DNA of 64,000 nucleotides from Pseudomonas sp. KU26590 (GTDB taxonomy: Bacteria; Pseudomonadota; Gammaproteobacteria; Pseudomonadales; Pseudomonadaceae): positions 1,579,501 through 1,643,500 of the forward strand of contig NZ_CP110644.1 of the NCBI RefSeq assembly GCF_026153515.1. Reading direction: 5' to 3'. A program made the position numbers and the translations under genes. Below the pieces are notes generated by a model. It saw only the letters and a program-made list of their open reading frames with translations, was not told the DNA's origin and searched no databases. This document shows positions 1 to 64,000 of this stretch, piece by piece. Every line of letters starts with the position of its first letter. Positions within the stretch are counted from its first letter, which is position 1.

Positions 1-12
1 GGCATACCGCAA

Positions 13-35
13 TCGCGGGCAAGCGCGCTCCTACA
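13..35. repeat. REP half-element (partial, window edge)
   Basis: The sequence TCGCGGGCAAGCGCGCTCC followed by TACA is one arm of the same REP palindrome that occurs several times at 27.5-28.1 kb. Only one arm is seen; its partner would lie left of the window or has been lost. It sits just past the terminator of the phosphate transporter gene, a usual location for Pseudomonas REPs. Confidence 0.7.
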
Positions 36-54
36 ATGGACCTCGTCGGGCAAT

Positions 55-82
55 AAAAAGCCCATTCAAGGAATGGGCTTTT
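55..82 (-). terminator. Rho-independent terminator of pitA
   Basis: An inverted repeat AAAAGCCCATTC / GAATGGGCTTTT with a 3-nt loop (AAG) lies about 22 bp past the stop of the minus-strand phosphate transporter gene. Read on the minus strand the GC stem is followed by a T run. Confidence 0.85.
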
Positions 83-104
83 CAGGTCAGGCGGTGCAGT
101 CAGG

Positions 105-1577
105 TCAGGCCAGCGCTTTGGACGCCAACCAGAACAATCCTGCTGACAGCGCGACCGTTGCGGGCAGGGTCAACACCCATGCCAGCAGAATGTTGCGAAC
201 CGTGCCGCCCTGCAGGCCGCTCTTGTTCGCCACCATGGTCCCGGCCACGCCGGACGACAGGATGTGAGTCGTCGAAACCGGCAGGCTGAACACGTTGGCC
301 AGCGCAATGGCGCTCGCGGTGGTGATCTGCGCGGACATGCCCTGAGCGTAGGTCATGCCTTGCTTCCCGATCTTCTCGCCGATGGTCAGCACGACGCGTT
401 TCCAGCCGACCATGGTGCCAATACCCAGCGCCAGTGCAACGGCGAAGATGACCCAGAACGGCGCGTATTCAGTGGTCGCGGTCAGGTCCTTGCGCAGCTT
501 ATCCAGATCCGATTTTTCACGGGCATCCAGGGCTGGCAGCTTGCCGACTTTGCGTGCCGTGTCGTCCAGGCACAGCAGGTAGCGACGCACTTCGATGCGA
601 CGCTCCGGTGCGAGGCTGTGGTAGTCGTTGACACCCTTGAGGTTGTTCAACAGAGCATCAATGGTCGGCTCGGTCTGCTCAGGGTTGCAGCTGAAGCGCT
701 CGGGCAAGTCGCCTGCCGCCGATTTGCCCAGTGCCAGGTACTCGCCCAGCGTCGCGTTGTTGCGCTGATAAAACTGGCTCAGGTGCTGGGTGGCGTCGCG
801 GGTGCGTTCGATCTGGTAGGTCGTGGTGCTCAGGTCCAGCACGAACTGCGCGGGGACGATACCGATCAGTACCAGCATGATCAGGCCTATGCCTTTCTGA
901 CCATCGTTGGAGCCGTGCACAAAACTCACCGCCATCGCCGAGATCACCAGCACCAGACGATTCCAGAACGGCGGGTGTTTCTTGTCATCGAGCTTGCGGC
1001 GCTGTTCCGGGGTCTTGTGCATCTTGGACAGGGGACGCCAGGCTTTCAGCGCCAACAGGACCAGACCTGCCACGATGAAACCGGCCAGTGGCGAGAACAC
1101 CAGCGAAGCGCCGATATCGATCGCTTTCTGCCAGTTAACGCCTTCGGCCAACGGAATGTTATTGATCAGTGCATTGGCCAGGCCTACACCCAGAATCGAA
1201 CCAATCAACGTGTGGGAGCTGGACGCCGGGATACCGAAGTACCAGGTGCCGAGGTTCCAGGTGATGGCCGCAGCCAACAGCGAGAAGACCATGGCCAGAC
1301 CATGACCGGTGTTGACGTTGATCAACAACTCGACCGGCAGCAGATGGACGATGGCATACGCCACGCCGACGCCACCCAGGAGCACTCCGAGGAAATTGAA
1401 CACACCCGAGAAAAATACCGCCAGATGGGGCGGCATGGCCTTGGTGTAAATGACTGTCGCCACCGCGTTGGCAGTGTCATGAAAGCCGTTGATGAACTCG
1501 AAGGTGAGGACAAACGCCAGGGCGAGCAGCAGGCTCACAATCACCCAAGCATCCAGTCCGCTGAATAGATCGATCAT
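105..1577 (-). CDS. pitA: PiT-family inorganic phosphate transporter
   Basis: The 490-residue protein is a low-affinity, proton-coupled inner-membrane phosphate/metal-phosphate symporter of the PiT family (E. coli PitA is about 500 aa). The two family signature loops are present: GFHDTANAVAT near residue 31 in the N-terminal half and GSNDGQKGIGL near residue 222, each next to hydrophobic helices, reflecting the inverted duplicated topology. A long hydrophilic segment, roughly residues 250-375, separates the halves, followed by four or five C-terminal helices. The start at 1577 lacks a strong Shine-Dalgarno but matches the family N-terminus (hydrophobic helix within 12 residues). It is a single-gene unit with its own terminator. 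The usual DUF47 partner gene is not adjacent. Confidence 0.93.
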   Translation of the reverse strand: MIDLFSGLDAWVIVSLLLALAFVLTFEFINGFHDTANAVATVIYTKAMPPHLAVFFSGVFNFLGVLLGGVGVAYAIVHLLPVELLINVNTGHGLAMVFSLLAAAITWNLGTWYFGIPASSSHTLIGSILGVGLANALINNIPLAEGVNWQKAIDIGASLVFSPLAGFIVAGLVLLALKAWRPLSKMHKTPEQRRKLDDKKHPPFWNRLVLVISAMAVSFVHGSNDGQKGIGLIMLVLIGIVPAQFVLDLSTTTYQIERTRDATQHLSQFYQRNNATLGEYLALGKSAAGDLPERFSCNPEQTEPTIDALLNNLKGVNDYHSLAPERRIEVRRYLLCLDDTARKVGKLPALDAREKSDLDKLRKDLTATTEYAPFWVIFAVALALGIGTMVGWKRVVLTIGEKIGKQGMTYAQGMSAQITTASAIALANVFSLPVSTTHILSSGVAGTMVANKSGLQGGTVRNILLAWVLTLPATVALSAGLFWLASKALA

Positions 1578-1821
1578 GGAAGGTTTTCTGACCCGGTCTT
1601 AAGGGGGCGGGATTATGACAGAAAAAAAACTGCGCGATAGGCGCGCGGCTCATTGGTAGCAGCCTGCAACGAAATTTCTGTCCCGCCTGCCCATTGACTT
1701 CCTGTCTTGAAGTCGAGTGCAAATCACCCTTTAACCATAAACGAGTCTGTAAACCTGGCCTTTGAAGCACTTAAAACGCTTGCCGTCTGCTGTTTGAGTC
1801 AGCGACACGCAAGCGAGCGGC
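1578..1821. other. Intergenic region, pitA promoter side
   Basis: This 244-bp gap precedes pitA and follows the small minus-strand gene. I see no convincing gene. The longer minus-strand reading frames here are overlaps with pitA in another frame. Confidence 0.5.
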
Positions 1822-2019
1822 TCAAGGCTCTTCCTTGAGTTCTTCTTCCATCTTTTGCAGCTCTTGCTTGAAAGCCTGGTCGAGCAGGCTGGCACGTTTG
1901 CGCCAGGGCTTGCGCTCTGGCTCGGGCTGAGCGGCGTATGTTGTCACTTCGCCGCCATACACTTCCTTGTAACGGTGTTCCTGGCGCTCTAATTCTGCGC
2001 GCAGTTCATCTTTGGTCAC
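1822..2019 (-). CDS. Small conserved hypothetical protein, charged and helical
   Basis: The predicted product has 65 residues, begins with GTG (MTKDELRAELERQEHRYKEV) and is very rich in Glu, Lys and Arg, with a predicted helical N-terminus, a Pro-rich middle (QPEPERKPW) and a helical C-terminus ending ELKEEP. It has no signal peptide or membrane segment, so it should be cytosolic. Codon usage fits neighbouring genes, and no overlapping gene explains the frame. Function is unknown to me; I have the impression of similar short proteins in pseudomonads but cannot verify it. Confidence 0.6.
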   Translation of the reverse strand: MTKDELRAELERQEHRYKEVYGGEVTTYAAQPEPERKPWRKRASLLDQAFKQELQKMEEELKEEP

Positions 2020-2603
2020 GTTAATACCTGATCAGGTCGAGTTTAATTCCGGTGATGACGCCGAATGTGAAAGTGTCAGGCCTGACGATCGCATGTATCG
2101 GATCAGGAGTAACCATCTGGCAGGAGCGCTGCGCAAGATGATTCGCACTTCCACCCGCGGCGGCTACGTGCACCAGAATGACAAAACTGTCGTAGCAACA
2201 TTCTTTATTGATTGCCTGCAGGATGACAAATGACCAAGGTGTTGGCCTGCCATCGCTGAGCATTGCGATCGAGTCGAGCAATGCCTGCGTGAGTTTGGAT
2301 CCATGCCGGATAGGGCGGTGAATTAAACCACGCGATAGCGTTATTGGGCTTCAATGACGGCCACTATCGCGAAGATGTGCGGGCGAGTCAACTGTCGGGA
2401 CTGTCGCAGTCTGACAACTGAGGATTTGTAGCTTTTTTATGTACGAACGTTCCTAAGTTGCACAGTCCGATTTATGACGGAACTTGGCGAGTCAAATGTT
2501 TAACGCTACAGGCAGTTTTCTGGCGACGTAAATTCACGGGTTATGAACGCGCGAATAGCTAACGTGTATTTATTCGCTTACACATAAATGCGGAGGGCAG
2601 AGA
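2020..2603. other. Long intergenic region, nothing recognised
   Basis: About 580 bp with lower GC than the surroundings in places (for example 2430-2590). Two short open frames on opposite strands (2012-2233 plus, 2021-2281 minus) overlap each other, have atypical composition and no good ribosome binding site, so I do not call them. Confidence 0.5.
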
Positions 2604-2632
2604 CAAAAACGGCCTTGGGTTAGCAAGGCCGT
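2604..2632 (-). terminator. Orphan Rho-independent terminator on the minus strand
   Basis: A 9-bp perfect stem (ACGGCCTTG / CAAGGCCGT, 6-nt loop) is followed on the minus strand by TTTTTG. No minus-strand protein gene ends here: the next thing upstream on that strand is the pcaR promoter region. It could end a short RNA started near 2640-2760. Confidence 0.6.
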
Positions 2633-2722
2633 GCCTGGGACTTCTCAGTGGGTACCTGACCAGTAATCCAAAGAAGCCTCATATGGCATGTGAAAGGTAT
2701 AAGCAACCGTACGGCCGGTCAA

Positions 2723-2756
2723 TTGCGATTATCGCCCACTCGTTCGATAATCGCCC
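2723..2756. promoter_or_regulatory. Paired PcaR operator-like sites upstream of pcaR
   Basis: GTTCGATAATCGCCC (2742-2756) differs in one base from the 15-bp PcaR site I recall from the P. putida pcaIJ promoter (GTTCGATAATCGCAC). A second element in the opposite orientation, with core CGATTATCG, lies at 2726-2734. The core centres are 19 bp apart. The position about 80-115 bp before the pcaR start codon fits autoregulation. The consensus is from memory; the match is seen directly. Confidence 0.7.
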
Positions 2757-2837
2757 AAAGCTGGCTTGCCGTGGGTTTGAAAACAGGCGAGAGTGGCGTT
2801 CTACAAGGCTTTCGCGGCCACGACGAACGGTGCCAGC

Positions 2838-3680
2838 ATGAACGATCAATTGCGTAATTCCTTCACGTCACTTGCGCCGCCGATTGTTGCGTCCCCTGCT
2901 AAAAGGATTCAGGCGCTCACCGGTGATCCGGACTTCATGACCTCTCTGGCGCGAGGGTTGGCCGTCATTCATGCGTTTCAAGAGCGCAAGCGACACCTGA
3001 CCATCGCGCAGATCAGCCATCGCACGGAAATCCCCAGAGCAGCAGTTCGTCGTTGCCTGCACACACTGATCAAGCTGGGTTACGCCACCACGGACGGCCG
3101 CACGTACTCGCTGTTGCCTAAAGTGCTGACGCTCGGCCATGCCTATTTGTCGTCCACACCCCTGGCGGTCTCTTCGCAGCCGTATCTGGATCGCATGAGT
3201 GATCAGTTGCACGAGGCCTGCAACATGGCGACGCTGGAAGGCGACGACATTCTTTATATAGCCCGCTCCGCCACGACTCAGCGATTGATCTCCGTGGATC
3301 TGGCCGTGGGTGGGCGTTTGCCGGCGTACTGTACGTCAATGGGGCGGATTCTCCTGGCGGCCCTGGACGACGTGTCGCTGAAAGAATATCTGGATCACGT
3401 TGATCTGCAGCCCAAAACCAGCCGCACCTTGCGCACCCCCGAAGCCTTGCTCGAATGCCTGCAGCAAGTGCGACAACAGGGCTGGTGCATTGTCGATCAG
3501 GAACTTGAGCAGGGTTTGCGTTCCATTGCGGTGCCGGTCTACGACGCCTCGGGTCAGGTGCTCGCGGCGCTGAATGTCAGCACCAGTGCCGGCCGGGTAA
3601 CGCGAAACGAACTGGAGCAGAAGTTTCTGCCGATCATGCTGGATGCCAGCCGGGACCTCAGCACTCAGCTGTTTACCTGA
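2838..3680 (+). CDS. pcaR: PcaR, IclR-family regulator of the beta-ketoadipate pathway
   Basis: The 280-residue regulator is an IclR-family activator/repressor that responds to beta-ketoadipate and controls pca genes. The N-terminal winged helix-turn-helix is seen in LTIAQISHRTEIPRAAVRRC (roughly residues 53-72), preceded by the MTSLARGLAVI stretch typical of PcaR/PobR. The C-terminal IclR effector domain covers about residues 95-275 and includes the conserved RLISVDLAVGGRLPAYCTSMG-like motif. I chose the ATG at 2838 because PcaR proteins start shortly before the conserved IQALTGDPxFMTSLARGL block; the frame is open back to 2793. It reads toward pcaIJF, and both intergenic regions hold PcaR-like boxes. 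Confidence 0.9.
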   Translation: MNDQLRNSFTSLAPPIVASPAKRIQALTGDPDFMTSLARGLAVIHAFQERKRHLTIAQISHRTEIPRAAVRRCLHTLIKLGYATTDGRTYSLLPKVLTLGHAYLSSTPLAVSSQPYLDRMSDQLHEACNMATLEGDDILYIARSATTQRLISVDLAVGGRLPAYCTSMGRILLAALDDVSLKEYLDHVDLQPKTSRTLRTPEALLECLQQVRQQGWCIVDQELEQGLRSIAVPVYDASGQVLAALNVSTSAGRVTRNELEQKFLPIMLDASRDLSTQLFT

Positions 3681-3723
3681 CCCGGTGCCGGCCTGGTGAA
3701 CGCATAAGCACCCGTCACTCTCC

Positions 3724-3756
3724 GTTCGGTGATCGAACACTTAGTCGATTATCGGA
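3724..3756. promoter_or_regulatory. Paired PcaR operator-like sites upstream of pcaI
   Basis: GTTCGGTGATCGAAC (3724-3738) matches 12 of 15 bases of the remembered PcaR site, and a core CGATTATCG lies at 3746-3754. The centres are 19 bp apart, exactly as in the pair before pcaR. They lie 90-120 bp before the pcaI start, so PcaR probably activates pcaIJF from here. Confidence 0.65.
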
Positions 3757-3843
3757 TTGTTCCGCCCCGTGCCCAGGCATAACCTCATTTGCAACGCCAA
3801 ACCTTGAACGGCATGGCAACCGAGTGTGAACCTGGAGCACCCC

Positions 3844-4704
3844 ATGGCTGCGATTCTTTCCCTTCACGAGGCCGTCAAGCAGTTCGTCAACGATGGCGAC
3901 ACTGTTGCACTGGAAGGCTTTACCCACCTGATTCCTACCGCAGCGGGCCACGAGCTCATTCGTCAGAAGAAGAAAGATCTGACGTTGGTGCGCATGACGC
4001 CCGACTTGATCTATGACCAATTGATCGGCGCAGGCTGCGCGAAACGGCTGATCTTCTCGTGGGGCGGCAATCCCGGCGTCGGCTCTCTGCACAGGCTTCG
4101 CGATGCGGTCGAGCGGCAATGGCCGCAGCCCCTGGAGATTGAAGAACACAGCCATGCCGACCTCGCCAATGCCTACGTGGCAGGGGCATCGGGGCTGCCA
4201 TTCGCGGTGCTGCGTGCTTACGCCGGCTCCGACCTGCCGAAGGTCAACCCGCTGATCAAGTCGGTGACTTGCCCGTTTACCGGAGAAGTGCTGGCGGCGG
4301 TGCCGGCGGTACGCCCCGACGTCACGGTTATCCACGCGCAGAAAGCCGATCGCAAAGGCAACGTGCTGCTGTGGGGCATTCTTGGGGTTCAGAAGGAAGC
4401 GGCGTTAGCTGCAAAACGTTGCATCGTCACGGTCGAGGAAATTGTCGACGACCTCAAAGCACCGATGAACGCCTGCGTGCTGCCGACCTGGGCGCTGAGT
4501 GCGGTTTGCGTCGTGCCGGGCGGTGCGCATCCGTCCTACGCCCACGGCTACTACGAACGCGACAACCGTTTCTATCAAGCGTGGGACGCCATCGCCCGCG
4601 ACCGTGAGGCGTTTACCGCCTGGATCGACGACTACATCCATGGCACCCGTGATTTCAGTGAGTTCAAGACTAAGCTGGCCCACTCCGCGGAGGCTGCCCA
4701 ATGA
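3844..4704 (+). CDS. pcaI: 3-oxoadipate CoA-transferase, alpha subunit (CatI/PcaI type)
   Basis: The 286-residue subunit A, with PcaJ, transfers CoA from succinyl-CoA to 3-oxoadipate, the penultimate step of the beta-ketoadipate pathway. It is the longer CoA-transferase form known as CatI in Pseudomonas sp. B13, not the shorter (about 230 aa) P. putida PcaI form: DGDTVALEGFTHLIPTAAGH near residue 16 and the YAHGYYERDNRFYQAWD block near residue 235 are characteristic. The ATG at 3844 was chosen over 3826 because GGAG lies 6 bp before it and the family starts MAxLLxLxEAV. Its stop overlaps the pcaJ start by 4 bp, indicating translational coupling. Confidence 0.92.
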   Translation: MAAILSLHEAVKQFVNDGDTVALEGFTHLIPTAAGHELIRQKKKDLTLVRMTPDLIYDQLIGAGCAKRLIFSWGGNPGVGSLHRLRDAVERQWPQPLEIEEHSHADLANAYVAGASGLPFAVLRAYAGSDLPKVNPLIKSVTCPFTGEVLAAVPAVRPDVTVIHAQKADRKGNVLLWGILGVQKEAALAAKRCIVTVEEIVDDLKAPMNACVLPTWALSAVCVVPGGAHPSYAHGYYERDNRFYQAWDAIARDREAFTAWIDDYIHGTRDFSEFKTKLAHSAEAAQ

Positions 4705-5480
4705 CCTATACCACCAGCGAAATGATGACCGTCGCCGCCGCGCGCCGGTTGAAAAATGGCGCCGTGTGCTTCGTCGGCATTGGCCTGCCCTCGAAAGCGG
4801 CCAATCTAGCGCGCCTCACTTCCTCGCCCGACGTGGTGCTGATTTACGAATCAGGGCCCATCGGCGCCAAGCCTGACGTGCTGCCGTTGTCCATCGGTGA
4901 CGGCGAACTGGCGGAAACCGCTGACACCGTGGTGTCCACCAGCGAGATCTTCCGCTACTGGCTGCAGGGCGGGCGTGTTGACGTGGGATTTCTCGGCGCA
5001 GCTCAGGTTGACCGGTTTGGCAACATCAACACCACGGTGGTCGGCGATTATCACCACCCGAAAGTGCGCCTGCCGGGTGCGGGGGGCGCGCCGGAAATCG
5101 CAGGCTCCGCCAAAGAAGTGCTGATCATCCTCAAGCAGTCGCCGCGGACCTTCGTCAACAAGCTGGACTTCCTGACCTCGGTCGGCCACGGCGAAGGCGG
5201 CGACTCCCGCAAGCGCCTCGGCCTGCCGGGGGCCGGGCCGGTCGGCATCATCACAGACCTGTGCATCATGGAGCCTGAAGCGGGCACCCACGAATTCGTC
5301 GTAACGACCCTGCACCCGGGCGTGACCCGCGAGCAGGTGATCGCCGCCACCGGATGGGACGTGCGCTTTGCCGACACCGTGGTGAATTCCGACGCGCCGA
5401 GCGACTACGAACTGACCGCGCTGCGTGATCTGGAAGCGCGGACCGCTATCGCCCATGGCCAAGCGCCGGGAGAAGCATGA
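4701..5480 (+). CDS. pcaJ: 3-oxoadipate CoA-transferase, beta subunit (CatJ/PcaJ type)
   Basis: The 259-residue subunit B of the 3-oxoadipate CoA-transferase carries the catalytic glutamate of the family, most likely the Glu in VLIYESGPIG (about residue 51). Other conserved blocks are GIGLPSKAANLARLTSSPDV and the GGGDSR-like segment GHGEGGDSRKRLGLPG. It starts inside the last codon of pcaI (ATGA overlap) and ends overlapping the pcaF start, so pcaI, pcaJ and pcaF form one tightly coupled operon. Confidence 0.92.
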   Translation: MTYTTSEMMTVAAARRLKNGAVCFVGIGLPSKAANLARLTSSPDVVLIYESGPIGAKPDVLPLSIGDGELAETADTVVSTSEIFRYWLQGGRVDVGFLGAAQVDRFGNINTTVVGDYHHPKVRLPGAGGAPEIAGSAKEVLIILKQSPRTFVNKLDFLTSVGHGEGGDSRKRLGLPGAGPVGIITDLCIMEPEAGTHEFVVTTLHPGVTREQVIAATGWDVRFADTVVNSDAPSDYELTALRDLEARTAIAHGQAPGEA

Positions 5481-6679
5481 TGCGTGACGTCTTTATCTGC
5501 GACGCGATTCGCACCCCCATCGGCCGTTTTGGCGGCGCCCTGGCGACCGTTCGGGCGGATGATCTGGCAGCGTTGCCCATAAAAGCCCTGATGGAGCGCA
5601 ACCCGTCGGTCAACTGGAATGAGCTGGATGAAGTGTTCCTTGGCTGCGCCAATCAGGCGGGTGAAGACAACCGCAACGTCGCCCGTATGGCCGCGCTGTT
5701 GGCGGGGTTGCCGGCCAGCGTGCCCGGCGTGACCCTCAATCGCCTGTGTGCTTCGGGCCTGGACGCGGTGGGTTCCGCATTCCGCGCCATCGCCTGCGGT
5801 GAAATGGAACTGGCCATCGCCGGCGGCGTCGAGTCCATGTCCCGCGCACCGTTCGTGATGGGCAAGGCCGACACGGCATTCGGCCGCGGCCAGAAGCTGG
5901 AAGACACCACCCTGGGCTGGCGTTTCGTCAATCCGCAGATGAAAGACCACTACGGCGTTGAGACCATGCCGCAGACCGGCGACAACGTCGCTGAAGATTT
6001 CGGCATCTCCCGGGAGGATCAGGACGCCTTTGCCCTGCGCAGCCAGCAGCGCACGGCGGTGGCTCAGGCGTCAGGCTTCTTCGCCGAGGAGATCGTGGCC
6101 GTGCGCATCGCCCACAAGAAAGGCGAAACCGTCGTCGACACCGACGAGCACCCGCGTGCGGACACCAGCCTTGAGGCGCTTGGCAAGCTCAAGCCGGTCA
6201 ACGGACCTGGCAAAACCGTCACAGCGGGCAACGCAGCAGGGCTGAACGACGGCGCGGCGGCAATGATTCTGGCGTCTGCTGAAGCCGTCAAGAAACACGG
6301 TCTGACACCGCGCGCCCGCGTGCTGGGCATGGCCAGTGCCGGCGTGGAACCGCGCGTCATGGGCATCGGCCCGGTCCCGGCGGTGCGCAAGCTGGTGGCA
6401 CGCCTGGGGCTGGCGGTCAGTGATTTCGACGTCATTGAGCTCAACGAAGCGTTTGCCAGCCAAGGCCTGGCGGTCATGCGTGAACTGGGCATCGCCGACG
6501 ACTCACTCCAGGTGAACCCAAACGGCGGGTCGATTTCCCTGGGGCATCCGCTGGGCATGAGCGGCGCACGTCTGGTGTTGACCGCCTTGCATCAACTGGA
6601 GAAAACCGGCGGCACCAAAGCGTTGGCCACGATGTGCGTCGGCGTGGGGCAGGGGCTGGCCCTTGCGATAGCGCGCTAA
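5477..6679 (+). CDS. pcaF: Beta-ketoadipyl-CoA thiolase
   Basis: The 400-residue thiolase cleaves 3-oxoadipyl-CoA to succinyl-CoA and acetyl-CoA, the last step of the pathway. The acyl-accepting cysteine is Cys91 in NRLCASGLDA; the conserved GHPLGMSGAR near residue 356 and the C-terminal CVGVGQG (second catalytic Cys) are present, as is NEAFA. Length and motif order match PcaF/PaaJ thiolases. Two adjacent ATGs (5477 and 5480) follow a GGGAG sequence; either may be used. The gene overlaps pcaJ by 4 bp. Confidence 0.94.
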   Translation: MMRDVFICDAIRTPIGRFGGALATVRADDLAALPIKALMERNPSVNWNELDEVFLGCANQAGEDNRNVARMAALLAGLPASVPGVTLNRLCASGLDAVGSAFRAIACGEMELAIAGGVESMSRAPFVMGKADTAFGRGQKLEDTTLGWRFVNPQMKDHYGVETMPQTGDNVAEDFGISREDQDAFALRSQQRTAVAQASGFFAEEIVAVRIAHKKGETVVDTDEHPRADTSLEALGKLKPVNGPGKTVTAGNAAGLNDGAAAMILASAEAVKKHGLTPRARVLGMASAGVEPRVMGIGPVPAVRKLVARLGLAVSDFDVIELNEAFASQGLAVMRELGIADDSLQVNPNGGSISLGHPLGMSGARLVLTALHQLEKTGGTKALATMCVGVGQGLALAIAR

Positions 6680-6696
6680 ACGACATTCCCGCAACT

Positions 6697-6756
6697 CAAC
6701 CACCCGAGTCATCGGTTGCCTCCACTAAAGGGGCAACTTGCTGACTTGGGTGGTTG
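6697..6756. promoter_or_regulatory. Nested hairpin between pcaF and pcaT
   Basis: CAACCACCC (6697-6705) pairs with GGGTGGTTG (6748-6756), and inside it GTTGCC (6715-6720) pairs with GGCAAC (6732-6737). No T-run follows on the plus strand, so it is not a plain terminator. It may be an mRNA-processing or stabilising element, or part of a pcaT leader. No CGATWATCG PcaR core is seen in this gap. Confidence 0.4.
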
Positions 6757-6848
6757 TCCTTGTGATGTCGAAACGTTACTGCTTAAGTCTAAATGTTGCA
6801 GGTTATGTCTTAGACTGGCTGATCTTACTAACACCTGGGGAGATAATA

Positions 6849-8138
6849 ATGACAACGACTCACTACACCGGCGAAGAACGGCGCAAGCGGATCTTCGCCA
6901 TCGTCGGCGCCTCATCGGGCAACCTCGTCGAATGGTTCGACTTTTACGTCTACGCCTTCTGCGCCATCTATTTCGCGCCCGCATTCTTTCCTTCCGATGA
7001 CCCGACCGTTCAGTTGCTCAATACAGCGGGCGTCTTTGCCGCAGGCTTCCTGATGCGTCCCATCGGCGGCTGGCTCTTCGGTCGCGTGGCCGACAAGCAC
7101 GGCCGCAAGAACTCGATGATGATTTCGGTGCTGATGATGTGCGCAGGCTCGCTGGTCATCGCCTGTCTGCCCACGTACGCGTCGATCGGTGCCTGGGCGC
7201 CTTTTTTGCTCCTGATGGCGCGTCTGTTTCAAGGCCTGTCGGTGGGCGGTGAATACGGCACCACGGCCACGTACATGAGCGAAGTCGCGTTGCGGGGGCA
7301 GCGCGGGTTCTTCGCTTCGTTTCAGTACGTCACGCTGATTGGCGGCCAACTGTTGGCCGTGCTGACCGTGGTCATCCTGCAGCAATTTCTCAGTGCCGAT
7401 GAGCTGAGAGCCTACGGCTGGCGGATTCCGTTTGTGGTCGGTGCGGTCGCAGCCGTCATCTCGCTGGTGCTGCGCCGGTCGCTGAAAGAGACCACTACCG
7501 CCGAAGTGCGTCAGAACAAGGACGCGGGCAGCATGTCTGCGCTGTTTCGCGATCACAAGGCGGCGTTCATCACCGTACTGGGCTACACCGCGGGCGGCTC
7601 GTTGATTTTCTACACCTTCACCACGTACATGCAGAAATACCTGGTCAATACCGTGCACATGGATGCCAAGGTCGCGAGCTACATCATGACCGGCGCGCTG
7701 TTCCTGTACATGTGCATGCAGCCGGTGTTCGGCATGCTCGCTGACAAGATCGGCCGTCGCGCTTCAATGCTGTGGTTCGGCGGGCTGGGTACGCTGTGCA
7801 CGGTGCCGCTGCTGCTGACGTTGAAAACCACCACCAACCCGATCATGGCCTTCGTGCTGATCACCCTGGCGCTGGCCATCGTCAGTTTCTACACCTCGAT
7901 CAGCGGGCTGGTGAAGGCAGAGATGTTTCCGGTGCAGGTTCGTGCGCTGGGCGTCGGTCTGGCTTATGCGGTGGCTAACGCCATCTTCGGCGGCTCGGCG
8001 GAATACGTCGCGCTGGGCCTGAAGAACATGGGCATGGAAAACACCTTCTACTGGTACGTTACCGTGATGATGGCGGTGGCTTTCCTGTTCAGCCTGCGAC
8101 TGCCAAAGAAGCCGGCTTACCTGCACGAAGATCATTGA
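6849..8138 (+). CDS. pcaT: MFS dicarboxylate/beta-ketoadipate transporter PcaT
   Basis: The 429-residue protein is a 12-TM transporter of the metabolite:H+ symporter family within MFS (KgtP/ProP/PcaT type). It has the loop 2-3 signature [14 protein letters not shown] and the family motif [20 protein letters not shown]. PcaT of P. putida takes up beta-ketoadipate, and the position between pcaF and pcaD supports the same role. The ATG at 6849 follows GGGGAG with 6-nt spacing; the frame is open further upstream to 6738 but those codons look non-coding. It is clearly homologous to the permease at 25875-27197. Confidence 0.85.
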
Positions 8139-8225
8139 TCCCGGATCTTGAGGCGCGCGTCCTTGCAGGGTGCGTGCTGTCCATGTTCATCACACATATT
8201 CCACGTGTTTCACGGAGCGACTGCC

Positions 8226-9014
8226 ATGGCGTTCGTACAACTCGAAGACGGTGAGCTGCATTATCAAATGGATGGCCCGGTGGATGCGCCGGTGCTGGTG
8301 CTGTCTAACTCGCTGGGCACCGACCTGCACATGTGGGACGCGCAGATCCCGGCGCTGAGCAGGTCATTCCGCGTCGTGCGCTACGACACGCGCGGCCACG
8401 GCCAGTCCCTTGTTACCCAGGGGCCTTATACCATCGAACAGCTGGGACGAGACGTGCTGGCGCTGCTGGATGCATTGAAAATCGACAGCGCGCATTTCTG
8501 CGGATTGTCCATGGGCGGCCTGATCGGTCAGTGGCTGGGCATCCATGCCAACGACCGCCTGCACAAGCTGATTCTGTGCAACACCGCCGCGAAGATCGGC
8601 GACACGCAAACGTGGTCGCCGCGCATCGCGCAGGTGGAGAAGGGCGGTGAGCGGGCGATGAAGGAAATTGGCGCTGGCGCTGTAGGTCGCTGGTTTACCC
8701 CCGGCTTTGCCAGCCAGCACCCGGACAAGGTCACTCCCATCACCGATGTACTGGCGGCAACTTCTCCGCTGGGTTACGCCGCGTGCTGCGCTGCTGTCCG
8801 GGATGCCGATCTGCGCAAGGAAGTCGGTTCGATTACCGTGCCCACGCTGATCATTTGCGGCAGCCATGACGCCGTCACCACGGTGGCGGACGGGCATTTT
8901 CTGCAGAACCACATCCACGGCAGCGAGCTCTCCGACTATTACGCCGCGCACCTGTCCAGCGTCGAGCTGGGCGACGTCTTTGCCCTGCGCGTGACGGAGT
9001 TTCTGTTGGCGTGA
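8226..9014 (+). CDS. pcaD: 3-oxoadipate enol-lactonase
   Basis: The 262-residue alpha/beta hydrolase hydrolyses 3-oxoadipate enol-lactone to 3-oxoadipate, where the catechol and protocatechuate branches meet. The nucleophile is Ser95 in CGLSMGG, the acid is Asp in CGSHDAVTT, and the His is likely in YAAHLSSVE. The ATG at 8226 was chosen because a GGAG precedes it by about 8 nt and the family begins MxxVxLxDGxLHY. In many Pseudomonas pca operons pcaB lies before and pcaC after pcaD; neither is present here, and a terminator follows directly. Confidence 0.92.
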   Translation: MAFVQLEDGELHYQMDGPVDAPVLVLSNSLGTDLHMWDAQIPALSRSFRVVRYDTRGHGQSLVTQGPYTIEQLGRDVLALLDALKIDSAHFCGLSMGGLIGQWLGIHANDRLHKLILCNTAAKIGDTQTWSPRIAQVEKGGERAMKEIGAGAVGRWFTPGFASQHPDKVTPITDVLAATSPLGYAACCAAVRDADLRKEVGSITVPTLIICGSHDAVTTVADGHFLQNHIHGSELSDYYAAHLSSVELGDVFALRVTEFLLA

Positions 9015-9064
9015 TATGCGCGGAGGTCTCTCGCACCGCTTGAAAGCCGTGGTGACAGACAAAA

Positions 9065-9089
9065 AAAACCCACCGTTCGGTGGGTTTTT
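9065..9089. terminator. Bidirectional terminator between pcaD and ttgC
   Basis: AAAACCCACC / GGTGGGTTTTT with a CGTTC-type loop, between the convergent ends of pcaD (plus) and the outer-membrane channel gene (minus). A- and T-runs on both sides allow it to work in both directions. Confidence 0.9.
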
Positions 9090-9102
9090 CATGGGCGCTG
9101 GA

Positions 9103-10569
9103 TCAGAACAAGCGGGTAGACGGTACATCACCCGCGGTTGGCTGACGCTCGCCGGTCGGGGTCTGTTCGTACCAGCCGCCGCCCAGGGCGCGGTACAGAT
9201 TAACCTCGCTGTTGAGCTGCGACAGGCGGTCGGTGATCAACGACTGTTGCGCGGTGAACAACTGACGCTGGGCGTCGAGGAAGGTCAGGTTGCTGTCGAT
9301 CCCGATGCGATAGCGACGCTCGGCCAGACGGTAGTAGTCCTGGTTGGCGTTGACAAAGTCTGTCTGCGCCTTGAGCTGATCGTTGTAGGTCTTGCGCGCC
9401 GCCAGACCGTCGGAGACTTCCTGGAACGCGGTCTGAATCGCCTTCTCGTAGTTGGCGACGCCGATGTCTTTCTGGATCTTCGAGTAGTCGAGGCTTGCGC
9501 GCAGACTGCCTGCGTTGAAGATCGGCAGATTGATCGTCGGCTCGAACAACCACGTCCCCGAACCGCCTTTGAACAGGCCGCTCAGATCGCCGCTCGCCGT
9601 ACCGGCACTGGCCGTGAGGCTGATGCTCGGGAAGAACGCCGCACGTGCGGCGCCGATATTGGCGTTGGCGGCTTTCAGGCTGTATTCAGCCTGCAAGATA
9701 TCCGGACGACGCTGCAGCAGCTCGGAAGGCAGACCCGCTGGCATTTCGTTGAGCATGTCAGCGCTCAACGGCTTCGACGCGGGCAGGTTGGCCGGCAGAC
9801 TGGTGCCCAACAACAGCACCAGATTGTTCTCGTCCTGGGCGACCAGTCGCTGGTACTGAGCCAGCTTGACGCGGGCGCTCTCGACGGAGGTGCGCGACTG
9901 CGCAAGATCCAGCGCCGAGGCCACACCCACTTCGCTGCTGCGAGAGGTCAGACGCAGGCTTTCCTCGAAGGCGCCCAGGGTGTCCTGGGTCAGCTTCAAC
10001 AGCTCTTTGTCCGCTTCCCACGTCAGGTAGGCGTTGGCCACGTTGGCCACCAGACTGATCTGCGTGCTGCGACGGCCTTCTTCACCGGCGAAGTAGGTTT
10101 GCAACGCCTGCTCACTCAGGCTGCGTACACGGCCGAACAGGTCCAGCTCATAGGAACTGATGCCAAGACCCACCGAGTACTGACTGGTGATGCCGGACTC
10201 GCCCGTTTGCGTCAGGTCGCCCGGAACGCGCTGACGCGTGCCGGTGCCCGAGGCTGCCACAGCCGGGAACAGGTCCGCACGTTGAATGCGGTACTGCGCG
10301 CGGTAGGCATCGATGTTCAACGCGGCAACGCGCAGGTCACGGTTGTTCTGCAGCGACGTCTGAATCAGTTGCTGCAGCGCCGGGTCATGGAAAAACTGAC
10401 GCCAGCCTTGTTCGGCCGCCGCCTGATTCGCCGCCTGGGCCGGCGAGTACGCCGGACCTTGCGGAAATTGAGCGGGCACCGGCGCGGCGGGCTGCTTGTA
10501 ATCGGGGATCAACGAGCAGCCGCCGAGAATGAACGCGGTGACCGCCAGCGAGATCAGGGACTTGCTCAT
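9103..10569 (-). CDS. ttgC: Outer-membrane channel of the RND efflux pump (OprM/TtgC)
   Basis: The 488-residue lipoprotein is the TolC-like outer-membrane factor of the tripartite pump. A lipoprotein signal is visible: hydrophobic start [20 protein letters not shown] with lipobox LGGC, so Cys18 is the acylation site. The two repeated OEP domains (about residues 60-255 and 280-465) are of the NodT/OprM type, with [14 protein letters not shown] and [16 protein letters not shown] as corresponding strands. Its start overlaps the stop of ttgB by 4 bp, so ttgABC is one transcript repressed by TtgR. It would be called oprM in mexAB-oprM nomenclature. Confidence 0.93.
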
Positions 10570-13500
10570 TGGCCAGCCTCATCGTGTGGAGTGTGTTTCT
10601 GTTTGCCTTTGAACAGCGAGGATATCGAAACGAAGAACAACGGTACCCAGAAGATCGCCAGAATAACCGCGGTGATCATACCGCCGATTACGCCTGTACC
10701 GATCGAATGCTGGCTGCCGGCACCGGCGCCCGAGGAGATCGCCAGAGGAACCACACCGAGGATGAACGCCATGGACGTCATCACGATGGGCCGCAGACGC
10801 ATCCGGCAGGCTTCGATGGTCGCCTCGACGATGTCCTTGCCCTGTTCATGCAGCTCCTTGGCGAACTCGACGATCAGAATGGCGTTTTTCGCCGCCAGAC
10901 CTACCGTCACCAAGAGACCTACCTGGAAGAACACGTCGTTGGACAGACCGCGCAGGCTCGTTGCGATCAGCGCACCGATTACCCCAAGCGGGATGACCAG
11001 CAACACTGCGATCGGAATCGACCAGCTTTCATACAACGCCGCCAGACACAGGAACACGATCAGGATCGACAGTGCGTACAACGCGGGTGCCTGAGAACCG
11101 GACAGACGCTCTTCATAGGACAGACCCGTCCACGAGAGACCAACGCCGGCTGGCAACTTCTTCGCCAACTGTTCGACCTCGGCCATCGCCTCGCCGGTGC
11201 TGTAACCCGGCGCCGGAGTACCCAGTACTTCCTCGGCCGGCACACCGTTGTAACGGGACAGCTTCGGTGAACCGAACACCCATTCGCCGCTGGCGAACGA
11301 AGAAAACGGCACCATCTCGCCTGCTGTGTTGCGCACGTACCACTTCTTCAGGTCTTCCGGTCTCATCCGCGCACTGGCTTTGCCCTGCACGTAGACCTTC
11401 TTGACCCGGCCGCGATCGATAAAGTCGTTGACGTAGCTGCCACCCATCGCGATGGACAGCGTGGTGTTGATGTCCGACAGGCTCAGGCCCAGGGCCTGCG
11501 CACGCTCGTCATCGATGACCAGTTGATACTGCGGCTCATCGTTCAGACCGTTCGGACGCACGCCCGCCAGGATCTTGCTCTGTGCCGCCATGCCCAGCAG
11601 TTGGTTGCGCGCTTCCATCAGCTTGGCGTGACCCACGCCGCCCTGATCCTGCAAGTACACGTCGAAACCGGTGGCGTTACCCAGTTCCAGTACCGCAGGC
11701 GGTACGACCGCAAAGGTCATCGCATCGCGGAAACCAAAGAAGTGCTGCTGCGCCCGTTTGGCCAGCTCGAACACGCTGTTGGACGCATCACGATCGCCCC
11801 ATGATTTCAGCATGATGAACGCCAGACCGGAGCTCTGACCGCGACCGGCAAAGTTGAAGCCGTTAACGGTGAACACCGAGTTGACCGCGCCCGATTCTTC
11901 TTCCAGCAGGTACTTACGCATGTTGTCGATGACGGTTTGCGTGCGTTCAGCCGAGGAGCCCGGTGGCGTCTGCACCTGGGCGAAAATGACGCCCTGGTCC
12001 TCTTCCGGCAGGAACGCGCTCGGAATGCGGGTGAACATCCAGATCGTGCCGCAGACAATCAGCGCGTAAACGATGAAGGCCGGAACCTTGTGCTTGAGCA
12101 TGTTCCCGACGCCGCGCTCGTAGCTCACTACGCTGCGGTCGAAGGTGCGGTTGAACCAGCCAAAGAATCCACGTTTCGGCTGCCCGTGCTTCTCATGGTC
12201 GATCGGCTTGAGCAGGGTGGAGCACAGCGCCGGGGTGAAGATCAGCGCGACCAGTACCGAAAGCGCCATCGCCGAAACTATGGTGATCGAGAACTGCCGG
12301 TAGATCACACCCGTGGAGCCGCCGAAGAAGGCCATTGGCAACAGCACCGCACACAACACGAGTGCGATACCGACCAGTGCGCCCTGGATCTGCTCCATGG
12401 ATTTGATCGTGGCGTCCCGCGGCGACAGTTTTTCCTCCGCCATCACCCGCTCGACGTTTTCCACCACCACGATGGCATCGTCCACCAGCAAGCCGATGGC
12501 AAGGATTACCCCGAACATGGTCAGCGTGTTGATGGTGAAACCGGCGGCGGCGAGGATCCCGAACGTACCCAGCAATACCACTGGCACGGTCATGGTGGTG
12601 ATGATGGTGGCGCGGAAGTTCTGCAGGAACAGGTACATCACCAGGAACACCAGGATGATCGCTTCACCCAAGGTGTGAACCACCCCGGTGATGGATTCCT
12701 GAACGACCGGCGTGGTGTCGTACGGGTAAACCACTTTCATACCAGGCGGAAAGAACGGCTCCAGCTGGGCAATCGTGGCGCGGATCGCCTTGGCGGTGTC
12801 CAGCGCGTTGGCACCGGTCGCCAGCTTGATCGCCAGACCGGACGCCGCCTTGCCGTTGAACTGCGCGTCAATGCTGTAGTTCTCGCCGCCCAGGCCGACT
12901 TCTGCCACGTCCTTGAGGCGAACTTGCGAACCGTCCTGATTGACCTTCAGCAGAATGTTGCCGAACTGCTCGGCGGTCTGCAGACGGGTTTTACCGATGA
13001 TCGTGGCGTTCAGCTGCTGGCCCTTGAGCGCAGGCAGACCGCCGATCTGGCCGGAAGACACTTGAACGTTCTGGGCAGTAATGGCCGTCTTGACGTCGAC
13101 CGGGGTCAGTTGGAAGTTGTTCAGCTTGGCCGGATCGAGCCAGATACGCATGGCGTACTGGGCACCGAACACCTGGAAGTCACCCACACCGGAGGTACGG
13201 GAAATCGGGTCCTGCATGTTCGACACGATGTAGTTGGACAAGTCTTCCTTGCCCATGCTGCCGTCTTCGGACACCAGGCCAACGACCATCAGGAAGTTCT
13301 TCACCGCCTTGGTCACGCGGATACCCTGTTGCTGCACTTCTTGGGGCAGCAGCGGGGTGGCCAGGTTGAGCTTGTTCTGCACCTGAACCTGAGCGATGTC
13401 CGGGTTGGTGCCCTGGTTGAACGTCGCGGTGATGGTCATGCTGCCGTCGGAGTTACTTTCCGAGGACACATAACGCAGGTTGTCGATACCGTTGAGCTGC

Positions 13501-13700
13501 TGCTCGATCACCTGAACCACGGTGTCCTGCACGGTTTGCGCGTTAGCGCCCGGGTAGGTCACCTGGATTGCGATGGCCGGTGGCGCGATTGCCGGGTATT
13601 GGTTGATCGGCAACTTGAGGATCGAAAGCGTCCCCACCAGCATGATCACGAGGGCGATTACCCACGCGAAAATTGGCCGGTCGATAAAAAATTTCGACAT
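10566..13700 (-). CDS. ttgB: RND multidrug efflux transporter (MexB/TtgB/AcrB)
   Basis: The 1044-residue inner-membrane proton/drug antiporter is the full length of HAE1-family AcrB/MexB proteins. Seen are the N-terminal [17 protein letters not shown] motif, the porter domains, the proton-relay Asp-Asp pair in [18 protein letters not shown] (TM4) and the Lys in [14 protein letters not shown] (TM10). It takes substrates from the periplasm/membrane and passes them to the OprM-type channel. It lies 3 bp after ttgA and overlaps ttgC, so the three subunits are coexpressed. Confidence 0.95.
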
Positions 13701-13703
13701 GAG

Positions 13704-14876
13704 TTACTCCCCTTTGCTGCCTGCGGCTTTATCAGTTGCCGGGGCAGTTGCCGGGTTCGGTGCCGGGTTCGCTGCATTGACGTTGGTGGCTTCGGCCACT
13801 TTCACTTCAGCACCTGGCTTGACGTATTGCAGCCCTTCGGTAATCACGCGATCACCTGCGCTCAAGCCTTTTTCTACCAGCCAGTCGCTGCCGATAGTGC
13901 GGTTGGCAACCAGGGTGCGGGACTCGACCTTGTTATCGGCGTTCACCACCAGTGCGGTCGGTGTGCCTTTCAGGTCGCGGGTGATGCCCTGCTGTGGAAC
14001 CAGGATCGCGTTCTCGGCCACGCCCGATTGCAGTCGTGCGTGCACGAACATGCCTGGCAGCAGGGTGTGGTCCGGGTTCTGGAACACCGCGCGCAGCGAC
14101 ACGGAACCGGTGGTCTGGTCGACCGACACTTCGGAGAACTCAAGCTTGCCTTCGATCGGGTAAAGACTGCCGTCTTCCAGCACTAGCTTGACCTTGGCGG
14201 AATTGTCGCCGGCTTTCTGCAGCTTGCCGCTTTCCAGCTCGCGACGCAGCTTGAGCATCTCGGCCGAAGACTGGATCACGTCGACGTAAATGGGGTCGAG
14301 CTGCTGAATGGTGGCCATTGCATCGGTCTGACCGTTACTCACCAGCGCACCTTCAGTCACGAGGGAGCGACCTATGCGGCCGGAAATCGGCGCGTAGACC
14401 TTGGTGTAACGCAGGTTGATTTCTGCAGTCTGCACCGCCGCCTTCGCTTCCCGAGCCGAACCTACCGCCGTGTCGTATTCCTGACGGCTGACCGCTTGCT
14501 CGTTGATCAGCTGCTTGTAGCGGCCAGCGAGCGAGTTGGAGGATTCGTAGGTCGCTTTGGCGCTGTCCAGGGTGGCCTGGTAGATCGCCGGATCGATCTG
14601 GTAGAGCTGCTGACCGGCTTTGACGTCTGCACCTTCGGTGAACAGGCGCTTGAGGATGATGCCGTTCACTTGCGGACGCACTTCGGCGATACGGAACGCG
14701 GTGGTCCGGCCGGGAAGTTCAGACGTCAGGGTGTAGGCCTGGGTTTTCAGAGTGACGACGCCGACCTGAGGAGGCGGTGGTGCTGGGGCCGCTTCTTCCT
14801 TCTTACTGCATCCGGAGAGCAGCGATGCCAGGGCGACGGCAGTGACCAGTACGGTAACAGCTGGCTTGAATTGCAT
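13704..14876 (-). CDS. ttgA: RND efflux periplasmic adaptor (MexA/TtgA)
   Basis: The 390-residue membrane-fusion protein bridges TtgB and TtgC. It begins with a lipoprotein signal (lipobox LLSGC, Cys23, followed by SKKEEAAP). A lipoyl/barrel-sandwich hybrid domain (PQVNGIILKRLFTEGADVKAG), a helical hairpin (about residues 95-165) and a beta-barrel plus membrane-proximal domain follow. The C-terminus is an Ala/Pro/Asn-rich tail. It is the first gene of the operon, starting about 80 bp from the divergent operator. Confidence 0.94.
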   Translation of the reverse strand: MQFKPAVTVLVTAVALASLLSGCSKKEEAAPAPPPPQVGVVTLKTQAYTLTSELPGRTTAFRIAEVRPQVNGIILKRLFTEGADVKAGQQLYQIDPAIYQATLDSAKATYESSNSLAGRYKQLINEQAVSRQEYDTAVGSAREAKAAVQTAEINLRYTKVYAPISGRIGRSLVTEGALVSNGQTDAMATIQQLDPIYVDVIQSSAEMLKLRRELESGKLQKAGDNSAKVKLVLEDGSLYPIEGKLEFSEVSVDQTTGSVSLRAVFQNPDHTLLPGMFVHARLQSGVAENAILVPQQGITRDLKGTPTALVVNADNKVESRTLVANRTIGSDWLVEKGLSAGDRVITEGLQYVKPGAEVKVAEATNVNAANPAPNPATAPATDKAAGSKGE

Positions 14877-14959
14877 GAAGATCCTCGGGTCAGGAGCCTG
14901 AACTCATGGGTAGTGGAAAGGGGGCGGGAACGTATTCCAGCTGGATAAGTAGGATGCTA

Positions 14960-14993
14960 ATGAATATACTTACATTCACGGCTGTTTGTAAAC
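14960..14993. promoter_or_regulatory. TtgR operator / divergent ttgA-ttgR promoter
   Basis: Read on the minus strand, the stretch contains TTTACAAACAGCCGTGAATG followed by TAAGTATATTCA. It is nearly identical to the P. putida TtgR operator as I remember it (TTTACAAACAACCATGAATG then TAAGTATATTCC). It lies in the 256-bp gap between the divergent ttgA and ttgR genes, so one site can control both directions. Confidence 0.85.
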
Positions 14994-15132
14994 ACCCATG
15001 AGTGCGACACTCCAACGCACCGAGGGCATCGATTGTAGATCCGGGACAAGGCATTACAAAGGCCGCCCGACGTGCTGTGCAGGCCACTCGACCAGAGCGC
15101 CTGAGGCATTTTTCACTGAGGTTTTTACTGCC

Positions 15133-15777
15133 ATGGTCCGACGCACGAAAGAAGAAGCTCAGGAAACGCGCAAGCAGATCCTCGAAGCTGCCGAACAGGC
15201 TTTCTACGATCGAGGGGTTTCCCGCACGACGCTTGCCGACATTGCGGCCTTGGCGGGCGTGACCCGCGGCGCGATCTATTGGCATTTCAGCAATAAGGCC
15301 GACCTGGTTCAGGCGATGCTCGACAGCCTGCATGAGCCCCTTGAAGAAATGGCGAGGGCGAGCGAAAGCGAAGATGAAGTGGATCCGCTGGGATGGATGC
15401 GCAAGCTTCTCACTCATTTGTTTCAACAAGTTGCCAGCGACCCTAAAACCCGCCGCATCAATGAAATTCTGTTTCATAAATTCGAATTTACCGACGAAAT
15501 GTGTGACATGCGGCAACAGCGCCAATTCGTCTGGCTCGATGCCAACGAGCGCATTGCACTGGCGCTCGGTAATGCTTCCCGCCAAGGTCAGCTCCCCGCT
15601 GACCTGAATCCCCAACGCGCCGCGATCTGCCTGCACGCTTATATCCACGGCATCATCGGCCAGTGGCTGCTGGTGCCGGAAAGCTTCTCGCTGCAAGACG
15701 ATTCGGAGCGTCTGGTCGATGGCATTCTCGACATGCTCCGCTTCAGCCCGGCGTTGCGCGATAACGCGGCAAACTGA
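15133..15777 (+). CDS. ttgR: TtgR, TetR-family repressor of the efflux operon
   Basis: The 214-residue TetR/AcrR-family repressor has an N-terminal helix-turn-helix ([20 protein letters not shown], about residues 36-55) and an all-helical ligand-binding domain with the TtgR-like segment [11 protein letters not shown]. TtgR binds antibiotics and flavonoids and is then released from its operator. I used the ATG at 15133 ([13 protein letters not shown]), the family start; GAGG is about 12 nt upstream. Divergent transcription from ttgABC and the operator in between confirm the role. Confidence 0.92.
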
Positions 15778-15966
15778 ATGGCGCTTGGCCTGTATCTATA
15801 CCGCGCCTGACCTTCGCTGAACAGGCGGTTTACCTTCGATTTACTCAGCGAACCCGGTGATTCAGCGCTCATTCAGGCTTGGGTACCCATTGAAGTGCCG
15901 AATGCTGCCTTATTGCAATCTTGCGTCTACGCTCCCCCCATAACCAATAAGAGTGGGGGCGAAGCC

Positions 15967-16827
15967 ATGGCAGTCGTGTCAAAAAACGCATGCAGAAAAC
16001 TCCTCGTGGTTGCGCTCGCCGCCCTTTGCATCGGGCAAGGCTGGGCAGCAGGCGACGAGGCCCAGGAGGCGGCAGGGGCCAAGGCGTTACTGGAAAAAGC
16101 CGTGGCGCGTTACCGTGCTCAAGGGGACAAGGCGCTGGCCGAGTTCAGCCGTCAGGGCGAGTTTGTCGATGGCGAGCGTTATGTCTTTGTCACTGACACC
16201 AAGGGGATCATGCTCGCCAGTGGCGGGCCGTCGGTAGCGTTGATCGGCCGTGACATCTCGTCGGTGCTCGATCCGGAGCTGCAAAAAAACTTCAAACAGG
16301 TGCTGCAAACCCCTGAGAGCGCCGGCGTTCAGCAGGCCGAATATCGCTGGCAGAACTGGCGGGACGGCAAGGTCGAGCGTAAGCGCGTGTATTTTCAGCG
16401 CATCGGCGATCGGGTTCTGGCCGTCGGCTACTACTTGCCCCGCGCTTCGCCGGAGCAGGCGAGGACGTTGCTCGACAAGGCGTCCAGGGCGCTGGAACAG
16501 GATAAGGACGGCACACTCCGCGCGATCAATGACCTCAAGGGCGGATTTCTGCAAGATGATCTGTACGTCTTCGTGGTGAACGTCGACACCAAACGCTATC
16601 TGGCCCACGGCACCAACCTGCGGCTGGTGAATACTGACTTCAGCAAGGTCAAGGACCCGGAAGGCAAGCCGGTCGGCATTCCGATGCTTGAGCTCATCAA
16701 GAAACAGTCCGAAGGCGAATACGAATACCGCTGGCGCAACCCGGTCACCAGCAAGATCGAACACAAGCACGCATATGTGCGCAAGGTCGGTGAACTGTTG
16801 GTGGCGGTGGGTTATTACAGCGGCTGA
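15967..16827 (+). CDS. Exported protein with two Cache (Cache_2-like) domains
   Basis: The 286-residue protein has a Sec signal peptide (hydrophobic stretch about residues 11-22, cleavage near GWAAGDE) and two tandem copies of a single-Cache-type sensor fold. The copies align by eye: YVFVTDTKGIMLASGG...YRWQNW...RVLAVGYY and YVFVVNVDTKRYLAHG...YRWRNP...LLVAVGYY. There is no membrane anchor or signalling domain, so it is a soluble periplasmic protein, perhaps a ligand-binding partner for a sensor encoded elsewhere. The start at 15967 follows a GGGGGC stretch. Family assignment is good; ligand and partner are unknown. Confidence 0.8.
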   Translation: MAVVSKNACRKLLVVALAALCIGQGWAAGDEAQEAAGAKALLEKAVARYRAQGDKALAEFSRQGEFVDGERYVFVTDTKGIMLASGGPSVALIGRDISSVLDPELQKNFKQVLQTPESAGVQQAEYRWQNWRDGKVERKRVYFQRIGDRVLAVGYYLPRASPEQARTLLDKASRALEQDKDGTLRAINDLKGGFLQDDLYVFVVNVDTKRYLAHGTNLRLVNTDFSKVKDPEGKPVGIPMLELIKKQSEGEYEYRWRNPVTSKIEHKHAYVRKVGELLVAVGYYSG

Positions 16828-16845
16828 TCGCCCTGACAGGTCCGT

Positions 16846-18390
16846 TTACCGGTCCTTGTCGTCTCGCCCGCGCAGCAGGTTATTCGGCATCGCCAGCGCG
16901 GCCGACAGCCCCAGCAGCGAGACCGCCGCGCTGCCCATCAACAGGTGCTGAAAGGTCATCGACAGTTGCCCGCGCAGCATTTCAAGTGCGGGGCCGCTGG
17001 CGGCGTGCAGGCTGTCCATCAGCAAATTGCCCGAACCTTCGCCCGCCGCTGAGCTGCCTCCGACCTGGGCAATGCCGGAACCGGCGAGCATTGCCAGCAG
17101 CAGTGCCGACATCGTCGCTACACCGACCGCGCCGCCCAGTGAACGAAACAGATTGGTCGTGCTGGTCGCCACGCCCATGTCTTTGACCTCCACCGAGTTC
17201 TGCGTGCCCACCAGCGAGGTCGGAAACTGCATGCCGCTGGCGATGCCGGTGAGGACCATGAACAGGCTCGTCAGAAGGGCCGACTGCGGCGGCGTGAAGG
17301 CGATGCCAAGGATCGCCAGCGGCATCAAGGCTGCGCCGGTGAGGATGATCGGTTTGTAGCGGCCCGTCAGTGAAGTGCGACGGCCGCCGAAGTACGCGCC
17401 CATGGGCATGCCGATGGCCAGTGGCATCAGGTGCAACGCCGCGCTGTCGGCCCCTGCGCCGGTGACGGTCTGAAAACGCAGCGGCAGCAGCACGATCAGC
17501 GAGATGGCCTGAAAGCTGGTGAAGAAAATCGTGCACCAGCAGAGCACGGCACTGCGGTTGGCGAACAGGTGCATCGGCAGCAAAGGCTCGCGGGTGCGCC
17601 GCTCATACAGCACAAAAATCAGCAGTGCGAGCAACGCCACCGACAGTTGCAGGACCACCGACTCGTCGCGCCAACTGTGGCCCTGCCCGATTTCGGTGAT
17701 GCCCAGCAGCAGGGCGGTCAGGCCGATGATCATCAATACCGTGCCCAAATAGTCGATCACCGGTTTGCGCTGGGGAATCGGCAGGCCGACCAGCGTCTTG
17801 CGCGCCACCCACCATGCTGCCAGTCCCAGTGGCAGATTGATGATGAACACCCAGCGCCACGACAGGTACTCGGTCATGAAGCCGCCAAGCACAGGGCCGG
17901 CCACGCTGGCCGCGGCGTACATCCCGCTGAAGTAACCCTGATAACGACCGCGTTCCCGGGGCGGGACGATGTCACCGATGATCGCCTGGCTCACGGAAAC
18001 CATGCCGCCGGCGCCGATGCCTTGCAGCACCCGCGCCAGCACCAGTTGTTCCATGCTCTGGGCCATGGCGCAAAACAGCGAGGCGAGGGTAAAGGTCGCC
18101 AGCCCGAACAGCATCAAGCGGCGCCGGCCGTACAAATCCCCGAGCTTTCCGTAAATCGGCACCGCCACGGTCAGCGCGACCATGTAGGCGGAGATCACCC
18201 AGGCGAGCAGGTCGAAATCCTGGAACTGAGCGGAGATGGCCGGCATCGAGACCGCGACAATGGTCTGGTCCAACGCGCTGAGGAAGACGGCCATCATCAG
18301 CGCAAACAGAATGCTGCGGATGTCCGGACGGGGTTGATTAAGGCTCGTCACAGAAGGGACTCGACTGGCAGATTGACCCGCTGAAGACAC
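16846..18390 (-). CDS. DHA2-family (EmrB/QacA type) MFS drug exporter
   Basis: The 514-residue protein is a 14-TM MFS drug:H+ antiporter. Motif A is GKLGDLYGRRRLMLFG (about residue 85), and the motif C region GMYAAASVAGPVLGGFM is clear. ALDQTIVAVSMPAI at the end of TM1 is the DHA2 signature (motif D1). No EmrA-like adaptor gene is adjacent, so it probably acts alone at the inner membrane. Substrate not predictable. Confidence 0.88.
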   Translation of the reverse strand: MSSAGQSASRVPSVTSLNQPRPDIRSILFALMMAVFLSALDQTIVAVSMPAISAQFQDFDLLAWVISAYMVALTVAVPIYGKLGDLYGRRRLMLFGLATFTLASLFCAMAQSMEQLVLARVLQGIGAGGMVSVSQAIIGDIVPPRERGRYQGYFSGMYAAASVAGPVLGGFMTEYLSWRWVFIINLPLGLAAWWVARKTLVGLPIPQRKPVIDYLGTVLMIIGLTALLLGITEIGQGHSWRDESVVLQLSVALLALLIFVLYERRTREPLLPMHLFANRSAVLCWCTIFFTSFQAISLIVLLPLRFQTVTGAGADSAALHLMPLAIGMPMGAYFGGRRTSLTGRYKPIILTGAALMPLAILGIAFTPPQSALLTSLFMVLTGIASGMQFPTSLVGTQNSVEVKDMGVATSTTNLFRSLGGAVGVATMSALLLAMLAGSGIAQVGGSSAAGEGSGNLLMDSLHAASGPALEMLRGQLSMTFQHLLMGSAAVSLLGLSAALAMPNNLLRGRDDKDR

Positions 18391-18494
18391 GCAGGAATTT
18401 GCGCCAAGTCTAGTCCGTTAGCTTGCTAATCGATAGCAGGCTGTGGGGATTTTTGCAGTACGTTGACCCGCGTTAGTTCGACCGGCGTCTGCTG

Positions 18495-18671
18495 TCAACG
18501 AAGGGCACTGAACGTTGCATCAGTGGGCATGCAATGCCCCATCGTGCACACCACCGCCATGCGTGGCGTCTGCCTCATTTGTTCGATTCGGTAAGCACCA
18601 GCGGCATACAGGCTCAACACGGCAGCAACGGCGACAACATAAACGCACTGTCTTTTTATTGTGGTTCTCAT
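18495..18671 (-). CDS. Small single-TM or exported hypothetical protein
   Basis: The 58-residue product begins MRTTIKRQ, has one hydrophobic segment (CVYVVAVAAVLSLYAAGAY) and a short tail with two cysteines (VVCTMGHCMPTD). The ATG at 18671 was chosen because GAGG lies 8 nt before it; the frame extends to 18716 without a site. It may be an anchored periplasmic peptide. I do not recognise a family. Confidence 0.5.
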   Translation of the reverse strand: MRTTIKRQCVYVVAVAAVLSLYAAGAYRIEQMRQTPRMAVVCTMGHCMPTDATFSALR

Positions 18672-18811
18672 GACATTTGCCTCGATCCGGTAGGACATCT
18701 GTTTCAGAGCGGACACTGTCAGTGTAGGTCGCTATTGGCGTGCGAGCCGGGCGATGGGGATTGAATGTTTGTATCAGTCGGGCCTTTGGGGAAGAGCCGG
18801 CATTGCGCCGC

Positions 18812-19699
18812 TCAGCCCATGCGCCGCTCAGCCGCCTGCAGCGACAGCCAGTCCAGCAGATCCTGAAGGGGAGCATTCATTTCGGCGCGCTTGGGACGCA
18901 CGAAGTAATACGCCGCGCCGGTCCTGACTTTCAGCTCGAACGGCCTCACCAGACGCCCGGCGCTCAGGTCTTCACCGATCAGCGACCAGTCGCCAATGGC
19001 AACCCCCGACCCTTGTGATGCAACGGTCATCGCCAGGTCCATCGTGTCGAAGTGCTGCCCCTGCTCGACATTGCTCAGCTTCCCACCGGCGGCCTTCAGC
19101 CACAGCGTCCAGTCACGCTCGTCGAGGGTGGGGTGCAGGAGCATGTGCCGCTTCAGATCGGCGAGGCGGGAGAGGGGATTACTCGACAGCAGCGACGGCG
19201 AGCATACGGGCGTCAGTTGTTCATCAAACAGGTGCTGCACGTGGGTGGCGTCACCCGGGTGCGCGCCAAACACGACGGCGGCGTCGAAATCCTCCCGCCG
19301 AAAATCCACCCTGTGTGCGCTTGTCGTGGTCAGTTGCACCGGCACGTCAGGCCGTTCTTTTTGCCACTGCATCAGGCGCGGCAACAACCAGCGGCTGATG
19401 CAGGTCGGCGCCTTGATCTGCAGCGCTCTTTGTCTGGCATCGACCTGATCCACCGCTTCCTCTATCAGGCTGAACACTTGTTCGATGCGCGGCAGCAGTT
19501 CACGGCCCTGGACTGTCAGGCTCAAGCCCCTGGCCTGACGATGGAACAGCCGGTAGCCCAGATGAGCTTCCAGGCCTGCGATCTGCCGGCTGACCGCGCC
19601 CTGGGTGATGTGCAGCACCTCGGCGGCTCGGGTGAAATTGCAGCACTTCGCTGTGATCAGGAAGGTGTGCAAAGCGGGCAGGGGCGGAAGGCGTTTCAT
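18812..19699 (-). CDS. LysR-family transcriptional regulator (GcvA-like)
   Basis: The roughly 295-residue regulator has the LysR N-terminal helix-turn-helix (FTRAAEVLHITQGAVSRQIA) and a periplasmic-binding-protein-like effector domain. The PPLPALHTF start and the W-rich effector domain recall the GcvA/AmpR subgroup. Start alternatives are 19714 (MACLPMKRL) and 19699 (MKRLPPL); neither has a clear ribosome binding site, and the latter fits the family better. It is divergent from the ThDP-dependent decarboxylase gene at 19845, which is therefore its likely target. Confidence 0.85.
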   Translation of the reverse strand: MKRLPPLPALHTFLITAKCCNFTRAAEVLHITQGAVSRQIAGLEAHLGYRLFHRQARGLSLTVQGRELLPRIEQVFSLIEEAVDQVDARQRALQIKAPTCISRWLLPRLMQWQKERPDVPVQLTTTSAHRVDFRREDFDAAVVFGAHPGDATHVQHLFDEQLTPVCSPSLLSSNPLSRLADLKRHMLLHPTLDERDWTLWLKAAGGKLSNVEQGQHFDTMDLAMTVASQGSGVAIGDWSLIGEDLSAGRLVRPFELKVRTGAAYYFVRPKRAEMNAPLQDLLDWLSLQAAERRMG

Positions 19700-19844
19700 C
19701 GGCAAGCAAGCCATGAGCTGAAGACATGGCTAAGCATGACATTTTATGCGTTGTGGTCGATACGGTTGCGCGGCTCCAATGGTCGCCTACTGAGCCTGGC
19801 AAATTGCGGGCGTCGTCGGGCAAGACTTACAAAGGGGCAGACAC

Positions 19845-21476
19845 ATGGCGACGTGCGGGGAAGTGCTGGTCAGGTTGCTGGAAGGTTACGGCGTCGAGCG
19901 GGTGTTCGGGATTCCGGGCGTGCACACGGTCGAGCTTTACCGAGGGCTGGCGGGGTCGTCGATCCAGCACATCACCCCGCGTCATGAGCAGGGCGCAGGC
20001 TTCATGGCCGACGGTTATGCGCGCACCCGTGGCAAGCCTGGCGTGTGCTTCATCATCACCGGTCCCGGCATGACCAACATCACTACGGCGATGGGTCAGG
20101 CCTATGGGGACTCGATCCCGATGCTGGTGATCTCCAGCGTGCAGGCGCGCAGCCAATTGGGCGGCGGTCGCGGCAAGCTGCATGAGTTGCCGTCGCAGAG
20201 CGCGCTGGTCGCGGGCGTCGCGGCGTTCTCCCACACGCTGATGTCAGCGGCTGAATTGCCGTCGGTGCTGGCCCGGGCGTTTGCGGTGTTTCAAGCGGCG
20301 CGCCCCCGCCCCGTGCATATCGAGATCCCGCTGGACGTGCTGGTGGAAAATGCCGACGCCCTGCTGCACAACCAACCGGTATCGGTGACCCGCGCGGGAC
20401 CGGCGCCCTCAGCGATCAGGCAGATGGCACATCTGTTGGCGACGGCGCAACGGCCGTTGATTCTCGCGGGAGGCGGCGCCATTGACGCCGCTCCGGCGTT
20501 GACGCGTCTGGCCGAACGGCTCGGCGCGCCGGTCGCGCTGACCATCAACGCCAAAGGCATGCTGCCGCGCGCTCACCCGCTGCTGATCGGCTCGACGCAG
20601 TCCCTCGATGCCACCCGTGAGGTCATCGAAAACGCTGACGTGGTGCTGGCCATCGGCACTGAACTGGCCGAGACCGATTACGACATCACCTTTCAGGGCC
20701 ACTTCAAGATTCCGGGTACGTTACTGCGCATCGACATCGACCCCGATCAGACCGTGCGCAACTTTGCGCCGACGGTCGGGCTGGTGTCAGACGCTCAGTC
20801 CGCCGCCGAGGCCTTGGTGGATGCGTTGGCCGGCGAAGTGCTGGCGCCACGCAGCGAGGATTGGGGCGCTGCGCGGGTTGCCGCGCTGAAGGCGAGTCTT
20901 GAGGCCGGTTGGGACGAGCCCACCCGCGCGCAGACGCTGTTTTTGCAGACGGTGCTGGAAGTGCTGCCGGAGGCGGTGATCGTGGGCGACTCGACCCAGC
21001 CCGTCTACACCGGCAACCTGACCCTGGACCTCGACAAGCCCCGGCGCTGGTTCAACTCCTCCACCGGTTACGGAACCCTCGGCTACGCATTGCCCGCTGC
21101 TGTGGGTGCTTGGCTCGGCAGTCGCGACGCCGGGGAGTCCAATCCAGTCGTGTGCCTGATCGGTGACGGCGGTCTGCAATTCACCTTGTCCGAGCTGGCG
21201 AGTGCAGTGGAAGCGCGCACGCCCATCGTCGTGCTGCTGTGGAATAACCAGGGTTACGAAGAGATCAAAAAGTACATGGTCAACCGCGCCATCGAGCCGG
21301 TTGGCGTGGACATTTACACGCCTGATTTCATCGGTGTGGCCCAAGCACTGGGATACGCTGCGGAGGCGGTTTCGAGCGTTGAGCACCTGAAGGCGGCACT
21401 GAACTCAGCCAGCCAACGTGACGGCCCGACGTTGATCGAGATCGACCAGAATCGCTGGATGAACAGCTGCGTCTGA
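19845..21476 (+). CDS. aruI: ThDP-dependent 2-oxoacid decarboxylase, likely 5-guanidino-2-oxopentanoate decarboxylase (AruI)
   Basis: The 543-residue enzyme has the three-domain ThDP fold: PYR domain with the catalytic Glu in RHEQGAGFMADGYAR (about residue 48), a central FAD-like domain, and a PP domain with the ThDP motif GDGGLQFTLSELASAVEART...NNQGYEE (about residue 445). The N-terminus and length fit AruI, which decarboxylates 2-ketoarginine to 4-guanidinobutyraldehyde in the arginine transaminase pathway. Acetolactate synthase is less likely because no small subunit is adjacent. The aruH aminotransferase is not adjacent either, so the call rests on family resemblance. Confidence 0.7.
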   Translation: MATCGEVLVRLLEGYGVERVFGIPGVHTVELYRGLAGSSIQHITPRHEQGAGFMADGYARTRGKPGVCFIITGPGMTNITTAMGQAYGDSIPMLVISSVQARSQLGGGRGKLHELPSQSALVAGVAAFSHTLMSAAELPSVLARAFAVFQAARPRPVHIEIPLDVLVENADALLHNQPVSVTRAGPAPSAIRQMAHLLATAQRPLILAGGGAIDAAPALTRLAERLGAPVALTINAKGMLPRAHPLLIGSTQSLDATREVIENADVVLAIGTELAETDYDITFQGHFKIPGTLLRIDIDPDQTVRNFAPTVGLVSDAQSAAEALVDALAGEVLAPRSEDWGAARVAALKASLEAGWDEPTRAQTLFLQTVLEVLPEAVIVGDSTQPVYTGNLTLDLDKPRRWFNSSTGYGTLGYALPAAVGAWLGSRDAGESNPVVCLIGDGGLQFTLSELASAVEARTPIVVLLWNNQGYEEIKKYMVNRAIEPVGVDIYTPDFIGVAQALGYAAEAVSSVEHLKAALNSASQRDGPTLIEIDQNRWMNSCV

Positions 21477-21521
21477 CGTTTCATTTGTGCTAACCGAGAC
21501 GACTGACTCGCCGTCTGATCA

Positions 21522-22475
21522 TCAAACCGTGCTGCGCAGGCGTGCCAGGTCCCGCAGCGGTGGCGCGCCGAACAGGCGGCTGTATTCGCGGCTGAACTGC
21601 GAAGCGCTTTCGTAGCCGACCCGGTAACCGGCGGCCGATGCTTCCAGGCCGTCCGCCAGCATCAACCGCCGGGCCTCCTGCAGGCGCAGTTGCTTCTGGT
21701 ATTGCAGCGGGCTCATGGCGGTGACGGACTTGAAACGGTGGTGCAGCGTCGAGACACTCAGGTTCACCTCCTTCGCCAGATCTTCAATCCGCAGCGGCTC
21801 CTGGAAATGCTCGTTGAGCCATTTGATCGCCTGGGTCACACGATGTGTCTGGCAGTTGGAGATGGCGATTTCATACAGTCGATGCCCTTCACTCCCACGC
21901 AGCAGTCGGTAAAGAATCTCCCGATTGATCAGCGGCGCGAGCATGGGTATGTCCTTCGGCGTGTCCAGCAAACGGATCAGGCGGATGACGGCATCGAGCA
22001 ACTGTGAGTCGATCCGCTCGACGTACATGCCACGCCCGCTGTGACGCGTCGGCACGCTCATCGGACCGGCCTCGGCGATCAGCGCGTTGATTTCCACCGG
22101 ATCGATTTCCAGGCGCAGGGCGAGATGCGGCTCTTCCGGCGTCGCGTAAATGACCTTGCCGCTGATGGGCAGCGCCACCGAAAGCACCAGGTAGTTCAGC
22201 GGGTCGTAGGTATACAGCTCGCCGCCCAGCGTCACGTCCTTGCGGCCCTGGGCCATGATGCACAGCGCCGGTTGCACCAAGCCCGGCACCGATTGCGACG
22301 GACGATCGTGGCGAACCATGAACAACGGCTTGATCACCGTCTGGAAACTGCCATCGGCGGGGGCATGCCGGCGGATCAGTTCTGCCAGCTCGGCGCGCTG
22401 TTGCGTCATCTGCGCGCTCAACTCGGCAACAGGTCGAGCATCCGGGGCGGGCGGCGCAAGGGCAGACAGCGACAT
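21522..22475 (-). CDS. AraC-family regulator with AraC_N cupin domain
   Basis: The 317-residue protein has an N-terminal cupin-like effector domain (about residues 30-190, including PALCIMAQGRKDVTLGGE) and a C-terminal double helix-turn-helix (IEDLAKEVNLSVSTLHHRFK and SAAGYRVGYESASQFSREYS). The ATG at 22475 has AGAGGAA about 9 nt upstream; the longer frame to 22526 is poorly supported. It is not obviously tied to a neighbour; the divergent ABM gene at 22858 is a possible target. Confidence 0.87.
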   Translation of the reverse strand: MSLSALAPPAPDARPVAELSAQMTQQRAELAELIRRHAPADGSFQTVIKPLFMVRHDRPSQSVPGLVQPALCIMAQGRKDVTLGGELYTYDPLNYLVLSVALPISGKVIYATPEEPHLALRLEIDPVEINALIAEAGPMSVPTRHSGRGMYVERIDSQLLDAVIRLIRLLDTPKDIPMLAPLINREILYRLLRGSEGHRLYEIAISNCQTHRVTQAIKWLNEHFQEPLRIEDLAKEVNLSVSTLHHRFKSVTAMSPLQYQKQLRLQEARRLMLADGLEASAAGYRVGYESASQFSREYSRLFGAPPLRDLARLRSTV

Positions 22476-22526
22476 GGGGAGTTCCTCTGACAGGGCGTTG
22501 ATGCAGCACAGCTTATTTTTGGGCAA

Positions 22527-22857
22527 GCGCCAGCGTTAGGCGAATCCTGCCGAATGCTTGCCTGATTCTGTTACCGATGTGTTGCGTTGCCATGAACGGG
22601 CCCTGTTCGCTTGGGATCGTTGCTCGAAAGTCCATGGGCATCACGCGGCGCAGCGGGGCGGCCGACTGTCACTATGAACCGGTGAGCATGAACCTGTCAG
22701 CGCAGAATCAGGCAATAACCGGGCAGTAATTGGCTACCGCAGGGTGTGCGCCAACCCCTAACCTTCACTTCCAGCCGGAGCCTGTTTCATGGATATCCAA
22801 ACCCGGAGCACGGCGCCCACGCAAAAGACAAGCACGTAAAGAGAAGGAGCGCAGAGC
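22527..22857. other. Intergenic region between divergent araC-type and ABM genes
   Basis: About 330 bp with no convincing gene. It should hold both promoters. I see no strong operator-like repeat by eye. Confidence 0.4.
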
Positions 22858-23211
22858 ATGCTAAATACTTCAGTCGTGAGCCATTGGGTCTCCGTCCGCG
22901 CCCGCCCCGGACACAGTGCGCAACTGGGCGCCCGCTTGAGCAGCCTGATCAGTCCGTCCGCTGCCGCGTCGGGTTGTCTGCACTTCGCGCTGCAGAAATC
23001 CCTGATCGACGAAGACCTTTGGGTCATCACCGGCTCTTGGGCCGACCCCTCCGCGATGAACGACTGGTTCGCCGCGCCTGAGCTCAACCTGTTTTCCGAA
23101 CTGGTGACCGAGTTGCTGGTGGCGAGCCTGGACTTTCAGACCTTCGCCACGGTGACGGCGGCTCAGGCACAGACGGCTCCTGTCGCTGTGGAGGCTCGCC
23201 TGGCGGGGTGA
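22858..23211 (+). CDS. ABM-domain (antibiotic biosynthesis monooxygenase-like) protein
   Basis: The 117-residue protein has a ferredoxin-like ABM/dimeric alpha-beta barrel fold: a first strand HWVSVRARPGH, a helix, a central CLHFALQKSLID and the WVITGSWADPSAMNDWF block typical of the family. Such proteins are often quinone oxygenases or heme-degrading enzymes, but many have unknown substrates. AAGGAG lies about 8 nt before the ATG. Cytosolic. Confidence 0.7.
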   Translation: MLNTSVVSHWVSVRARPGHSAQLGARLSSLISPSAAASGCLHFALQKSLIDEDLWVITGSWADPSAMNDWFAAPELNLFSELVTELLVASLDFQTFATVTAAQAQTAPVAVEARLAG

Positions 23212-23330
23212 TCGGTTATGCGCTGTTGCTTAAGAGCGCAGCCGACAACGCCTGCGAAGAAAACCTTTCAAGTGTTCGAACGCCTGTGTTTAAAATCCCG
23301 CCTTCATTTTTCCAGGCAAGGCGTCGGACC

Positions 23331-23570
23331 ATGGCACGCAAAGAATTCCAGCATCACGAAGCCGTTTCGGCGGCAGTCCCGGGTGACGACGGCTACAGCG
23401 CTGCCATCGCCGTCAAGGCGCGGGTCATGGGCGGTGCTCCGACCTTTCACCGCGTGCTCGCCGAGCAGAAATTCCCCACCGCGCTCGCCGCTGACGACGC
23501 CGCCGTAACAGAGCTGGAGCGTCTCGCCGACGTCACGCAAGAGGGCGAACTGGTATTTGCCCAGGATTGA
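23331..23570 (+). CDS. Small conserved hypothetical protein
   Basis: The 79-residue acidic cytosolic protein MARKEFQHHEAVSAAVPGDD... has no recognisable motif. The ATG at 23331 is preceded by AAGGCG; the frame is open upstream to 23208 but those codons are atypical. Its stop codon directly abuts the stop of the convergent flavin reductase gene (23570/23571), which supports a real, compact gene. Function unknown. Confidence 0.55.
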   Translation: MARKEFQHHEAVSAAVPGDDGYSAAIAVKARVMGGAPTFHRVLAEQKFPTALAADDAAVTELERLADVTQEGELVFAQD

Positions 23571-24194
23571 TCAGACTTTCGGCCGGTACATCTTGAACAG
23601 CGACTCTGCGCTCAGCTGGAAATAGTCAGCCGGGCCGCCGCCGCGCAGGATGGGCTCGCCGGCTGCGGTGTCATACACACCTTCCTTCAGCAGCCGCTTG
23701 GCAATATGCACTGCCACCACTTCCCCCAGAATCAGCCAGCTCGGCACGACTTCCTTATCGGCGCGTTGCAGCTGGATGATCTGCGTCACTTTGCATTCGA
23801 ACGAAACCGGCGTCTCTTTGACCCTCGGCACGGAAACGATGCGCGACGGTTCTGCCGTCAGGCCGGCCAGATCGAACTCACTCACGTCCGCCGGCACTGC
23901 CGCGCAACTCATGTTCATCTGCTCGGCCAGGCTGCGCGTGGCGAGGTTCCAGACGAACTCGCCGGTCTGCTCGATGTTGTTCAGGCTGTCTTTGCGACCG
24001 ACGCTGCAGAACCCGATGATCGGCGGCACATAGTTGAAGGCGTTGAAAAAGCTGTAGGGCGCCAGGTTCAGCTTGCCCTCTGCGTCCTGAGACGAGATCC
24101 AGCCGATCGGGCGTGGACCTACGATAGCGTTGAACGGGTCGTGGGGCAGTCCATGACCTTTGGACGGTTCGTAGAAATGAATATCGTCTGACAT
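23571..24194 (-). CDS. Flavin reductase family (FMN-binding) protein
   Basis: The 207-residue protein has the flavin reductase-like split-barrel fold. The conserved block GPRPIGWISSQDAEGKLNLA followed by PYSFFNA (about residue 25 on) binds FMN, and FCSVGRKDSLNNIEQTGEFV is typical of this subfamily. It probably reduces or binds FMN with NAD(P)H, alone or for a monooxygenase elsewhere. The ATG at 24194 follows CAGGAA with 7-nt spacing; the upstream extension to 24278 looks non-coding. Confidence 0.85.
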   Translation of the reverse strand: MSDDIHFYEPSKGHGLPHDPFNAIVGPRPIGWISSQDAEGKLNLAPYSFFNAFNYVPPIIGFCSVGRKDSLNNIEQTGEFVWNLATRSLAEQMNMSCAAVPADVSEFDLAGLTAEPSRIVSVPRVKETPVSFECKVTQIIQLQRADKEVVPSWLILGEVVAVHIAKRLLKEGVYDTAAGEPILRGGGPADYFQLSAESLFKMYRPKV

Positions 24195-24313
24195 GGTGTG
24201 TTCCTGAATGAGGGTGTGCCGGCGAGGCGGCCACGGTGTGCGCGTGCGCGGGATGCAGGCCGACATAGTGCAAGGCATTGAATGAGGATTCCAGCGACCT
24301 CCGAACCCCGGGC

Positions 24314-24340
24314 AAAAAAAAGCCCGACAAGCGTCGGGCT
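24314..24340 (-). terminator. Terminator of the short 13-residue-repeat gene
   Basis: AGCCCGAC / GTCGGGCT with an AAGC loop, followed on the minus strand by eight T. It lies 90 bp past the stop of the minus-strand gene at 24431. Confidence 0.9.
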
Positions 24341-24430
24341 ACAAAGGGAGTTCAGGAGGTGGAACATGAAGCGGTCAAAACTTGAAGCAGTAACTTGAAG
24401 CAGTAAAACGGATCGCTGGCAACGCTTAGC

Positions 24431-24754
24431 TTAGCTGACGCGGTTGGCACCGACGCGGTCAGCGCCGTCAGCGGCCAGGCGGTTTGCACCGATGTGGTCA
24501 GCGCCATCAGCAGCCTGGCGGTTATTACCTACGCGGTCAGCGCCGTCGGCGGCGAGGCGATTGGCGCCAATGTGATCAGACCCATCGGAAGCCTGACGAT
24601 AAGAACCGGTGTGCGAAGCATTGGTGTGAGAAGAACCGCCTTCTGCTACGACAGTGCCGTTAAATGCAGAGTGCTGATCGGAAACAGGCAGAGCGAATGC
24701 GCTCGATGCCAGAATGGAAAGACTAATACCAAAAATAATGTTCGACGTTTTCAT
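24431..24754 (-). CDS. Exported 13-residue-repeat protein (short paralogue)
   Basis: The 107-residue protein has a Sec signal peptide (MKTSNIIFGISLSILASSAFA) and a mature part of a short linker with GSSHTN, then four tandem 13-residue units of the form AADGADRVGANRL ending in VS. Units alternate between a His form (DGSDHIGANRL) and an Arg form (DGADRVGANRQ). CTGGAGCAAC precedes the ATG, identical to the leader of the paralogue at 25162. It is a monocistronic unit with its own terminator. No known function; repeats are too regular for an enzyme and suggest a structural or polymer/metal-binding role. Confidence 0.8.
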   Translation of the reverse strand: MKTSNIIFGISLSILASSAFALPVSDQHSAFNGTVVAEGGSSHTNASHTGSYRQASDGSDHIGANRLAADGADRVGNNRQAADGADHIGANRLAADGADRVGANRVS

Positions 24755-25112
24755 GAGTGTTGCTCCAGTAAGTTCAATAATGTTTTCAACTTGGGTATGG
24801 AGCCAATCTTACGCGCGTGCAGATTAAGTTGAAGTTAACGCTGTTGCTATCGACCATCGCTAAAAATGATAGTGGGCTGGAGTGCCCGGTTTTAAAGCGT
24901 TGCAGAGCGATTTGCGCTGGAGTGGGGCAATTTGCGCCGGCGATGGCGAATTTGCTTGTTGACTCGGAAATGATTTGTTGCTAGCGCGTTTGGGGAAGGG
25001 AAGGGTGGTTGGGCAGACAGTGAGTAGGTTCGAGGTGAGTGCGCCGGCTTCGTTGCTGGATAAATTCGCCATGCGCCCAGTCAAACCAAGGGTTTCAGGG
25101 TTTGTAGTGCAG
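24755..25112. other. Intergenic region between the repeat-protein paralogues
   Basis: About 360 bp. The part next to 24755 resembles the upstream region of the second paralogue (both contain a CATCGCTRAAATGATA-like stretch about 100 bp before the start), so the promoter was duplicated with the gene. A 74-codon minus-strand frame at 24860-25084 looks spurious. Confidence 0.4.
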
Positions 25113-25141
25113 AAAAATTAAGCCCGGCATAAAGCCGGGCT
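25113..25141 (-). terminator. Terminator of the long 13-residue-repeat gene
   Basis: AGCCCGGC / GCCGGGCT with an ATAAA loop, followed on the minus strand by TAATTTTT; 20 bp past the stop of the gene at 25162. Confidence 0.88.
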
Positions 25142-25161
25142 GAGAGAACGTCATGGGTGTA

Positions 25162-25626
25162 TCAGCTCAGGCGATTTGCACCAACATGGTCCGACCCATC
25201 AGCTGCAAGACGATTGGCGCCTACATGGTCTGAGCCGTCAGCGGCTTGGCGATTGGCACCTACGCGGTCAGCGCCGTCAGCAGCAAGACGATTGGCACCT
25301 ACGTGGTCCGAGCCATCAGCGGCCTGGCGATTGGCACCGACGCGGTCAGCACCGTCAGCAGCAAGGCGATTGGCACCTACGTGGTCGGAGCCGTCAGCGG
25401 CCTGGCGGTTGGCACCGACGCGGTCAGCACCGTCAGCAGCAAGGCGGTTTGCGCCTATGTGGTCAGAACCATCAGCAGCGACGCGACCGATGTTAGTGTG
25501 GGACGAGCCGTTTTCTGCAACGACTGCAGCATTAACTGCGGGGTGCGCATCAACAGCGGGAAGTGCAAAGGCGCTGCTGGCAAGAAGGGAAAAAGCGAGG
25601 CCGAAGATCAGTTTGTTAGTTTTCAT
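25162..25626 (-). CDS. Exported 13-residue-repeat protein (long paralogue)
   Basis: The 154-residue protein is a paralogue of the product at 24431. It has a Sec signal peptide (MKTNKLIFGLAFSLLASSAFA), a linker containing VVAENGSSHTN, and eight tandem 13-residue units, twice the number in the neighbour. Units alternate AADGSDHVGANRL and AADGADRVGANRQ, so the DNA repeats with 39- and 78-bp periods. GGAG precedes the ATG by 8 nt. The DG-x-D pattern repeated every 13 residues could bind metal or form a solenoid, but this is inference. Repeat number is likely to vary among strains. Confidence 0.82.
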   Translation of the reverse strand: MKTNKLIFGLAFSLLASSAFALPAVDAHPAVNAAVVAENGSSHTNIGRVAADGSDHIGANRLAADGADRVGANRQAADGSDHVGANRLAADGADRVGANRQAADGSDHVGANRLAADGADRVGANRQAADGSDHVGANRLAADGSDHVGANRLS

Positions 25627-25792
25627 GGTAGTTGCTCCAGATCGATTTAATTAGTGGGTAACTCGGTATGGAGTGAACTTTACTCGCCTCAAAATTATTA
25701 AGAAGTCAATCGCATTAGTAGCGGTCATCGCTGAAATTGATACTACGAAAAGTGATCGTTATTCATGCACTTAGCGGGGCATGCAAACGCAA

Positions 25793-25822
25793 AAGGGCAG
25801 CTCAGGTGAGTGAGCTGCCCTT
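25793..25822 (-). terminator. Terminator of the alpha-ketoglutarate permease gene
   Basis: A 12-bp stem AAGGGCAGCTCA / TGAGCTGCCCTT with a 6-nt loop lies about 50 bp past the stop of the minus-strand permease gene, followed on that strand by TTGCG. Confidence 0.8.
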
Positions 25823-25874
25823 GATTTCCTGCCTTGAAGCGATGGTCGAAGCTGCTCGCCAGCCCCGTTTCAGG

Positions 25875-27197
25875 TCAGTCAGTCTCGATCCGCGAGTGCT
25901 TGCGGGTGTCCTTCATGAACACATAAACCACCAGTGACACCGCTATGCAGGCGGTGACATACCAGTAGTAACCGGTCTCCATGCCAATGCTCTTGAACCA
26001 CAGCGCGATGTATTCAGCCGTGCCGCCGAAGATCGACACCGTCAATGCATACGGCAGGCCGACGCCCAAGGCGCGGATCTCGGTCGGGAAGAGTTCGGCT
26101 TTCACCACGGCGTTGATCGATGTGTAGCCGCTGACGATGATCAGCGCGGCCATGATCAGGAAGAAAGCGCCCCACCAGCTTTGGATGGTGTGCAGGGTGG
26201 TGAGGATCGGCACGGTACACAAGGTGCCCAGCACGCCGAAGGCAATCAGGATCGGGCGGCGGCCAATCTTGTCAGACAGCGCGCCGACCACCGGTTGCAG
26301 CAGCATGAACAGGAACAACGTGGCGGCAGAAATCGTCGTCGAATCGGTGATGCTCATGCCCACCGTGTTCACCAGGTACTTCTGCATGTAGGTCGTGTAA
26401 GTGTAGAAGGCCAGCGTGCCGCCCATGGTCAGGCCGACGACGGTCATCAGCTCTTTCGGGTGGCGCATCAGTGTGCGCATCAGGCTTTCTTTGGGTTTGT
26501 CTTTCTTGCGGGTGAAGGACTCGGTTTCTTCCATCCCGCGACGCAGGAACAACGCCACTACCGCACACAACGCGCCAATGGCAAACGGGATGCGCCAGCC
26601 CCACGTTTGCAGCTGTTCAGTGGTCAGTGTCTGTTGCAGGACGATCAGCACCGCCAGCGCGATGAGCTGGCCGGAGATCAGCGTCACATACTGAAAGCTT
26701 GAGAAGAAGCCACGGCGTTCTTTGGTCGCCATCTCGCTGAGGTACGTCGCCGAAGTGCCGTACTCGCCACCCACCGACAGGCCCTGCAGCAGGCGGGCGA
26801 ACACCAGCATGATCGGCGCGCCCACGCCGATGGTTTCATAACCGGGGGTAAGGGCGATGATCAGCGAGCCGAAACACATCAGCAGTACCGACGCCATCAG
26901 CGCGGCCTTGCGGCCCTTGCGGTCCGCGTAGAGCCCCATGAGCCAGCCGCCGATGGGGCGCATCAGAAAGCCCACGGCGAAGATCGCGGCGGTGTTGAGC
27001 AATTGGGCGGTGGTGTCGCCCTTGGGGAAGAAGACTTTGGCGAAGTAGAGGGAGAAGGCGGCGTAGACGTACCAGTCGTACCACTCGACCATGTTACCGA
27101 CCGAACCGCTGAAAATGGATTTCAGGCGACTTCCGGTGGTTTTTTCGGCGGCTGGCGTGGCAGCCGCTCCGTGGGAGGCAGAATTGGGGATGGCCAT
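25875..27197 (-). CDS. kgtP: MFS alpha-ketoglutarate/dicarboxylate permease (KgtP type)
   Basis: The 440-residue, 12-TM metabolite:H+ symporter carries GLYADRKGRKAALM (loop 2-3), [20 protein letters not shown] and the GALSDKIGRRPIL loop of the second half. It is homologous to PcaT in this window. KgtP-type permeases import alpha-ketoglutarate. In P. aeruginosa such a permease (PA5530) is switched on by the MifS/MifR two-component system with sigma-54; here dctD/dctB homologues of that system lie next door, and a sigma-54-type promoter precedes the gene. AGGAA is 6-7 nt before the ATG. Confidence 0.85.
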   Translation of the reverse strand: MAIPNSASHGAAATPAAEKTTGSRLKSIFSGSVGNMVEWYDWYVYAAFSLYFAKVFFPKGDTTAQLLNTAAIFAVGFLMRPIGGWLMGLYADRKGRKAALMASVLLMCFGSLIIALTPGYETIGVGAPIMLVFARLLQGLSVGGEYGTSATYLSEMATKERRGFFSSFQYVTLISGQLIALAVLIVLQQTLTTEQLQTWGWRIPFAIGALCAVVALFLRRGMEETESFTRKKDKPKESLMRTLMRHPKELMTVVGLTMGGTLAFYTYTTYMQKYLVNTVGMSITDSTTISAATLFLFMLLQPVVGALSDKIGRRPILIAFGVLGTLCTVPILTTLHTIQSWWGAFFLIMAALIIVSGYTSINAVVKAELFPTEIRALGVGLPYALTVSIFGGTAEYIALWFKSIGMETGYYWYVTACIAVSLVVYVFMKDTRKHSRIETD

Positions 27198-27260
27198 GGG
27201 ATTTCCTGCAAGTCATTGTTGTTAGAAGGAACGCATCGAGGCGGTCTGACGACAGTGATA

Positions 27261-27275
27261 GCAGGAGCTGTGCCA
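27261..27275 (-). promoter_or_regulatory. Sigma-54 (-24/-12) promoter of kgtP
   Basis: Minus strand TGGCAC-AGCTC-CTGC matches the -24/-12 consensus TGGCAC-N5-TTGC with one mismatch and correct spacing. It lies about 65-80 bp before the start codon, leaving a roughly 50-nt leader. Confidence 0.7.
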
Positions 27276-27322
27276 AAGGCTGAAAGCCCCGGTTTAGAAG
27301 GGTTGGCGTGGTGAGAATGAGG

Positions 27323-27370
27323 GGAAATCCGCTTGTTGTCTGAAACCTATGAGCGAAAATCCGCTTATTC
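27323..27370 (-). promoter_or_regulatory. Candidate enhancer (upstream activator) sites for kgtP
   Basis: Two direct copies of AAATCCGCTTRTT occur at 27325 and 27357, 32 bp apart (three helical turns), 50-95 bp upstream of the sigma-54 promoter. This is where a DctD/MifR-type activator should bind. Confidence 0.5.
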
Positions 27371-27395
27371 CCATATCTGAAAATACCGAGCTCTG

Positions 27396-28232
27396 TTCCC
27401 GGCTAAAGCCGGTCCTACAGAAACACCGCGTACCTTAGTGGGACCGGCTTTAGCCGGGAATGCGCCGGGCGGCACGCCGAAGAGCAATTGACGTGCCCCA
27501 TATCTGAATGTAGGAGCGCGCTTGCCCGCGAAGGTGTAGGCACGGACGACCAGTATGCGTTGGATGTACCGGCCTCTTCGCGGGCAAGCGCGCTCCTACA
27601 CTGATCAGCGGCAGATGAATTCTCGTGGCGTACACACTGACCTCTTCCCGGCTGAAGCCGGTCCTACAGAAACACCGCGTACCTTAGTGGGACTGGCTTT
27701 AGCCGGGAAGGCGTCGGGTGCCGCGCCGCAGAGCAATTGATGTGCCGCAGATCTGAATGCAGGAGCTTGCCTGCGAAAGCGTAGGCATGGACGACCCGTA
27801 TGCGTTGGATGTACCGGCCTCTTCGCGGGCAAGCGCGCTCCTACACTGATCAGCGGCAGATGAATTCTCGTGGCGTACACACTGGCGTCTTCCCGGCTGA
27901 AGCTGGTCCTACAAAAAGCATCGTGCGCATCAAGCGGCAGCCGCCGTGGCCCCGACTTGTGGGACCGGCTTTAGCCGGGAATGCGCCGGGCGGCACGCCG
28001 AAGAGGAATGGACGTGCCGCAGATCTGAATGTAGGAGCGCGCTTGCCCGCGAAGGCGTAGGCATGGACGACCCGTATGCGTTGGATGTACCGGCCTCTTC
28101 GCGGGCAAGCGCGCTCCTACACCGGTCAGCGGCAGATGAATTCTCGTGGTGTACACACTGGCATCTTCCCGGCTGAAGCCGGTCCTACTGACGCACTGCG
28201 CTCATCCTGTAGGACTGACTTCAGCCAGGAAG
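27396..28232. repeat. Array of two REP families in a roughly threefold 245-276-bp repeat
   Basis: The kgtP-dctD gap is filled by REP palindromes of two kinds: one with arms CGCGGGCAAGCGCGCTCC (27511, 27577, 27823, 28031, 28096 region) and one with TTCCCGGCTAAAGCCGG or TTCCCGGCTGAAGCCGG arms. They are arranged as a larger direct repeat: the marker TGCGTTGGATGTACCGG recurs at 27556, 27801 and 28077. The middle copy has a degraded left arm. The last half-element runs into the 3' end of dctD. The short frames here are repeat artefacts. Confidence 0.9.
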
Positions 28233-29548
28233 TCTTCGCGCACCAACCGGTGTCGCTGCATCTTTTCGTTCAGCGTGCGGCGGGGCAGTTGCAGTTCGTG
28301 CATGACCGCTTTGATGTCGCCCCGGTGCCGTCGTAACGCCGAACGAAGGCAATGGGCTTCGAACGCTTCTTGCTGCGCCACCAGCGACTGCCCCGCGGGG
28401 ATGCCTTCCGCAGCCGGACCGTCCAGCCCCAGCACCTGGCGCTCTGCCGCATTCGCCAGCTCGCGTACATTCCCCGGCCAGTCGTGGCTCAGCAGATGAC
28501 TCAGTTGTTCACCGCTCAACACCGGCGCGCTGCGGCCGAGGCGTTCTGCCGCCTGGCGCGAAAAATGGCTGAACAGCATCGGGATGTCTTCCCGCCTTTC
28601 GCGCAGTGCTGGCAGGCGTAACTCGGCGATGTTCAGCCGATACGCCAGATCCTCGCGGAAACGCCCGGCCCTGGCTTCGTCGAGCAGATCGGGCTTGGTC
28701 GCTGCAATGATGCGCACATCGATATCGATGCTCTGATTCGAACCCAGTCGCTCGATGCGCCGCTCCTGAATCACCCGCAGCAATTTCACTTGCTGGGCCA
28801 GCGGCATGCTTTCGATCTCGTCGAGAAACACCGTGCCGCTGTGGGCGTACTCCAGTTTGCCGATGCGCTTGCCCTGGGCGCCGGTGAACGCGCCGCTTTC
28901 GTGGCCGAACAGCTCGGCTTCGAACAACTGCTCCGGGATTGCCGCGCAGTTGACCGCAACGAAGGGTTTGTCTGCCCGAGGGCCGAAATCATGCAGGCAA
29001 CGTGCGACCATTTCCTTGCCGCTGCCGGTCTCGCCGCGAATCAGCACATTGACCGGCAGTGGCGAGAGGTCCAGCACCTGCCGCCGTAACGTCTGCATCG
29101 TCGGCGACATACCCAGCAGCGTTGCATCCAGACGCGAGCGGTTATCCGCCCGTTCATGCAGCGCGCGGTTTTCCAGCACCAGCGCGCGTTTCTCCAATGC
29201 CCGCCGCAGGCTGCCGAGCAGGGTTTCCGGGGTGAATGGCTTCTCCAGAAAGTCATAGGCGCCGTCGCGCATGGCGTCCACGGCCATCGGCACGTCACCG
29301 TGGCCGGTCAGCAGGATCACCGGCAAGTCGCGATCCCGCCGCTGCAACGCGGCCAGCAACTGCAAGCCATCCATGCCGGGCATGCGCACATCGCTGAGGA
29401 CCACGCCGGGAAAGTGATCCGGCAGCTGCGCCAGGCATTCCTCGGCACGGCTGAACAGGCGCACCTCGAACCCGGACAGCGTGAGCCATTGCTCCACCGC
29501 TTGCCGAATGGGTGCCTCGTCATCCACTACGATTACCGAGTTCAGCAT
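28202..29548 (-). CDS. dctD: Sigma-54-dependent response regulator (DctD/MifR type)
   Basis: The 448-residue activator has a receiver domain with the phospho-acceptor Asp53 in LSDVRMPGMDG, an AAA+ domain with Walker A GETGSGKEMVAR and the sigma-54 contact loop GAFTGAQ, and a C-terminal Fis-type helix-turn-helix (GDIKAVMHELQLPRRTLNEK). When phosphorylated by the neighbouring DctB it should activate sigma-54 promoters of C4-/C5-dicarboxylate uptake genes. It overlaps dctB by a few bases. The last 10 or so codons lie in a REP half-element, so the C-terminal tail is probably strain-specific. Confidence 0.9.
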   Translation of the reverse strand: MLNSVIVVDDEAPIRQAVEQWLTLSGFEVRLFSRAEECLAQLPDHFPGVVLSDVRMPGMDGLQLLAALQRRDRDLPVILLTGHGDVPMAVDAMRDGAYDFLEKPFTPETLLGSLRRALEKRALVLENRALHERADNRSRLDATLLGMSPTMQTLRRQVLDLSPLPVNVLIRGETGSGKEMVARCLHDFGPRADKPFVAVNCAAIPEQLFEAELFGHESGAFTGAQGKRIGKLEYAHSGTVFLDEIESMPLAQQVKLLRVIQERRIERLGSNQSIDIDVRIIAATKPDLLDEARAGRFREDLAYRLNIAELRLPALRERREDIPMLFSHFSRQAAERLGRSAPVLSGEQLSHLLSHDWPGNVRELANAAERQVLGLDGPAAEGIPAGQSLVAQQEAFEAHCLRSALRRHRGDIKAVMHELQLPRRTLNEKMQRHRLVREDFLAEVSPTG

Positions 29549-31299
29549 GGGGCGTCGGCCTCCGGGGCCTTGATCAGACAGAAGAAAAACCGCGCGCCGT
29601 TATTGACGTTTTCGGCGCTGAGCCGGCCGCCCAGCTCATGGACGATGGCAAATGAAACCGCGAGCCCCAGGCCCAGGCCATCGCCCACCGGTTTGGTGGT
29701 GAAAAACGGATCGAAGACGTTGGCCAGATGCTCTTCGGCAATTCCGCCGCCACTGTCGATGACCGAAATGCACCAGTGCTCCCCGTGTTCGTCGATACGG
29801 ATTTCCAGACGCTTGAGCGGTTTGTCACCCATTGCGTCCAGCGCATTGCGCATCAGGTTGATCAACACCTGTTCCAGCCGAATCGCGTCCCCGCGCACCC
29901 ACGCCGGACGCGTCAGGTCGAGCACGCAACTGACGCGCTCTTCGCGAATCCGTGCGTCCAGCAACAGCAGCGCCTGATCGACCACGGTGGCCAGATCAAG
30001 GCACTCGCGCAGGCCGCTGGGACTTTTGCGGGCGAAAGTTTTCAGGTGACCGGTGAGCGCGGCCATGCGCGTCAATTGCTGATCGAGCAGGCTCAACGCC
30101 TTATATGCATCGTCGACACGGCCATGCTCCAGCAACAGACGCAGGGTGGCGAGTTGCATGCGCTGCGCCGTCAGCGGCTGGTTGATTTCGTGGGCGAGGG
30201 CGGCGGACATCTGCCCGAGGGCCGCCAGTTTGGTCGACTGCACCAGACCGTCCTGGGCCGTTTGCAGGTCCCGCGTGCGTTCCTCGACCAAGCGTTCAAG
30301 CTCCTCGCGACTGCGCTGGCGCACCCGGCCAAGGCGCCAGCGCTGGTACAGAAACAGCCCGAGAAACACCAGCGTCAGCCAGATGCCTGCCGCCGCGAGC
30401 CCGGCATTGCGCACATCTTCACTGGCGGGCTGCGGTTTACGCAGCAGGTGCAAGGTCCAGCCCTCGGTCGGCAGGGGCATCGACTGCCACAAATAATCGG
30501 CCTGCTCGCTGGGCGCGTCGACGCGGCTGAGCTGGCTGTTCTCGCCAAACGTACGTAGCGGCTCCTGATGCAGGGGCGTCAGCGGCTGCTTGTCGTACTG
30601 ACGCGTGCTGGCCAGTTCGGCGCGGTCCTGATCAGTGAGGGGTCGCAGGGCCCGGTAGCGCCAGCCCGGCTGGTTGGCGATGAAGACGATGCCCTTGGCA
30701 TCGCTGACCAGCAGCAGGTCATCGTTTTGCGCCCAGGTGTGCTCCAGGTCCGGAAACTCCAGCTTGACCACCATCGCACCGATGAACTGCCCGGCCTCGT
30801 CACGCACCGCGTTCGACAGGAAATAACCCGGGATGCCGCTGGTCACGCCCACGGCATAAAAGCGCCCGACGCCAGTGGCACGGGTTTGGGTGAAATAGGG
30901 GCGGAAGCCGTAGTTGTGGCCCACATAGCTGCTCGGCAGACGCCAGTTGCTGGCGCCGACGGCAAGTCCGTTGCGGTCGAGCAGTTCGAGGGTGGAGGAC
31001 TGGGCAGCGCCGTTGATCTGCTCCAGTTTGAGATTGAGCGCCTGGGTGGTGTCGGCGCTGACCGGTCCGCTCAGCGCCCCCCGCAGCTGCGGATCGAGGG
31101 CCAGAACAGCCGGCAGTGCCCGGTAGCGCTCGATCAGGGTTTGCAGCGTGTTGGCGTAGAGCGCCAGCCGATCCCTGGAACGTTCAGCGTCGTCTTCCAG
31201 GGCATGCTGCTGAGCCTGATGCATCGCCAGCGTCGCCGCAATGGCGGCACCGGCGAGGATCAGTGACACATAGAGCCCAAGGCGGACGGAACGGGGCAT
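29542..31299 (-). CDS. dctB: Sensor histidine kinase (DctB/MifS type)
   Basis: The 585-residue membrane kinase has an N-terminal TM helix (about residues 8-25), a periplasmic double-Cache/PAS-like domain with YVGHNYGFRPYF typical of DctB, a second TM near residue 300, a HisKA domain with the phospho-His in ALAHEINQPLTAQR, and an HATPase domain with N box NLMRNALDAM, DSGGGI and GLGLGLAVS. It senses dicarboxylates and phosphorylates DctD. The ATG at 31299 was preferred to 31305 because AGGAGG is then 8 nt upstream. Confidence 0.9.
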   Translation of the reverse strand: MPRSVRLGLYVSLILAGAAIAATLAMHQAQQHALEDDAERSRDRLALYANTLQTLIERYRALPAVLALDPQLRGALSGPVSADTTQALNLKLEQINGAAQSSTLELLDRNGLAVGASNWRLPSSYVGHNYGFRPYFTQTRATGVGRFYAVGVTSGIPGYFLSNAVRDEAGQFIGAMVVKLEFPDLEHTWAQNDDLLLVSDAKGIVFIANQPGWRYRALRPLTDQDRAELASTRQYDKQPLTPLHQEPLRTFGENSQLSRVDAPSEQADYLWQSMPLPTEGWTLHLLRKPQPASEDVRNAGLAAAGIWLTLVFLGLFLYQRWRLGRVRQRSREELERLVEERTRDLQTAQDGLVQSTKLAALGQMSAALAHEINQPLTAQRMQLATLRLLLEHGRVDDAYKALSLLDQQLTRMAALTGHLKTFARKSPSGLRECLDLATVVDQALLLLDARIREERVSCVLDLTRPAWVRGDAIRLEQVLINLMRNALDAMGDKPLKRLEIRIDEHGEHWCISVIDSGGGIAEEHLANVFDPFFTTKPVGDGLGLGLAVSFAIVHELGGRLSAENVNNGARFFFCLIKAPEADAPC

Positions 31300-31348
31300 G
31301 GGCATGACCTCCTTTCAGTGGCTGGCGCATTCGCCCCGGATTCCTGCC

Positions 31349-33646
31349 TTACAGCAAATTGAACGTCGTCTCTTTCACGTTCTCCGAATCCAGGCCGATC
31401 ATCAGCTTGAACTCGCCCGCCTCGGCCGCGTACTTCAGCGACGGGTTAAAGAACTTCAGGTCTTCTTCGGTCAAGGTGAAGCTCACGGATTTTTCTTCTC
31501 CGGGGTTCAGCATGACCTTCTGGAAGTTCTTCAGCTCTTTGACCGGGCGGCTGATCGATGCGGCGACGTCGCGCAGGTACAGCTGGACCACGGTTTCACC
31601 GGCGACCTTGCCGGTGTTCTTGACCATGACGCTGGCGGTCAGCTTGTCCTTGCGAGTCATCTTGCTGATCGACAGGGTGATGTCCGACACGCTGAACTGC
31701 GTATAGCTCAGGCCGTAACCAAACGGAAACAGCGGGCTGGTCGGCTCTTCGAAGTAGTTCGAGGTGTAGTTCGAATCGTTCGGGCGATACGGGCGACCGG
31801 TGTTCAGGTGGTTGTAGTAAGCCGGCACCTGACCCACGGAACGCGGGAAGGTCATCGGCAGTTTGCCGGACGGGTTGTAGTCGCCGAACAGCACGTCGGC
31901 CAAAGCATTGCCGCCCTCGGTGCCGAGGAACCAGCTTTCGACCATGGCGTCGGCCAGCTCGTTTTCTTCACCCAGCGCCAGCGGTCGGCCGTTCATCAGC
32001 ACCAGCACCAGCGGTTTGCCCGTGGCCTTGAGTGCGCGGATCAGCTCCCGTTGACGGCCCGGGATCACCAGGTCGACGCGGCTCGCCGCTTCGTGGGACA
32101 TGTTGCGCGACTCACCGACCACCGCCACCACGACGTCCGCCTGCTGCGCGGCCTTGACCGCTTCGTCGATCATCTCCTGCTCGGGACGCGGGTCGATGGC
32201 GATCTGGTCGTCCATCTTGTTCAGGTAAGTGATGGCGTGCTGGTTGTCGGTGACGTTGGAGCCCAGCGCATAAATCAGCTTGGCCTTGTCGCCAACCGCC
32301 GCCGCAATGCCGTCGTAGGCATTGACGGTCTGACGCGCCAGGCCGGCCGCCGACCAGCTGCCCAGCATGTCCATCGAGCTCTTGGCCAGCGGGCCGATCA
32401 CGGCGATGGTGCCTTGCTTCTTCAGCGGCAGGGTGTCGTTCTGGTTCTTCAGCAGCACGACGCTCTTGCGTGCGACGTCGCGGGCTTCGGCGCGGTGCAG
32501 ACGGTTTTCCGCGTTACGGTCGGCCGGGTCGTCCACCGCCGCGCCGATGCGCAGGTACGGGTTGGCGAACAGGCCCATTTCCCACTTGGCACCGAGCACT
32601 TCACGCACGGCATTGTCGACTTCTTTCTCCGACACTTCGCCGCTCTTCACCAACCCCGGCAGTTCTTCGCCGTAGGCCTTGTCGTTCATGCTCAGGTCGA
32701 CGCCAGCCTTGATCGCCAGCTTGGCGGCTTCGCGGAAGTCCTTGGCCACACCGTGGTCGATCAATTCCTTGATCGCGCCGTGGTCGCTGACGGTCACGCC
32801 TTTGAAGCCCCAATCCCGGCGCAGCACGTCCTGCAGCAGCCAGGCGTTGGCCGTGGAAGGCACGCCATTGATGGAATTGAGCGCGATCATCACGCCCCCT
32901 GCGCCAGCATCAATCGACGCGCGATACGGCGGCAAGTAGTCCTGCTGCATGCGCACCGGGCTCATGTCGACGGTGTTGTAATCGCGACCGCCCTCGACCG
33001 CGCCATACAGGGCAAAGTGCTTGACCACCGCCATGATGCTGTTGGGCGCCTGCATGCTGGTGCCTTGAAACGCACGGGTCATGGTGGCGGAGATGCGCGA
33101 CACCAGATACGTGTCCTCGCCGAAGCCTTCGGAGCTGCGGCCCCAACGTGCGTCGCGGGTGATGTCGACCATGGGCGCGAAAGTCATGTCCACGCCGTCG
33201 GCGGCGGCTTCGATCGCCGACACGCGGCCGGTGCGGGTGATGGCGTTCATGTCCCAGGTCGACGCGAGACCCAGGCTGATCGGGAATACCGTGCGCTGGC
33301 CGTGGACGACGTCATAGGCGAAGAACATCGGGATCTTGTTGCGGCTGTGCCCGGCAGCGTCCTGCATGGCGCGGTTGTCCGGCAGCACGACGGAGTTGAA
33401 CGTGCCGCCGATGCGACCTGCGGTGATTTCCTTGACGATTTCCGACTTGGGCATTTCCGGGCCAATGCTGATCAGGCGCAGTTGGCCGATCTTCTCGTCG
33501 AGGGTCATTTGCTTCATCAGGTTGGCGATGAATGCATTCTTGGCTTGCAGCGTAGACGGGGTGCCGACGCCAGTGGTGGCGTTTTCGGCCCAGGCGGACT
33601 GACTGACCAGGCCGATGACGAGACTCAGGAAACACAGCTTATTCAT
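31349..33646 (-). CDS. bglX: Periplasmic beta-glucosidase, GH3 (BglX)
   Basis: The 765-residue enzyme equals E. coli BglX in length. It has a Sec signal peptide (MNKLCFLSLVIGLVSQSAWA), the GH3 N-terminal barrel with nucleophile Asp in GVTVSDHGAIKEL (about residue 290), the GH3 C-terminal domain (SVVLLKNQNDTLPL, YNPSGKLPMTFPRSVGQVP) and a fibronectin III-like C-terminal domain. It hydrolyses terminal beta-glucosides in the periplasm. The ATG at 33646 was chosen because it gives a proper signal peptide; an upstream ATG at 33700 does not. Confidence 0.92.
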   Translation of the reverse strand: MNKLCFLSLVIGLVSQSAWAENATTGVGTPSTLQAKNAFIANLMKQMTLDEKIGQLRLISIGPEMPKSEIVKEITAGRIGGTFNSVVLPDNRAMQDAAGHSRNKIPMFFAYDVVHGQRTVFPISLGLASTWDMNAITRTGRVSAIEAAADGVDMTFAPMVDITRDARWGRSSEGFGEDTYLVSRISATMTRAFQGTSMQAPNSIMAVVKHFALYGAVEGGRDYNTVDMSPVRMQQDYLPPYRASIDAGAGGVMIALNSINGVPSTANAWLLQDVLRRDWGFKGVTVSDHGAIKELIDHGVAKDFREAAKLAIKAGVDLSMNDKAYGEELPGLVKSGEVSEKEVDNAVREVLGAKWEMGLFANPYLRIGAAVDDPADRNAENRLHRAEARDVARKSVVLLKNQNDTLPLKKQGTIAVIGPLAKSSMDMLGSWSAAGLARQTVNAYDGIAAAVGDKAKLIYALGSNVTDNQHAITYLNKMDDQIAIDPRPEQEMIDEAVKAAQQADVVVAVVGESRNMSHEAASRVDLVIPGRQRELIRALKATGKPLVLVLMNGRPLALGEENELADAMVESWFLGTEGGNALADVLFGDYNPSGKLPMTFPRSVGQVPAYYNHLNTGRPYRPNDSNYTSNYFEEPTSPLFPFGYGLSYTQFSVSDITLSISKMTRKDKLTASVMVKNTGKVAGETVVQLYLRDVAASISRPVKELKNFQKVMLNPGEEKSVSFTLTEEDLKFFNPSLKYAAEAGEFKLMIGLDSENVKETTFNLL

Positions 33647-33926
33647 GTATGGTTTTCTCAAGGCGTTGCCGGCAACTCGCGCGTAATACCGGTCAGCCAT
33701 TGTTATAGGTGTCGAACCTTTGGTTTTATTGTCGTCAGGACGGCAACGTCGCTGAACTCCTGCCTCATATGAGTATCAGTAGCGCAACGAGTTTTATCTG
33801 ATTGTGGCCCGGCAATCCAGAGCCCTGACAACGCGATGGTGCGCGATTATGCCGGGGATCACCCGGTTTGGCTAAAGTCATGACTGACAGGACTAATTAT
33901 TGATGAGTACAGGGAGCACGCACGCC
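33647..33926. other. Divergent promoter region bglX-lemA
   Basis: About 280 bp of lower GC between the divergent genes; presumably both promoters. No clear operator seen. Confidence 0.4.
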
Positions 33927-34550
33927 ATGCAAACAGAGCGTTATGACCACAGCCGGGGCAGTCGTTACAAATTGTCACTGGCGTTGATGATGCTGCTGAC
34001 GACCCTGTTGTCCGGGTGCGGGATCAACAACATTCCGACCTACGACGAGCAGGTCAAGGCTGCCTGGGCACAGGTGCAGAACCAGTATCAACGCCGCGCC
34101 GACCTGATCCCGAACCTGGTGGAAACGGTGAAGGGTTACGCCAAGCAAGAGCAGGACACCCTGACCGCTGTTATCGAAGCGCGGGCCAAGGCGACGTCGA
34201 TTCAGGTGGACGCCAGCACCCTGAACGATCCGGCCAAGCTCAAGCAGTTCCAGGACGCCCAAGGTCAGCTGACCGGCGCATTGAGCCGCTTGATGGTGGT
34301 CTCGGAACGCTATCCGGACCTGAAATCCAACCAGAACTTCCTCGCGCTGCAATCGCAGCTTGAAGGCACCGAGAACCGCATTGCGGTGGCCCGTCGCGAC
34401 TTCATTACGGCGGTCGAGCGTTACAACACCGAGATCCGCACCTTTCCGGGCCGTCTGTGGCACACAGTGATGTACAGCGATCTGCCGATACGTCCGAACT
34501 TTGAAGCCACTGCCGCTGACGCTGATAAAGCGCCGCAAGTGAAGTTCTGA
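33927..34550 (+). CDS. lemA: LemA-family lipoprotein
   Basis: The 207-residue protein has a lipoprotein signal with lipobox LLSGC and a long coiled-coil LemA domain starting YDEQVKAAWAQVQNQYQRRA and DLIPNLVETVKGYA. LemA proteins are membrane-attached helical proteins often encoded next to TPM-domain genes, as here; the function is not settled. ATG at 33927 is preceded by AGGGAG; earlier ATGs (33900, 33903) lack a site. Its TGA overlaps the next start (TGATG). Confidence 0.88.
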   Translation: MQTERYDHSRGSRYKLSLALMMLLTTLLSGCGINNIPTYDEQVKAAWAQVQNQYQRRADLIPNLVETVKGYAKQEQDTLTAVIEARAKATSIQVDASTLNDPAKLKQFQDAQGQLTGALSRLMVVSERYPDLKSNQNFLALQSQLEGTENRIAVARRDFITAVERYNTEIRTFPGRLWHTVMYSDLPIRPNFEATAADADKAPQVKF

Positions 34551-35338
34551 TGGGACGCGCGCGCCGGGGAGTGCTGGTCGCGTTACTGACGATGTCGGTG
34601 GGTGTGTTTGCCCAGTGGGCGCAAGCCGACCTCACGTTTCCGCCGCTGACCGGGCGCGTCGTCGACACCGCCGGGATGATCGACGGCCCGAGCAAAGAGC
34701 ATCTCGAGCAGATGCTGCGCGCCCATGAAGAGCTGACCACCGAGCAAGTGGTGGTGGTCACGCTGCCTGACTTGCAGGGTTCGACCATTGAGGACTACGG
34801 CTATCAGCTGGGTCGTCACTGGGGCATCGGGCAGAAGGGCAAGGACAACGGCGCCTTGTTGGTGGTCGCCCGCGACGAGCGCAAGGTGCGCATCGAAGTG
34901 GGTTACGGCCTGGAAGATCGTCTGACGGATGCGCAGTCATCGGTGATCATCAATCAGATCATCACGCCAGCGTTCCGGCAGGGTGATTTTGTCGGCGGTA
35001 TCTCCAAAGGCGCCGAGGCAATGGTGCAGGTGCTCGGTGGCGATCCCCTTGCCGAGCCCGCTGTCGGCGCGACCGGCAGCGCAGCGGCGAACGAGGATGA
35101 AGGCGTCGACTGGAAAGTGATCCTTCTGTTTCTGGTGTTGTTCGTGGTCATCAGTTACATCAGCGCACGTTCCGGGCGGGGCAGGTCCATCGGCTCCGGT
35201 GGCGGCGGCTTCGGCGGTTTCGGTTCTGGCGGCTCAGGCGGCTTCGGTTCCGGCGGTTCAGGCTCAGGCTCAGGCTCGGGCGGTATGCGCGGTGGCGGTG
35301 GCGGTTTTGGCGGGGGCGGTGCCTCCGGTGGCTGGTAG
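34550..35338 (+). CDS. TPM-domain (YgcG family) protein with glycine-rich tail
   Basis: The 262-residue protein has a signal peptide, a TPM domain (FPPLTGRVVDTAGMIDGPSK to about residue 170, with the EVGYGLEDRLTDAQS motif), a TM helix near residues 190-207 (VILLFLVLFVVISYI) and a C-terminus of about 55 residues made almost only of Gly, Ser and Phe. YgcG/TPM proteins are membrane proteins, some with phosphatase-like or photosystem repair roles; the bacterial role is unclear. It is translationally coupled to lemA, and a second TPM gene follows. Confidence 0.87.
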   Translation: MGRARRGVLVALLTMSVGVFAQWAQADLTFPPLTGRVVDTAGMIDGPSKEHLEQMLRAHEELTTEQVVVVTLPDLQGSTIEDYGYQLGRHWGIGQKGKDNGALLVVARDERKVRIEVGYGLEDRLTDAQSSVIINQIITPAFRQGDFVGGISKGAEAMVQVLGGDPLAEPAVGATGSAAANEDEGVDWKVILLFLVLFVVISYISARSGRGRSIGSGGGGFGGFGSGGSGGFGSGGSGSGSGSGGMRGGGGGFGGGGASGGW

Positions 35339-35365
35339 TCGTTCGCTCAGGAAGGGTTTACGTGC

Positions 35366-35983
35366 ATGACATTGCTCAATAAAGACGAACAGCAGCGGGT
35401 GGCCCACGCCATCGAGACCGTCGAGCGTCAGACCGACGCGGAACTGGTGACGGTGCTGGCGACCAGCGCTGACGACTACACCTACGTGCCGCTAATCTGG
35501 GCCGGGGTCGTCGCGTTACTGGTGCCAGGGCTGATCAACCTGCTGACCGGCTGGCTCAGTGCCAATCATCTGCTGCTGGTGCAGGTCGTCACGTTCATCG
35601 TGGTGGCGCTGGTGTGCCGGTTGCCTGGCATCACCACCCGGCTGGTGCCTGTTCGCGTGCGGCACTGGCGGGCTGGTAATCTGGCCCGTCGGCAGTTTCT
35701 CGAACAGAACCTCCATGCCACCGCCAATGGCACCGGCGTGCTGATTTTTGTCAGCGAGGCGGAGCGTTACGTCGAGATCATCGTCGACGACGGCATTGCC
35801 CGACGCGTAGACAACGACGTCTGGCGCGCGATGGTCGAGACGTTCACCAAGCAGGTGAAGGACGGCCGGATTCTGGAAGGGTTTGTAGGGTGCATCCGTT
35901 CATGCGGCGACGTGCTGAGCGAGCACGTGCCCGTGACCACGGCGCGCAACGAGTTGCCAAATCGGTTGGTGGTTTTAGAGTGA
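35366..35983 (+). CDS. Second TPM-domain membrane protein
   Basis: The 205-residue protein starts with a TPM-like helix-strand segment (QQRVAHAIETVERQTDAELV), followed by two TM helices (about residues 45-90) and the second half of the TPM domain (FVSEAERYVEIIVDDGIARRV). The domain is thus split by the membrane insertion, as in other proteins of the lemA-ygcG-tpm gene set. An AGGAAGGG lies about 12 nt before the ATG. Confidence 0.83.
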   Translation: MTLLNKDEQQRVAHAIETVERQTDAELVTVLATSADDYTYVPLIWAGVVALLVPGLINLLTGWLSANHLLLVQVVTFIVVALVCRLPGITTRLVPVRVRHWRAGNLARRQFLEQNLHATANGTGVLIFVSEAERYVEIIVDDGIARRVDNDVWRAMVETFTKQVKDGRILEGFVGCIRSCGDVLSEHVPVTTARNELPNRLVVLE

Positions 35984-36032
35984 GTCGTACTTGATCGCTG
36001 CAGCGCAGATCTTCGCAGGCCATTCGGCTGTC

Positions 36033-36121
36033 TGTAGGAGCCGGCTTGCTGGCGAACCTGATCGAGCAGTCCATATTGCAGCGCCTGACCAGACGTATTC
36101 GCCAGCAAGCCGGCTCCCACA
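36033..36121. repeat. REPIN (inverted REP pair)
   Basis: TGTAGGAGCCGGCTTGCTGG and its inverted copy CCAGCAAGCCGGCTCCCACA flank about 45 bp. This is a third REP type in the window, distinct from those at 27.4-28.2 kb. Confidence 0.88.
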
Positions 36122-36259
36122 GAGGGGTATCGCTGTGCGACCGCGTGGTGTCAGGACAATAGGGATTCCCGCATGTCATCTGATCCGAATTAATTGCACC
36201 TACCGCTCACGACCCGCCTAAAATAGCGCCTCGCATTTCCGCTCCCGAGGCGCTTTCCG

Positions 36260-37477
36260 ATGTCCGTTACCGCACCCGCCACCGTTCCTGCGCAGGACCA
36301 CCGCGCTCAGTTCCTGAGTCTGCTCGACACCTGCCTGACGCAAAATTCGCTGATCAAACTGGTGCTGGCCAAGTACGTCGGAAGTGAAGCGGAGTTGCAG
36401 CGGGTCATCATCAAGCCCGTCACGGTCAAGGATCAGCCGTGCCTGTCCTTCGTCTATCGCTACAAGACGCGCGACATCACCAAGAATCACCCCCTCGCCG
36501 AGGCGCAGACGCTGATCGCCAGCCTGCTGCCCGAGTCCTTCAAGAACGCTCATCTGCTGTCGCTCACCGATGAAGTGCAGCTGGAGTTCAGCAAGAAGGG
36601 CAAGAGCACGCTGTTCCGCAACAAGGCCCAGCAAGAACGAGAAGCCCCGACGGCCGAGCATGACCGTGAGAAGAAGCGTTATCTGGAACTGAGCCGGCCG
36701 TTCCTGACCGACCTTGGCGTGACCAACAAGCAACACGAGCTGATCCCGGCGATGTCGCGCAAGTGGAAGCAGATCAACAAGTTCATCGAAGTGTTTTCCC
36801 ACGCGCTGGCGACCTCACCGATCAAGCTGGACACACCGGTCACGGTGGCGGACTTCGGTTCGGGCAAGGGCTATCTGACCTTCGCCATCCACGACTACCT
36901 GCGCAACACCTTGCAGGCCGAAGGCAATGTCACCGGCGTCGAGTTGCGCGAGGACATGGTCACCCTGTGCAACAACGCGGCCGCGCGGCTTGAGCATCCG
37001 GGTCTGGTGTTCAAGTGCGGTGACGTGCGTTCGGTGGCGCCCAGCGAACTGGACGTGATGATCGCCTTGCACGCCTGCGACATCGCCACCGATTACGCGA
37101 TCCACACCGGCATCCGCTCGGGCGCCTCAATCATCATGTGTTCGCCGTGCTGCCACAAACAGATCCGCCTGCAGATCCAGAGCCCGACGCTGCTCAAGCC
37201 GATGCTGCAATACGGTTTGCACATGGGCCAGCAGGCCGAGATGGTCACCGATGCCTTGCGCGCGTTGCTGCTGGAAGCCTGCGGCTATGAAACCAAGGTC
37301 TTCGAGTTCATCTCGCTGGAGCACACCAACAAGAACAAGATGATTCTGGCGGTCAAGCGCGCCACCCCGGCGAATCCTGCCGAGCTGCTGGCGAAGATTC
37401 AGGAGCTGAAAGTGTTCTATGGCATTCAGGAGCAGTGCCTGGAAAGCCTGCTCCTGGCGGACGGCCTGCTGGGCTAG
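36260..37477 (+). CDS. SAM-dependent methyltransferase (METTL25-like fold)
   Basis: The 405-residue protein has a class I methyltransferase domain in its C-terminal half: SAM-binding motif I VADFGSGKGYLTFAIHDYL (about residue 197), GVELREDMV, and a CSPCCHKQ segment (about residue 296). A Cys-Cys-His cluster like this is found in the METTL25/RRNAD group. The N-terminal half is a charged domain of unknown role (VYRYKTRDITKNHP). Target may be RNA or protein; not determinable. Its stop shares the bases CTAG with the convergent transporter's stop. Confidence 0.75.
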   Translation: MSVTAPATVPAQDHRAQFLSLLDTCLTQNSLIKLVLAKYVGSEAELQRVIIKPVTVKDQPCLSFVYRYKTRDITKNHPLAEAQTLIASLLPESFKNAHLLSLTDEVQLEFSKKGKSTLFRNKAQQEREAPTAEHDREKKRYLELSRPFLTDLGVTNKQHELIPAMSRKWKQINKFIEVFSHALATSPIKLDTPVTVADFGSGKGYLTFAIHDYLRNTLQAEGNVTGVELREDMVTLCNNAAARLEHPGLVFKCGDVRSVAPSELDVMIALHACDIATDYAIHTGIRSGASIIMCSPCCHKQIRLQIQSPTLLKPMLQYGLHMGQQAEMVTDALRALLLEACGYETKVFEFISLEHTNKNKMILAVKRATPANPAELLAKIQELKVFYGIQEQCLESLLLADGLLG

Positions 37478-38373
37478 ACCCGAGCAGCCGCCACCGGCCT
37501 GGGTGCAATCACAGCCGTTTTGCGCCCGATGGCCAGCGTGACCACGACACCGGCGGCGAAGATCCAGGTCGTCGGGTCGATATGCTCACCGAAAAACAGC
37601 GCCGAAAAGGCCATGGTGAAGAACAGCTGCACCAGCTGAATCTGGCTGACCCGCGCGATGCCGCCCATGGCCAGCCCGGCGTACCAGGCGAAGAAGCCGA
37701 TGAATTGCGAGAACAGCGACACGTACCCGAACGCCCACCAGGTGCCGGGGGAGATCGGGCCCTGGTGCTGCCACGCCAGATAGCTGACGGGCACGATCAG
37801 CACCGGGATCGAAATCACCAGCGCCCAGCAGATCACCTGCCAGCCACCCATCTCCTTGGCCAGGCGGCCACCCTCGGCGTACCCCAGCCCGCCAATCGCC
37901 ACCGCACCCACCATCAGTAAGTCACCGGCCTGTAGATTCCCGGCGCCGCTGATCAGCGCGTAACCCAGCACCAGAACGCTGCCCATGGCCGCGCAGGCCC
38001 AGAAGGCTTTCGACGGGCGTTCGTGGGAGAGCCATGCGGCGTAGACGGCAACCAGCAGCGGTTGCAGGCCATTGACCAGTGCGCCGTGGGAGGCAGGCAG
38101 GGTTTTCATGGCCCAGGCCGACAGTACCGGGAACCCGACGATCACCCCCAGCGCGACCACCATCAGCGCCCTGAACTGCGTGCGGGTCGGCCATTTTTCT
38201 CTGCGCCACAGCAGCAACGCCGCCGCCGGTACCGCCGCGAACAAGGCGCGGCCCAGCCCGTTGAGCAAGGGATGGATTTCCTGCACCACGATGCGGGTCA
38301 TGGGCAGCGTCAGGCTGAAGATCACCACGCCGATCAGTCCGAGGACCATTCCGGTGTTTTCACGAGAGGACAT
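37474..38373 (-). CDS. EamA/DMT-family transporter
   Basis: The 299-residue, 10-TM drug/metabolite exporter has two EamA repeats: the first starts LGLIGVVIFSLTLPMTRIV and the second follows VGAVAIGGLGYAEGGRLA. Substrate unknown; the family exports amino acids, nucleosides and other metabolites. It is convergent with the methyltransferase gene, and the two overlap by 4 bp at the stops. Confidence 0.88.
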   Translation of the reverse strand: MSSRENTGMVLGLIGVVIFSLTLPMTRIVVQEIHPLLNGLGRALFAAVPAAALLLWRREKWPTRTQFRALMVVALGVIVGFPVLSAWAMKTLPASHGALVNGLQPLLVAVYAAWLSHERPSKAFWACAAMGSVLVLGYALISGAGNLQAGDLLMVGAVAIGGLGYAEGGRLAKEMGGWQVICWALVISIPVLIVPVSYLAWQHQGPISPGTWWAFGYVSLFSQFIGFFAWYAGLAMGGIARVSQIQLVQLFFTMAFSALFFGEHIDPTTWIFAAGVVVTLAIGRKTAVIAPRPVAAARV

Positions 38374-38510
38374 AAAGGGTCGTGCCTTGTTCTTGTTGGT
38401 GCGAAACGCGTGCGTATTCAGCCACAGAACCAGAGTGGCGGCCCTTTACAGATGCGCTCGGAATCGTCCGTACACTTTCTGCTTTAATGCTGCGGCGCGC
38501 AAACCGGCCT

Positions 38511-38574
38511 CTTCCCGGCTGAAGCCGGCCCTACTAATCGAACGCGGTGTAGTAGGACCGGCTTCAGCCGGGAA
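38511..38574. repeat. REPIN (TTCCCGGCTGAAGCCGG type)
   Basis: CTTCCCGGCTGAAGCCGGCC and the inverted ACCGGCTTCAGCCGGGAAG flank about 25 bp. It is the same family as the second REP type at 27.4-28.2 kb. Confidence 0.88.
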
Positions 38575-38728
38575 GTAGGGCAAGGCGCGAGGGGGGAAAA
38601 GCCGTTTTCGAGGATTTTGTGGCTGCAGGCTGAATCGTTCTAAATGTTGGTGCAGAACTTGAATGCAACGTTCCTGCAACAGTTTGAATGTCAAATGGGT
38701 GCCGTCGAATTCAGCCAGGAGAACCATC

Positions 38729-38959
38729 GTGTCGGTTATCGAAAAATGGGCGTTGCAGGGTGTTGTGGTATTCCTTTTCGCATGGATGGCAACGGCGGCG
38801 GCTCAATGGTCAGGCAGCGTCGTGCACACGACGAGCAGCGACCGACTCGCCGCCCTCAGCAGCATGCGCCTGAGCACCGAATCGGTCGCCACCAGCGTCA
38901 ATAAACATTCGCAGGGTAGGGCAGTGGTGGTGGGGTCGTTGTCGGAAGGTAACGAGTAA
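38729..38959 (+). CDS. Small exported hypothetical protein
   Basis: The 76-residue product would start at GTG 38729, preceded by AGGAG with 7-nt spacing. It has a signal-peptide-like N-terminus (VSVIEKWALQGVVVFLFAWM then ATAAAQW) and a Ser/Thr/Val-rich mature part without cysteines. No family recognised. The longer frame from 38663 lacks a site and would bury the signal. Confidence 0.45.
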   Translation: MSVIEKWALQGVVVFLFAWMATAAAQWSGSVVHTTSSDRLAALSSMRLSTESVATSVNKHSQGRAVVVGSLSEGNE

Positions 38960-38995
38960 AGGGCAGGGGCTGGGAAGATTGGAAGCGATACCCCC

Positions 38996-40030
38996 TCAGC
39001 TCTTCTTCAGTTCCAGCGCTTCCTTCAACCGCGCCACCGGTACCGCGAGCGTCGGATCGCCGAGCGGGTGGGTGGTGGCGTTGAAGAATGTCAGCTCGAT
39101 GTTCTGCCCTTCAAACAGTTCGCTGTAGCGGCGTTTCTGGTGCTGGATGAACGCGTCACTGCGCGGCAGCACCGAGATGGCGATACGCTTGGGACGGGCC
39201 TGGAGAATGGCGTTGAGGATGTGTCGATCCTGCTTGCCCAGCGAGTGGCCAAAGACGCACAAAGCGCCCTGGTGCTGCGCCAGTTGAGCGTGGCAAAACG
39301 ACAGGTAGTCCGAGCCGCGGATGATCTTCATCTTGTCGTCGCTGCGCCCCTCGCAGACAAACAGCGGCACATCCTCCAGCGCGTTGATGGCGAAACTGCC
39401 CAGCAGTGTGCTTTCCGAGGACATCAGCTTGCGCGCTGTGCCATCGAAGTTCTTCACCAGATGCATGCCGCCGTGCAGGTACAAAATGCGCGTAGCATGG
39501 CTGTCGGTGCGGTGCAGGTTGAATACAGCGTCATCGTCGAACAGATCATCGAACGGCTGCGCGCCATGCATCGCCGCCCAGTACGCCAGCAGGTCGTAGT
39601 TGGTGGAATACACCGTCTGGTACTGGCTCAAGGCTCCGCTGATCCTGGCGATGGTCGCCGCTTCCATCAGCCGCCACGGAATATGCGCCGAGCGGATGCC
39701 GTGAATCAGGGCTTCCTTGATTGCGAAATAGCGATTGCGTGGCGATGACGAGCCAATGGTCAGCGCCGCATTCACCCGCATGGCGACTTTCAAGCCGCTG
39801 AGCACGGGTTCGAAATTCTCCGTTTCCATGGATTTGAACAGCGCCAGCTCGGTCGCGCTCAGGGGTTTGTTGCGCGTGGTCTGCGCCAACTCGAACAACG
39901 AGTCGTAGGCGAAGTTCTTCCACACGGCAAGACTGGCGCCGTTGCCCAGCAGCAATCCCGGGCAGGGATTGGCGGCTTGCAGCGTGTTCCAGTCGGCCAG
40001 TTCGGCATCAAAATCCGTGAATTCCATCAT
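38996..40030 (-). CDS. DUF4917-family protein with SIR2-like motifs
   Basis: The 344-residue protein resembles the DUF4917 family. It shows the order of motifs seen in SIR2-like NAD-binding proteins: GLLLGNGASLA (residues 25-35), YSTNYDLLAYW (about 140), ILYLHGG (about 181) and VFGHSLGKQDRHIL (about 260). In SIR2_2-type proteins the corresponding motifs bind NAD and the HG pair includes the catalytic His. Several SIR2-domain proteins are NAD-depleting anti-phage effectors, but DUF4917 proteins are not characterised to my knowledge. It stands alone between a REPIN region and the hemerythrin gene, with no obvious partner. Cytosolic. Confidence 0.72.
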   Translation of the reverse strand: MMEFTDFDAELADWNTLQAANPCPGLLLGNGASLAVWKNFAYDSLFELAQTTRNKPLSATELALFKSMETENFEPVLSGLKVAMRVNAALTIGSSSPRNRYFAIKEALIHGIRSAHIPWRLMEAATIARISGALSQYQTVYSTNYDLLAYWAAMHGAQPFDDLFDDDAVFNLHRTDSHATRILYLHGGMHLVKNFDGTARKLMSSESTLLGSFAINALEDVPLFVCEGRSDDKMKIIRGSDYLSFCHAQLAQHQGALCVFGHSLGKQDRHILNAILQARPKRIAISVLPRSDAFIQHQKRRYSELFEGQNIELTFFNATTHPLGDPTLAVPVARLKEALELKKS

Positions 40031-40436
40031 CTCGCTTCGCTTTCAGGTGAGCAGGTACTGACCGGACGCCAGAACGGAGGGGACTTATAGAAACCCAGGT
40101 CGACATTGTCAACGCGGCATGCCGGCTCCGAACGTTCGATGAGGGGGCCGCTGGTCTCGGTAACGTCTATAGAGTGTGTGGCCATTGTAAGGTTTAACAA
40201 ATGGGGCACTCAGGAGGGTAATAAATCATGCAGATAGGAACTCGTGATCTGCACTATCCGTTTGAGAAGTTTCATGCAGCTTGCACGATTTCGTGTTTCC
40301 TCTGTTTTTCTAATTAACTGATTAGTTGGGCTTTTCAACACATCCCTATTTCGGCACGCTCGATGCAACTCTCATCACGAACCTGCAGGGTCGGCACATA
40401 GATCGATCCGCTTACCGTGATCCAGAGGAAATTAAT
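40031..40436. other. Intergenic region, no gene seen
   Basis: About 400 bp of lower GC between the divergent DUF4917 and hemerythrin genes, presumably with both promoters. An open frame from 40326 is the non-coding extension of the hemerythrin gene. Confidence 0.45.
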
Positions 40437-40913
40437 ATGAACGCCATCGAACTGTTGAAATCCGACCATGAACGCGTCAAAGCCATTCTGACCCAACTGA
40501 GCGAGTCGACCGAGCGCGGCGTGAAAAAGCGCACCGACTTGCTGGCCAAGCTGGAGATGGAAATCACCATCCATACCAAGATTGAAGAAGAAATTCTCTA
40601 TCCGGCGTTTAAAGAGGCGGGCGGTAAAGAGCAGGACATCATGTATTACGAAGCCAAGGAAGAGCACCGCACCGTTGACGCCCTGGTGCTGCCCGACCTC
40701 AAGCAAACTGATCCTGGGACACCGGAGTTTTCCGGTCGTGTGAAAGTGGTCAAAGAGCTGCTGGAGCACCACATCGAGGAAGAAGAGGAAGAAATGTTCC
40801 CGCAAGCTGAAAAGTTGCTGGGCAAGAAAAAGCTGGAAGAGCTTGGCGCGCAAATGGAAGCGATGAAGGCCGAGTACAAGAAGTCCCTGTCGTCGCCGAG
40901 CCTTGCGGCGTAA
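40437..40913 (+). CDS. Hemerythrin-domain protein
   Basis: The 158-residue four-helix protein binds a di-iron centre. Candidate ligands are visible: His11 (KSDHERV), His46 and Glu50 (HTKIEEEILYP), His77 (EEHRTVD), His111 and a following Glu (LEHHIEEEEEEMFP). This is the HHE type linked to oxygen, NO or iron sensing and stress. The C-terminus is a charged helix. AGAGGAA is 8 nt before the ATG at 40437. A clear terminator follows, so it is monocistronic. Confidence 0.9.
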   Translation: MNAIELLKSDHERVKAILTQLSESTERGVKKRTDLLAKLEMEITIHTKIEEEILYPAFKEAGGKEQDIMYYEAKEEHRTVDALVLPDLKQTDPGTPEFSGRVKVVKELLEHHIEEEEEEMFPQAEKLLGKKKLEELGAQMEAMKAEYKKSLSSPSLAA

Positions 40914-40930
40914 GCATTCGTCTAATGAAC

Positions 40931-40956
40931 AAGCCCGGATTTTTCCGGGCTTTTTT
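40931..40956 (+). terminator. Terminator of the hemerythrin gene
   Basis: AAGCCCGGA / TCCGGGCTT with a TTTT loop followed by TTTT, 18 bp past the stop. Confidence 0.93.
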
Positions 40957-41007
40957 CTGGGTGATGGTTTATGTGTCTGTCAGTCGTCAGGCGCACTTGC
41001 TGACCTC

Positions 41008-41168
41008 TTCCCGGCTAAAGCCGGTCCTACATTTAAATCGCATGCATCCAGTTGGACTGGCGTTGGCCTCCATTGTGGGACCGGCTTTAGCCGGGAAAGC
41101 GTCAGCCGACACGCTGCAGAACTGATGACGAACACACTTGCCTCTTCCCGGCTAAAGCCAGTCCCACA
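41008..41168. repeat. REP cluster, three half-elements
   Basis: TTCCCGGCTAAAGCCGG at 41008, its inverted partner (CCGGCTTTAGCCGGGAA) near 41081 and a third arm near 41146. Same family as 27396 and 38511. Confidence 0.87.
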
Positions 41169-41356
41169 AAAAAACGCCAGCTTTGTATACCCGTGTATCC
41201 AGCCCCCCTACCGACACGCGCTGATTTAAAGCTCCCCCTCAGCGACACATTGCAGATACGTGCAGCGCATTCAATGGTTCACAGCGAAGAGCGGAGTCAG
41301 GCTTTGGCCATCCCGGCCAAGCCCCCGACCATGAATGCACACTGAGGAAGCACCCC

Positions 41357-42127
41357 ATGAACAGAATCAACGCGTCATTGCTGCTAAGCGTTTTTACGGC
41401 GGGCGCCCTGGCGCTGGGCGTTGCGAGTGCGGCGCAGGCTGCACCGGTGAAGAATATCGTGTTGGTGCACGGCGCCTTTGTGAACGGGTCGGGCTGGAAG
41501 CCGGTTTACGAGATCCTGAGCAAGGACGGGTACAACGTCTCGATCGCTGAGCACCCACTGACGTCGTTCACCGATGACGTGACAGCGGTGAAGCGCATCG
41601 TTGACCAGCAGGACGGCCCGACGATTCTGGTCGGTCACAGCTATGGCGGCGCGATCATCACGGATGTCGGCAATGACGCTCACGTCGTGGGATTGGTGTA
41701 CATCGCTGCCCACGCGCTGGACCAGGGTGAAACCGAAGCGCAGAACGGCAAGCTCTACCCCAACGCCACCAAAGCGGTGAAAAAGACCGCTGACGGCTTC
41801 CTGTCCCTCGACCCTGCGTTCTACCCGGCAGACTTCGCAGCCGACCTGCCCAAGGCTCAGGCTGAATTCGAAGCCATTTCCCAGGCACCGACCGCCGCGT
41901 CAGTGTTCACCGCACCCGCTGGCGTGCCCGCGTGGAAGACCAAGCCTAGCTGGTACGCAGTGGCCGGAGCAGACCGGATCATCAACCCGGACCTTGAGCG
42001 CATGTACGCCAAACGGGCCAACAGCCACAGCATCGAGATCAAAGGCGCCAGTCACTCGGTGTACCAGTCCCGTCCCCAGGAAGTGGCCGCGTTGATCGAA
42101 GAGGCAGCCACCCACGCGGCGGATTGA
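41357..42127 (+). CDS. Exported alpha/beta hydrolase
   Basis: The 256-residue protein has a Sec signal (MNRINASLLLSVFTAGALAL, cleavage near AQA-APVK), then an alpha/beta-hydrolase fold with oxyanion motif LVHGAFVNGSGW and nucleophile Ser in LVGHSYGGAIITD (about residue 97). The acid is probably Asp in VAGADRIINPD and the His is in KGASHSVYQSRP. It is of the short esterase type often annotated in alpha-proteobacteria and pseudomonads; substrate unknown. Periplasmic. GAGGAAG lies before the ATG. Confidence 0.87.
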   Translation: MNRINASLLLSVFTAGALALGVASAAQAAPVKNIVLVHGAFVNGSGWKPVYEILSKDGYNVSIAEHPLTSFTDDVTAVKRIVDQQDGPTILVGHSYGGAIITDVGNDAHVVGLVYIAAHALDQGETEAQNGKLYPNATKAVKKTADGFLSLDPAFYPADFAADLPKAQAEFEAISQAPTAASVFTAPAGVPAWKTKPSWYAVAGADRIINPDLERMYAKRANSHSIEIKGASHSVYQSRPQEVAALIEEAATHAAD

Positions 42128-42184
42128 CCTATCGCTGTTACCGCTGACCTGCAACCCGTGCAACGTCGCAGGATGCCTTGCAAA

Positions 42185-42994
42185 TCAGGCCAATCCGACA
42201 ACGTCTGGTGCACATATCAGATCCAAAGGCATCGATTGCAATTGCCCAACCATGGGTCTGGCAAACAGATAGCCCTGCATGAGGTCGACGCCCAGATCCA
42301 ACAGGGCGTCGCGCTCCTCGCGGGTCTCGATGCCCTCTGCAACGACCGTGATGCCAATGCGCTTGGACACCAGCACGATCCCCTCAACAATCGCCCGCCG
42401 CACGGGATCTTCGTTAATGCTTCGGGTCAGCGCCATGTCGATTTTCAAGACGTGTGGCTGAAACATCGCCAGCATATTGAGGCCGGAATAACCTGAACCG
42501 AAATCATCGATGGCGGTGGTAAAACCTTGCCGTGCGTACTCTTCGAAAATGGATTTGAGGTGGTTCGGGTCCTCCACGCGCTCGCCTTCGGTGACTTCGA
42601 ACATGAGCCGATCCACCGGAAAATCGAACGTCCGCGACGCTTCAAGTGTTGCCCGAATGCACGTCTCGGCGCGATACACCGCATTAGGCAGGAAGTTGAT
42701 ACTCAGCTTGCAGTCTGGAATCGCGGGCAGGCCCAGCTGAGTCGCGAGCTCAATGGCCCTGACCCGGCACGCCTGATCGAACCGGTAACGATTGCCGTCG
42801 TTTACCTGACCCAGAATGAACGCAGCGGACTCGCCGTTGACGCCACGGACCAGCGCCTCGTAGGCGAAGGGCGCACCCGTGGTGACGTTGAAAATAGGCT
42901 GGAAGGCCATGGTGAAGTCGAAACCCAGCGCTTCCAGATTTCGACACTCAGCGCAGCCAATGGATTCGAAGGTTGCCAGGGGTATGCGTTGCAT
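42185..42994 (-). CDS. EAL-domain cyclic-di-GMP phosphodiesterase
   Basis: The 269-residue protein is almost entirely an EAL domain. Catalytic and metal-binding motifs are present: EALVRG, LSINFLP, FEVTEGE, DDFGSGYSG, KIDM, VAEGIET and QGYLFARP, so it should hydrolyse c-di-GMP. The N-terminus has a CAEC motif (residues 14-17) that could bind metal or sense redox. There is no membrane or GGDEF domain. Monocistronic. Confidence 0.9.
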   Translation of the reverse strand: MQRIPLATFESIGCAECRNLEALGFDFTMAFQPIFNVTTGAPFAYEALVRGVNGESAAFILGQVNDGNRYRFDQACRVRAIELATQLGLPAIPDCKLSINFLPNAVYRAETCIRATLEASRTFDFPVDRLMFEVTEGERVEDPNHLKSIFEEYARQGFTTAIDDFGSGYSGLNMLAMFQPHVLKIDMALTRSINEDPVRRAIVEGIVLVSKRIGITVVAEGIETREERDALLDLGVDLMQGYLFARPMVGQLQSMPLDLICAPDVVGLA

Positions 42995-43227
42995 GATCGT
43001 CAGTGCCTTGAGAGTTCGTCGCTCGATGTCTGAATTTTTAGCGACTGGTTTCTCTGTATCGGCAGCGTGCGAGAAATCTGTTCTGCGGATTTAGGGCAGG
43101 GGATTAGCGGTAACGAAGTCTTTGGTTGGGCGGGCGTGTTTCGACTGATTGACCTGGACAGGTCGGGGCTGAAGCGGGTGCTATCTGAACAGGGGAGGGC
43201 GGCTTGAAAAGCCTGAAAACACTGGGG

Positions 43228-43258
43228 GAGATGGAGCGGGTAGAGGGAATCGAACCCT
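43228..43258. repeat. Left attachment repeat (tRNA-Gly 3' fragment)
   Basis: These 31 bp are identical to 59383-59413, which covers the last 27 nt of the tRNA-Gly(CCC) gene (T-arm, acceptor, CCA) plus four bases beyond it. The rest of the tRNA is absent here. This is the expected trace of integration at a tRNA 3' end. Confidence 0.9.
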
Positions 43259-43551
43259 TATTGGACAATTTCTTGCTGAAGCGTGTATGTGTTTAGTCCG
43301 GCAATCCTTGCTTCCCCCCGCGCCAGCAGGCCAACCTGGCAGATTTCCACGGTGCACCATGGTGCACGAATACTCTGATCTAGCTTTAGGCGCAGAACGC
43401 ACGCAATCAGGCGCATTCGGTGAGCACGGAACTCCAACACACCTTCCTGACACCGTCGCTTGAGGCGATGGTGTCCACCTAAATTAAGTGGACACCAGTT
43501 TTAGCCTTTTTAAGCGGACGCCCATGCCACAAGAACGTTAGCGTTCACCCC
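43259..43551. other. Island left edge, no intact gene; palindromes
   Basis: This stretch holds a perfect 16-bp palindrome (GTGCACCATGGTGCAC at 43352-43367) and an inverted repeat GGTGTCCAC / GTGGACACC (about 43470-43498) resembling an IS end. A minus-strand frame at 43258-43440 ends next to the repeat and might be an integrase remnant, but I see no integrase motif. Confidence 0.45.
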
Positions 43552-45987
43552 CTACTTCACCAACGTCAACTCACCATCGCGATACAGCACCTCACACCCT
43601 AACCACGCCACATCTACTTGAGGCAGTATCGCTGAAGGTTTGCGCAACTCGCGCAACAACGTCGAGCCGTGGGACAAGCGCCCGCCCATCCGCGCAATCA
43701 CCGCCCGCGCCGCTTGGTAGTGTGCATGTCGCCCCGGATCGAGGGTGTCTTCGAGTAAAATGTCGTCGCCCAGAACCCCTTGCACCTGCCCCGGATAAAT
43801 CATGAAACCGGTGGCTTGTTCGGTGCCTTCGCGACCGTCCTGCCAGAAGCTGCCGTCGCGGCTACGAATGTCTGGATGAGGCGCAAACCAATGCGCTCGA
43901 TCCGCCATCGGCATGGCGTGGTGCAGGCGAAAAAAGATCCGCATCAGGTTGTCGCGATACCATTCGCGCACTTGCAGGTAGTAACCACGCAGGCCCGGCA
44001 AGCCGGTCGAATGGGCTAAGCGGATAAACCCCGGCCATTGGGGGAAGGCCTGTAATGGCAGATCCGTTGGGGCCGGGCGCGGCGTGGCCGGATCGGTTTC
44101 CCAGGGCAGTCGATGCGGGCTGTTTTCAAGATCGTCATAAGCCGTCGGCGGCCGGCCCAGCAGGTCGCCGCCGCTGCTGGCCAGTGAGGTGGCGATGCAC
44201 AAGTTGCCTTGCACCACGAACACATAAAACCAGGTGAACCAGTCGGCCAGTTGTTGGCCGTCAGCGCCTTGGGCGATCAGCTCGGACAGTTCTTCGTCGA
44301 AACGGCGCAAGCGCTTTTCTAATGTCAGCAAATGCCCGCGCGCGATACGCTGCATACGCAGGAACAACGGCAACGAGCGCAGCATTCGCAGCGGTCGCCA
44401 AGGCAGATGCGGGGTCGCGCCGCCGACTTCACCGGCGTAGCTGCTGGCAGAGATCCCCCAGTCGGCCAATCGGGCGAGAAACAGATCATTGTTGATGTAC
44501 GACGCGCCGCCAAACACAGCGGTGAACGGCTCGTTATCCTGCAACACCCGCGAATCCCAACGCGCCATGATCGCCGGAATACTCGCCGCCGCACGTCGCT
44601 GGGCGTACTCCACGAAAACGCTCGGTTGTGGTGGCAGGATTTCGGCGATGTTGGCGGCCGTCAGGTGACGACGCCAACCGTAGTCGCTGATCGGCCGGTA
44701 TTGCAACAGCCACAGCTTCGTACCGTCCCAGGCCCATTCAACGTCGCCAGGCACGTAGTGAAAGACCCGCAAAACGTCTTGTAGAAAGCGCCACAACAGG
44801 TCAGCGGTCAAGCCGAGTGAAGGCTTGAAGGTGTCGCTGCTCCAGGAGGCGCCGAGGCGGGAAATGATTGCGCGCTCGGGACTCACCTGACCATCGGCCA
44901 GTGACTCAAGATGCCCTTCCACCCATTCCAGTTCCACCGACAGGTGACGCACGAAAGCGATGCCGGACAGCTGCGGTGTGATGAAACGCTGCACCACCAC
45001 TTCTTCAACACCCGCGGCGCTCAATTCGGTAATACGAGCCGGCACGTTCGAAGTCGATTCGCGCAGGAACGTAGTGCTCAAACCCGCATTCGCCGCATCG
45101 GCCTGATCCTCGCCGTAACTGGAGGAACGCACCGCCCACGTGGCGCCCGGTTGGCTGGCGAGGAACGCCGGCAAGCGTGAATCATCGCAGTCATTGAGTG
45201 ACAGCGCTGGCGGCACCGCTTGCCCGGCCAACTCGGCCAGACGCAACCGACCACCCTTGGTGTGAGCGACGAATCCGCACTCACCCGACTCCAGCCACTC
45301 AGCGAACTCGGCCGGCGAGTCGATCCATGGGTAATGCCCCCAACCGGTTTTCAGGCTGATAGTCAGATCAGCGCGAGCCAGAATCGCCGACCAAGCGGCA
45401 GCCTGCTCGATGCCCAGCACATTGTCCTGATCGCCCCAGACCAACTCGACCGGATCGGTGATCCACTCCAGCAATGGCAACGCGGTGTCCGCCCGCACCA
45501 GGTCCCAGTGCGGCACAAATGCGCGGCAGCGTGCATAGCCGGCGCCCATGCGCTGGTACTGCGCGGGCGTCCAGGTCTGGTTGGAAAACTTGTGCGCAAA
45601 CAGCACGGACTTGTTCGACAGTAGCCAGTGAATGGTTTTGCGAATGGGCAGCGGCGACATCAATGCCGGCAGCCGTCGTTGCCACAAAAACGCCCCCACC
45701 GGCGCCAACAAAACACTGCGGCAAAAGTGCCCCGGCTGACGTTGTAGCGCATGCAACACCAGCAACGCATTCACCCCGACCGCCATGATCGCGCTGCCTT
45801 TGACGGTCGCCGTCACCAGGGCCTGAGCGTAGGCGGCAAGGTCTTCGCACGGGGCTTGAGGATTATTGCCGAAGCCTGGTAGTTCCAGTGGTACCACCTG
45901 ATAGCGCTCAAAGTGCGGCAACGCGTCATCCCACCAATCGGCGGCACCACCGTTGCCGGCCAGCAGGTACATCAGGGGCTTGCTCAT
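43552..45987 (-). CDS. Fusion: alpha/beta-hydrolase fold + PEP-synthase/RPH-like ATP-binding domain + phospho-His domain
   Basis: The 811-residue protein has three parts. Residues 1-240 have an alpha/beta-hydrolase fold, with the acid in LVWGDQDNVLG and the His in TGWGHYPWIDSP, but the nucleophile elbow reads AVGVNALLV, with Asn73 where Ser is expected. Residues about 270-460 are a PPDK_N/PEP-synthase ATP-binding domain: WAVRSSSYGED, EVVVQRFI, SGIAFVRH and DVEWAWDGTKLWLLQYRPIS. The C-terminus has the swivelling phosphohistidine motif GGRLSHGSTLLRELRKPSAI with the His retained. The order ATP-binding, linker (NIAEILPP), His domain matches rifampin phosphotransferase. It probably phosphorylates a small molecule; the dead hydrolase may bind it. 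It follows the epimerase gene by 9 bp, so it is cotranscribed. Confidence 0.8.
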   Translation of the reverse strand: MSKPLMYLLAGNGGAADWWDDALPHFERYQVVPLELPGFGNNPQAPCEDLAAYAQALVTATVKGSAIMAVGVNALLVLHALQRQPGHFCRSVLLAPVGAFLWQRRLPALMSPLPIRKTIHWLLSNKSVLFAHKFSNQTWTPAQYQRMGAGYARCRAFVPHWDLVRADTALPLLEWITDPVELVWGDQDNVLGIEQAAAWSAILARADLTISLKTGWGHYPWIDSPAEFAEWLESGECGFVAHTKGGRLRLAELAGQAVPPALSLNDCDDSRLPAFLASQPGATWAVRSSSYGEDQADAANAGLSTTFLRESTSNVPARITELSAAGVEEVVVQRFITPQLSGIAFVRHLSVELEWVEGHLESLADGQVSPERAIISRLGASWSSDTFKPSLGLTADLLWRFLQDVLRVFHYVPGDVEWAWDGTKLWLLQYRPISDYGWRRHLTAANIAEILPPQPSVFVEYAQRRAAASIPAIMARWDSRVLQDNEPFTAVFGGASYINNDLFLARLADWGISASSYAGEVGGATPHLPWRPLRMLRSLPLFLRMQRIARGHLLTLEKRLRRFDEELSELIAQGADGQQLADWFTWFYVFVVQGNLCIATSLASSGGDLLGRPPTAYDDLENSPHRLPWETDPATPRPAPTDLPLQAFPQWPGFIRLAHSTGLPGLRGYYLQVREWYRDNLMRIFFRLHHAMPMADRAHWFAPHPDIRSRDGSFWQDGREGTEQATGFMIYPGQVQGVLGDDILLEDTLDPGRHAHYQAARAVIARMGGRLSHGSTLLRELRKPSAILPQVDVAWLGCEVLYRDGELTLVK

Positions 45988-45996
45988 GGGTTGTCC

Positions 45997-47439
45997 TCAG
46001 GCTAGATCGCGCAGGGCAGCGTCGAGGGTCGGGTAACGGAACGTGTAACCCGCCTCGGTCAGACGGCTGGGCACTACGCGCTGACCGTCGAAGAACAACT
46101 GCGCCATTTCGCCGGCCAGTGCGCGTACCGGCGTGGCCGGAATGTGGAACCACACCGGGCGCTTCAAGACTTTACCGACACGCTCGGCGAACACCGCCTG
46201 ACTGACCGCGTCCGGCGCCACCAGGTTGTAGATGCCGCTCAGGTTGTCGTCGGCGAATGCGCGGGCGATCACTTGAATCACATCATCGCGGTGCACCCAA
46301 CTCATGATCTGTTGGCCATCGCCCATCCGCCCGCCAAACCCCAGGCGGAACGGAATCAGCAACGGCAACAACGCGCCGCCGGGGCCGAACACCACCCCCA
46401 GACGCAGCACCACCTGACGCACGCCGAATTCGATGGCCGGTTGCGCGGCGGCTTCCCATTTTGCGCACAACTCAGCCATGAATCCGTCACCCTTGCTGGC
46501 GCGTTCATCAAGACTTTCGCTAGCATCGCGCACGCCGTAAAAACCAATGGCCGAGGCCTGAACCCAAAGCGCCGGTTTACGCCGGACGTTCTTCAGCCAG
46601 CTGATCAATGTTTCAGTGGTGTTGACCCGACTGGCGATCAGTTGCGCCTGGCGCTTGGCACTCCAGCGTGGCCCCGCCACCGGCGCACCGGCCAAATTGA
46701 TCACCACGTCGAAGGTTTCGTTGTAGCCCAGTTTGCTCAGCGAACGCAGGCACCGGGCGCGGCCATCAAACAGGTACGCCGCTTTCAGCGGATCGCGAGC
46801 CAGCACGCTGACGGTGTGACCGGCGTCGAGCAATTGATTGACCAGCACTTCACCGATAAACCCGGTGCCACCGGTCACCAGCACGCGCTTATAAGCGCCG
46901 CCCGCGAACGGGTTCGACGGCTTGCCTTCGCTCTGCATGCGCAGCGCCGCCAATCCATCGCGAATGCCCGAGGCCGTCACGCCGACAGCGAACAACGTCA
47001 GCAACCAGCCGCGCCAGCCGAAATCGATCGCGCTCAGGCCCGTCGGCAGACTCGCCCACTGCGCCAGTTGCACCCCGTACAAAGCAAAAAACGCCCCGCC
47101 ATTCACCGCCAACACGGTGTGCATGATCCGCTCGATGGCCGGCAGTTTGCGGCTGCGATCCTCGACCACGAAATCCCACAGAGTCAGGCCGATCTCCAGT
47201 GCGAACAGCAACGCAATCACAATCGCCCACGTGCCCTGAAACGCCAGATGCGCCATGCCCAGAAACAGAATCCCGTAGAAACACGACCGCAGCGCGTGGA
47301 TCGACAACTCCAGCCGAGCGCTGTGCCGATAAGGCAACGCGACAGTGAGTTCGTGGTGATAGAGGGTATCCAGCGCCCCGAGAATGGCTTGGGCAATAAG
47401 CAGCGCGACCGCCCAATCCAGGAGAGAAAAATCAGACAT
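45997..47439 (-). CDS. TIGR01777-type NAD(P)-dependent epimerase with N-terminal membrane domain
   Basis: The 480-residue protein has about 160 N-terminal residues with four or five TM helices (LLDWAVALLIAQAILGALDT, CFYGILFLGMAHLAFQ, WAIVIALLFALEIGLTLWDF) and then a TIGR01777/YfcH-type short-chain dehydrogenase. The Rossmann motif is VLVTGGTGFIGEVLVNQLL; SAIGFYGVRDASE carries the tyrosine region, and the domain ends with the DUF1731-like tail. Usual YfcH proteins are about 300 aa and soluble. The ATG at 47439 overlaps the stop of the upstream gene by 8 bp and the frame upstream of it overlaps that gene, so this start is favoured. Confidence 0.82.
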   Translation of the reverse strand: MSDFSLLDWAVALLIAQAILGALDTLYHHELTVALPYRHSARLELSIHALRSCFYGILFLGMAHLAFQGTWAIVIALLFALEIGLTLWDFVVEDRSRKLPAIERIMHTVLAVNGGAFFALYGVQLAQWASLPTGLSAIDFGWRGWLLTLFAVGVTASGIRDGLAALRMQSEGKPSNPFAGGAYKRVLVTGGTGFIGEVLVNQLLDAGHTVSVLARDPLKAAYLFDGRARCLRSLSKLGYNETFDVVINLAGAPVAGPRWSAKRQAQLIASRVNTTETLISWLKNVRRKPALWVQASAIGFYGVRDASESLDERASKGDGFMAELCAKWEAAAQPAIEFGVRQVVLRLGVVFGPGGALLPLLIPFRLGFGGRMGDGQQIMSWVHRDDVIQVIARAFADDNLSGIYNLVAPDAVSQAVFAERVGKVLKRPVWFHIPATPVRALAGEMAQLFFDGQRVVPSRLTEAGYTFRYPTLDAALRDLA

Positions 47440-47920
47440 GGTTGGCGTCACTCGGCGTGTTGTTTGAAGGGGCGGTGCGGCGGTCATGGCGATAGAGCCA
47501 GAACAGCGGCGGCAGCAGGGTGAGCAGCGCGAGGCTGTCGAACCACAGGTGTGACCAGACACGAGCCTGGGCGGAGACCCACATGTCTTGCGGCGCCCAC
47601 AGCACGATGCCGGCGATTAACCAGCCCCAGGCCATGGGACTTCTCAGTCGATGGCCGATGCGCACGAGGGCGAGCATGTAGAGGGAGTAGCTTTGCAGCG
47701 TGGCGCCGAATAAGGCGACCCACCAGACTTGTTGGGCGCGGGCGGCGATGGGTACGGCGTCGGTTGCCCAGAAAGCTTGTTCGATGGTTTGTAGGAAACC
47801 GTCGAGTAATCCCGAATGGCCGGCCCAGGTCAGCGCGAGGCTGACTAGTAGATGCACTAGGGCCGCGGCGTACAACCAAAGCACTAGTGCAGAGCGAAGG
47901 GCGTTTGATGGGGCTGGCAT
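47432..47920 (-). CDS. Small membrane protein of the three-gene module
   Basis: The 162-residue protein has four predicted TM helices (LVLWLYAAALVHLLVSLALT, VWWVALFGATLQSYSLYMLA, AWGWLIAGIVLWAPQDMW, SLALLTLLPPLFWLYR). The ATG at 47920 follows AGGAAA; the frame to 47974 has no site. No family recognised with confidence; the pattern recalls DoxX-like/cell-division-inhibitor-associated membrane proteins. It is the first gene of the operon whose next members are the epimerase and the fusion protein, and may form one membrane complex with the epimerase. Confidence 0.65.
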   Translation of the reverse strand: MPAPSNALRSALVLWLYAAALVHLLVSLALTWAGHSGLLDGFLQTIEQAFWATDAVPIAARAQQVWWVALFGATLQSYSLYMLALVRIGHRLRSPMAWGWLIAGIVLWAPQDMWVSAQARVWSHLWFDSLALLTLLPPLFWLYRHDRRTAPSNNTPSDANHV

Positions 47921-48148
47921 ACCGTTTCCTAAGTGTAAGGGCTTGCGATCGAAAACAGCCGTGCTCGCAATCAACGCGATTTTCGACTCAGATTAACTGC
48001 GACTGACGCTACCCGTGATCTCACATTAATCGGGTCGGTTCCAGCTGGGGGCGAAATGGCACCCTATACGGTCAGCTCGCAGCAGAAGGACACAAGGACT
48101 GCATGATCGGCTATTGGTTGCTGGAGTACCGCTGTGATGCGATGTTCA
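47921..48148. other. Promoter region of the three-gene module
   Basis: About 230 bp, no gene seen. It should contain the promoter for the minus-strand operon. Beyond it begins IS-derived sequence. Confidence 0.4.
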
Positions 48149-48218
48149 TTCTCAAGTAATGTGGGTTCACTCTCACCTATTGTGAGCCGGAGCGGCTCGA
48201 TATTCTCAGCTAATGTGG
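48149..48218. repeat. Three short direct repeats, possible IS end
   Basis: TTCTCAAGTAATGTGG (48149), CTCTCACCTATTGTGA (48170) and TTCTCAGCTAATGTGG (48203) share the form YTCTCANSTAWTGTGR. Multiple end repeats like this are typical of IS21-family termini; no istA/istB sequence remains. Confidence 0.4.
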
Positions 48219-48270
48219 TCCCGAATCGAGCGATGTAATTGGGTCGAGCCGCCGATGTTATCGAACCGCT

Positions 48271-48504
48271 ACACCTATCGACAATAATCCAGTCGAAAAC
48301 CAGATCAGGCCGTGGGCACTTGGACGCTCGAACTGGCTGTTTGCCGGGTCGCTTCGCAGCGGCATGCGAGCGGCGGCGATCATGAGTCTGATCCAGCCGG
48401 CACGCATGAATGGGCATGATCCGTACGCTTATCTCAAATACGTGCTGACGCGGCTGCCGACGCAGCGAGCGAGTGAGATCGACCAACTGCTGCCGCATCA
48501 GTAG
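48271..48504 (+). pseudogene. IS66-family transposase, C-terminal remnant
   Basis: The plus-strand frame reads TPIDNNPVENQIRPWALGRS, then NWLFAGSLRSGMRAAAIMSL and LKYVLTRLPTQRASEIDQLL, ending PHQ-stop. This is the conserved C-terminus of IS66 TnpC transposases, including the last catalytic-core segment DNNPVEN (Glu of DDE). The N-terminal three quarters and tnpA/tnpB are missing. About 30 bp further a GCGGACGCTTAC sequence (48535-48546) looks like the IS66 inverted-repeat end. It abuts the broken end of the truncated phospholipase copy, so this IS probably caused the break. Confidence 0.85.
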
Positions 48505-48556
48505 GTATCTGCCTGAGTCATGCAAGGTGACTTCGGCGGACGCTTACTGAAGATCT

Positions 48557-49755
48557 TTATTTTGATCCCAGCTTTCTCTGCCCGGCCCGGTCGTTCGGTC
48601 CATCTGGCCGAGGTCTGACCGGGGCTTCACTTTTCATCTCCTTGATCAGCGGCAGCTTGGCGATGGCCGGAATGGTTTCTGCCCGACCCAGGCTGGCGAG
48701 CATTTCCTGGGTCTTGGCCGTGCCCATGCCGACCCCGTCCTTGGTGTCATTGGTGACGACAAAAAGATAAAGGGGCTCCTTGCGGCATGCTTTGAAGTAT
48801 TTCCCTGCCAGTGTCTTTAGGTGATCGGCCAGCGGCGGCCAGCGGAAGTACTGGTTCTCGATATAGATGAACTGGGTGACGTTGTTGGCAGCCACCATGT
48901 AACCGCTCTGGATGTCTCGAACGGGTTTTTCATGGTCGCCCACGTCATCCTTGTGCTTGCGGTTGGTTTTGTGCTGGCCCACCTGAGCCTGGGTGCGCAA
49001 CACTTGCATCATCAACCGCGTGCCGTTCTGGAACTGGAGACGATTGGAGGTCGGATCGCAATCGCGGCAGGCGAGCAGGTCCTCGCCGGTTTCCTTGCGC
49101 CAGGCGATGGCGAAGTTCTGGTGCACATCGTGGAGGATCGGCCCGGACACCATGCATGAGATGTCCTGGCGTGGCGTAGAGCCGCGCGAGCCTAGATAGG
49201 GCGCAGGCTTGGTACCTTCTTCACGGTTCAGTGCCGAGTGTTGATCGGTGTCCCAATATTCGTCCAGCGAATTGTGACCCATGACAAAGCCGACCGAGCT
49301 GGGTAGTTCATAGTCGACCAGTACACTTTTCTGGTGGTGCGAGGCGCTGGCGCTCAGGACGAGTTGCATGCCCACGCTGATATTGGGATCGAGCGCTTCA
49401 TACTTCACCCAGTGCTTAATCTCTAACCTTTCATTGGCGCTGAAGCCACGACTCACGAACACGGGGGATTTACCATTGACTCGCTCAGCCGCCTTGCCAT
49501 CGGATACCGCGTATTCAGAGAACCATTCGCGGTCGTACTTGAACTGATCCTTGGTCGAGCTTTGCATGGCTCGAGAATTCAGTCGAAGCGAGCCCTTGCC
49601 CGGCAGGTTGCCTTCGCCTGCCATGCCTGCGGAGTTGAAGGGCATTTCCCAGCCCAGTATGCGCACCTTCACACCGTTGGCAGCCTTGATCCTGAGCAGT
49701 TCGCCAATGCAGGGGTGGGATCCGTCGCGGATGAAATACATGGAAGGCTGAAAGC
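48557..49755 (-). pseudogene. Truncated copy of the phospholipase D effector gene
   Basis: About 1.19 kb almost identical to the inner part of the intact effector gene at 53387-55258 (roughly from GFQPSMYF to DRAGQRKL). It keeps the first HKD motif (HQKSVLVD) but lacks the N-terminus, the second HKD motif and the C-terminus. The frame is open (about 400 codons) but starts in unrelated sequence and ends in IS-derived sequence (KLGSK-stop). It is best seen as a duplication remnant that could act as a recombination donor. Confidence 0.88.
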
Positions 49756-49779
49756 CCAAGCAGATAAGTGACCGATTTT

Positions 49780-49848
49780 CCAAGTCACTGTTGTTGCAGC
49801 AAGCAGTGCTTGCTGGAAATGAATCAAAGTCTGCATAACGTTATCCAT
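49780..49848 (-). pseudogene. Remnant of a fourth Sel1 gene start
   Basis: On the minus strand ATGGATAACGTTATG then CAGACTTTGATT closely matches the first codons of the Sel1 gene at 50979 (ATGGATAACGCTATG then CGCACCCTGATC). After about ten codons similarity ends. It stands in front of the truncated phospholipase copy, as if an older effector/immunity unit was deleted between the two. Confidence 0.45.
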
Positions 49849-49944
49849 GTGTTTGCATATCTGGCCGCCCTGCCTGAGCCAATGTCGGGTCCTTTTTCAA
49901 TGTCTGCTGCAACGACGATAGCAGGCATTGGTGGCGTATAGAAA

Positions 49945-50967
49945 TCAACTTTGTTCTAAAGGCAACCCTGTGACAGGATCCAAGTCTTTTTCCTTACTAA
50001 GTCGTTGCAGTAATGCATCGTCGGGCTTGTTGGGGACGGTTTTTGCTTCACGTTCTTTTTGCCATTGGAAGGTGCCATCCCATGAGGGAAGCTTGGCTGG
50101 TGGTAAAGGAGCAATAACATCTAAATCTGGAACTTTTGCTCCCAGTGCTTCATTTGTTTTTAGAAACTTATGAACGGCGTCATATCGCTTCGATCTTTCC
50201 TCGTCCGCTTCCAAGTTCATATAAAACAAGCTATCTGGTGAAGAGGTTTCTTTGAATGCCTCACTTAGCATCTTTGATGAAACTGTATTTCCCGATCTCG
50301 TAGCCTGCTGATAAGCGTCAACAGCATCTTTATATTTTTTCCCTGTACGCAGATAAGCCGCTAGCTCTCTAGCTGATTGCGCATGGCCTTGATAGGCAGC
50401 ACAGCGCAGCATTTCCTCCATGACGCCTGCTCCACCTTTGATACGTCCTAGTAACGTAGCGACGTAGTACTGAGCGTCAGGGCTACCTAAGTCAGCTGCT
50501 TTTCGAAAATATGCATTTGATTTTTCTTGATCTTGCTCAACGCCATAGCCAGATTCAAGGTAATGGCCCATATCGTAGTAAGCACTTGGAACACCCAGGG
50601 TCATAAATTTTTCTACCAGTGCTATGACCTCTTTTTGCCCACTGGGAGAGCTTGCCAGGCCTTGTGTAATCAGCATTTGTAAGTTGGTTGCAGCTTTGTA
50701 GTGCTCATGAGCAGCTGCAATTCGATAGTAGCGAGCTGCTTCACTGAAATCACCCGGGCTTTCTCTTTTTTGAAGAAATAAGCCGTATTTGTAGAGCGCA
50801 TCTGCGTCTTGGCTAACCGAGGGGGGCATGTCAGCTTCGTGATGACATTCAAATGTGACGTTGTTCTGTAAAGCACGCTCCCCGGAGATTACGGAAGACA
50901 ATTCGATTTTGTCGGCCATTGCTATGGCAGGCAGAGTGGCCAGCAATAAATAGATCAGGGTGCGCAT
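49945..50967 (-). CDS. Sel1-repeat periplasmic protein, candidate effector immunity (third in row)
   Basis: The 340-residue protein has a Sec signal peptide (MRTLIYLLLATLPAIAMA) and Sel1-like/TPR repeats: ALYKYGLFLQ, AARYYRIAAAHEHYKAATNL, SAYYDMGHYLESGYGV and SNAYFRKAADLGSPDAQYYV. It is a more distant paralogue of the two lipoproteins at 51139 and 52332; the C-terminal block APLPPAKLPSWDGTFQWQKE is shared. In P. aeruginosa the PldB effector is encoded beside three such Sel1 proteins (PA5086-5088), at least some of which neutralise it in the periplasm. The region is AT-richer than the rest of the window. The start at 50967 gives the signal peptide; 50979 is possible. Confidence 0.82.
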   Translation of the reverse strand: MRTLIYLLLATLPAIAMADKIELSSVISGERALQNNVTFECHHEADMPPSVSQDADALYKYGLFLQKRESPGDFSEAARYYRIAAAHEHYKAATNLQMLITQGLASSPSGQKEVIALVEKFMTLGVPSAYYDMGHYLESGYGVEQDQEKSNAYFRKAADLGSPDAQYYVATLLGRIKGGAGVMEEMLRCAAYQGHAQSARELAAYLRTGKKYKDAVDAYQQATRSGNTVSSKMLSEAFKETSSPDSLFYMNLEADEERSKRYDAVHKFLKTNEALGAKVPDLDVIAPLPPAKLPSWDGTFQWQKEREAKTVPNKPDDALLQRLSKEKDLDPVTGLPLEQS

Positions 50968-51078
50968 AGCGTTATCCATATTAGTGGTGTTAGGCGATGC
51001 ACCCGCTGTGCAAACTTCTTGTTCTGAAAGAGCGAACGCATAATCTGGGTTCCATGCCGAGAAGAGGGGGCAAACGGA

Positions 51079-51112
51079 TTTGCATGCACTGATCACTGCT
51101 GGCACATGCAAA
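51079..51112. repeat. Hairpin repeat between Sel1 genes, copy 1
   Basis: TTTGCATG (51079-51086) pairs with CATGCAAA (51105-51112). The same hairpin is at 52271-52304 with about 70% identical loop, showing that the gene plus its flank was duplicated. Confidence 0.6.
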
Positions 51113-51138
51113 ACCTTGTCTGCCACTTGAAGCTGTCA

Positions 51139-52194
51139 TCAGTCTTCCTTGCTGTATACCGGAGAGCCTGGCAAGGGCTTGCCTGTTTTAGGGTCAAGCA
51201 TGATGGCCTTGGCCAATTGCTCGATCAGCGCTTCGGAAGGCTTGGGCGGCGGGATGTTGGCTTCACGCTCTTCAACCCATTTTAGCTTGCCATCCCAGGC
51301 TGGGAGCTTGGCTGGCGGCAAGGGGACGATTTCGTTGATTTCGGGGACGCTTGGGTTGGCGTAGGACCAGTTGCCTAGTAATTTGCTGATTCTTTTGTAA
51401 CGTTCAGCACGTTCTTGGTCTTTCTGCTGTTCAAGATAGTACATGCGATTGTCTGGCCTGGGATCACTAAAACTTTTACTCAAAGAAGCCGCTGAAAATT
51501 CGTCACCCGCTGCAACGCCCAACTGGAGAGCCTCAAGAGCAGCTCGATAGCTCTTACTTAATTTTTGATCTACACCTAAAGCTCTAGCTGCTTCTCCGTT
51601 GCCCTGCTCAGCCGCGCAGCTACGCATTTTGCGAGCAATCTCAAGAGCAGTATTGGCGGCCTCAAGCTTGTCAGCTACATAGCTTTGTGCTTGCGCACTT
51701 CCCTTATCCGCTGCTTTACGAAAGTAACGCAGGGACATATCTTCATCCTGCTGCAGCCCAGCCGCGCCCTTTTGAAGATAGATGGCGATCATGTAATACC
51801 CCCAAGCCACATGCGCATCTATCAGCTGTTGGCTAAGTCGTAATCTTTCCCCTCCAGTGAGCTTGAACTGGCCGCGCATTGCACCGTTCTGCAGGTTGAC
51901 GTTGGCCTTGTAGTGATTGTTTTCAGCTGCAATGCGATACAGCCTTCCGATCTCGACGTCGACCGCTTCATCCTGCTGAATCTGATTGTTTTTCTGCAGC
52001 CAGCGGGCGTACTGGAACAGTACGTCCGTTTCCGCCGAAGGGGCCGGTATTTTCTCGTGTGCGCAGGTAAATGCCAGCTTGGCGTTGACTTCGCTCAACT
52101 GACTCAGGGGCGCGTCCTTCGTCCGTGAGGTAAGGTCATTGCCGGAGCTGCAGGCGGCCAACAGCAGGCTTGAAAGCAACAAAGTCAGGCGCAT
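51139..52194 (-). CDS. Sel1-repeat lipoprotein, candidate effector immunity (second in row)
   Basis: The 351-residue lipoprotein has lipobox LLAACSSG (Cys15) and Sel1-like repeats (LYRIAAENNHYKANVNL, GYYMIAIYLQKGAAGL, SLRYFRKAADKGSAQAQSYV). It is nearly identical to the product at 52332 in residues 1-165 and the last 65 residues, but differs strongly between about 170 and 285. This pattern fits immunity paralogues diverging at the toxin contact surface. It lies in line with the effector gene on the same strand. Periplasm-facing outer-membrane anchoring is expected. Confidence 0.83.
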   Translation of the reverse strand: MRLTLLLSSLLLAACSSGNDLTSRTKDAPLSQLSEVNAKLAFTCAHEKIPAPSAETDVLFQYARWLQKNNQIQQDEAVDVEIGRLYRIAAENNHYKANVNLQNGAMRGQFKLTGGERLRLSQQLIDAHVAWGYYMIAIYLQKGAAGLQQDEDMSLRYFRKAADKGSAQAQSYVADKLEAANTALEIARKMRSCAAEQGNGEAARALGVDQKLSKSYRAALEALQLGVAAGDEFSAASLSKSFSDPRPDNRMYYLEQQKDQERAERYKRISKLLGNWSYANPSVPEINEIVPLPPAKLPAWDGKLKWVEEREANIPPPKPSEALIEQLAKAIMLDPKTGKPLPGSPVYSKED

Positions 52195-52270
52195 CAGTCA
52201 TGGTCCGTCATAGTAGCGTCGCGATAATAAGGTTCAACGAGAGCGTGTCGGGTTTGAGTTTGGGCAGAGA

Positions 52271-52304
52271 TTTGCATGCGCAGACCACTCTCGGCACATG
52301 CAAA
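52271..52304. repeat. Hairpin repeat between Sel1 genes, copy 2
   Basis: TTTGCATG (52271-52278) pairs with CATGCAAA (52297-52304); see the copy at 51079. Confidence 0.6.
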
Positions 52305-52331
52305 ACCCCCGCTCGGCAAATGGATCTGTGA

Positions 52332-53387
52332 TCAGTCTTCCTTGTTGTAAACGGGAGAGCCCGGCAATGGCTTACCTGTTTTAGGATCAAGCACCATGGC
52401 CTTGGCCAGTTGCTCGATCAGCGCTTCGGAGGGCTTGGGCGGCGGGATGTTGGCTTCACGTTCTTCAACCCATTTCAACTTGCCATCCCAGGCCGGGAGT
52501 TTGGTTGGTGGCAGGGGAACGATTTCGTTGATTTCTGGGACGCTTGGGTTGGCGTAGGATAAGTTACCCAATACCTTGCCAATTTGCTTGTAACGTTGCG
52601 CTCGTTCAAGGTCCTCTGTCTGGCCTATATAATACAAGCGATCATCTGACTTAGGGCCGCGAAAACCATTCTCTAAAAAAGACGCTGAGCTCTCGTCGCC
52701 TGCTGCGACTCCTAACTGAAAAGCTTCAAGAGCGGCCTGATATTGTTTAGCCGTTTTCAAATGTACACCTAATGCTCCGGCTGCTTTGCCGTTACCTTGC
52801 TCGGCAGCACAGCGACGCATTTGTCTTGCAATATCCGGTGCAATATCAGTAGGCGCGAGTTTTTCGGCAACGTATGCTTGCGCTTGCGCACTTCCCTCAT
52901 CTGCCGCTTTGCGAAAGTAGCGCAGGGACATATCCTCGTCTTGTTGCAGACCCGCCGCGCCCTTTTGAAGATAGATGGCGATCATGTAATATCCCGAAGC
53001 CACATGTGCATCTATCAACTGCTGGCTAAGGCGTAGTCGTTCCCCACCCGTGAGCTTGAAATGGCCACGCATGGCGCCGTTCTGCAGATTGACGTTGGCC
53101 TTGTAATGGTTGTTTTCTGCCGCGATGCGATACAGTCTTCCGATCTCGATATCGACCGTTTCATCCTGCTGGATCTGATTGTTTTTCTGCAACCAACGGG
53201 CGTACTTGAACAGCACGTCCGTTTCTGCCGAAGGGGCCGGGATTTTCTCGTGTACGCAGGTAAATGCCAGCTTGGCGTTGACTTCGCTCAACTGATTCAA
53301 GGGAGTGTCCTTTGTCCGTAAAGTAATGGCGTTGCTGGAGCTGCAGGCAACCAACAGCAGGCTTGAGAGCAAAAGAGTCAGGCGCAT
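52332..53387 (-). CDS. Sel1-repeat lipoprotein, candidate cognate immunity (first in row)
   Basis: The 351-residue lipoprotein (lipobox LLVACSSS, Cys15) has the same Sel1 layout as its neighbour. Its start codon overlaps the stop of the phospholipase effector (TGATG), so it is translated with the toxin; that is the usual arrangement for the cognate immunity gene. It should protect the periplasmic face of the inner membrane from the phospholipase delivered by sister cells. Confidence 0.86.
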   Translation of the reverse strand: MRLTLLLSSLLLVACSSSNAITLRTKDTPLNQLSEVNAKLAFTCVHEKIPAPSAETDVLFKYARWLQKNNQIQQDETVDIEIGRLYRIAAENNHYKANVNLQNGAMRGHFKLTGGERLRLSQQLIDAHVASGYYMIAIYLQKGAAGLQQDEDMSLRYFRKAADEGSAQAQAYVAEKLAPTDIAPDIARQMRRCAAEQGNGKAAGALGVHLKTAKQYQAALEAFQLGVAAGDESSASFLENGFRGPKSDDRLYYIGQTEDLERAQRYKQIGKVLGNLSYANPSVPEINEIVPLPPTKLPAWDGKLKWVEEREANIPPPKPSEALIEQLAKAMVLDPKTGKPLPGSPVYNKED

Positions 53388-55258
53388 CAGTCAAAGTCCG
53401 TCATAGATGTTTCGGTATAATAAAATTCGACTAGAGGGGCGACAGGCTTAAGCTTAAACTTGTCATTTCGAGATTCGTTGTTCTGCCTGATTATATTTTC
53501 CCAAGCTTTGAATGCTTCTTCAGGATCATCCTGCACCCCTTGCCCCTCCGTATGCAGATTCCACAACCGCCGCCGCAACGGCTGACTAAACTCTGGATGC
53601 TCGTGGCAGATGTTCAGTTCACTATCGACCATCATGCTTCGAGTGTTGATGTTGGCTGAGCCGTGTGTGGTGTAGACGTCATCGACGATCATCAGCTTGG
53701 AGTGGATATAAACCGGCATCCAGGGCTTGCCCGTCGGCGAGTCGATTGCGACCAATGAGCAAACATGAATCTTCAAGCCCGGCACTGTTTCCGGTCGTAG
53801 CTCGGTTTCTTCAATCTCCTTGGTTTTCCTGTCCATGTCCGCTTGCCATTCGTCCAGCTTTCTCTGCCCGGCCCGATCATTTGGGCCATCTGGCCTAGGT
53901 CTGACCGGGGCTTCACTTTTCATCTCCTTGATTAGTCGCAGCTTGGTGATGGCCGGGATGGTCTCTGCCCGGCCCAGGCTGGCGAGCATTTCCTGCGTCT
54001 TGGCCGTGCCCATGCCAACCCCGTCCTTCGTGTCATTGGTGACGACAAAGAGATAAAGGGGCTCCTTGCGGCCTGCTTTAAGGTATTTCCCTGCCAGTGT
54101 CTTGAGGTGATCAGCCAGCGGCGGCCAGCGGAAGTATTGGTTTTCGATATAGATGAACTGGGTGACGTTGTTGGCAGCCACCATGTAACCGCTCTGGATG
54201 TCTCGAACGGGTTTTTCATGGTCGCCCACGTCATCCTTGTGCTTGCGGTTGGTTTTGGGCTGGCCCACCTGAGCCTGGGTGCGCAACACTTGCATCATCA
54301 ACCGCGTGCCGTTCTGGAACTGGAGACGATTGGAGGTCGGATCGCAATCGCGGCAGGCGAGCAGGTCCTCGCCGGTTTCCTTGCGCCAGGCAATGGCAAA
54401 GTTCTGGTGCACATCGTGGAGGATCGGCCCGGACAACATGCATGAGATGTCCTGGCGCGGCGTAGAGCCGCGCGAGCCTAGATAGGGCGCAGGCTTGGTA
54501 CCTTCTTCACGGTTCAGTGCCGAGTGTTGATCGGTGTCCCAATACTCGTCCAGCGAATTGTGACCCATGACAAAGCCGACCGCGCTGGGCAGTTCATAGT
54601 CGACCAGTACACTTTTCTGGTGGTGCGAGGCGCTGGCGCTCAGGACGAGTTGCATGCCCACGCTGATATTGGGATCGAGCGCTTCATACTTCACCCAGTG
54701 CTTAATCTCTAACCTTTCATTGGCGCTGAAGCCACGACTCACGAACACGGGGGATTTACCATTGACTCGCTCAGCCGCCTTGCCATCGGACACCGCGTAT
54801 TCAGAGAACCATTCGCGGTCGTACTTGAACTGATCCTTGGTCGAGCTTTGCATGGCTCGAGAATTCAGTCGAAGCGAGCCCTTGCCCGGCAGGTTGCCTT
54901 CGCCTGCCATGCCTGCGGAGTTGAAGGGCATTTCCCAGCCCAGTATGCGCACCTTCACACCGTTGGCAGCCTTGATCCTGAGCAGTTCGCCAATGCATGG
55001 GTGGGATCCGTCGCGGATGAAGTACATGGAAGGCTGAAAGCCCCAGCAGATGATTTCGACGGATTTCTCGGCTTTTGCAATGGCCTCAAAGACAGCCCTG
55101 AATGCTTCTTCGCCGTTGACCAGCGGTCTATAGGTGGCCGGAATCGGGCTGAATTCACTGTTCTCGACGAACCAGCGCTGGACAATCCTGGCGCTGTTGG
55201 TGTGCGAGAGTGCGACAGGCACTGTTATGTTGGAGAGGCTGGGGAGTGGCGATTCCAT
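53387..55258 (-). CDS. Type VI secretion phospholipase D effector (Tle5/PldB type)
   Basis: The 623-residue protein has two PLD HKD motifs: His213-x-Lys215-x4-Asp220 (HQKSVLVD, followed by MGHNSLDEYWD) and His519 (HSKLMIVDDVYTTHGSANIN). Between them lies a long insert, as in PldA/PldB, and there is no signal peptide, as expected for T6SS cargo. Tle5 proteins hydrolyse phosphatidylethanolamine and other phospholipids in rival cells. VgrG lies directly upstream (160 bp) and three Sel1 genes downstream, the PldB layout. The ATG at 55258 follows GGAAC; the frame is open to 55342 but without a good site. Confidence 0.9.
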   Translation of the reverse strand: MESPLPSLSNITVPVALSHTNSARIVQRWFVENSEFSPIPATYRPLVNGEEAFRAVFEAIAKAEKSVEIICWGFQPSMYFIRDGSHPCIGELLRIKAANGVKVRILGWEMPFNSAGMAGEGNLPGKGSLRLNSRAMQSSTKDQFKYDREWFSEYAVSDGKAAERVNGKSPVFVSRGFSANERLEIKHWVKYEALDPNISVGMQLVLSASASHHQKSVLVDYELPSAVGFVMGHNSLDEYWDTDQHSALNREEGTKPAPYLGSRGSTPRQDISCMLSGPILHDVHQNFAIAWRKETGEDLLACRDCDPTSNRLQFQNGTRLMMQVLRTQAQVGQPKTNRKHKDDVGDHEKPVRDIQSGYMVAANNVTQFIYIENQYFRWPPLADHLKTLAGKYLKAGRKEPLYLFVVTNDTKDGVGMGTAKTQEMLASLGRAETIPAITKLRLIKEMKSEAPVRPRPDGPNDRAGQRKLDEWQADMDRKTKEIEETELRPETVPGLKIHVCSLVAIDSPTGKPWMPVYIHSKLMIVDDVYTTHGSANINTRSMMVDSELNICHEHPEFSQPLRRRLWNLHTEGQGVQDDPEEAFKAWENIIRQNNESRNDKFKLKPVAPLVEFYYTETSMTDFD

Positions 55259-55416
55259 GGGAGTTCCGTTCCTTATAGGTTCTGACACGCTGGCTGACCG
55301 GGATGGCAAGCTGGATGGCTGACAGTTGATTGCACAAGCCATGGCCGTTCTGCACGGTCAACAGTAACCGTGCCGGTTGCAAACCTGTTCCTGGCTGGGC
55401 TAGGTGTCCCCATTGT

Positions 55417-58317
55417 TCACGTTTCCGATTCTGACTCTGGATTGTTCAGCGAGGTGTACAGGGCCCGGAACTTACTCTCAGTTCCTGCCCGAGCGTTCGT
55501 TGAACCCGTTTGGTTGCTATGGCGATGAAATCCGCTGTTGGCGAATTCGGCATTGCTTTGCTCGCCTTGGTACTGCCCGCCGACCGGAATGTCGTAACTC
55601 ACGCCATTGGCCAGTTCGAGCGTGTATCTGCTGGTTGTGGGGTGGTGATCAATGCCAATTGCCCCGGTTTTATCCATGACGCCTTTTTGGACGACTGATG
55701 CCCCGTCACGCACTGTGTAAGGCATACCAGCCCACGCACTGGAGCTTCCGGCGTTGGTTTGCCCAGCATAAAAGGTAAGCGCTTGGGTTACAGAGGACTC
55801 GGGCCAGGCAGGGTGGTCACGATTAAGCTGGGCTGGCCCGCTAAAAGTCTTCTTCGCCCCTTTGACATCAATCGTCCCCGGCGCGTGAATTTCGATGTTG
55901 CCGTCCTTGATGCGGATGTAACCGCCACCGCTGGTAAGCAATATGCCGTCTTGTGCGGCGATTTCTATTCCGGCAGCGGTCGAGGTAATTTTTACCCCTT
56001 GCTGCGCGGTCAGCTCCATCGCATCGCTCTGCGCCTGTAGCTCGATCTTGCCCTTGGCTGCAAACAGCTTCGCCCCGGCATTCTGCGCGAACAGGCTGAT
56101 GCTCTGCGCGACGCTGGCCAGCAGGGATTTGCCGCTGGCGATGTTGACGTCTTCACCGGTGCTCAGGGTCAGGTGCTTGCCGCTGTGCAGGTGGGTGCTT
56201 TTCGGCGTGGCGGTGGCGATATCGGCAGGGGACGAGGCGATCAGCAGAGGTTGCTGGTAGCCCGGTGTCTTGCCGCGTCCACCGCTGCGGATCGCCCAGG
56301 CGGTGTCGCCGCCGTTGCGTTGCTGCTCGCCGGGGCCCTGGCTCGGGGCGCCGTCATCGCTGCCGTAGGTCACGTCGGCATCGCTGTTGAGCTGGGTCAG
56401 GCTGTCCAGGCCTTCCTGCATGGGCAGGGCGTTGTGCTGTTGGGCGGTGTCGGACAGAGTCTTGACGCGCTGTTCGCTGTTTTTCAGTTGCTGTTGCGCT
56501 TCGCTGGCATCGATCTGTGCGCCCTGGGCGCCGCTGCGTTTCCAGGTGCTGAGGTACAAACCCTGCTGGGCGCGCAGGGCGCCGTAAGCATCGGTGCGCA
56601 GTTCAAACCCGGTACCGCGCAGGCCGCCGCGGTTGTTGCCGCGCTGGTCGATCAGGTAACCGAGGTTGAGCTGGGTATGGCCGTGACTGCTGTGGATCTG
56701 GGTGCGAACCTGGCCAGTGGAATCGTCCATCACCCACTGGTTGAAACCACCGCCGCCAACTTCCTTGCTCTTGTAACCGGCCATCAAACCGCTGGAGTGC
56801 CAGGCTGGCTTGTGGCCGCCGTAGACCTGGCCCATCACCAGTGGCCGATCAATGTCGTTATCCAGGAAGGTGATGACCACCTCTTCACCGGCACGCGGCA
56901 CGTGCACACTGCCCCAGTCCGGTCCGCTGCTCTGCTGCATCATGCGCAGCCAGCAGGAACCCAGTTCGCCGTCTTGAGACAAGCGGTCCCAGTGGAAGCG
57001 TACGCAAATCCGGTTCAGGGTGTCGGTAAACACTTCATGGCCGCTGGGTGTGACGACCACAGCGGTCTGTTGGCCGAGGCTTTTAGGTTTGAAATGCTCC
57101 GACGGGCTGCGGAACGGCACGCTGTGCAACTGGCCTTCAAAACGATTGAGGAAGAAGCCGTGGCTGCCGACGCCCAAGGTGTCCGCTACCTTGTTTACGA
57201 CGCCAAGCCCTGAAGGCTCAGGGCGCACCGATCTGAACAGCGCCGCCAGACTGCCCGGCACTTCGCGGCGTTCCTTGGCCAGCGGCAGGTTGCTCTCGGC
57301 GAAGATCTCGACTTCGATCAGCAGGAACTGACGCTCTTCAGCCGCCTTGCGCTCGTACAGCGGATGTTGGGTCAGCTCAAACCAGCGTCCGGCTTCCATT
57401 TGCCGCACGCCGCTCTGGCCCTGAATACGACGCGCCTGGGATTCACGCTGCTCGATCTGCACGCGGCTAAGCCATTCGCCACGGTCCTGCTTCTGCCAGC
57501 CGTATTGGCCTTGATACTCGTAACGCTCCAGCGCCTGTGGGGCCGAAGCGGCCTGCAAGGCGGGCATCACGGTTTCCCGTGGCTGGCCGTGGGCCAGGTA
57601 ATCGACACTGCGCCAATGCAGCTTGCCGCTGAGCAACTGCGAGCCACTGCTCCACTGGGTAATGCCGTCCTGCTTTTCGGTGGCGTTCTGGGTGTGAAAG
57701 CGAATGCTCTGGGGCGCCAGCGCGGGCAGGGTATCGACGGTGTCGGTAAAGACGATGCAATGCTTGTCTGCCGTATGTTCGACGTACCAGAAAAGACCTT
57801 CCTGCTCACACCAGCGCTGCACGAAGTTGGCATCACTCTCATTGAACTGGGTGACGTAGGACAGCGGTGCGTATTCGCGGCGCAGGTCCAGGCGGTAATT
57901 GCCCTTGGCCTGTTCGTACAGTGAGAAAACGGCTTCCAGAATCGTCGGCAGATTCTTGTCCTGCCAGATGCGGCAATCCAGGCGGTATTCAAGCAGGCTG
58001 ACCCACGGCGCGAAGACCAGTTGCCAGTCGTGCAGGCCACCGTCATTGCCCAGATAGCGCACGCTCTCGACCAGGCCATGACGCTGCGCGGGAGAACCGT
58101 CATCACAGAGGATCGCCAAGCTGACCGGCTGACCAATGAGTTTTTCAGGATCGTATTCGGTGTCCTGTACCACCACGTCGAGGGTGTAGCGGGGCACACG
58201 CCCGATGCGCTCGACCCCATGCACGCGCAGCGCCTGGAGCTGATGCTCGCCCAGCGGCGTGGTGAGTTGCAGCAAGCGTCCGCTCTGGCTGAGAGGGGTG
58301 CCAAAGGTCAGGTCCAT
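55417..58317 (-). CDS. vgrG: VgrG spike protein of the type VI secretion system, extended C-terminus
   Basis: The 966-residue protein has the gp27-like part (PLSQSGRLLQLTTPLGEHQL, FNESDANFVQRWCEQEGLF), the gp5 OB fold (RICVRFHWDR, CWLRMMQQSSGPDWG, GEEVVITFLDNDIDRPLVMG), a long linker with QIDASEAQQQL, and a DUF2345 beta-helix (HLTLSTGEDVNIASG, IELQAQSDAMELTAQQGVKI). About 120 further residues follow, including a region like a transthyretin-type domain (PYTVRDGASVVQKGVMDKTG). Such tails recruit a cognate effector, here most likely the phospholipase encoded next. AAGGAG lies 8 nt before the ATG. No Hcp, PAAR or T6SS structural genes are in the window, so the machine is encoded elsewhere. Confidence 0.93.
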   Translation of the reverse strand: MDLTFGTPLSQSGRLLQLTTPLGEHQLQALRVHGVERIGRVPRYTLDVVVQDTEYDPEKLIGQPVSLAILCDDGSPAQRHGLVESVRYLGNDGGLHDWQLVFAPWVSLLEYRLDCRIWQDKNLPTILEAVFSLYEQAKGNYRLDLRREYAPLSYVTQFNESDANFVQRWCEQEGLFWYVEHTADKHCIVFTDTVDTLPALAPQSIRFHTQNATEKQDGITQWSSGSQLLSGKLHWRSVDYLAHGQPRETVMPALQAASAPQALERYEYQGQYGWQKQDRGEWLSRVQIEQRESQARRIQGQSGVRQMEAGRWFELTQHPLYERKAAEERQFLLIEVEIFAESNLPLAKERREVPGSLAALFRSVRPEPSGLGVVNKVADTLGVGSHGFFLNRFEGQLHSVPFRSPSEHFKPKSLGQQTAVVVTPSGHEVFTDTLNRICVRFHWDRLSQDGELGSCWLRMMQQSSGPDWGSVHVPRAGEEVVITFLDNDIDRPLVMGQVYGGHKPAWHSSGLMAGYKSKEVGGGGFNQWVMDDSTGQVRTQIHSSHGHTQLNLGYLIDQRGNNRGGLRGTGFELRTDAYGALRAQQGLYLSTWKRSGAQGAQIDASEAQQQLKNSEQRVKTLSDTAQQHNALPMQEGLDSLTQLNSDADVTYGSDDGAPSQGPGEQQRNGGDTAWAIRSGGRGKTPGYQQPLLIASSPADIATATPKSTHLHSGKHLTLSTGEDVNIASGKSLLASVAQSISLFAQNAGAKLFAAKGKIELQAQSDAMELTAQQGVKITSTAAGIEIAAQDGILLTSGGGYIRIKDGNIEIHAPGTIDVKGAKKTFSGPAQLNRDHPAWPESSVTQALTFYAGQTNAGSSSAWAGMPYTVRDGASVVQKGVMDKTGAIGIDHHPTTSRYTLELANGVSYDIPVGGQYQGEQSNAEFANSGFHRHSNQTGSTNARAGTESKFRALYTSLNNPESESET

Positions 58318-58753
58318 TGTGTAACTCCTTTACTTGCGCAAACTGTACGTCCTGTCTTTCAAATGGCCATTTCGTGCGGCTAATTGAAAAAAACACAACG
58401 TTCAGCGTCGATCCTGTTTGCCGCCGATGCGTCAGCGCTGTTAGTTACCGAGTTCGGGAATCAGTTCCCGCAGTGACAGGAAATTCATGATCTTAAGTAT
58501 CTTCGGCGCAACGCGCGCTGCGCCGGATGATAAGGCTACATTTCAGCACATTTCGCAACGAGTTCGTATCTTGCTTCAGGGGCCGTAATTATCGATGTCT
58601 GAACCGGTGATTAATAGCCTTGGTTGCTCGCCTGGCGGTGTGCTGCATTTCTGAAAATCTTGTGGGAGTTGAGCTACAGACACGCCTGGGGACATTCTGA
58701 AAAAGACTTCCTGATTTGGCAAAATCCCCGGACACCCATCGCCGAGCTTTTCG
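58318..58753. other. Region upstream of vgrG, no gene
   Basis: About 430 bp holding the presumed vgrG promoter. No intact gene; the last part adjoins the IS5-type transposase remnant. Confidence 0.45.
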
Positions 58754-58756
58754 ATG

Positions 58757-59160
58757 ATGAAGCAAATGACCTTCGCCGATGCCGAGTACGCCGGTAAGCG
58801 CAAGCAAACCCGCAAAGAACTGTTCCTGATGAGATGGATCGGGTCGTGCCCTGGAAAGGTTTGATTGCCCTGAGCGAATCCCATTACCCGAAGGGCGAGG
58901 GCGGCCGCCCTGCCTATCCGTTGATGGCGATGCTGCAGGTTCACCTCATACAGAACTGGTTCGGTTACAGTGATCAGGCGATGGAAGAGGCGCTGTACGA
59001 AACGACGATCTTGCGCCAGTTTTCCGGTCTAAACCTGGAGCGAATTCCGGATGAAACCACCATCCTCAACTTCCGTCGCCTGCTGGAAAAACACGAGTTG
59101 GCCACGGGTATTCTCGGCGTGATCAATGGCTATCTGGGCGACCGTGGCTTGTCACTGCGG
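58757..59160 (+). pseudogene. IS5-family transposase remnant, frameshifted and truncated
   Basis: MKQMTFADAEYAGKRKQTRK then ELFL continues, after a single-base deletion near 58830, in another frame as MDRVVPWKGLIAL and GRPAYPLMAMLQVHLIQNWF. It ends with LLEKHELATGILGVINGYLG and breaks off at about 59160, before the catalytic core. The full IS5 transposase is about 320 aa, so roughly the N-terminal 130 residues remain. Inactive. Confidence 0.88.
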
Positions 59161-59382
59161 CCGTGTCTTTCGCGGAGTGAGTAAGGATCAGGCACGATTA
59201 AAAGGAGGCTGCAGGAGAGGGCGATCCATCTTCTTTACTCACCACATTCATGGGTGTTAAGTCGAGGTCGTGGATGCGTAGGAGGCAAGCCAGCTGACGG
59301 GGCCTGGGGGCACAGAAAGACTAGATGTCAACGCTCTAAGAAGGCTCGGAGGCCATGTGGTACGGGACTTTGAAGGGTGTGA
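59161..59382. other. Island right edge, no gene
   Basis: About 220 bp between the transposase remnant and the tRNA. This is where an integrase gene would normally sit; none is present. Confidence 0.5.
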
Positions 59383-59413
59383 GAGATGGAGCGGGTAGAG
59401 GGAATCGAACCCT
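59383..59413. repeat. Right attachment repeat (within tRNA-Gly 3' end)
   Basis: Identical to 43228-43258. It covers the T-arm and acceptor 3' strand of the intact tRNA-Gly and four bases outside. Confidence 0.9.
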
Positions 59414-59460
59414 CAACTAAAGCTTGGGAAGCTTTCGTTTTGCCACTAAACTATACCCGC
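59387..59460 (-). tRNA. tRNA-Gly(CCC)
   Basis: A 74-nt cloverleaf including encoded CCA: acceptor GCGGGTA/TACCCGC, D-stem GTTT/AAAC, anticodon arm AAAGC-TTCCCAA-GCTTT with anticodon CCC, and T-arm GAGGG-TTCGATT-CCCTC. It resembles E. coli glyU. It is the attachment target of the adjoining island. Confidence 0.96.
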
Positions 59461-59644
59461 TTTTAACTCGACGCCTTTGGCGCGGCTGACTTTGTACCAG
59501 ATGCGGCGGGTTAATTGAAGCGTTATATGCCGCACCGATCAAATGCTGTGCGGCCGCCCCCTGATTCGCCGTCCAATGGCACTCATCAGGGGCTGCAACA
59601 GACCCTTTTCCTCCCGTCTGCTGCCCTTTCATCTCCCATTCCAA

Positions 59645-60529
59645 TCACACCGCAAACGCCTGTTGCGACTGATCCGTTCTGTAGTGAACGCGCCGGGGTT
59701 CGGGCGCGGGCATCAGAAATCCGATCAGCGCATCTTTCGATGCCAGGCACGCCGCCTTGTTCTCCATGTCCAGAAAGTGCCCGGCATCCTGAATGGTGCT
59801 GAAGTGGCAGTCGCGGATGTAGTGGGCGAAGTGCCGGGCGTCGGCCGCCGAGGTGTACTCGTCCCACGCGCCGTTCATGAACAGCACCGGCACGTTGATG
59901 CGCTTGGCCGCTTTCATCTGAGGATGATTGCTCGCGTCCAGCACATGGTTGATGTGGTGGTGCATCTGCGCGTACTCGTGCAAGTCCAGGGAGCTGACGT
60001 GCTTGTGGTTGTAGCGCTTGAACAGCGAAGGCAGGTGTTTGCCCAGCGTGCTGTTGAGCAACTCCCCGACGCCGTGACGATTGTAAGTGCTGAAGTGTTG
60101 CCGGCCGCGCTCGAGGTAGTCGCGCAGCGGGTCGCTGATGACGGGCGAGAACGAGCTGATCACGGCCTTTTCGATGCGCTTGGGCCGGTGCGCCAGGGCG
60201 ACCAACGCCGCCGCACCACCCCATGAGAACGACAGCAGCAGTTCGGCGTTGAAGTGGTCGATGAGCTCCAGAAGCAACTGACCTTCGAGCTCTTTGGTCA
60301 GGGGGCGTTCATGGGCATTGTGGGGTTTTGATTTACCGGCGTAAGGCGGGTCGTACAGCACGACGTTGAATTGCGGATGAAGGTTGCGCACGGTCTGAGC
60401 GAAGGAGGTGGTCGTGGCGAGCGAGCCGTTGACCAGAATGATGGTCTTCTCGGCGGCGTCTGCGCGATAGAGCTCCGTGTAAACCCGGAACTGGCCTTGT
60501 ATGTCCAGCACAGCGATTTCTGGCTTCAT
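59645..60529 (-). CDS. phaG: PhaG, (R)-3-hydroxyacyl-ACP:CoA transacylase / thioesterase
   Basis: The 294-residue alpha/beta-hydrolase-fold protein diverts 3-hydroxydecanoyl-ACP from fatty acid synthesis to medium-chain polyhydroxyalkanoate. P. putida PhaG is 295 aa and begins MRPEIAVLDIQGQYRVYTE; here it is MKPEIAVLDIQGQFRVYTE. Active-site candidates are Ser in LSFSWGGAAAL, Asp in NGAWDEYTS and His in DAGHFLDMENK. It belongs to the RhlA/PhaG family, so a role in HAA (surfactant) formation is possible too. The ATG at 60529 follows AGGAGACATGGAG; an ATG at 60535 is too close to the site. Confidence 0.88.
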   Translation of the reverse strand: MKPEIAVLDIQGQFRVYTELYRADAAEKTIILVNGSLATTTSFAQTVRNLHPQFNVVLYDPPYAGKSKPHNAHERPLTKELEGQLLLELIDHFNAELLLSFSWGGAAALVALAHRPKRIEKAVISSFSPVISDPLRDYLERGRQHFSTYNRHGVGELLNSTLGKHLPSLFKRYNHKHVSSLDLHEYAQMHHHINHVLDASNHPQMKAAKRINVPVLFMNGAWDEYTSAADARHFAHYIRDCHFSTIQDAGHFLDMENKAACLASKDALIGFLMPAPEPRRVHYRTDQSQQAFAV

Positions 60530-60612
60530 CTCCATGTCTCCTGACGAAAAAACGGGGTGCGCGTAGACACGTTGCACGCGTTTCGTGACAGGTAGGCAAT
60601 TGGGCGCAGGTT

Positions 60613-61305
60613 TCAGATCAACGCGATTTCGTCGGCACTCAGGGCTCTGTACTGTCCGGGCGCCAGCGCGGGGTCGAGCACCAGTGGCCCCATGCGCTCG
60701 CGATGCAGCCGGGTCACCTTGTTGTCGAAGTGGCCGAACATGCGTTTGACCTGGTGGTAACGCCCTTCGACGATGCTCAACCGGGCGCGATGACTGGCAA
60801 GAATCGTCAGCTCGGCGGGCTGTGTCGTCAGGTCCTCGAACGCGAAATAAAACCCTTCAGCGAATTTCTCGCTGTAATGCGCGCCGATCTCGTCTTCGGT
60901 TTCGACGTCATAGACCTTCGCCAGCTTGGTGGTCGGTTGCGTCAGGCGGCGCGACCACTGGCCATCATTGGTGATGAGCAGCAGCCCGGAGGTGTTGAAA
61001 TCCAGGCGGCCGGCGATGTGCAGATCCTCCTTGTCGGGTTCATCCAGCAGGTCGAGCACGGTGGGGTGCTGCGGATCGACGGTTGCACTGACGCAGCCCT
61101 GGGGCTTGTGCAGCATGAAATACCGGGCGGGTTTGCCGAGCTGAAGGACTTCGTCGTCGATCCGCACCTGACTGAATTCGCGCACCTCATGCAGCGGGTC
61201 TTTTACCGGCAACCCGTCGACCTGCACGCGGCCTGCGATCAGCACCAGGCGCACGTCTTTGCGGCTGAAGTGCGGCAGGTTGCTGAGGAAACGGTCAAGA
61301 CGCAT
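60613..61305 (-). CDS. rsuA: 16S rRNA pseudouridine(516) synthase RsuA
   Basis: The 230-residue enzyme, equal in length to E. coli RsuA, has an N-terminal S4 domain (MRLDRFLSNLPHFSRKDVR) and a pseudouridine synthase domain with catalytic Asp in AGRLDFNTSGLLLITNDG (about residue 103) and the GRYHQVKRMFGHFDN motif. The ATG at 61305 starts the S4 domain; the frame is open to 61398 without family support. It overlaps the CWC gene by 11 bp. Confidence 0.93.
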   Translation of the reverse strand: MRLDRFLSNLPHFSRKDVRLVLIAGRVQVDGLPVKDPLHEVREFSQVRIDDEVLQLGKPARYFMLHKPQGCVSATVDPQHPTVLDLLDEPDKEDLHIAGRLDFNTSGLLLITNDGQWSRRLTQPTTKLAKVYDVETEDEIGAHYSEKFAEGFYFAFEDLTTQPAELTILASHRARLSIVEGRYHQVKRMFGHFDNKVTRLHRERMGPLVLDPALAPGQYRALSADEIALI

Positions 61306-61513
61306 CGTGACGCTTCGCCTCAACGCCTGCGCACTGCGGGCAAAGACACGCTTGCCCACGCACTGCTTCGGGCAACGCTGCCAATACCGCAGGATCAATG
61401 GCGACGGTAAAACACCAGCACGCTTGATCCACTGTGCGCGGATCAGCCAGGGTGCAGCGGTTACTGGCGCCGCACACGGGGCAGGTGCTCGTGTCGATGA
61501 TGTGAGTGTCCAT
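61295..61513 (-). CDS. Cysteine-rich CWC-family protein
   Basis: The 72-residue protein has the pattern CPVCGASNRC, CWCF and CLCPQC, the CWC family signature, probably binding zinc. The start at 61513 (MDTHIIDT) follows AGAGG; a GTG at 61522 is less likely. Its end overlaps rsuA, so the two are cotranscribed and coupled; this pairing suggests an RNA- or ribosome-related role (inference). Confidence 0.8.
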   Translation of the reverse strand: MDTHIIDTSTCPVCGASNRCTLADPRTVDQACWCFTVAIDPAVLAALPEAVRGQACLCPQCAGVEAKRHDAS

Positions 61514-61676
61514 GTAAGGCACGGCCTCTGGGTGTTGCTGATGATCGATGCAGTGACCGGCGCCGAACAGCGCCTTCGTCGCGCGTAGGATCAGGGTTTA
61601 AGCGGGTTTCTTATGTCGCCAATGCTAGCGCGCGGCCCTGTCCCGCGCCATCAGCATGTGATCTCGGCCAACGCGC

Positions 61677-64000
61677 CTAAGGGGTGATCGGCGAAGGGCC
61701 CTGCGGTGCGACAAAAGAGGGTGCGCGCCCCAGCATCGAACCCACCGCAGGACAACGACAATGCACCAGCAGGATCTTGTCGTAATGAATGCCCTGCCGA
61801 TTCAGTTCCCCGAACAGGTCCTGCAGGGTCGGGTTGGCCATGCCAAACCGGTTGCGCACGGTCAGCACATCCATGGGCGTTGCAGGGAGCGGGCTCGGTA
61901 ACGGAGGTTGGTGACTGTTGCGCACGATCTGGCTGATGTCCCGATAACTCTCATAGTGTTCGCTCTGAAATTTCGCCAGGGTGTAGTTCTTGATGCGCCC
62001 CGGTAACGAGGTGCCGGCCATTAGCGTTTCTCGCGCAAGCAGGTCCGGAGAGGGGCCGACACCCGGACCGGGCACCGGCCGGGCAGTGGTCAGCACGGCA
62101 TACGGTCGCACCGACTGGCTGGCAATCCGGTGCAGCATCGGGTCAACCAGCTCGTGACCGTGAGGGGCGTAAGTTCGCAGTTCGGTGCCGTTGGGAATGG
62201 CCGTGGTGCGCGTCCATGGCAAGTAGTAGCCGTGGCTGCTGACGACCAGCGTGCGCGCCTGGGTGCGGTCCGATGTCCACAGCAGAAACTTGCGTCCGAG
62301 CTTCCACACCTGAACCGCTGAGGTACCGAATTCGGCGTTGCCTGCCACGCTCCACGTCTTCATCAGGCCTGCCCCTTTGAAGAATGGCTTGAGCAGCGTC
62401 TTGCGTGGGTGGGTCGCCCTGCGCAGCCAGTCGCTAAAGCCACGGACCGGCGGCGCAGCGTGCGCGCGGGTCAGCCCACGGCTCAGCGCTGCGGCGGGCG
62501 CGGTGAGTTTGTTGAACGCCTGCAACAGGCGTGGGGTGGCCGGTGCCATGTGCAACAGCCCCAGGGACAGAATGGCGAACAACGCCTGCCGACGTTCTTG
62601 CTGACGATCGCCCGGGAGATTCGCCGCTTGGACATTCAACGCAACGCTGGCCGCGCTGGCGGTCAACGCGGCGAGGGAGGCGGCCGGCAACACCAGGGCC
62701 ATCGGTGCCAACAGCAGTTGCAGGCGATTGAGGTGTTGAATCCAGACGCCGAGTGCCTGCTCGCGGTCGGTCACGATGCTGTCCTCGGCGTCGTACCGGC
62801 TGTTAAGACGCAGGCCCTCACAGATGAATGCCATGGGCGAGCCGGACACTTGATGCTCGCACAGCTGATGCTGCCGGGCCGCATGGGTGTCCGGGTTGTA
62901 CAGCGGCTCGGTCCAGGGACGCAGGATCGATACCGGCTCGGCCGGCGCACGAACGCCGCCCCACAGGTCGAGGATGTAGCCGAGCCTGGCGTGAAAGCGG
63001 CGCGGCATGTAGTTGAGCGCGGTCTCGCGCCATGCAGGGTCGGCGGCTGCGGCAGCCAGGTGGTCGATGAGCTGCTGACGATCGCTGAATGGCACGAATG
63101 GCGTGGACTGCCCGGCCTGATAGAGCACGCCGCCTTCGCGATTTTTATGACTCATCATCATCAATCCGACGCAGGGAGGGCAGTCAGCGCTCAGTGGCAG
63201 GCCGTTGCCCGCGTAAAAGCCCACAGCGCTCCAGCGGATGCCTGCTGTCACGGAGCGCGGCATTTCCGGCAGATGACCCCGTTGAACCTGCTCCACGGCA
63301 TCGGTGACCGTCCCGAAACTCTCCACGCAAAGATCACCGCTCTTCAGGGCCAGTAGCGCCTGGCTGACGAACGTCGACCAGAGCGAGCGCTTGATGTCGG
63401 CGCGTTGCTGCTGCCAGAACGGGTCGAGTCGGCGCTGCATGAGCCCGAGAAAGTCGATGCCCTGAATGTACGTCTCGACGCTGGCCGCGCTGATATTCAA
63501 CTCCGCCCCGGGCGACCACGTCCCTTGGCCGCTCGGGTCTGCGTAGACGACCCAGCGACCGCCTTCATCATCGTACCCCTGAGGCTGAAGTGCCCTGAAC
63601 CGGCTCACCAGTGCCTGACTCAGCGTGACGGGCGTTTCATCCGGCGTGACGATGACGTTCGCCGCGGCAATCCGCGGCTGACCCCAAGGCGTCCTCGACG
63701 TGCCGGGCAGGTAGCGAACGAACACCCGCTGCGGGTCTGTGATCAGCGTGTGGGTTTGCTTCAACGGGACCCGATTGAGCCGGGGAGACATCTGCCTGAG
63801 CCACTGACCCATGAGCCGGTTTGCAACCCCGAGGGGCGTAGGGATTCGCGCCAGCAACGGCTCGTGGTGCTGCCAGTGATCGAGGGCGCTGACCAATGCC
63901 ATCGCGGGTTCGATGGGCATCAGTGCTGCATGGTCGTCGTCGATGAGTGCCTCGGGCGATTCAACCGCGTCGCTGCCGGTCAGTCGTGCCGCCCAGAGCC
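61677..64000 (-). CDS. DUF6543/dermonecrotic-toxin-like protein, 3' part (runs off window)
   Basis: At least 774 codons; the frame is open to the right edge with good coding character (LTGSDAVESPEALIDDDHAA precedes the first Met at 63920), so the start lies outside. It resembles the large Pseudomonas proteins annotated as dermonecrotic toxin domain (DUF6543), with ELNISAASVETYIQGIDFLG, a YMPRRFHARLGYILDLWGG segment and a hydrophobic stretch (LLLAPMALVLPAASLAALTA) that could span a membrane. The C-terminal 200 residues, from VVSSHGYYLPW to LLVHCRCPAVGSMLG, look like the Stv putative adhesin domain. Such proteins are thought to be secreted virulence or competition factors; function unproven. 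Confidence 0.75.
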   Translation of the reverse strand, partial: LWAARLTGSDAVESPEALIDDDHAALMPIEPAMALVSALDHWQHHEPLLARIPTPLGVANRLMGQWLRQMSPRLNRVPLKQTHTLITDPQRVFVRYLPGTSRTPWGQPRIAAANVIVTPDETPVTLSQALVSRFRALQPQGYDDEGGRWVVYADPSGQGTWSPGAELNISAASVETYIQGIDFLGLMQRRLDPFWQQQRADIKRSLWSTFVSQALLALKSGDLCVESFGTVTDAVEQVQRGHLPEMPRSVTAGIRWSAVGFYAGNGLPLSADCPPCVGLMMMSHKNREGGVLYQAGQSTPFVPFSDRQQLIDHLAAAAADPAWRETALNYMPRRFHARLGYILDLWGGVRAPAEPVSILRPWTEPLYNPDTHAARQHQLCEHQVSGSPMAFICEGLRLNSRYDAEDSIVTDREQALGVWIQHLNRLQLLLAPMALVLPAASLAALTASAASVALNVQAANLPGDRQQERRQALFAILSLGLLHMAPATPRLLQAFNKLTAPAAALSRGLTRAHAAPPVRGFSDWLRRATHPRKTLLKPFFKGAGLMKTWSVAGNAEFGTSAVQVWKLGRKFLLWTSDRTQARTLVVSSHGYYLPWTRTTAIPNGTELRTYAPHGHELVDPMLHRIASQSVRPYAVLTTARPVPGPGVGPSPDLLARETLMAGTSLPGRIKNYTLAKFQSEHYESYRDISQIVRNSHQPPLPSPLPATPMDVLTVRNRFGMANPTLQDLFGELNRQGIHYDKILLVHCRCPAVGSMLGRAPSFVAPQGPSPITP

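Follow-up and report, generated by a model that had tools for sequence, protein, structure and literature searches.

A dikinase-like fusion protein and its membrane partners in Pseudomonas: a plastic gene module that probably phosphorylates a small molecule, perhaps a lipid-like one

What might a protein that unites a hydrolase fold with a phosphate-transferring engine be doing beside two membrane proteins? The question is raised by three genes of the soil-type Pseudomonas sp. KU26590, found in the window, that is, the whole 64-kb stretch of DNA that was analysed. The existence of this three-gene module and its exact coordinates are confirmed (Table 1). It encodes a fusion protein, an SDR of the TIGR01777 type and a small protein, here named mem, the latter two, hence two-thirds of the products, being membrane proteins by prediction or sequence. 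The earlier note on this DNA knew of no system with such a layout, and indeed no description of it was found in open PubMed Central papers.

Table 1. Features of the module, in positions of the 64-kb window
Feature	Position	Strand	Remarks
mem, 162-aa membrane protein	47432..47920	-	five predicted helices
8-bp overlap, mem stop with SDR start	47432..47439	-	
TIGR01777 SDR, 480 aa, N-terminal membrane domain	45997..47439	-	
SDR membrane domain, residues 1-175	46915..47439	-	
SDR domain, residues 186-480	46000..46884	-	NAD(P)-binding TGGTGFIG; without Tyr-xxx-Lys
Fusion protein, 811 aa	43552..45987	-	
alpha/beta-hydrolase fold of fusion, residues 1-237	45277..45987	-	N73 (codon 45771-45769), D188, H218
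ATP-grasp (PPDK_N) of fusion, residues 240-435	44683..45270	-	K244, R287, T306, E417, Q429, R431
Middle domain of fusion, residues 440-725, presumed substrate domain	43813..44670	-	R674-E675-x-x-R678 at 43968-43954
Swivel phosphohistidine domain of fusion, residues 728-790	43618..43806	-	GGRLSH, H773 (codon 43671-43669)

The fusion protein had been read as a hydrolase fold followed by an ATP-grasp and a phosphohistidine domain, and this anatomy is established by Pfam, by conservation and by Foldseek searches with an AF2 model (pLDDT 81.9). PPDK_N precedes PEP-utilizers, as in rifampin phosphotransferase (RPH), and K244, R287, T306, E417, Q429, R431, R674, E675, R678 and H773 are each kept in 201-203 of 203 relatives, the swivel H773 of GGxxxH in every one and the string R674-E675-x-x-R678 in 202. 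The top three PDB matches of the model are RPH (5hv3, E 1.3e-11; 5hv1; 5fbs), in alignments of 801-832 columns at 13-14% identity. Whole-chain TM-scores are low (0.20-0.26) and rmsd is high (16-20 A), so that domain order and local fold agree while the overall pose does not. Together with the ATP-site and swivel-His residues, these matches uphold the idea of a PEP-synthase/RPH-like engine. The ATP site of RPH-Lm involves Lys22, Arg117, Thr136 and Glu297 (PMC4844700). Among their equivalents in the fusion, R287, T306 and E417 come from a profile alignment to PEP synthases of four sampled genomes, its own included, in which these residues and Q429/R431 fall on ATP-site motifs and H773 on the swivel-His motif, the three alignments being short and weak (hhalign probabilities 62, 34 and 14%); K244 is placed by motif only, and R674-E675-x-x-R678 is equated by motif, without alignment, with RPH Arg666-Glu667 (Lys670). 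With RPH-Lm the fusion has in common a substrate domain placed between the ATP-grasp and a C-terminal swivel His, the ATP-site residues and possibly, by motif, R-E-x-x-(K/R), whereas it adds an N-terminal alpha/beta-hydrolase fold and the module adds membrane partners. It is not a rifampin phosphotransferase proper: it scores 10.3 bits against the RPH model NF041857, far below the cut-off of 999 and lower than against PEP-synthase models and PigC. For the middle domain a sequence match was not detectable, and a profile search started from it extended, in PEP synthases, to their swivel part only. Membership of the PEP synthase or PPDK families is likewise rejected: the ATP-grasp and swivel motifs are shared with PpsA, but no Pfam domain for the C-terminal PEP/pyruvate-binding barrel appears in the fusion up to E 1.

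RPH-type dikinases form a growing group, among which are enzymes that inactivate rifampin (PMC4844700) or activate phenols (PMC12167813), and to which the version found here adds the hydrolase fold as well as a membrane partner that is steadily retained. The swivel motif of small-molecule dikinases is T/SxxGGxxxH (PMC12167813); at its T/S position the 203 relatives have Ala (193, the window's protein included), Val (7), Thr (2) or a gap (1), and the residue two before the swivel His is Leu in 202 of them. The phenolic dikinases HpeHI, CreHI and PpsAB have the same small-molecule dikinase logic and swivel His, and also lack Thr two before this His, with Met in place of the Leu of the fusion; they differ in being two separate proteins (PMC12167813), where the fusion is a single chain that also has a hydrolase fold, and from them the fusion further departs by its usual Ala at the T/S position. 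We lean towards seeing in the module a small-molecule dikinase coupled to the membrane, and it probably phosphorylates a molecule that is perhaps lipid-like. The catalytic steps that we infer would begin with the binding of ATP by the ATP-grasp domain. The swivel would dock there, the beta-phosphate would go to His773 with release of AMP and Pi, and the swivel would then move to the middle domain and hand the phosphate to a hydroxyl of the bound substrate, with R674, E675 and R678 presumably taking the place of RPH Arg666, Glu667 and Lys670. Some RPH-type dikinases join pyrroles, and the phosphate might serve only to activate a substrate for joining to a second one, in an ATP-driven condensation like that of the prodigiosin ligase PigC, or RedH. 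PigC has an overall layout like that of the fusion, and the NCBIfam matches to PigC (E 0.004) and RedH (E 0.07), weak as they are, surpass that to RPH (E 0.16); PEP-synthase-type models nevertheless score higher (best E 1.9e-7), and constant partner genes were not found nearby in 80 loci. We give such a ligase, with the hydrolase or SDR domain holding its second substrate, a slim chance.

How, then, should the N-terminus of this presumed membrane-coupled dikinase be understood? It keeps the alpha/beta fold and the triad Asp (D188) and His (H218), while the nucleophile position, where Ser (or Asp or Cys) would be required, is occupied by Asn in 153 of the 203 relatives, as in the window, by Ser in 42, about a fifth, by Gly in 4, with a gap in 4. 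The nucleophile Ser being mostly missing, "hydrolase" designates here a fold, not a demonstrated activity, and the evidence does not support serine hydrolase activity for the majority of members. In most of them the domain would most likely bind or present the substrate and not hydrolyse it.

The linkage of the genes was followed in the best 80 of 206 loci, many of them closely related, so that the counts are not independent. The genes do co-occur in other genomes, so that the refuting condition named in the earlier note did not come true, and they belong together, as that note had it: mem stands beside the fusion, or is fused to an SDR beside it, in 71 of these 80 loci. Yet the module is plastic. 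In 25 loci mem and the SDR are separate genes, as they are ahead of the fusion in Pseudomonas fluorescens FW300-N2E3; in 22 they make a single 464-aa ORF that has lost the SDR's own membrane domain; in 24 mem comes immediately before the fusion and there is no SDR; and in 9 mem is absent locally, 7 of these being Burkholderia loci with mem and a membrane-SDR side by side elsewhere in the genome. Of 23 loci measured for it, 18 repeat the 8-bp overlap of mem and SDR. In the 24 SDR-less loci the stop of mem was compared with the nearest in-frame ATG of the fusion gene: 12 have an overlap of 8 nt and 5 have one of 4 nt. Since mem is constant and 24 of 80 loci do without the SDR, the core is made of mem and the dikinase fusion, and the SDR is optional. 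An obligatory three-gene unit is therefore rejected, and so is the idea that the SDR must keep its membrane tether, which is gone in 22 of 80 loci. The former three-gene interpretation is thus supported in part: for the domains of the fusion, the dikinase engine and the linkage, but not for a needed SDR, an essential tether, an epimerase or, in most members, an active serine hydrolase. As the constant partner, mem would bring the substrate or the product to the inner membrane, and the SDR, on this same partner, may serve as an optional subunit for tailoring or binding.

The SDR passes the TIGR01777 cut-off (315 bits, cut-off 207) and remains under that of ThyD. With TIGR01777, YfcH and ThyD proteins it has the SDR domain in common; it differs by an extra N-terminal membrane domain with near-invariant acidic, His and Arg residues, the place of which is taken by mem in the 22 loci with the joint ORF. 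In this domain 14 polar residues (D24, H29, E30, E44, H48, R51, E82, D89, E93, D94, R97, E103, R104 and H107) are each present in 119-120 of 120 relatives. Tyr-xxx-Lys is absent from the whole SDR domain in 115 of 121 aligned rows, and its site, placed by eye, has Phe in 119 and Leu in 118 of 120 (one locus, L100, was left out of the alignment because of an internal stop). An epimerase that rearranges the substrate had been proposed; without Tyr-xxx-Lys that reaction is rejected, and "epimerase" names a fold here, not a demonstrated activity.

The fusion is carried by 64 of 298 sampled Pseudomonas genomes (its gene is split in 3 of these 64), so that its substrate could easily be a common metabolite of bacteria or of soil. 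The module lies at several unrelated genomic sites, and one empty site and one module remnant were observed. So patchy and movable a spread would also suit a resistance cassette, in which the fusion phosphorylates an antibiotic or a plant or soil toxin in the manner of RPH, the best whole-layout match among solved structures. To our knowledge, however, RPH acts without a membrane partner or an SDR, and a soluble drug kinase would not be expected to keep a constant membrane partner; PADLOC models gave no match to the module proteins up to E 0.1, against detoxification as against membership of an anti-phage defence system, which is rejected. Detoxification thus appears distinctly unlikely. In the window the module adjoins a VgrG gene, and 29 of the 80 loci have neighbours in common with such an island (the flanks of 25 of these contain a VgrG-like or VgrG3-C-like gene), as if the module were a T6SS effector or immunity set. 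Against this, no effector or immunity domain was found in the three proteins and 51 of the 80 loci are sited elsewhere (the class of L100, which rests on one ABC family match only, belongs under "other"); the proposal, barely credible, is rejected on this spread.

A further reading retains the phosphorylation and gives it a destination: the SDR would act on, and the dikinase phosphorylate, a lipid, isoprenoid or polyketide alcohol, yielding a membrane phospholipid or carrier. Membrane proteins make up two-thirds of the module, and the Foldseek matches of the hydrolase part include a membrane phospholipase (6i8w), ABHD6 and BioH. The model NF004520 (854 aa, "sugar epimerase family protein"), which we take to be the Rv2047c family, matches the swivel part of the fusion in 14 of 16 members (best E 2.8e-4) and the SDR in 5 of 8 (best E 2e-7). 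For the window's own proteins these matches are very weak, through common domains only (fusion part E 0.14, 9.9 bits; SDR E 0.0019, 16.1 bits; cut-off 1509 bits, both far below), and other SDR models outscore NF004520. Rv2047c pairs an N-terminal epimerase with a C-terminal PEP-utilizing domain and shares its operon with pks12, a gene for making mannosyl-phosphomycoketide, and its authors suggested a role in mycoketide synthesis (PMC7058343). The link of an SDR to a PEP-utilizing swivel domain is thus common to both systems, there in a single chain; the account drawn on here names the two domains and mentions neither the hydrolase fold nor the membrane partner that the module has (PMC7058343). 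The absence of the SDR from 24 of 80 loci also weighs against a lipid-phosphate pathway, as does the neighbourhood: families foreign to the module each reach at most 26 of the 80 loci, so acyl, polyketide or prenyl genes are never constant there. By analogy with Rv2047c, such a pathway is conceivable, if doubtful. We would be equally tentative about a so far undescribed membrane phosphometabolite pathway of pseudomonads and Burkholderiales. There the dikinase would have captured a hydrolase domain, dead in most members, as the gripper for its substrate, a lipid, prenyl or polyketide alcohol; this alcohol would be held by mem as a new family of five-helix membrane proteins, which in one lineage would have physically replaced the SDR membrane domain. 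If so, the Rv2047c-Pks12 phosphoglycolipid route of mycobacteria would have its counterpart in proteobacteria.

Returning to the proposed membrane-coupled dikinase, its constant partner deserves a description of its own. No match of mem to any known family was found, and with the membrane domain of the SDR it brings to light two unnamed membrane families, polar residues being invariant or nearly so in both. The distances of fusion and mem proteins are correlated over 71 loci (r 0.86; shuffled maximum 0.26), for which vertical descent alone might suffice. In 27 aligned rows (without L066 and L071, where the range extended beyond the gene end), the invariant positions of mem are R9, W15, H23, W32, FW50-51, Q63, WW66-67, FGAT71-74, Q76, W108, PQD110-112, S116 and D128.

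The module is real and recurrent, and it is assembled from known parts; as far as we searched it is also undescribed, no paper presenting its layout having been found in open PubMed Central. The window corresponds to bases 1,579,501-1,643,500 of a 6.18-Mb genome in a single contig, and re-placing the reading frames in it gave the same coordinates as the earlier note for the three genes: a small membrane protein (mem), a TIGR01777 protein with its own membrane domain (SDR), and the fusion. The domain reading of the latter as hydrolase fold, ATP-grasp and phosphohistidine domains was likewise correct. The closest named match among those found, with 98-99% identity per protein, was locus L021 of Pseudomonas yamanorum IPO3780.

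Features of the module and of the genes beside it in the window
Feature	Position	Strand	Remarks
Fusion	45987-43552	minus	811 aa; 9 bp downstream of SDR
SDR	47439-45997	minus	480 aa; 8-bp overlap with mem
mem	47920-47432	minus	162 aa
Partial PLD-protein copy	48557-49783		408 aa; 98% identity to PLD-protein residues 97-496
393-aa protein			VgrG island; a third DUF6396/Sel1 protein
Two DUF6396/Sel1 proteins			351 aa each, after PLD protein; 83% identical over 333 residues
PLD-domain protein	53387-55342		in VgrG island
VgrG-type protein	55417-58317		Phage_GPD, T6SS_Vgr
Transposase-domain ORF (DUF772)	58834-59184		116 aa; between VgrG gene and tRNA-Gly
tRNA-Gly	59387-59460

A GTDB genome scan yielded 206 relatives, the best 80 of which were retained as loci and had their layouts assigned from reading frames. 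Among these best 80 of 206, mem and membrane-SDR are separate genes in 25, a count that includes L100 of Rhodoferax sp. OV413, where the SDR (8559-10001) is interrupted by an internal stop and mem and fusion are open; the two form a single 464-aa reading frame, mem::SDR, in 22 (e.g. locus L027), with loss of the SDR's own membrane domain; mem stands immediately before the fusion, without SDR, in 24; and it is locally absent from nine. Seven of these nine are Burkholderia loci with the fusion gene alone, and in all seven genomes mem and membrane-SDR lie adjacent elsewhere, with an SDR-DoxX_3 protein about 1 kb away in the three regions examined (by Pfam in two); the remaining loci are L095, at a contig end, and L048, which has an SDR remnant only. 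Where the SDR is missing, mem overlaps the fusion by 8 nt in 12 of the 24 loci and by 4 nt in five, two SDR-less loci (L023 and L097) apparently keep, as judged by eye, the last SDR codons as a deletion scar, and the membrane-SDR domain was not found at E 1e-5 in three whole genomes with such loci. In the genus search, mem or SDR adjoins the fusion in all 25 loci examined (24 of the 30 listed, and that of the window's genome). The fusion tree requires at least 15 layout changes, according to a quick method and with 23 of 77 inner branches starred. Fusion distances correlate with those of mem (0.86; shuffled maximum 0.26) and of SDR (0.91; shuffled maximum 0.43), which could be explained by shared descent alone.

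The fusion is carried by 64 of 298 sampled genomes of the genus, in two pieces in three of them (G007, G010, G034), and by one of 369 in the class sample, the window's own; it is also found on three Burkholderia replicons of 0.85-1.26 Mb, recorded as plasmids, and at one locus (L039) it ends 10 residues early. When the 80 loci (the best 80 of 206) were classed by neighbour families, one shared family being sufficient, 29 fell in a VgrG/effector-island context, 25 of them being flanked by a gene that resembles VgrG or VgrG3-C, and 13 at an ABC-permease/HlyD site, to which L100 was assigned by chance; 8 and 11 belong to two other contexts in Pseudomonas, 7 to a Burkholderia site and 12 to none of these. 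No constant neighbour was found outside the module, the commonest family being present in 26 of the 80 at most. Two genomes outside the 64 carriers display the ABC/HlyD site otherwise: it is empty in G503, where nothing but a stretch judged REP-like by eye separates the genes on either side, and in G513 a truncated mem alone remains. REP-like inverted sequences are also repeated around the module at L182, several copies in a row, and at L055 (12437-12680).

The AVRSS..T, DVEWA, LLQYRP and GGRLSH motifs of the fusion align on those of PEP synthases from four sampled genomes, the window's among them, in local profile alignments (hhalign probabilities of 34, 14 and 62% for three stretches). Ten residues, K244, R287, T306, E417, Q429, R431, R674, E675, R678 and H773, are kept in 201-203 of 203 relatives, a set of 123 database and 80 locus proteins with many near-copies. 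In the known dikinase RPH-Lm, rifampin inactivation is reported to require Lys22, Arg117, Thr136, Arg666 and Glu667, Glu297 is dispensable, and the phosphate carrier is His825 (PMC4844700). R674-E675-x-x-R678 of the fusion repeats the pattern Arg666-Glu667-x-x-Lys670 of RPH-Lm, the two being equated by motif only. Judged from residue conservation, strict constraint acts on the phosphotransfer half. The other half, the hydrolase fold, is mostly not maintained as a serine hydrolase: of the 203 relatives, 153 have Asn at the nucleophile position and 42 have Ser, with Gly or a gap in 4 each, D188 and H218 being retained in 201.

The C-terminal part of the SDR matches the TIGR01777 model. Tyr-xxx-Lys is absent throughout this domain in 115 of 121 rows, the window's included, and its presumed place, assigned by eye, is taken by Phe-xxx-Leu (Phe in 119 of 120, Leu in 118); with the motif missing from most rows, classical catalysis would not be expected. 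The N-terminal 175 residues make up the membrane domain, 14 acidic, His or Arg residues of which, including two ExxxH motifs, are kept in 119-120 of the 120 listed relatives. These, from a search with 649 matches, extend to Burkholderia, Ralstonia and Cupriavidus. The domain is present in 10 of 398 genomes of the phylum sample, and the fusion was not found near it in the nine besides the window's own (stretches of 2.5-3.5 kb). Wider surroundings were examined in four regions: at L139 a MarR-type regulator and DUF4166 adjoin the domain, and at L137 of genome G1007 (7475-10762) a MarR-type regulator is followed by mem, a stand-alone SDR membrane domain, SDR-DoxX_3 and DUF2269, a membrane set without fusion within the 18 kb examined.

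We take the module to be a membrane-coupled small-molecule dikinase of predicted activity, in which phosphate would pass from ATP to His773 and thence to a hydroxyl of a small molecule in the middle domain, the hydrolase fold acting as the putative binding domain and mem as the presumed constant partner of the fusion. The SDR is optional; the naturally occurring mem::SDR fusion suggests that it, too, acts on mem. Since membrane proteins make up two of the three, and lipases are among the proteins that the hydrolase domain resembles, the substrate may be hydrophobic. NF004520, an NCBIfam model which we take to be the family of Rv2047c, weakly matches both the swivel domain of the fusion and the SDR. 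Rv2047c itself, described as an epimerase and PEP-utilizing protein sharing an operon with pks12 (PMC7058343), is the best parallel to the module in the literature.

In the window, the VgrG island spans 48557-58317, and the DUF772 reading frame beyond it is probably a fragment. The minus-strand genes downstream of the fusion at L058 include one for a fatty acid desaturase, identified by Pfam, and others that by eye encode a protein resembling sterol desaturases, one more membrane protein and an adenylating enzyme similar to CapK; minus-strand genes likewise follow at L062 and L063. At two loci that branch early under a midpoint root, L094 (12442-13446; Pfam) and L099 (12445-13449), an inosine-uridine nucleoside hydrolase gene comes directly after the fusion, with a 4-nt overlap between the two genes in L099, and is possibly an extra operon member.
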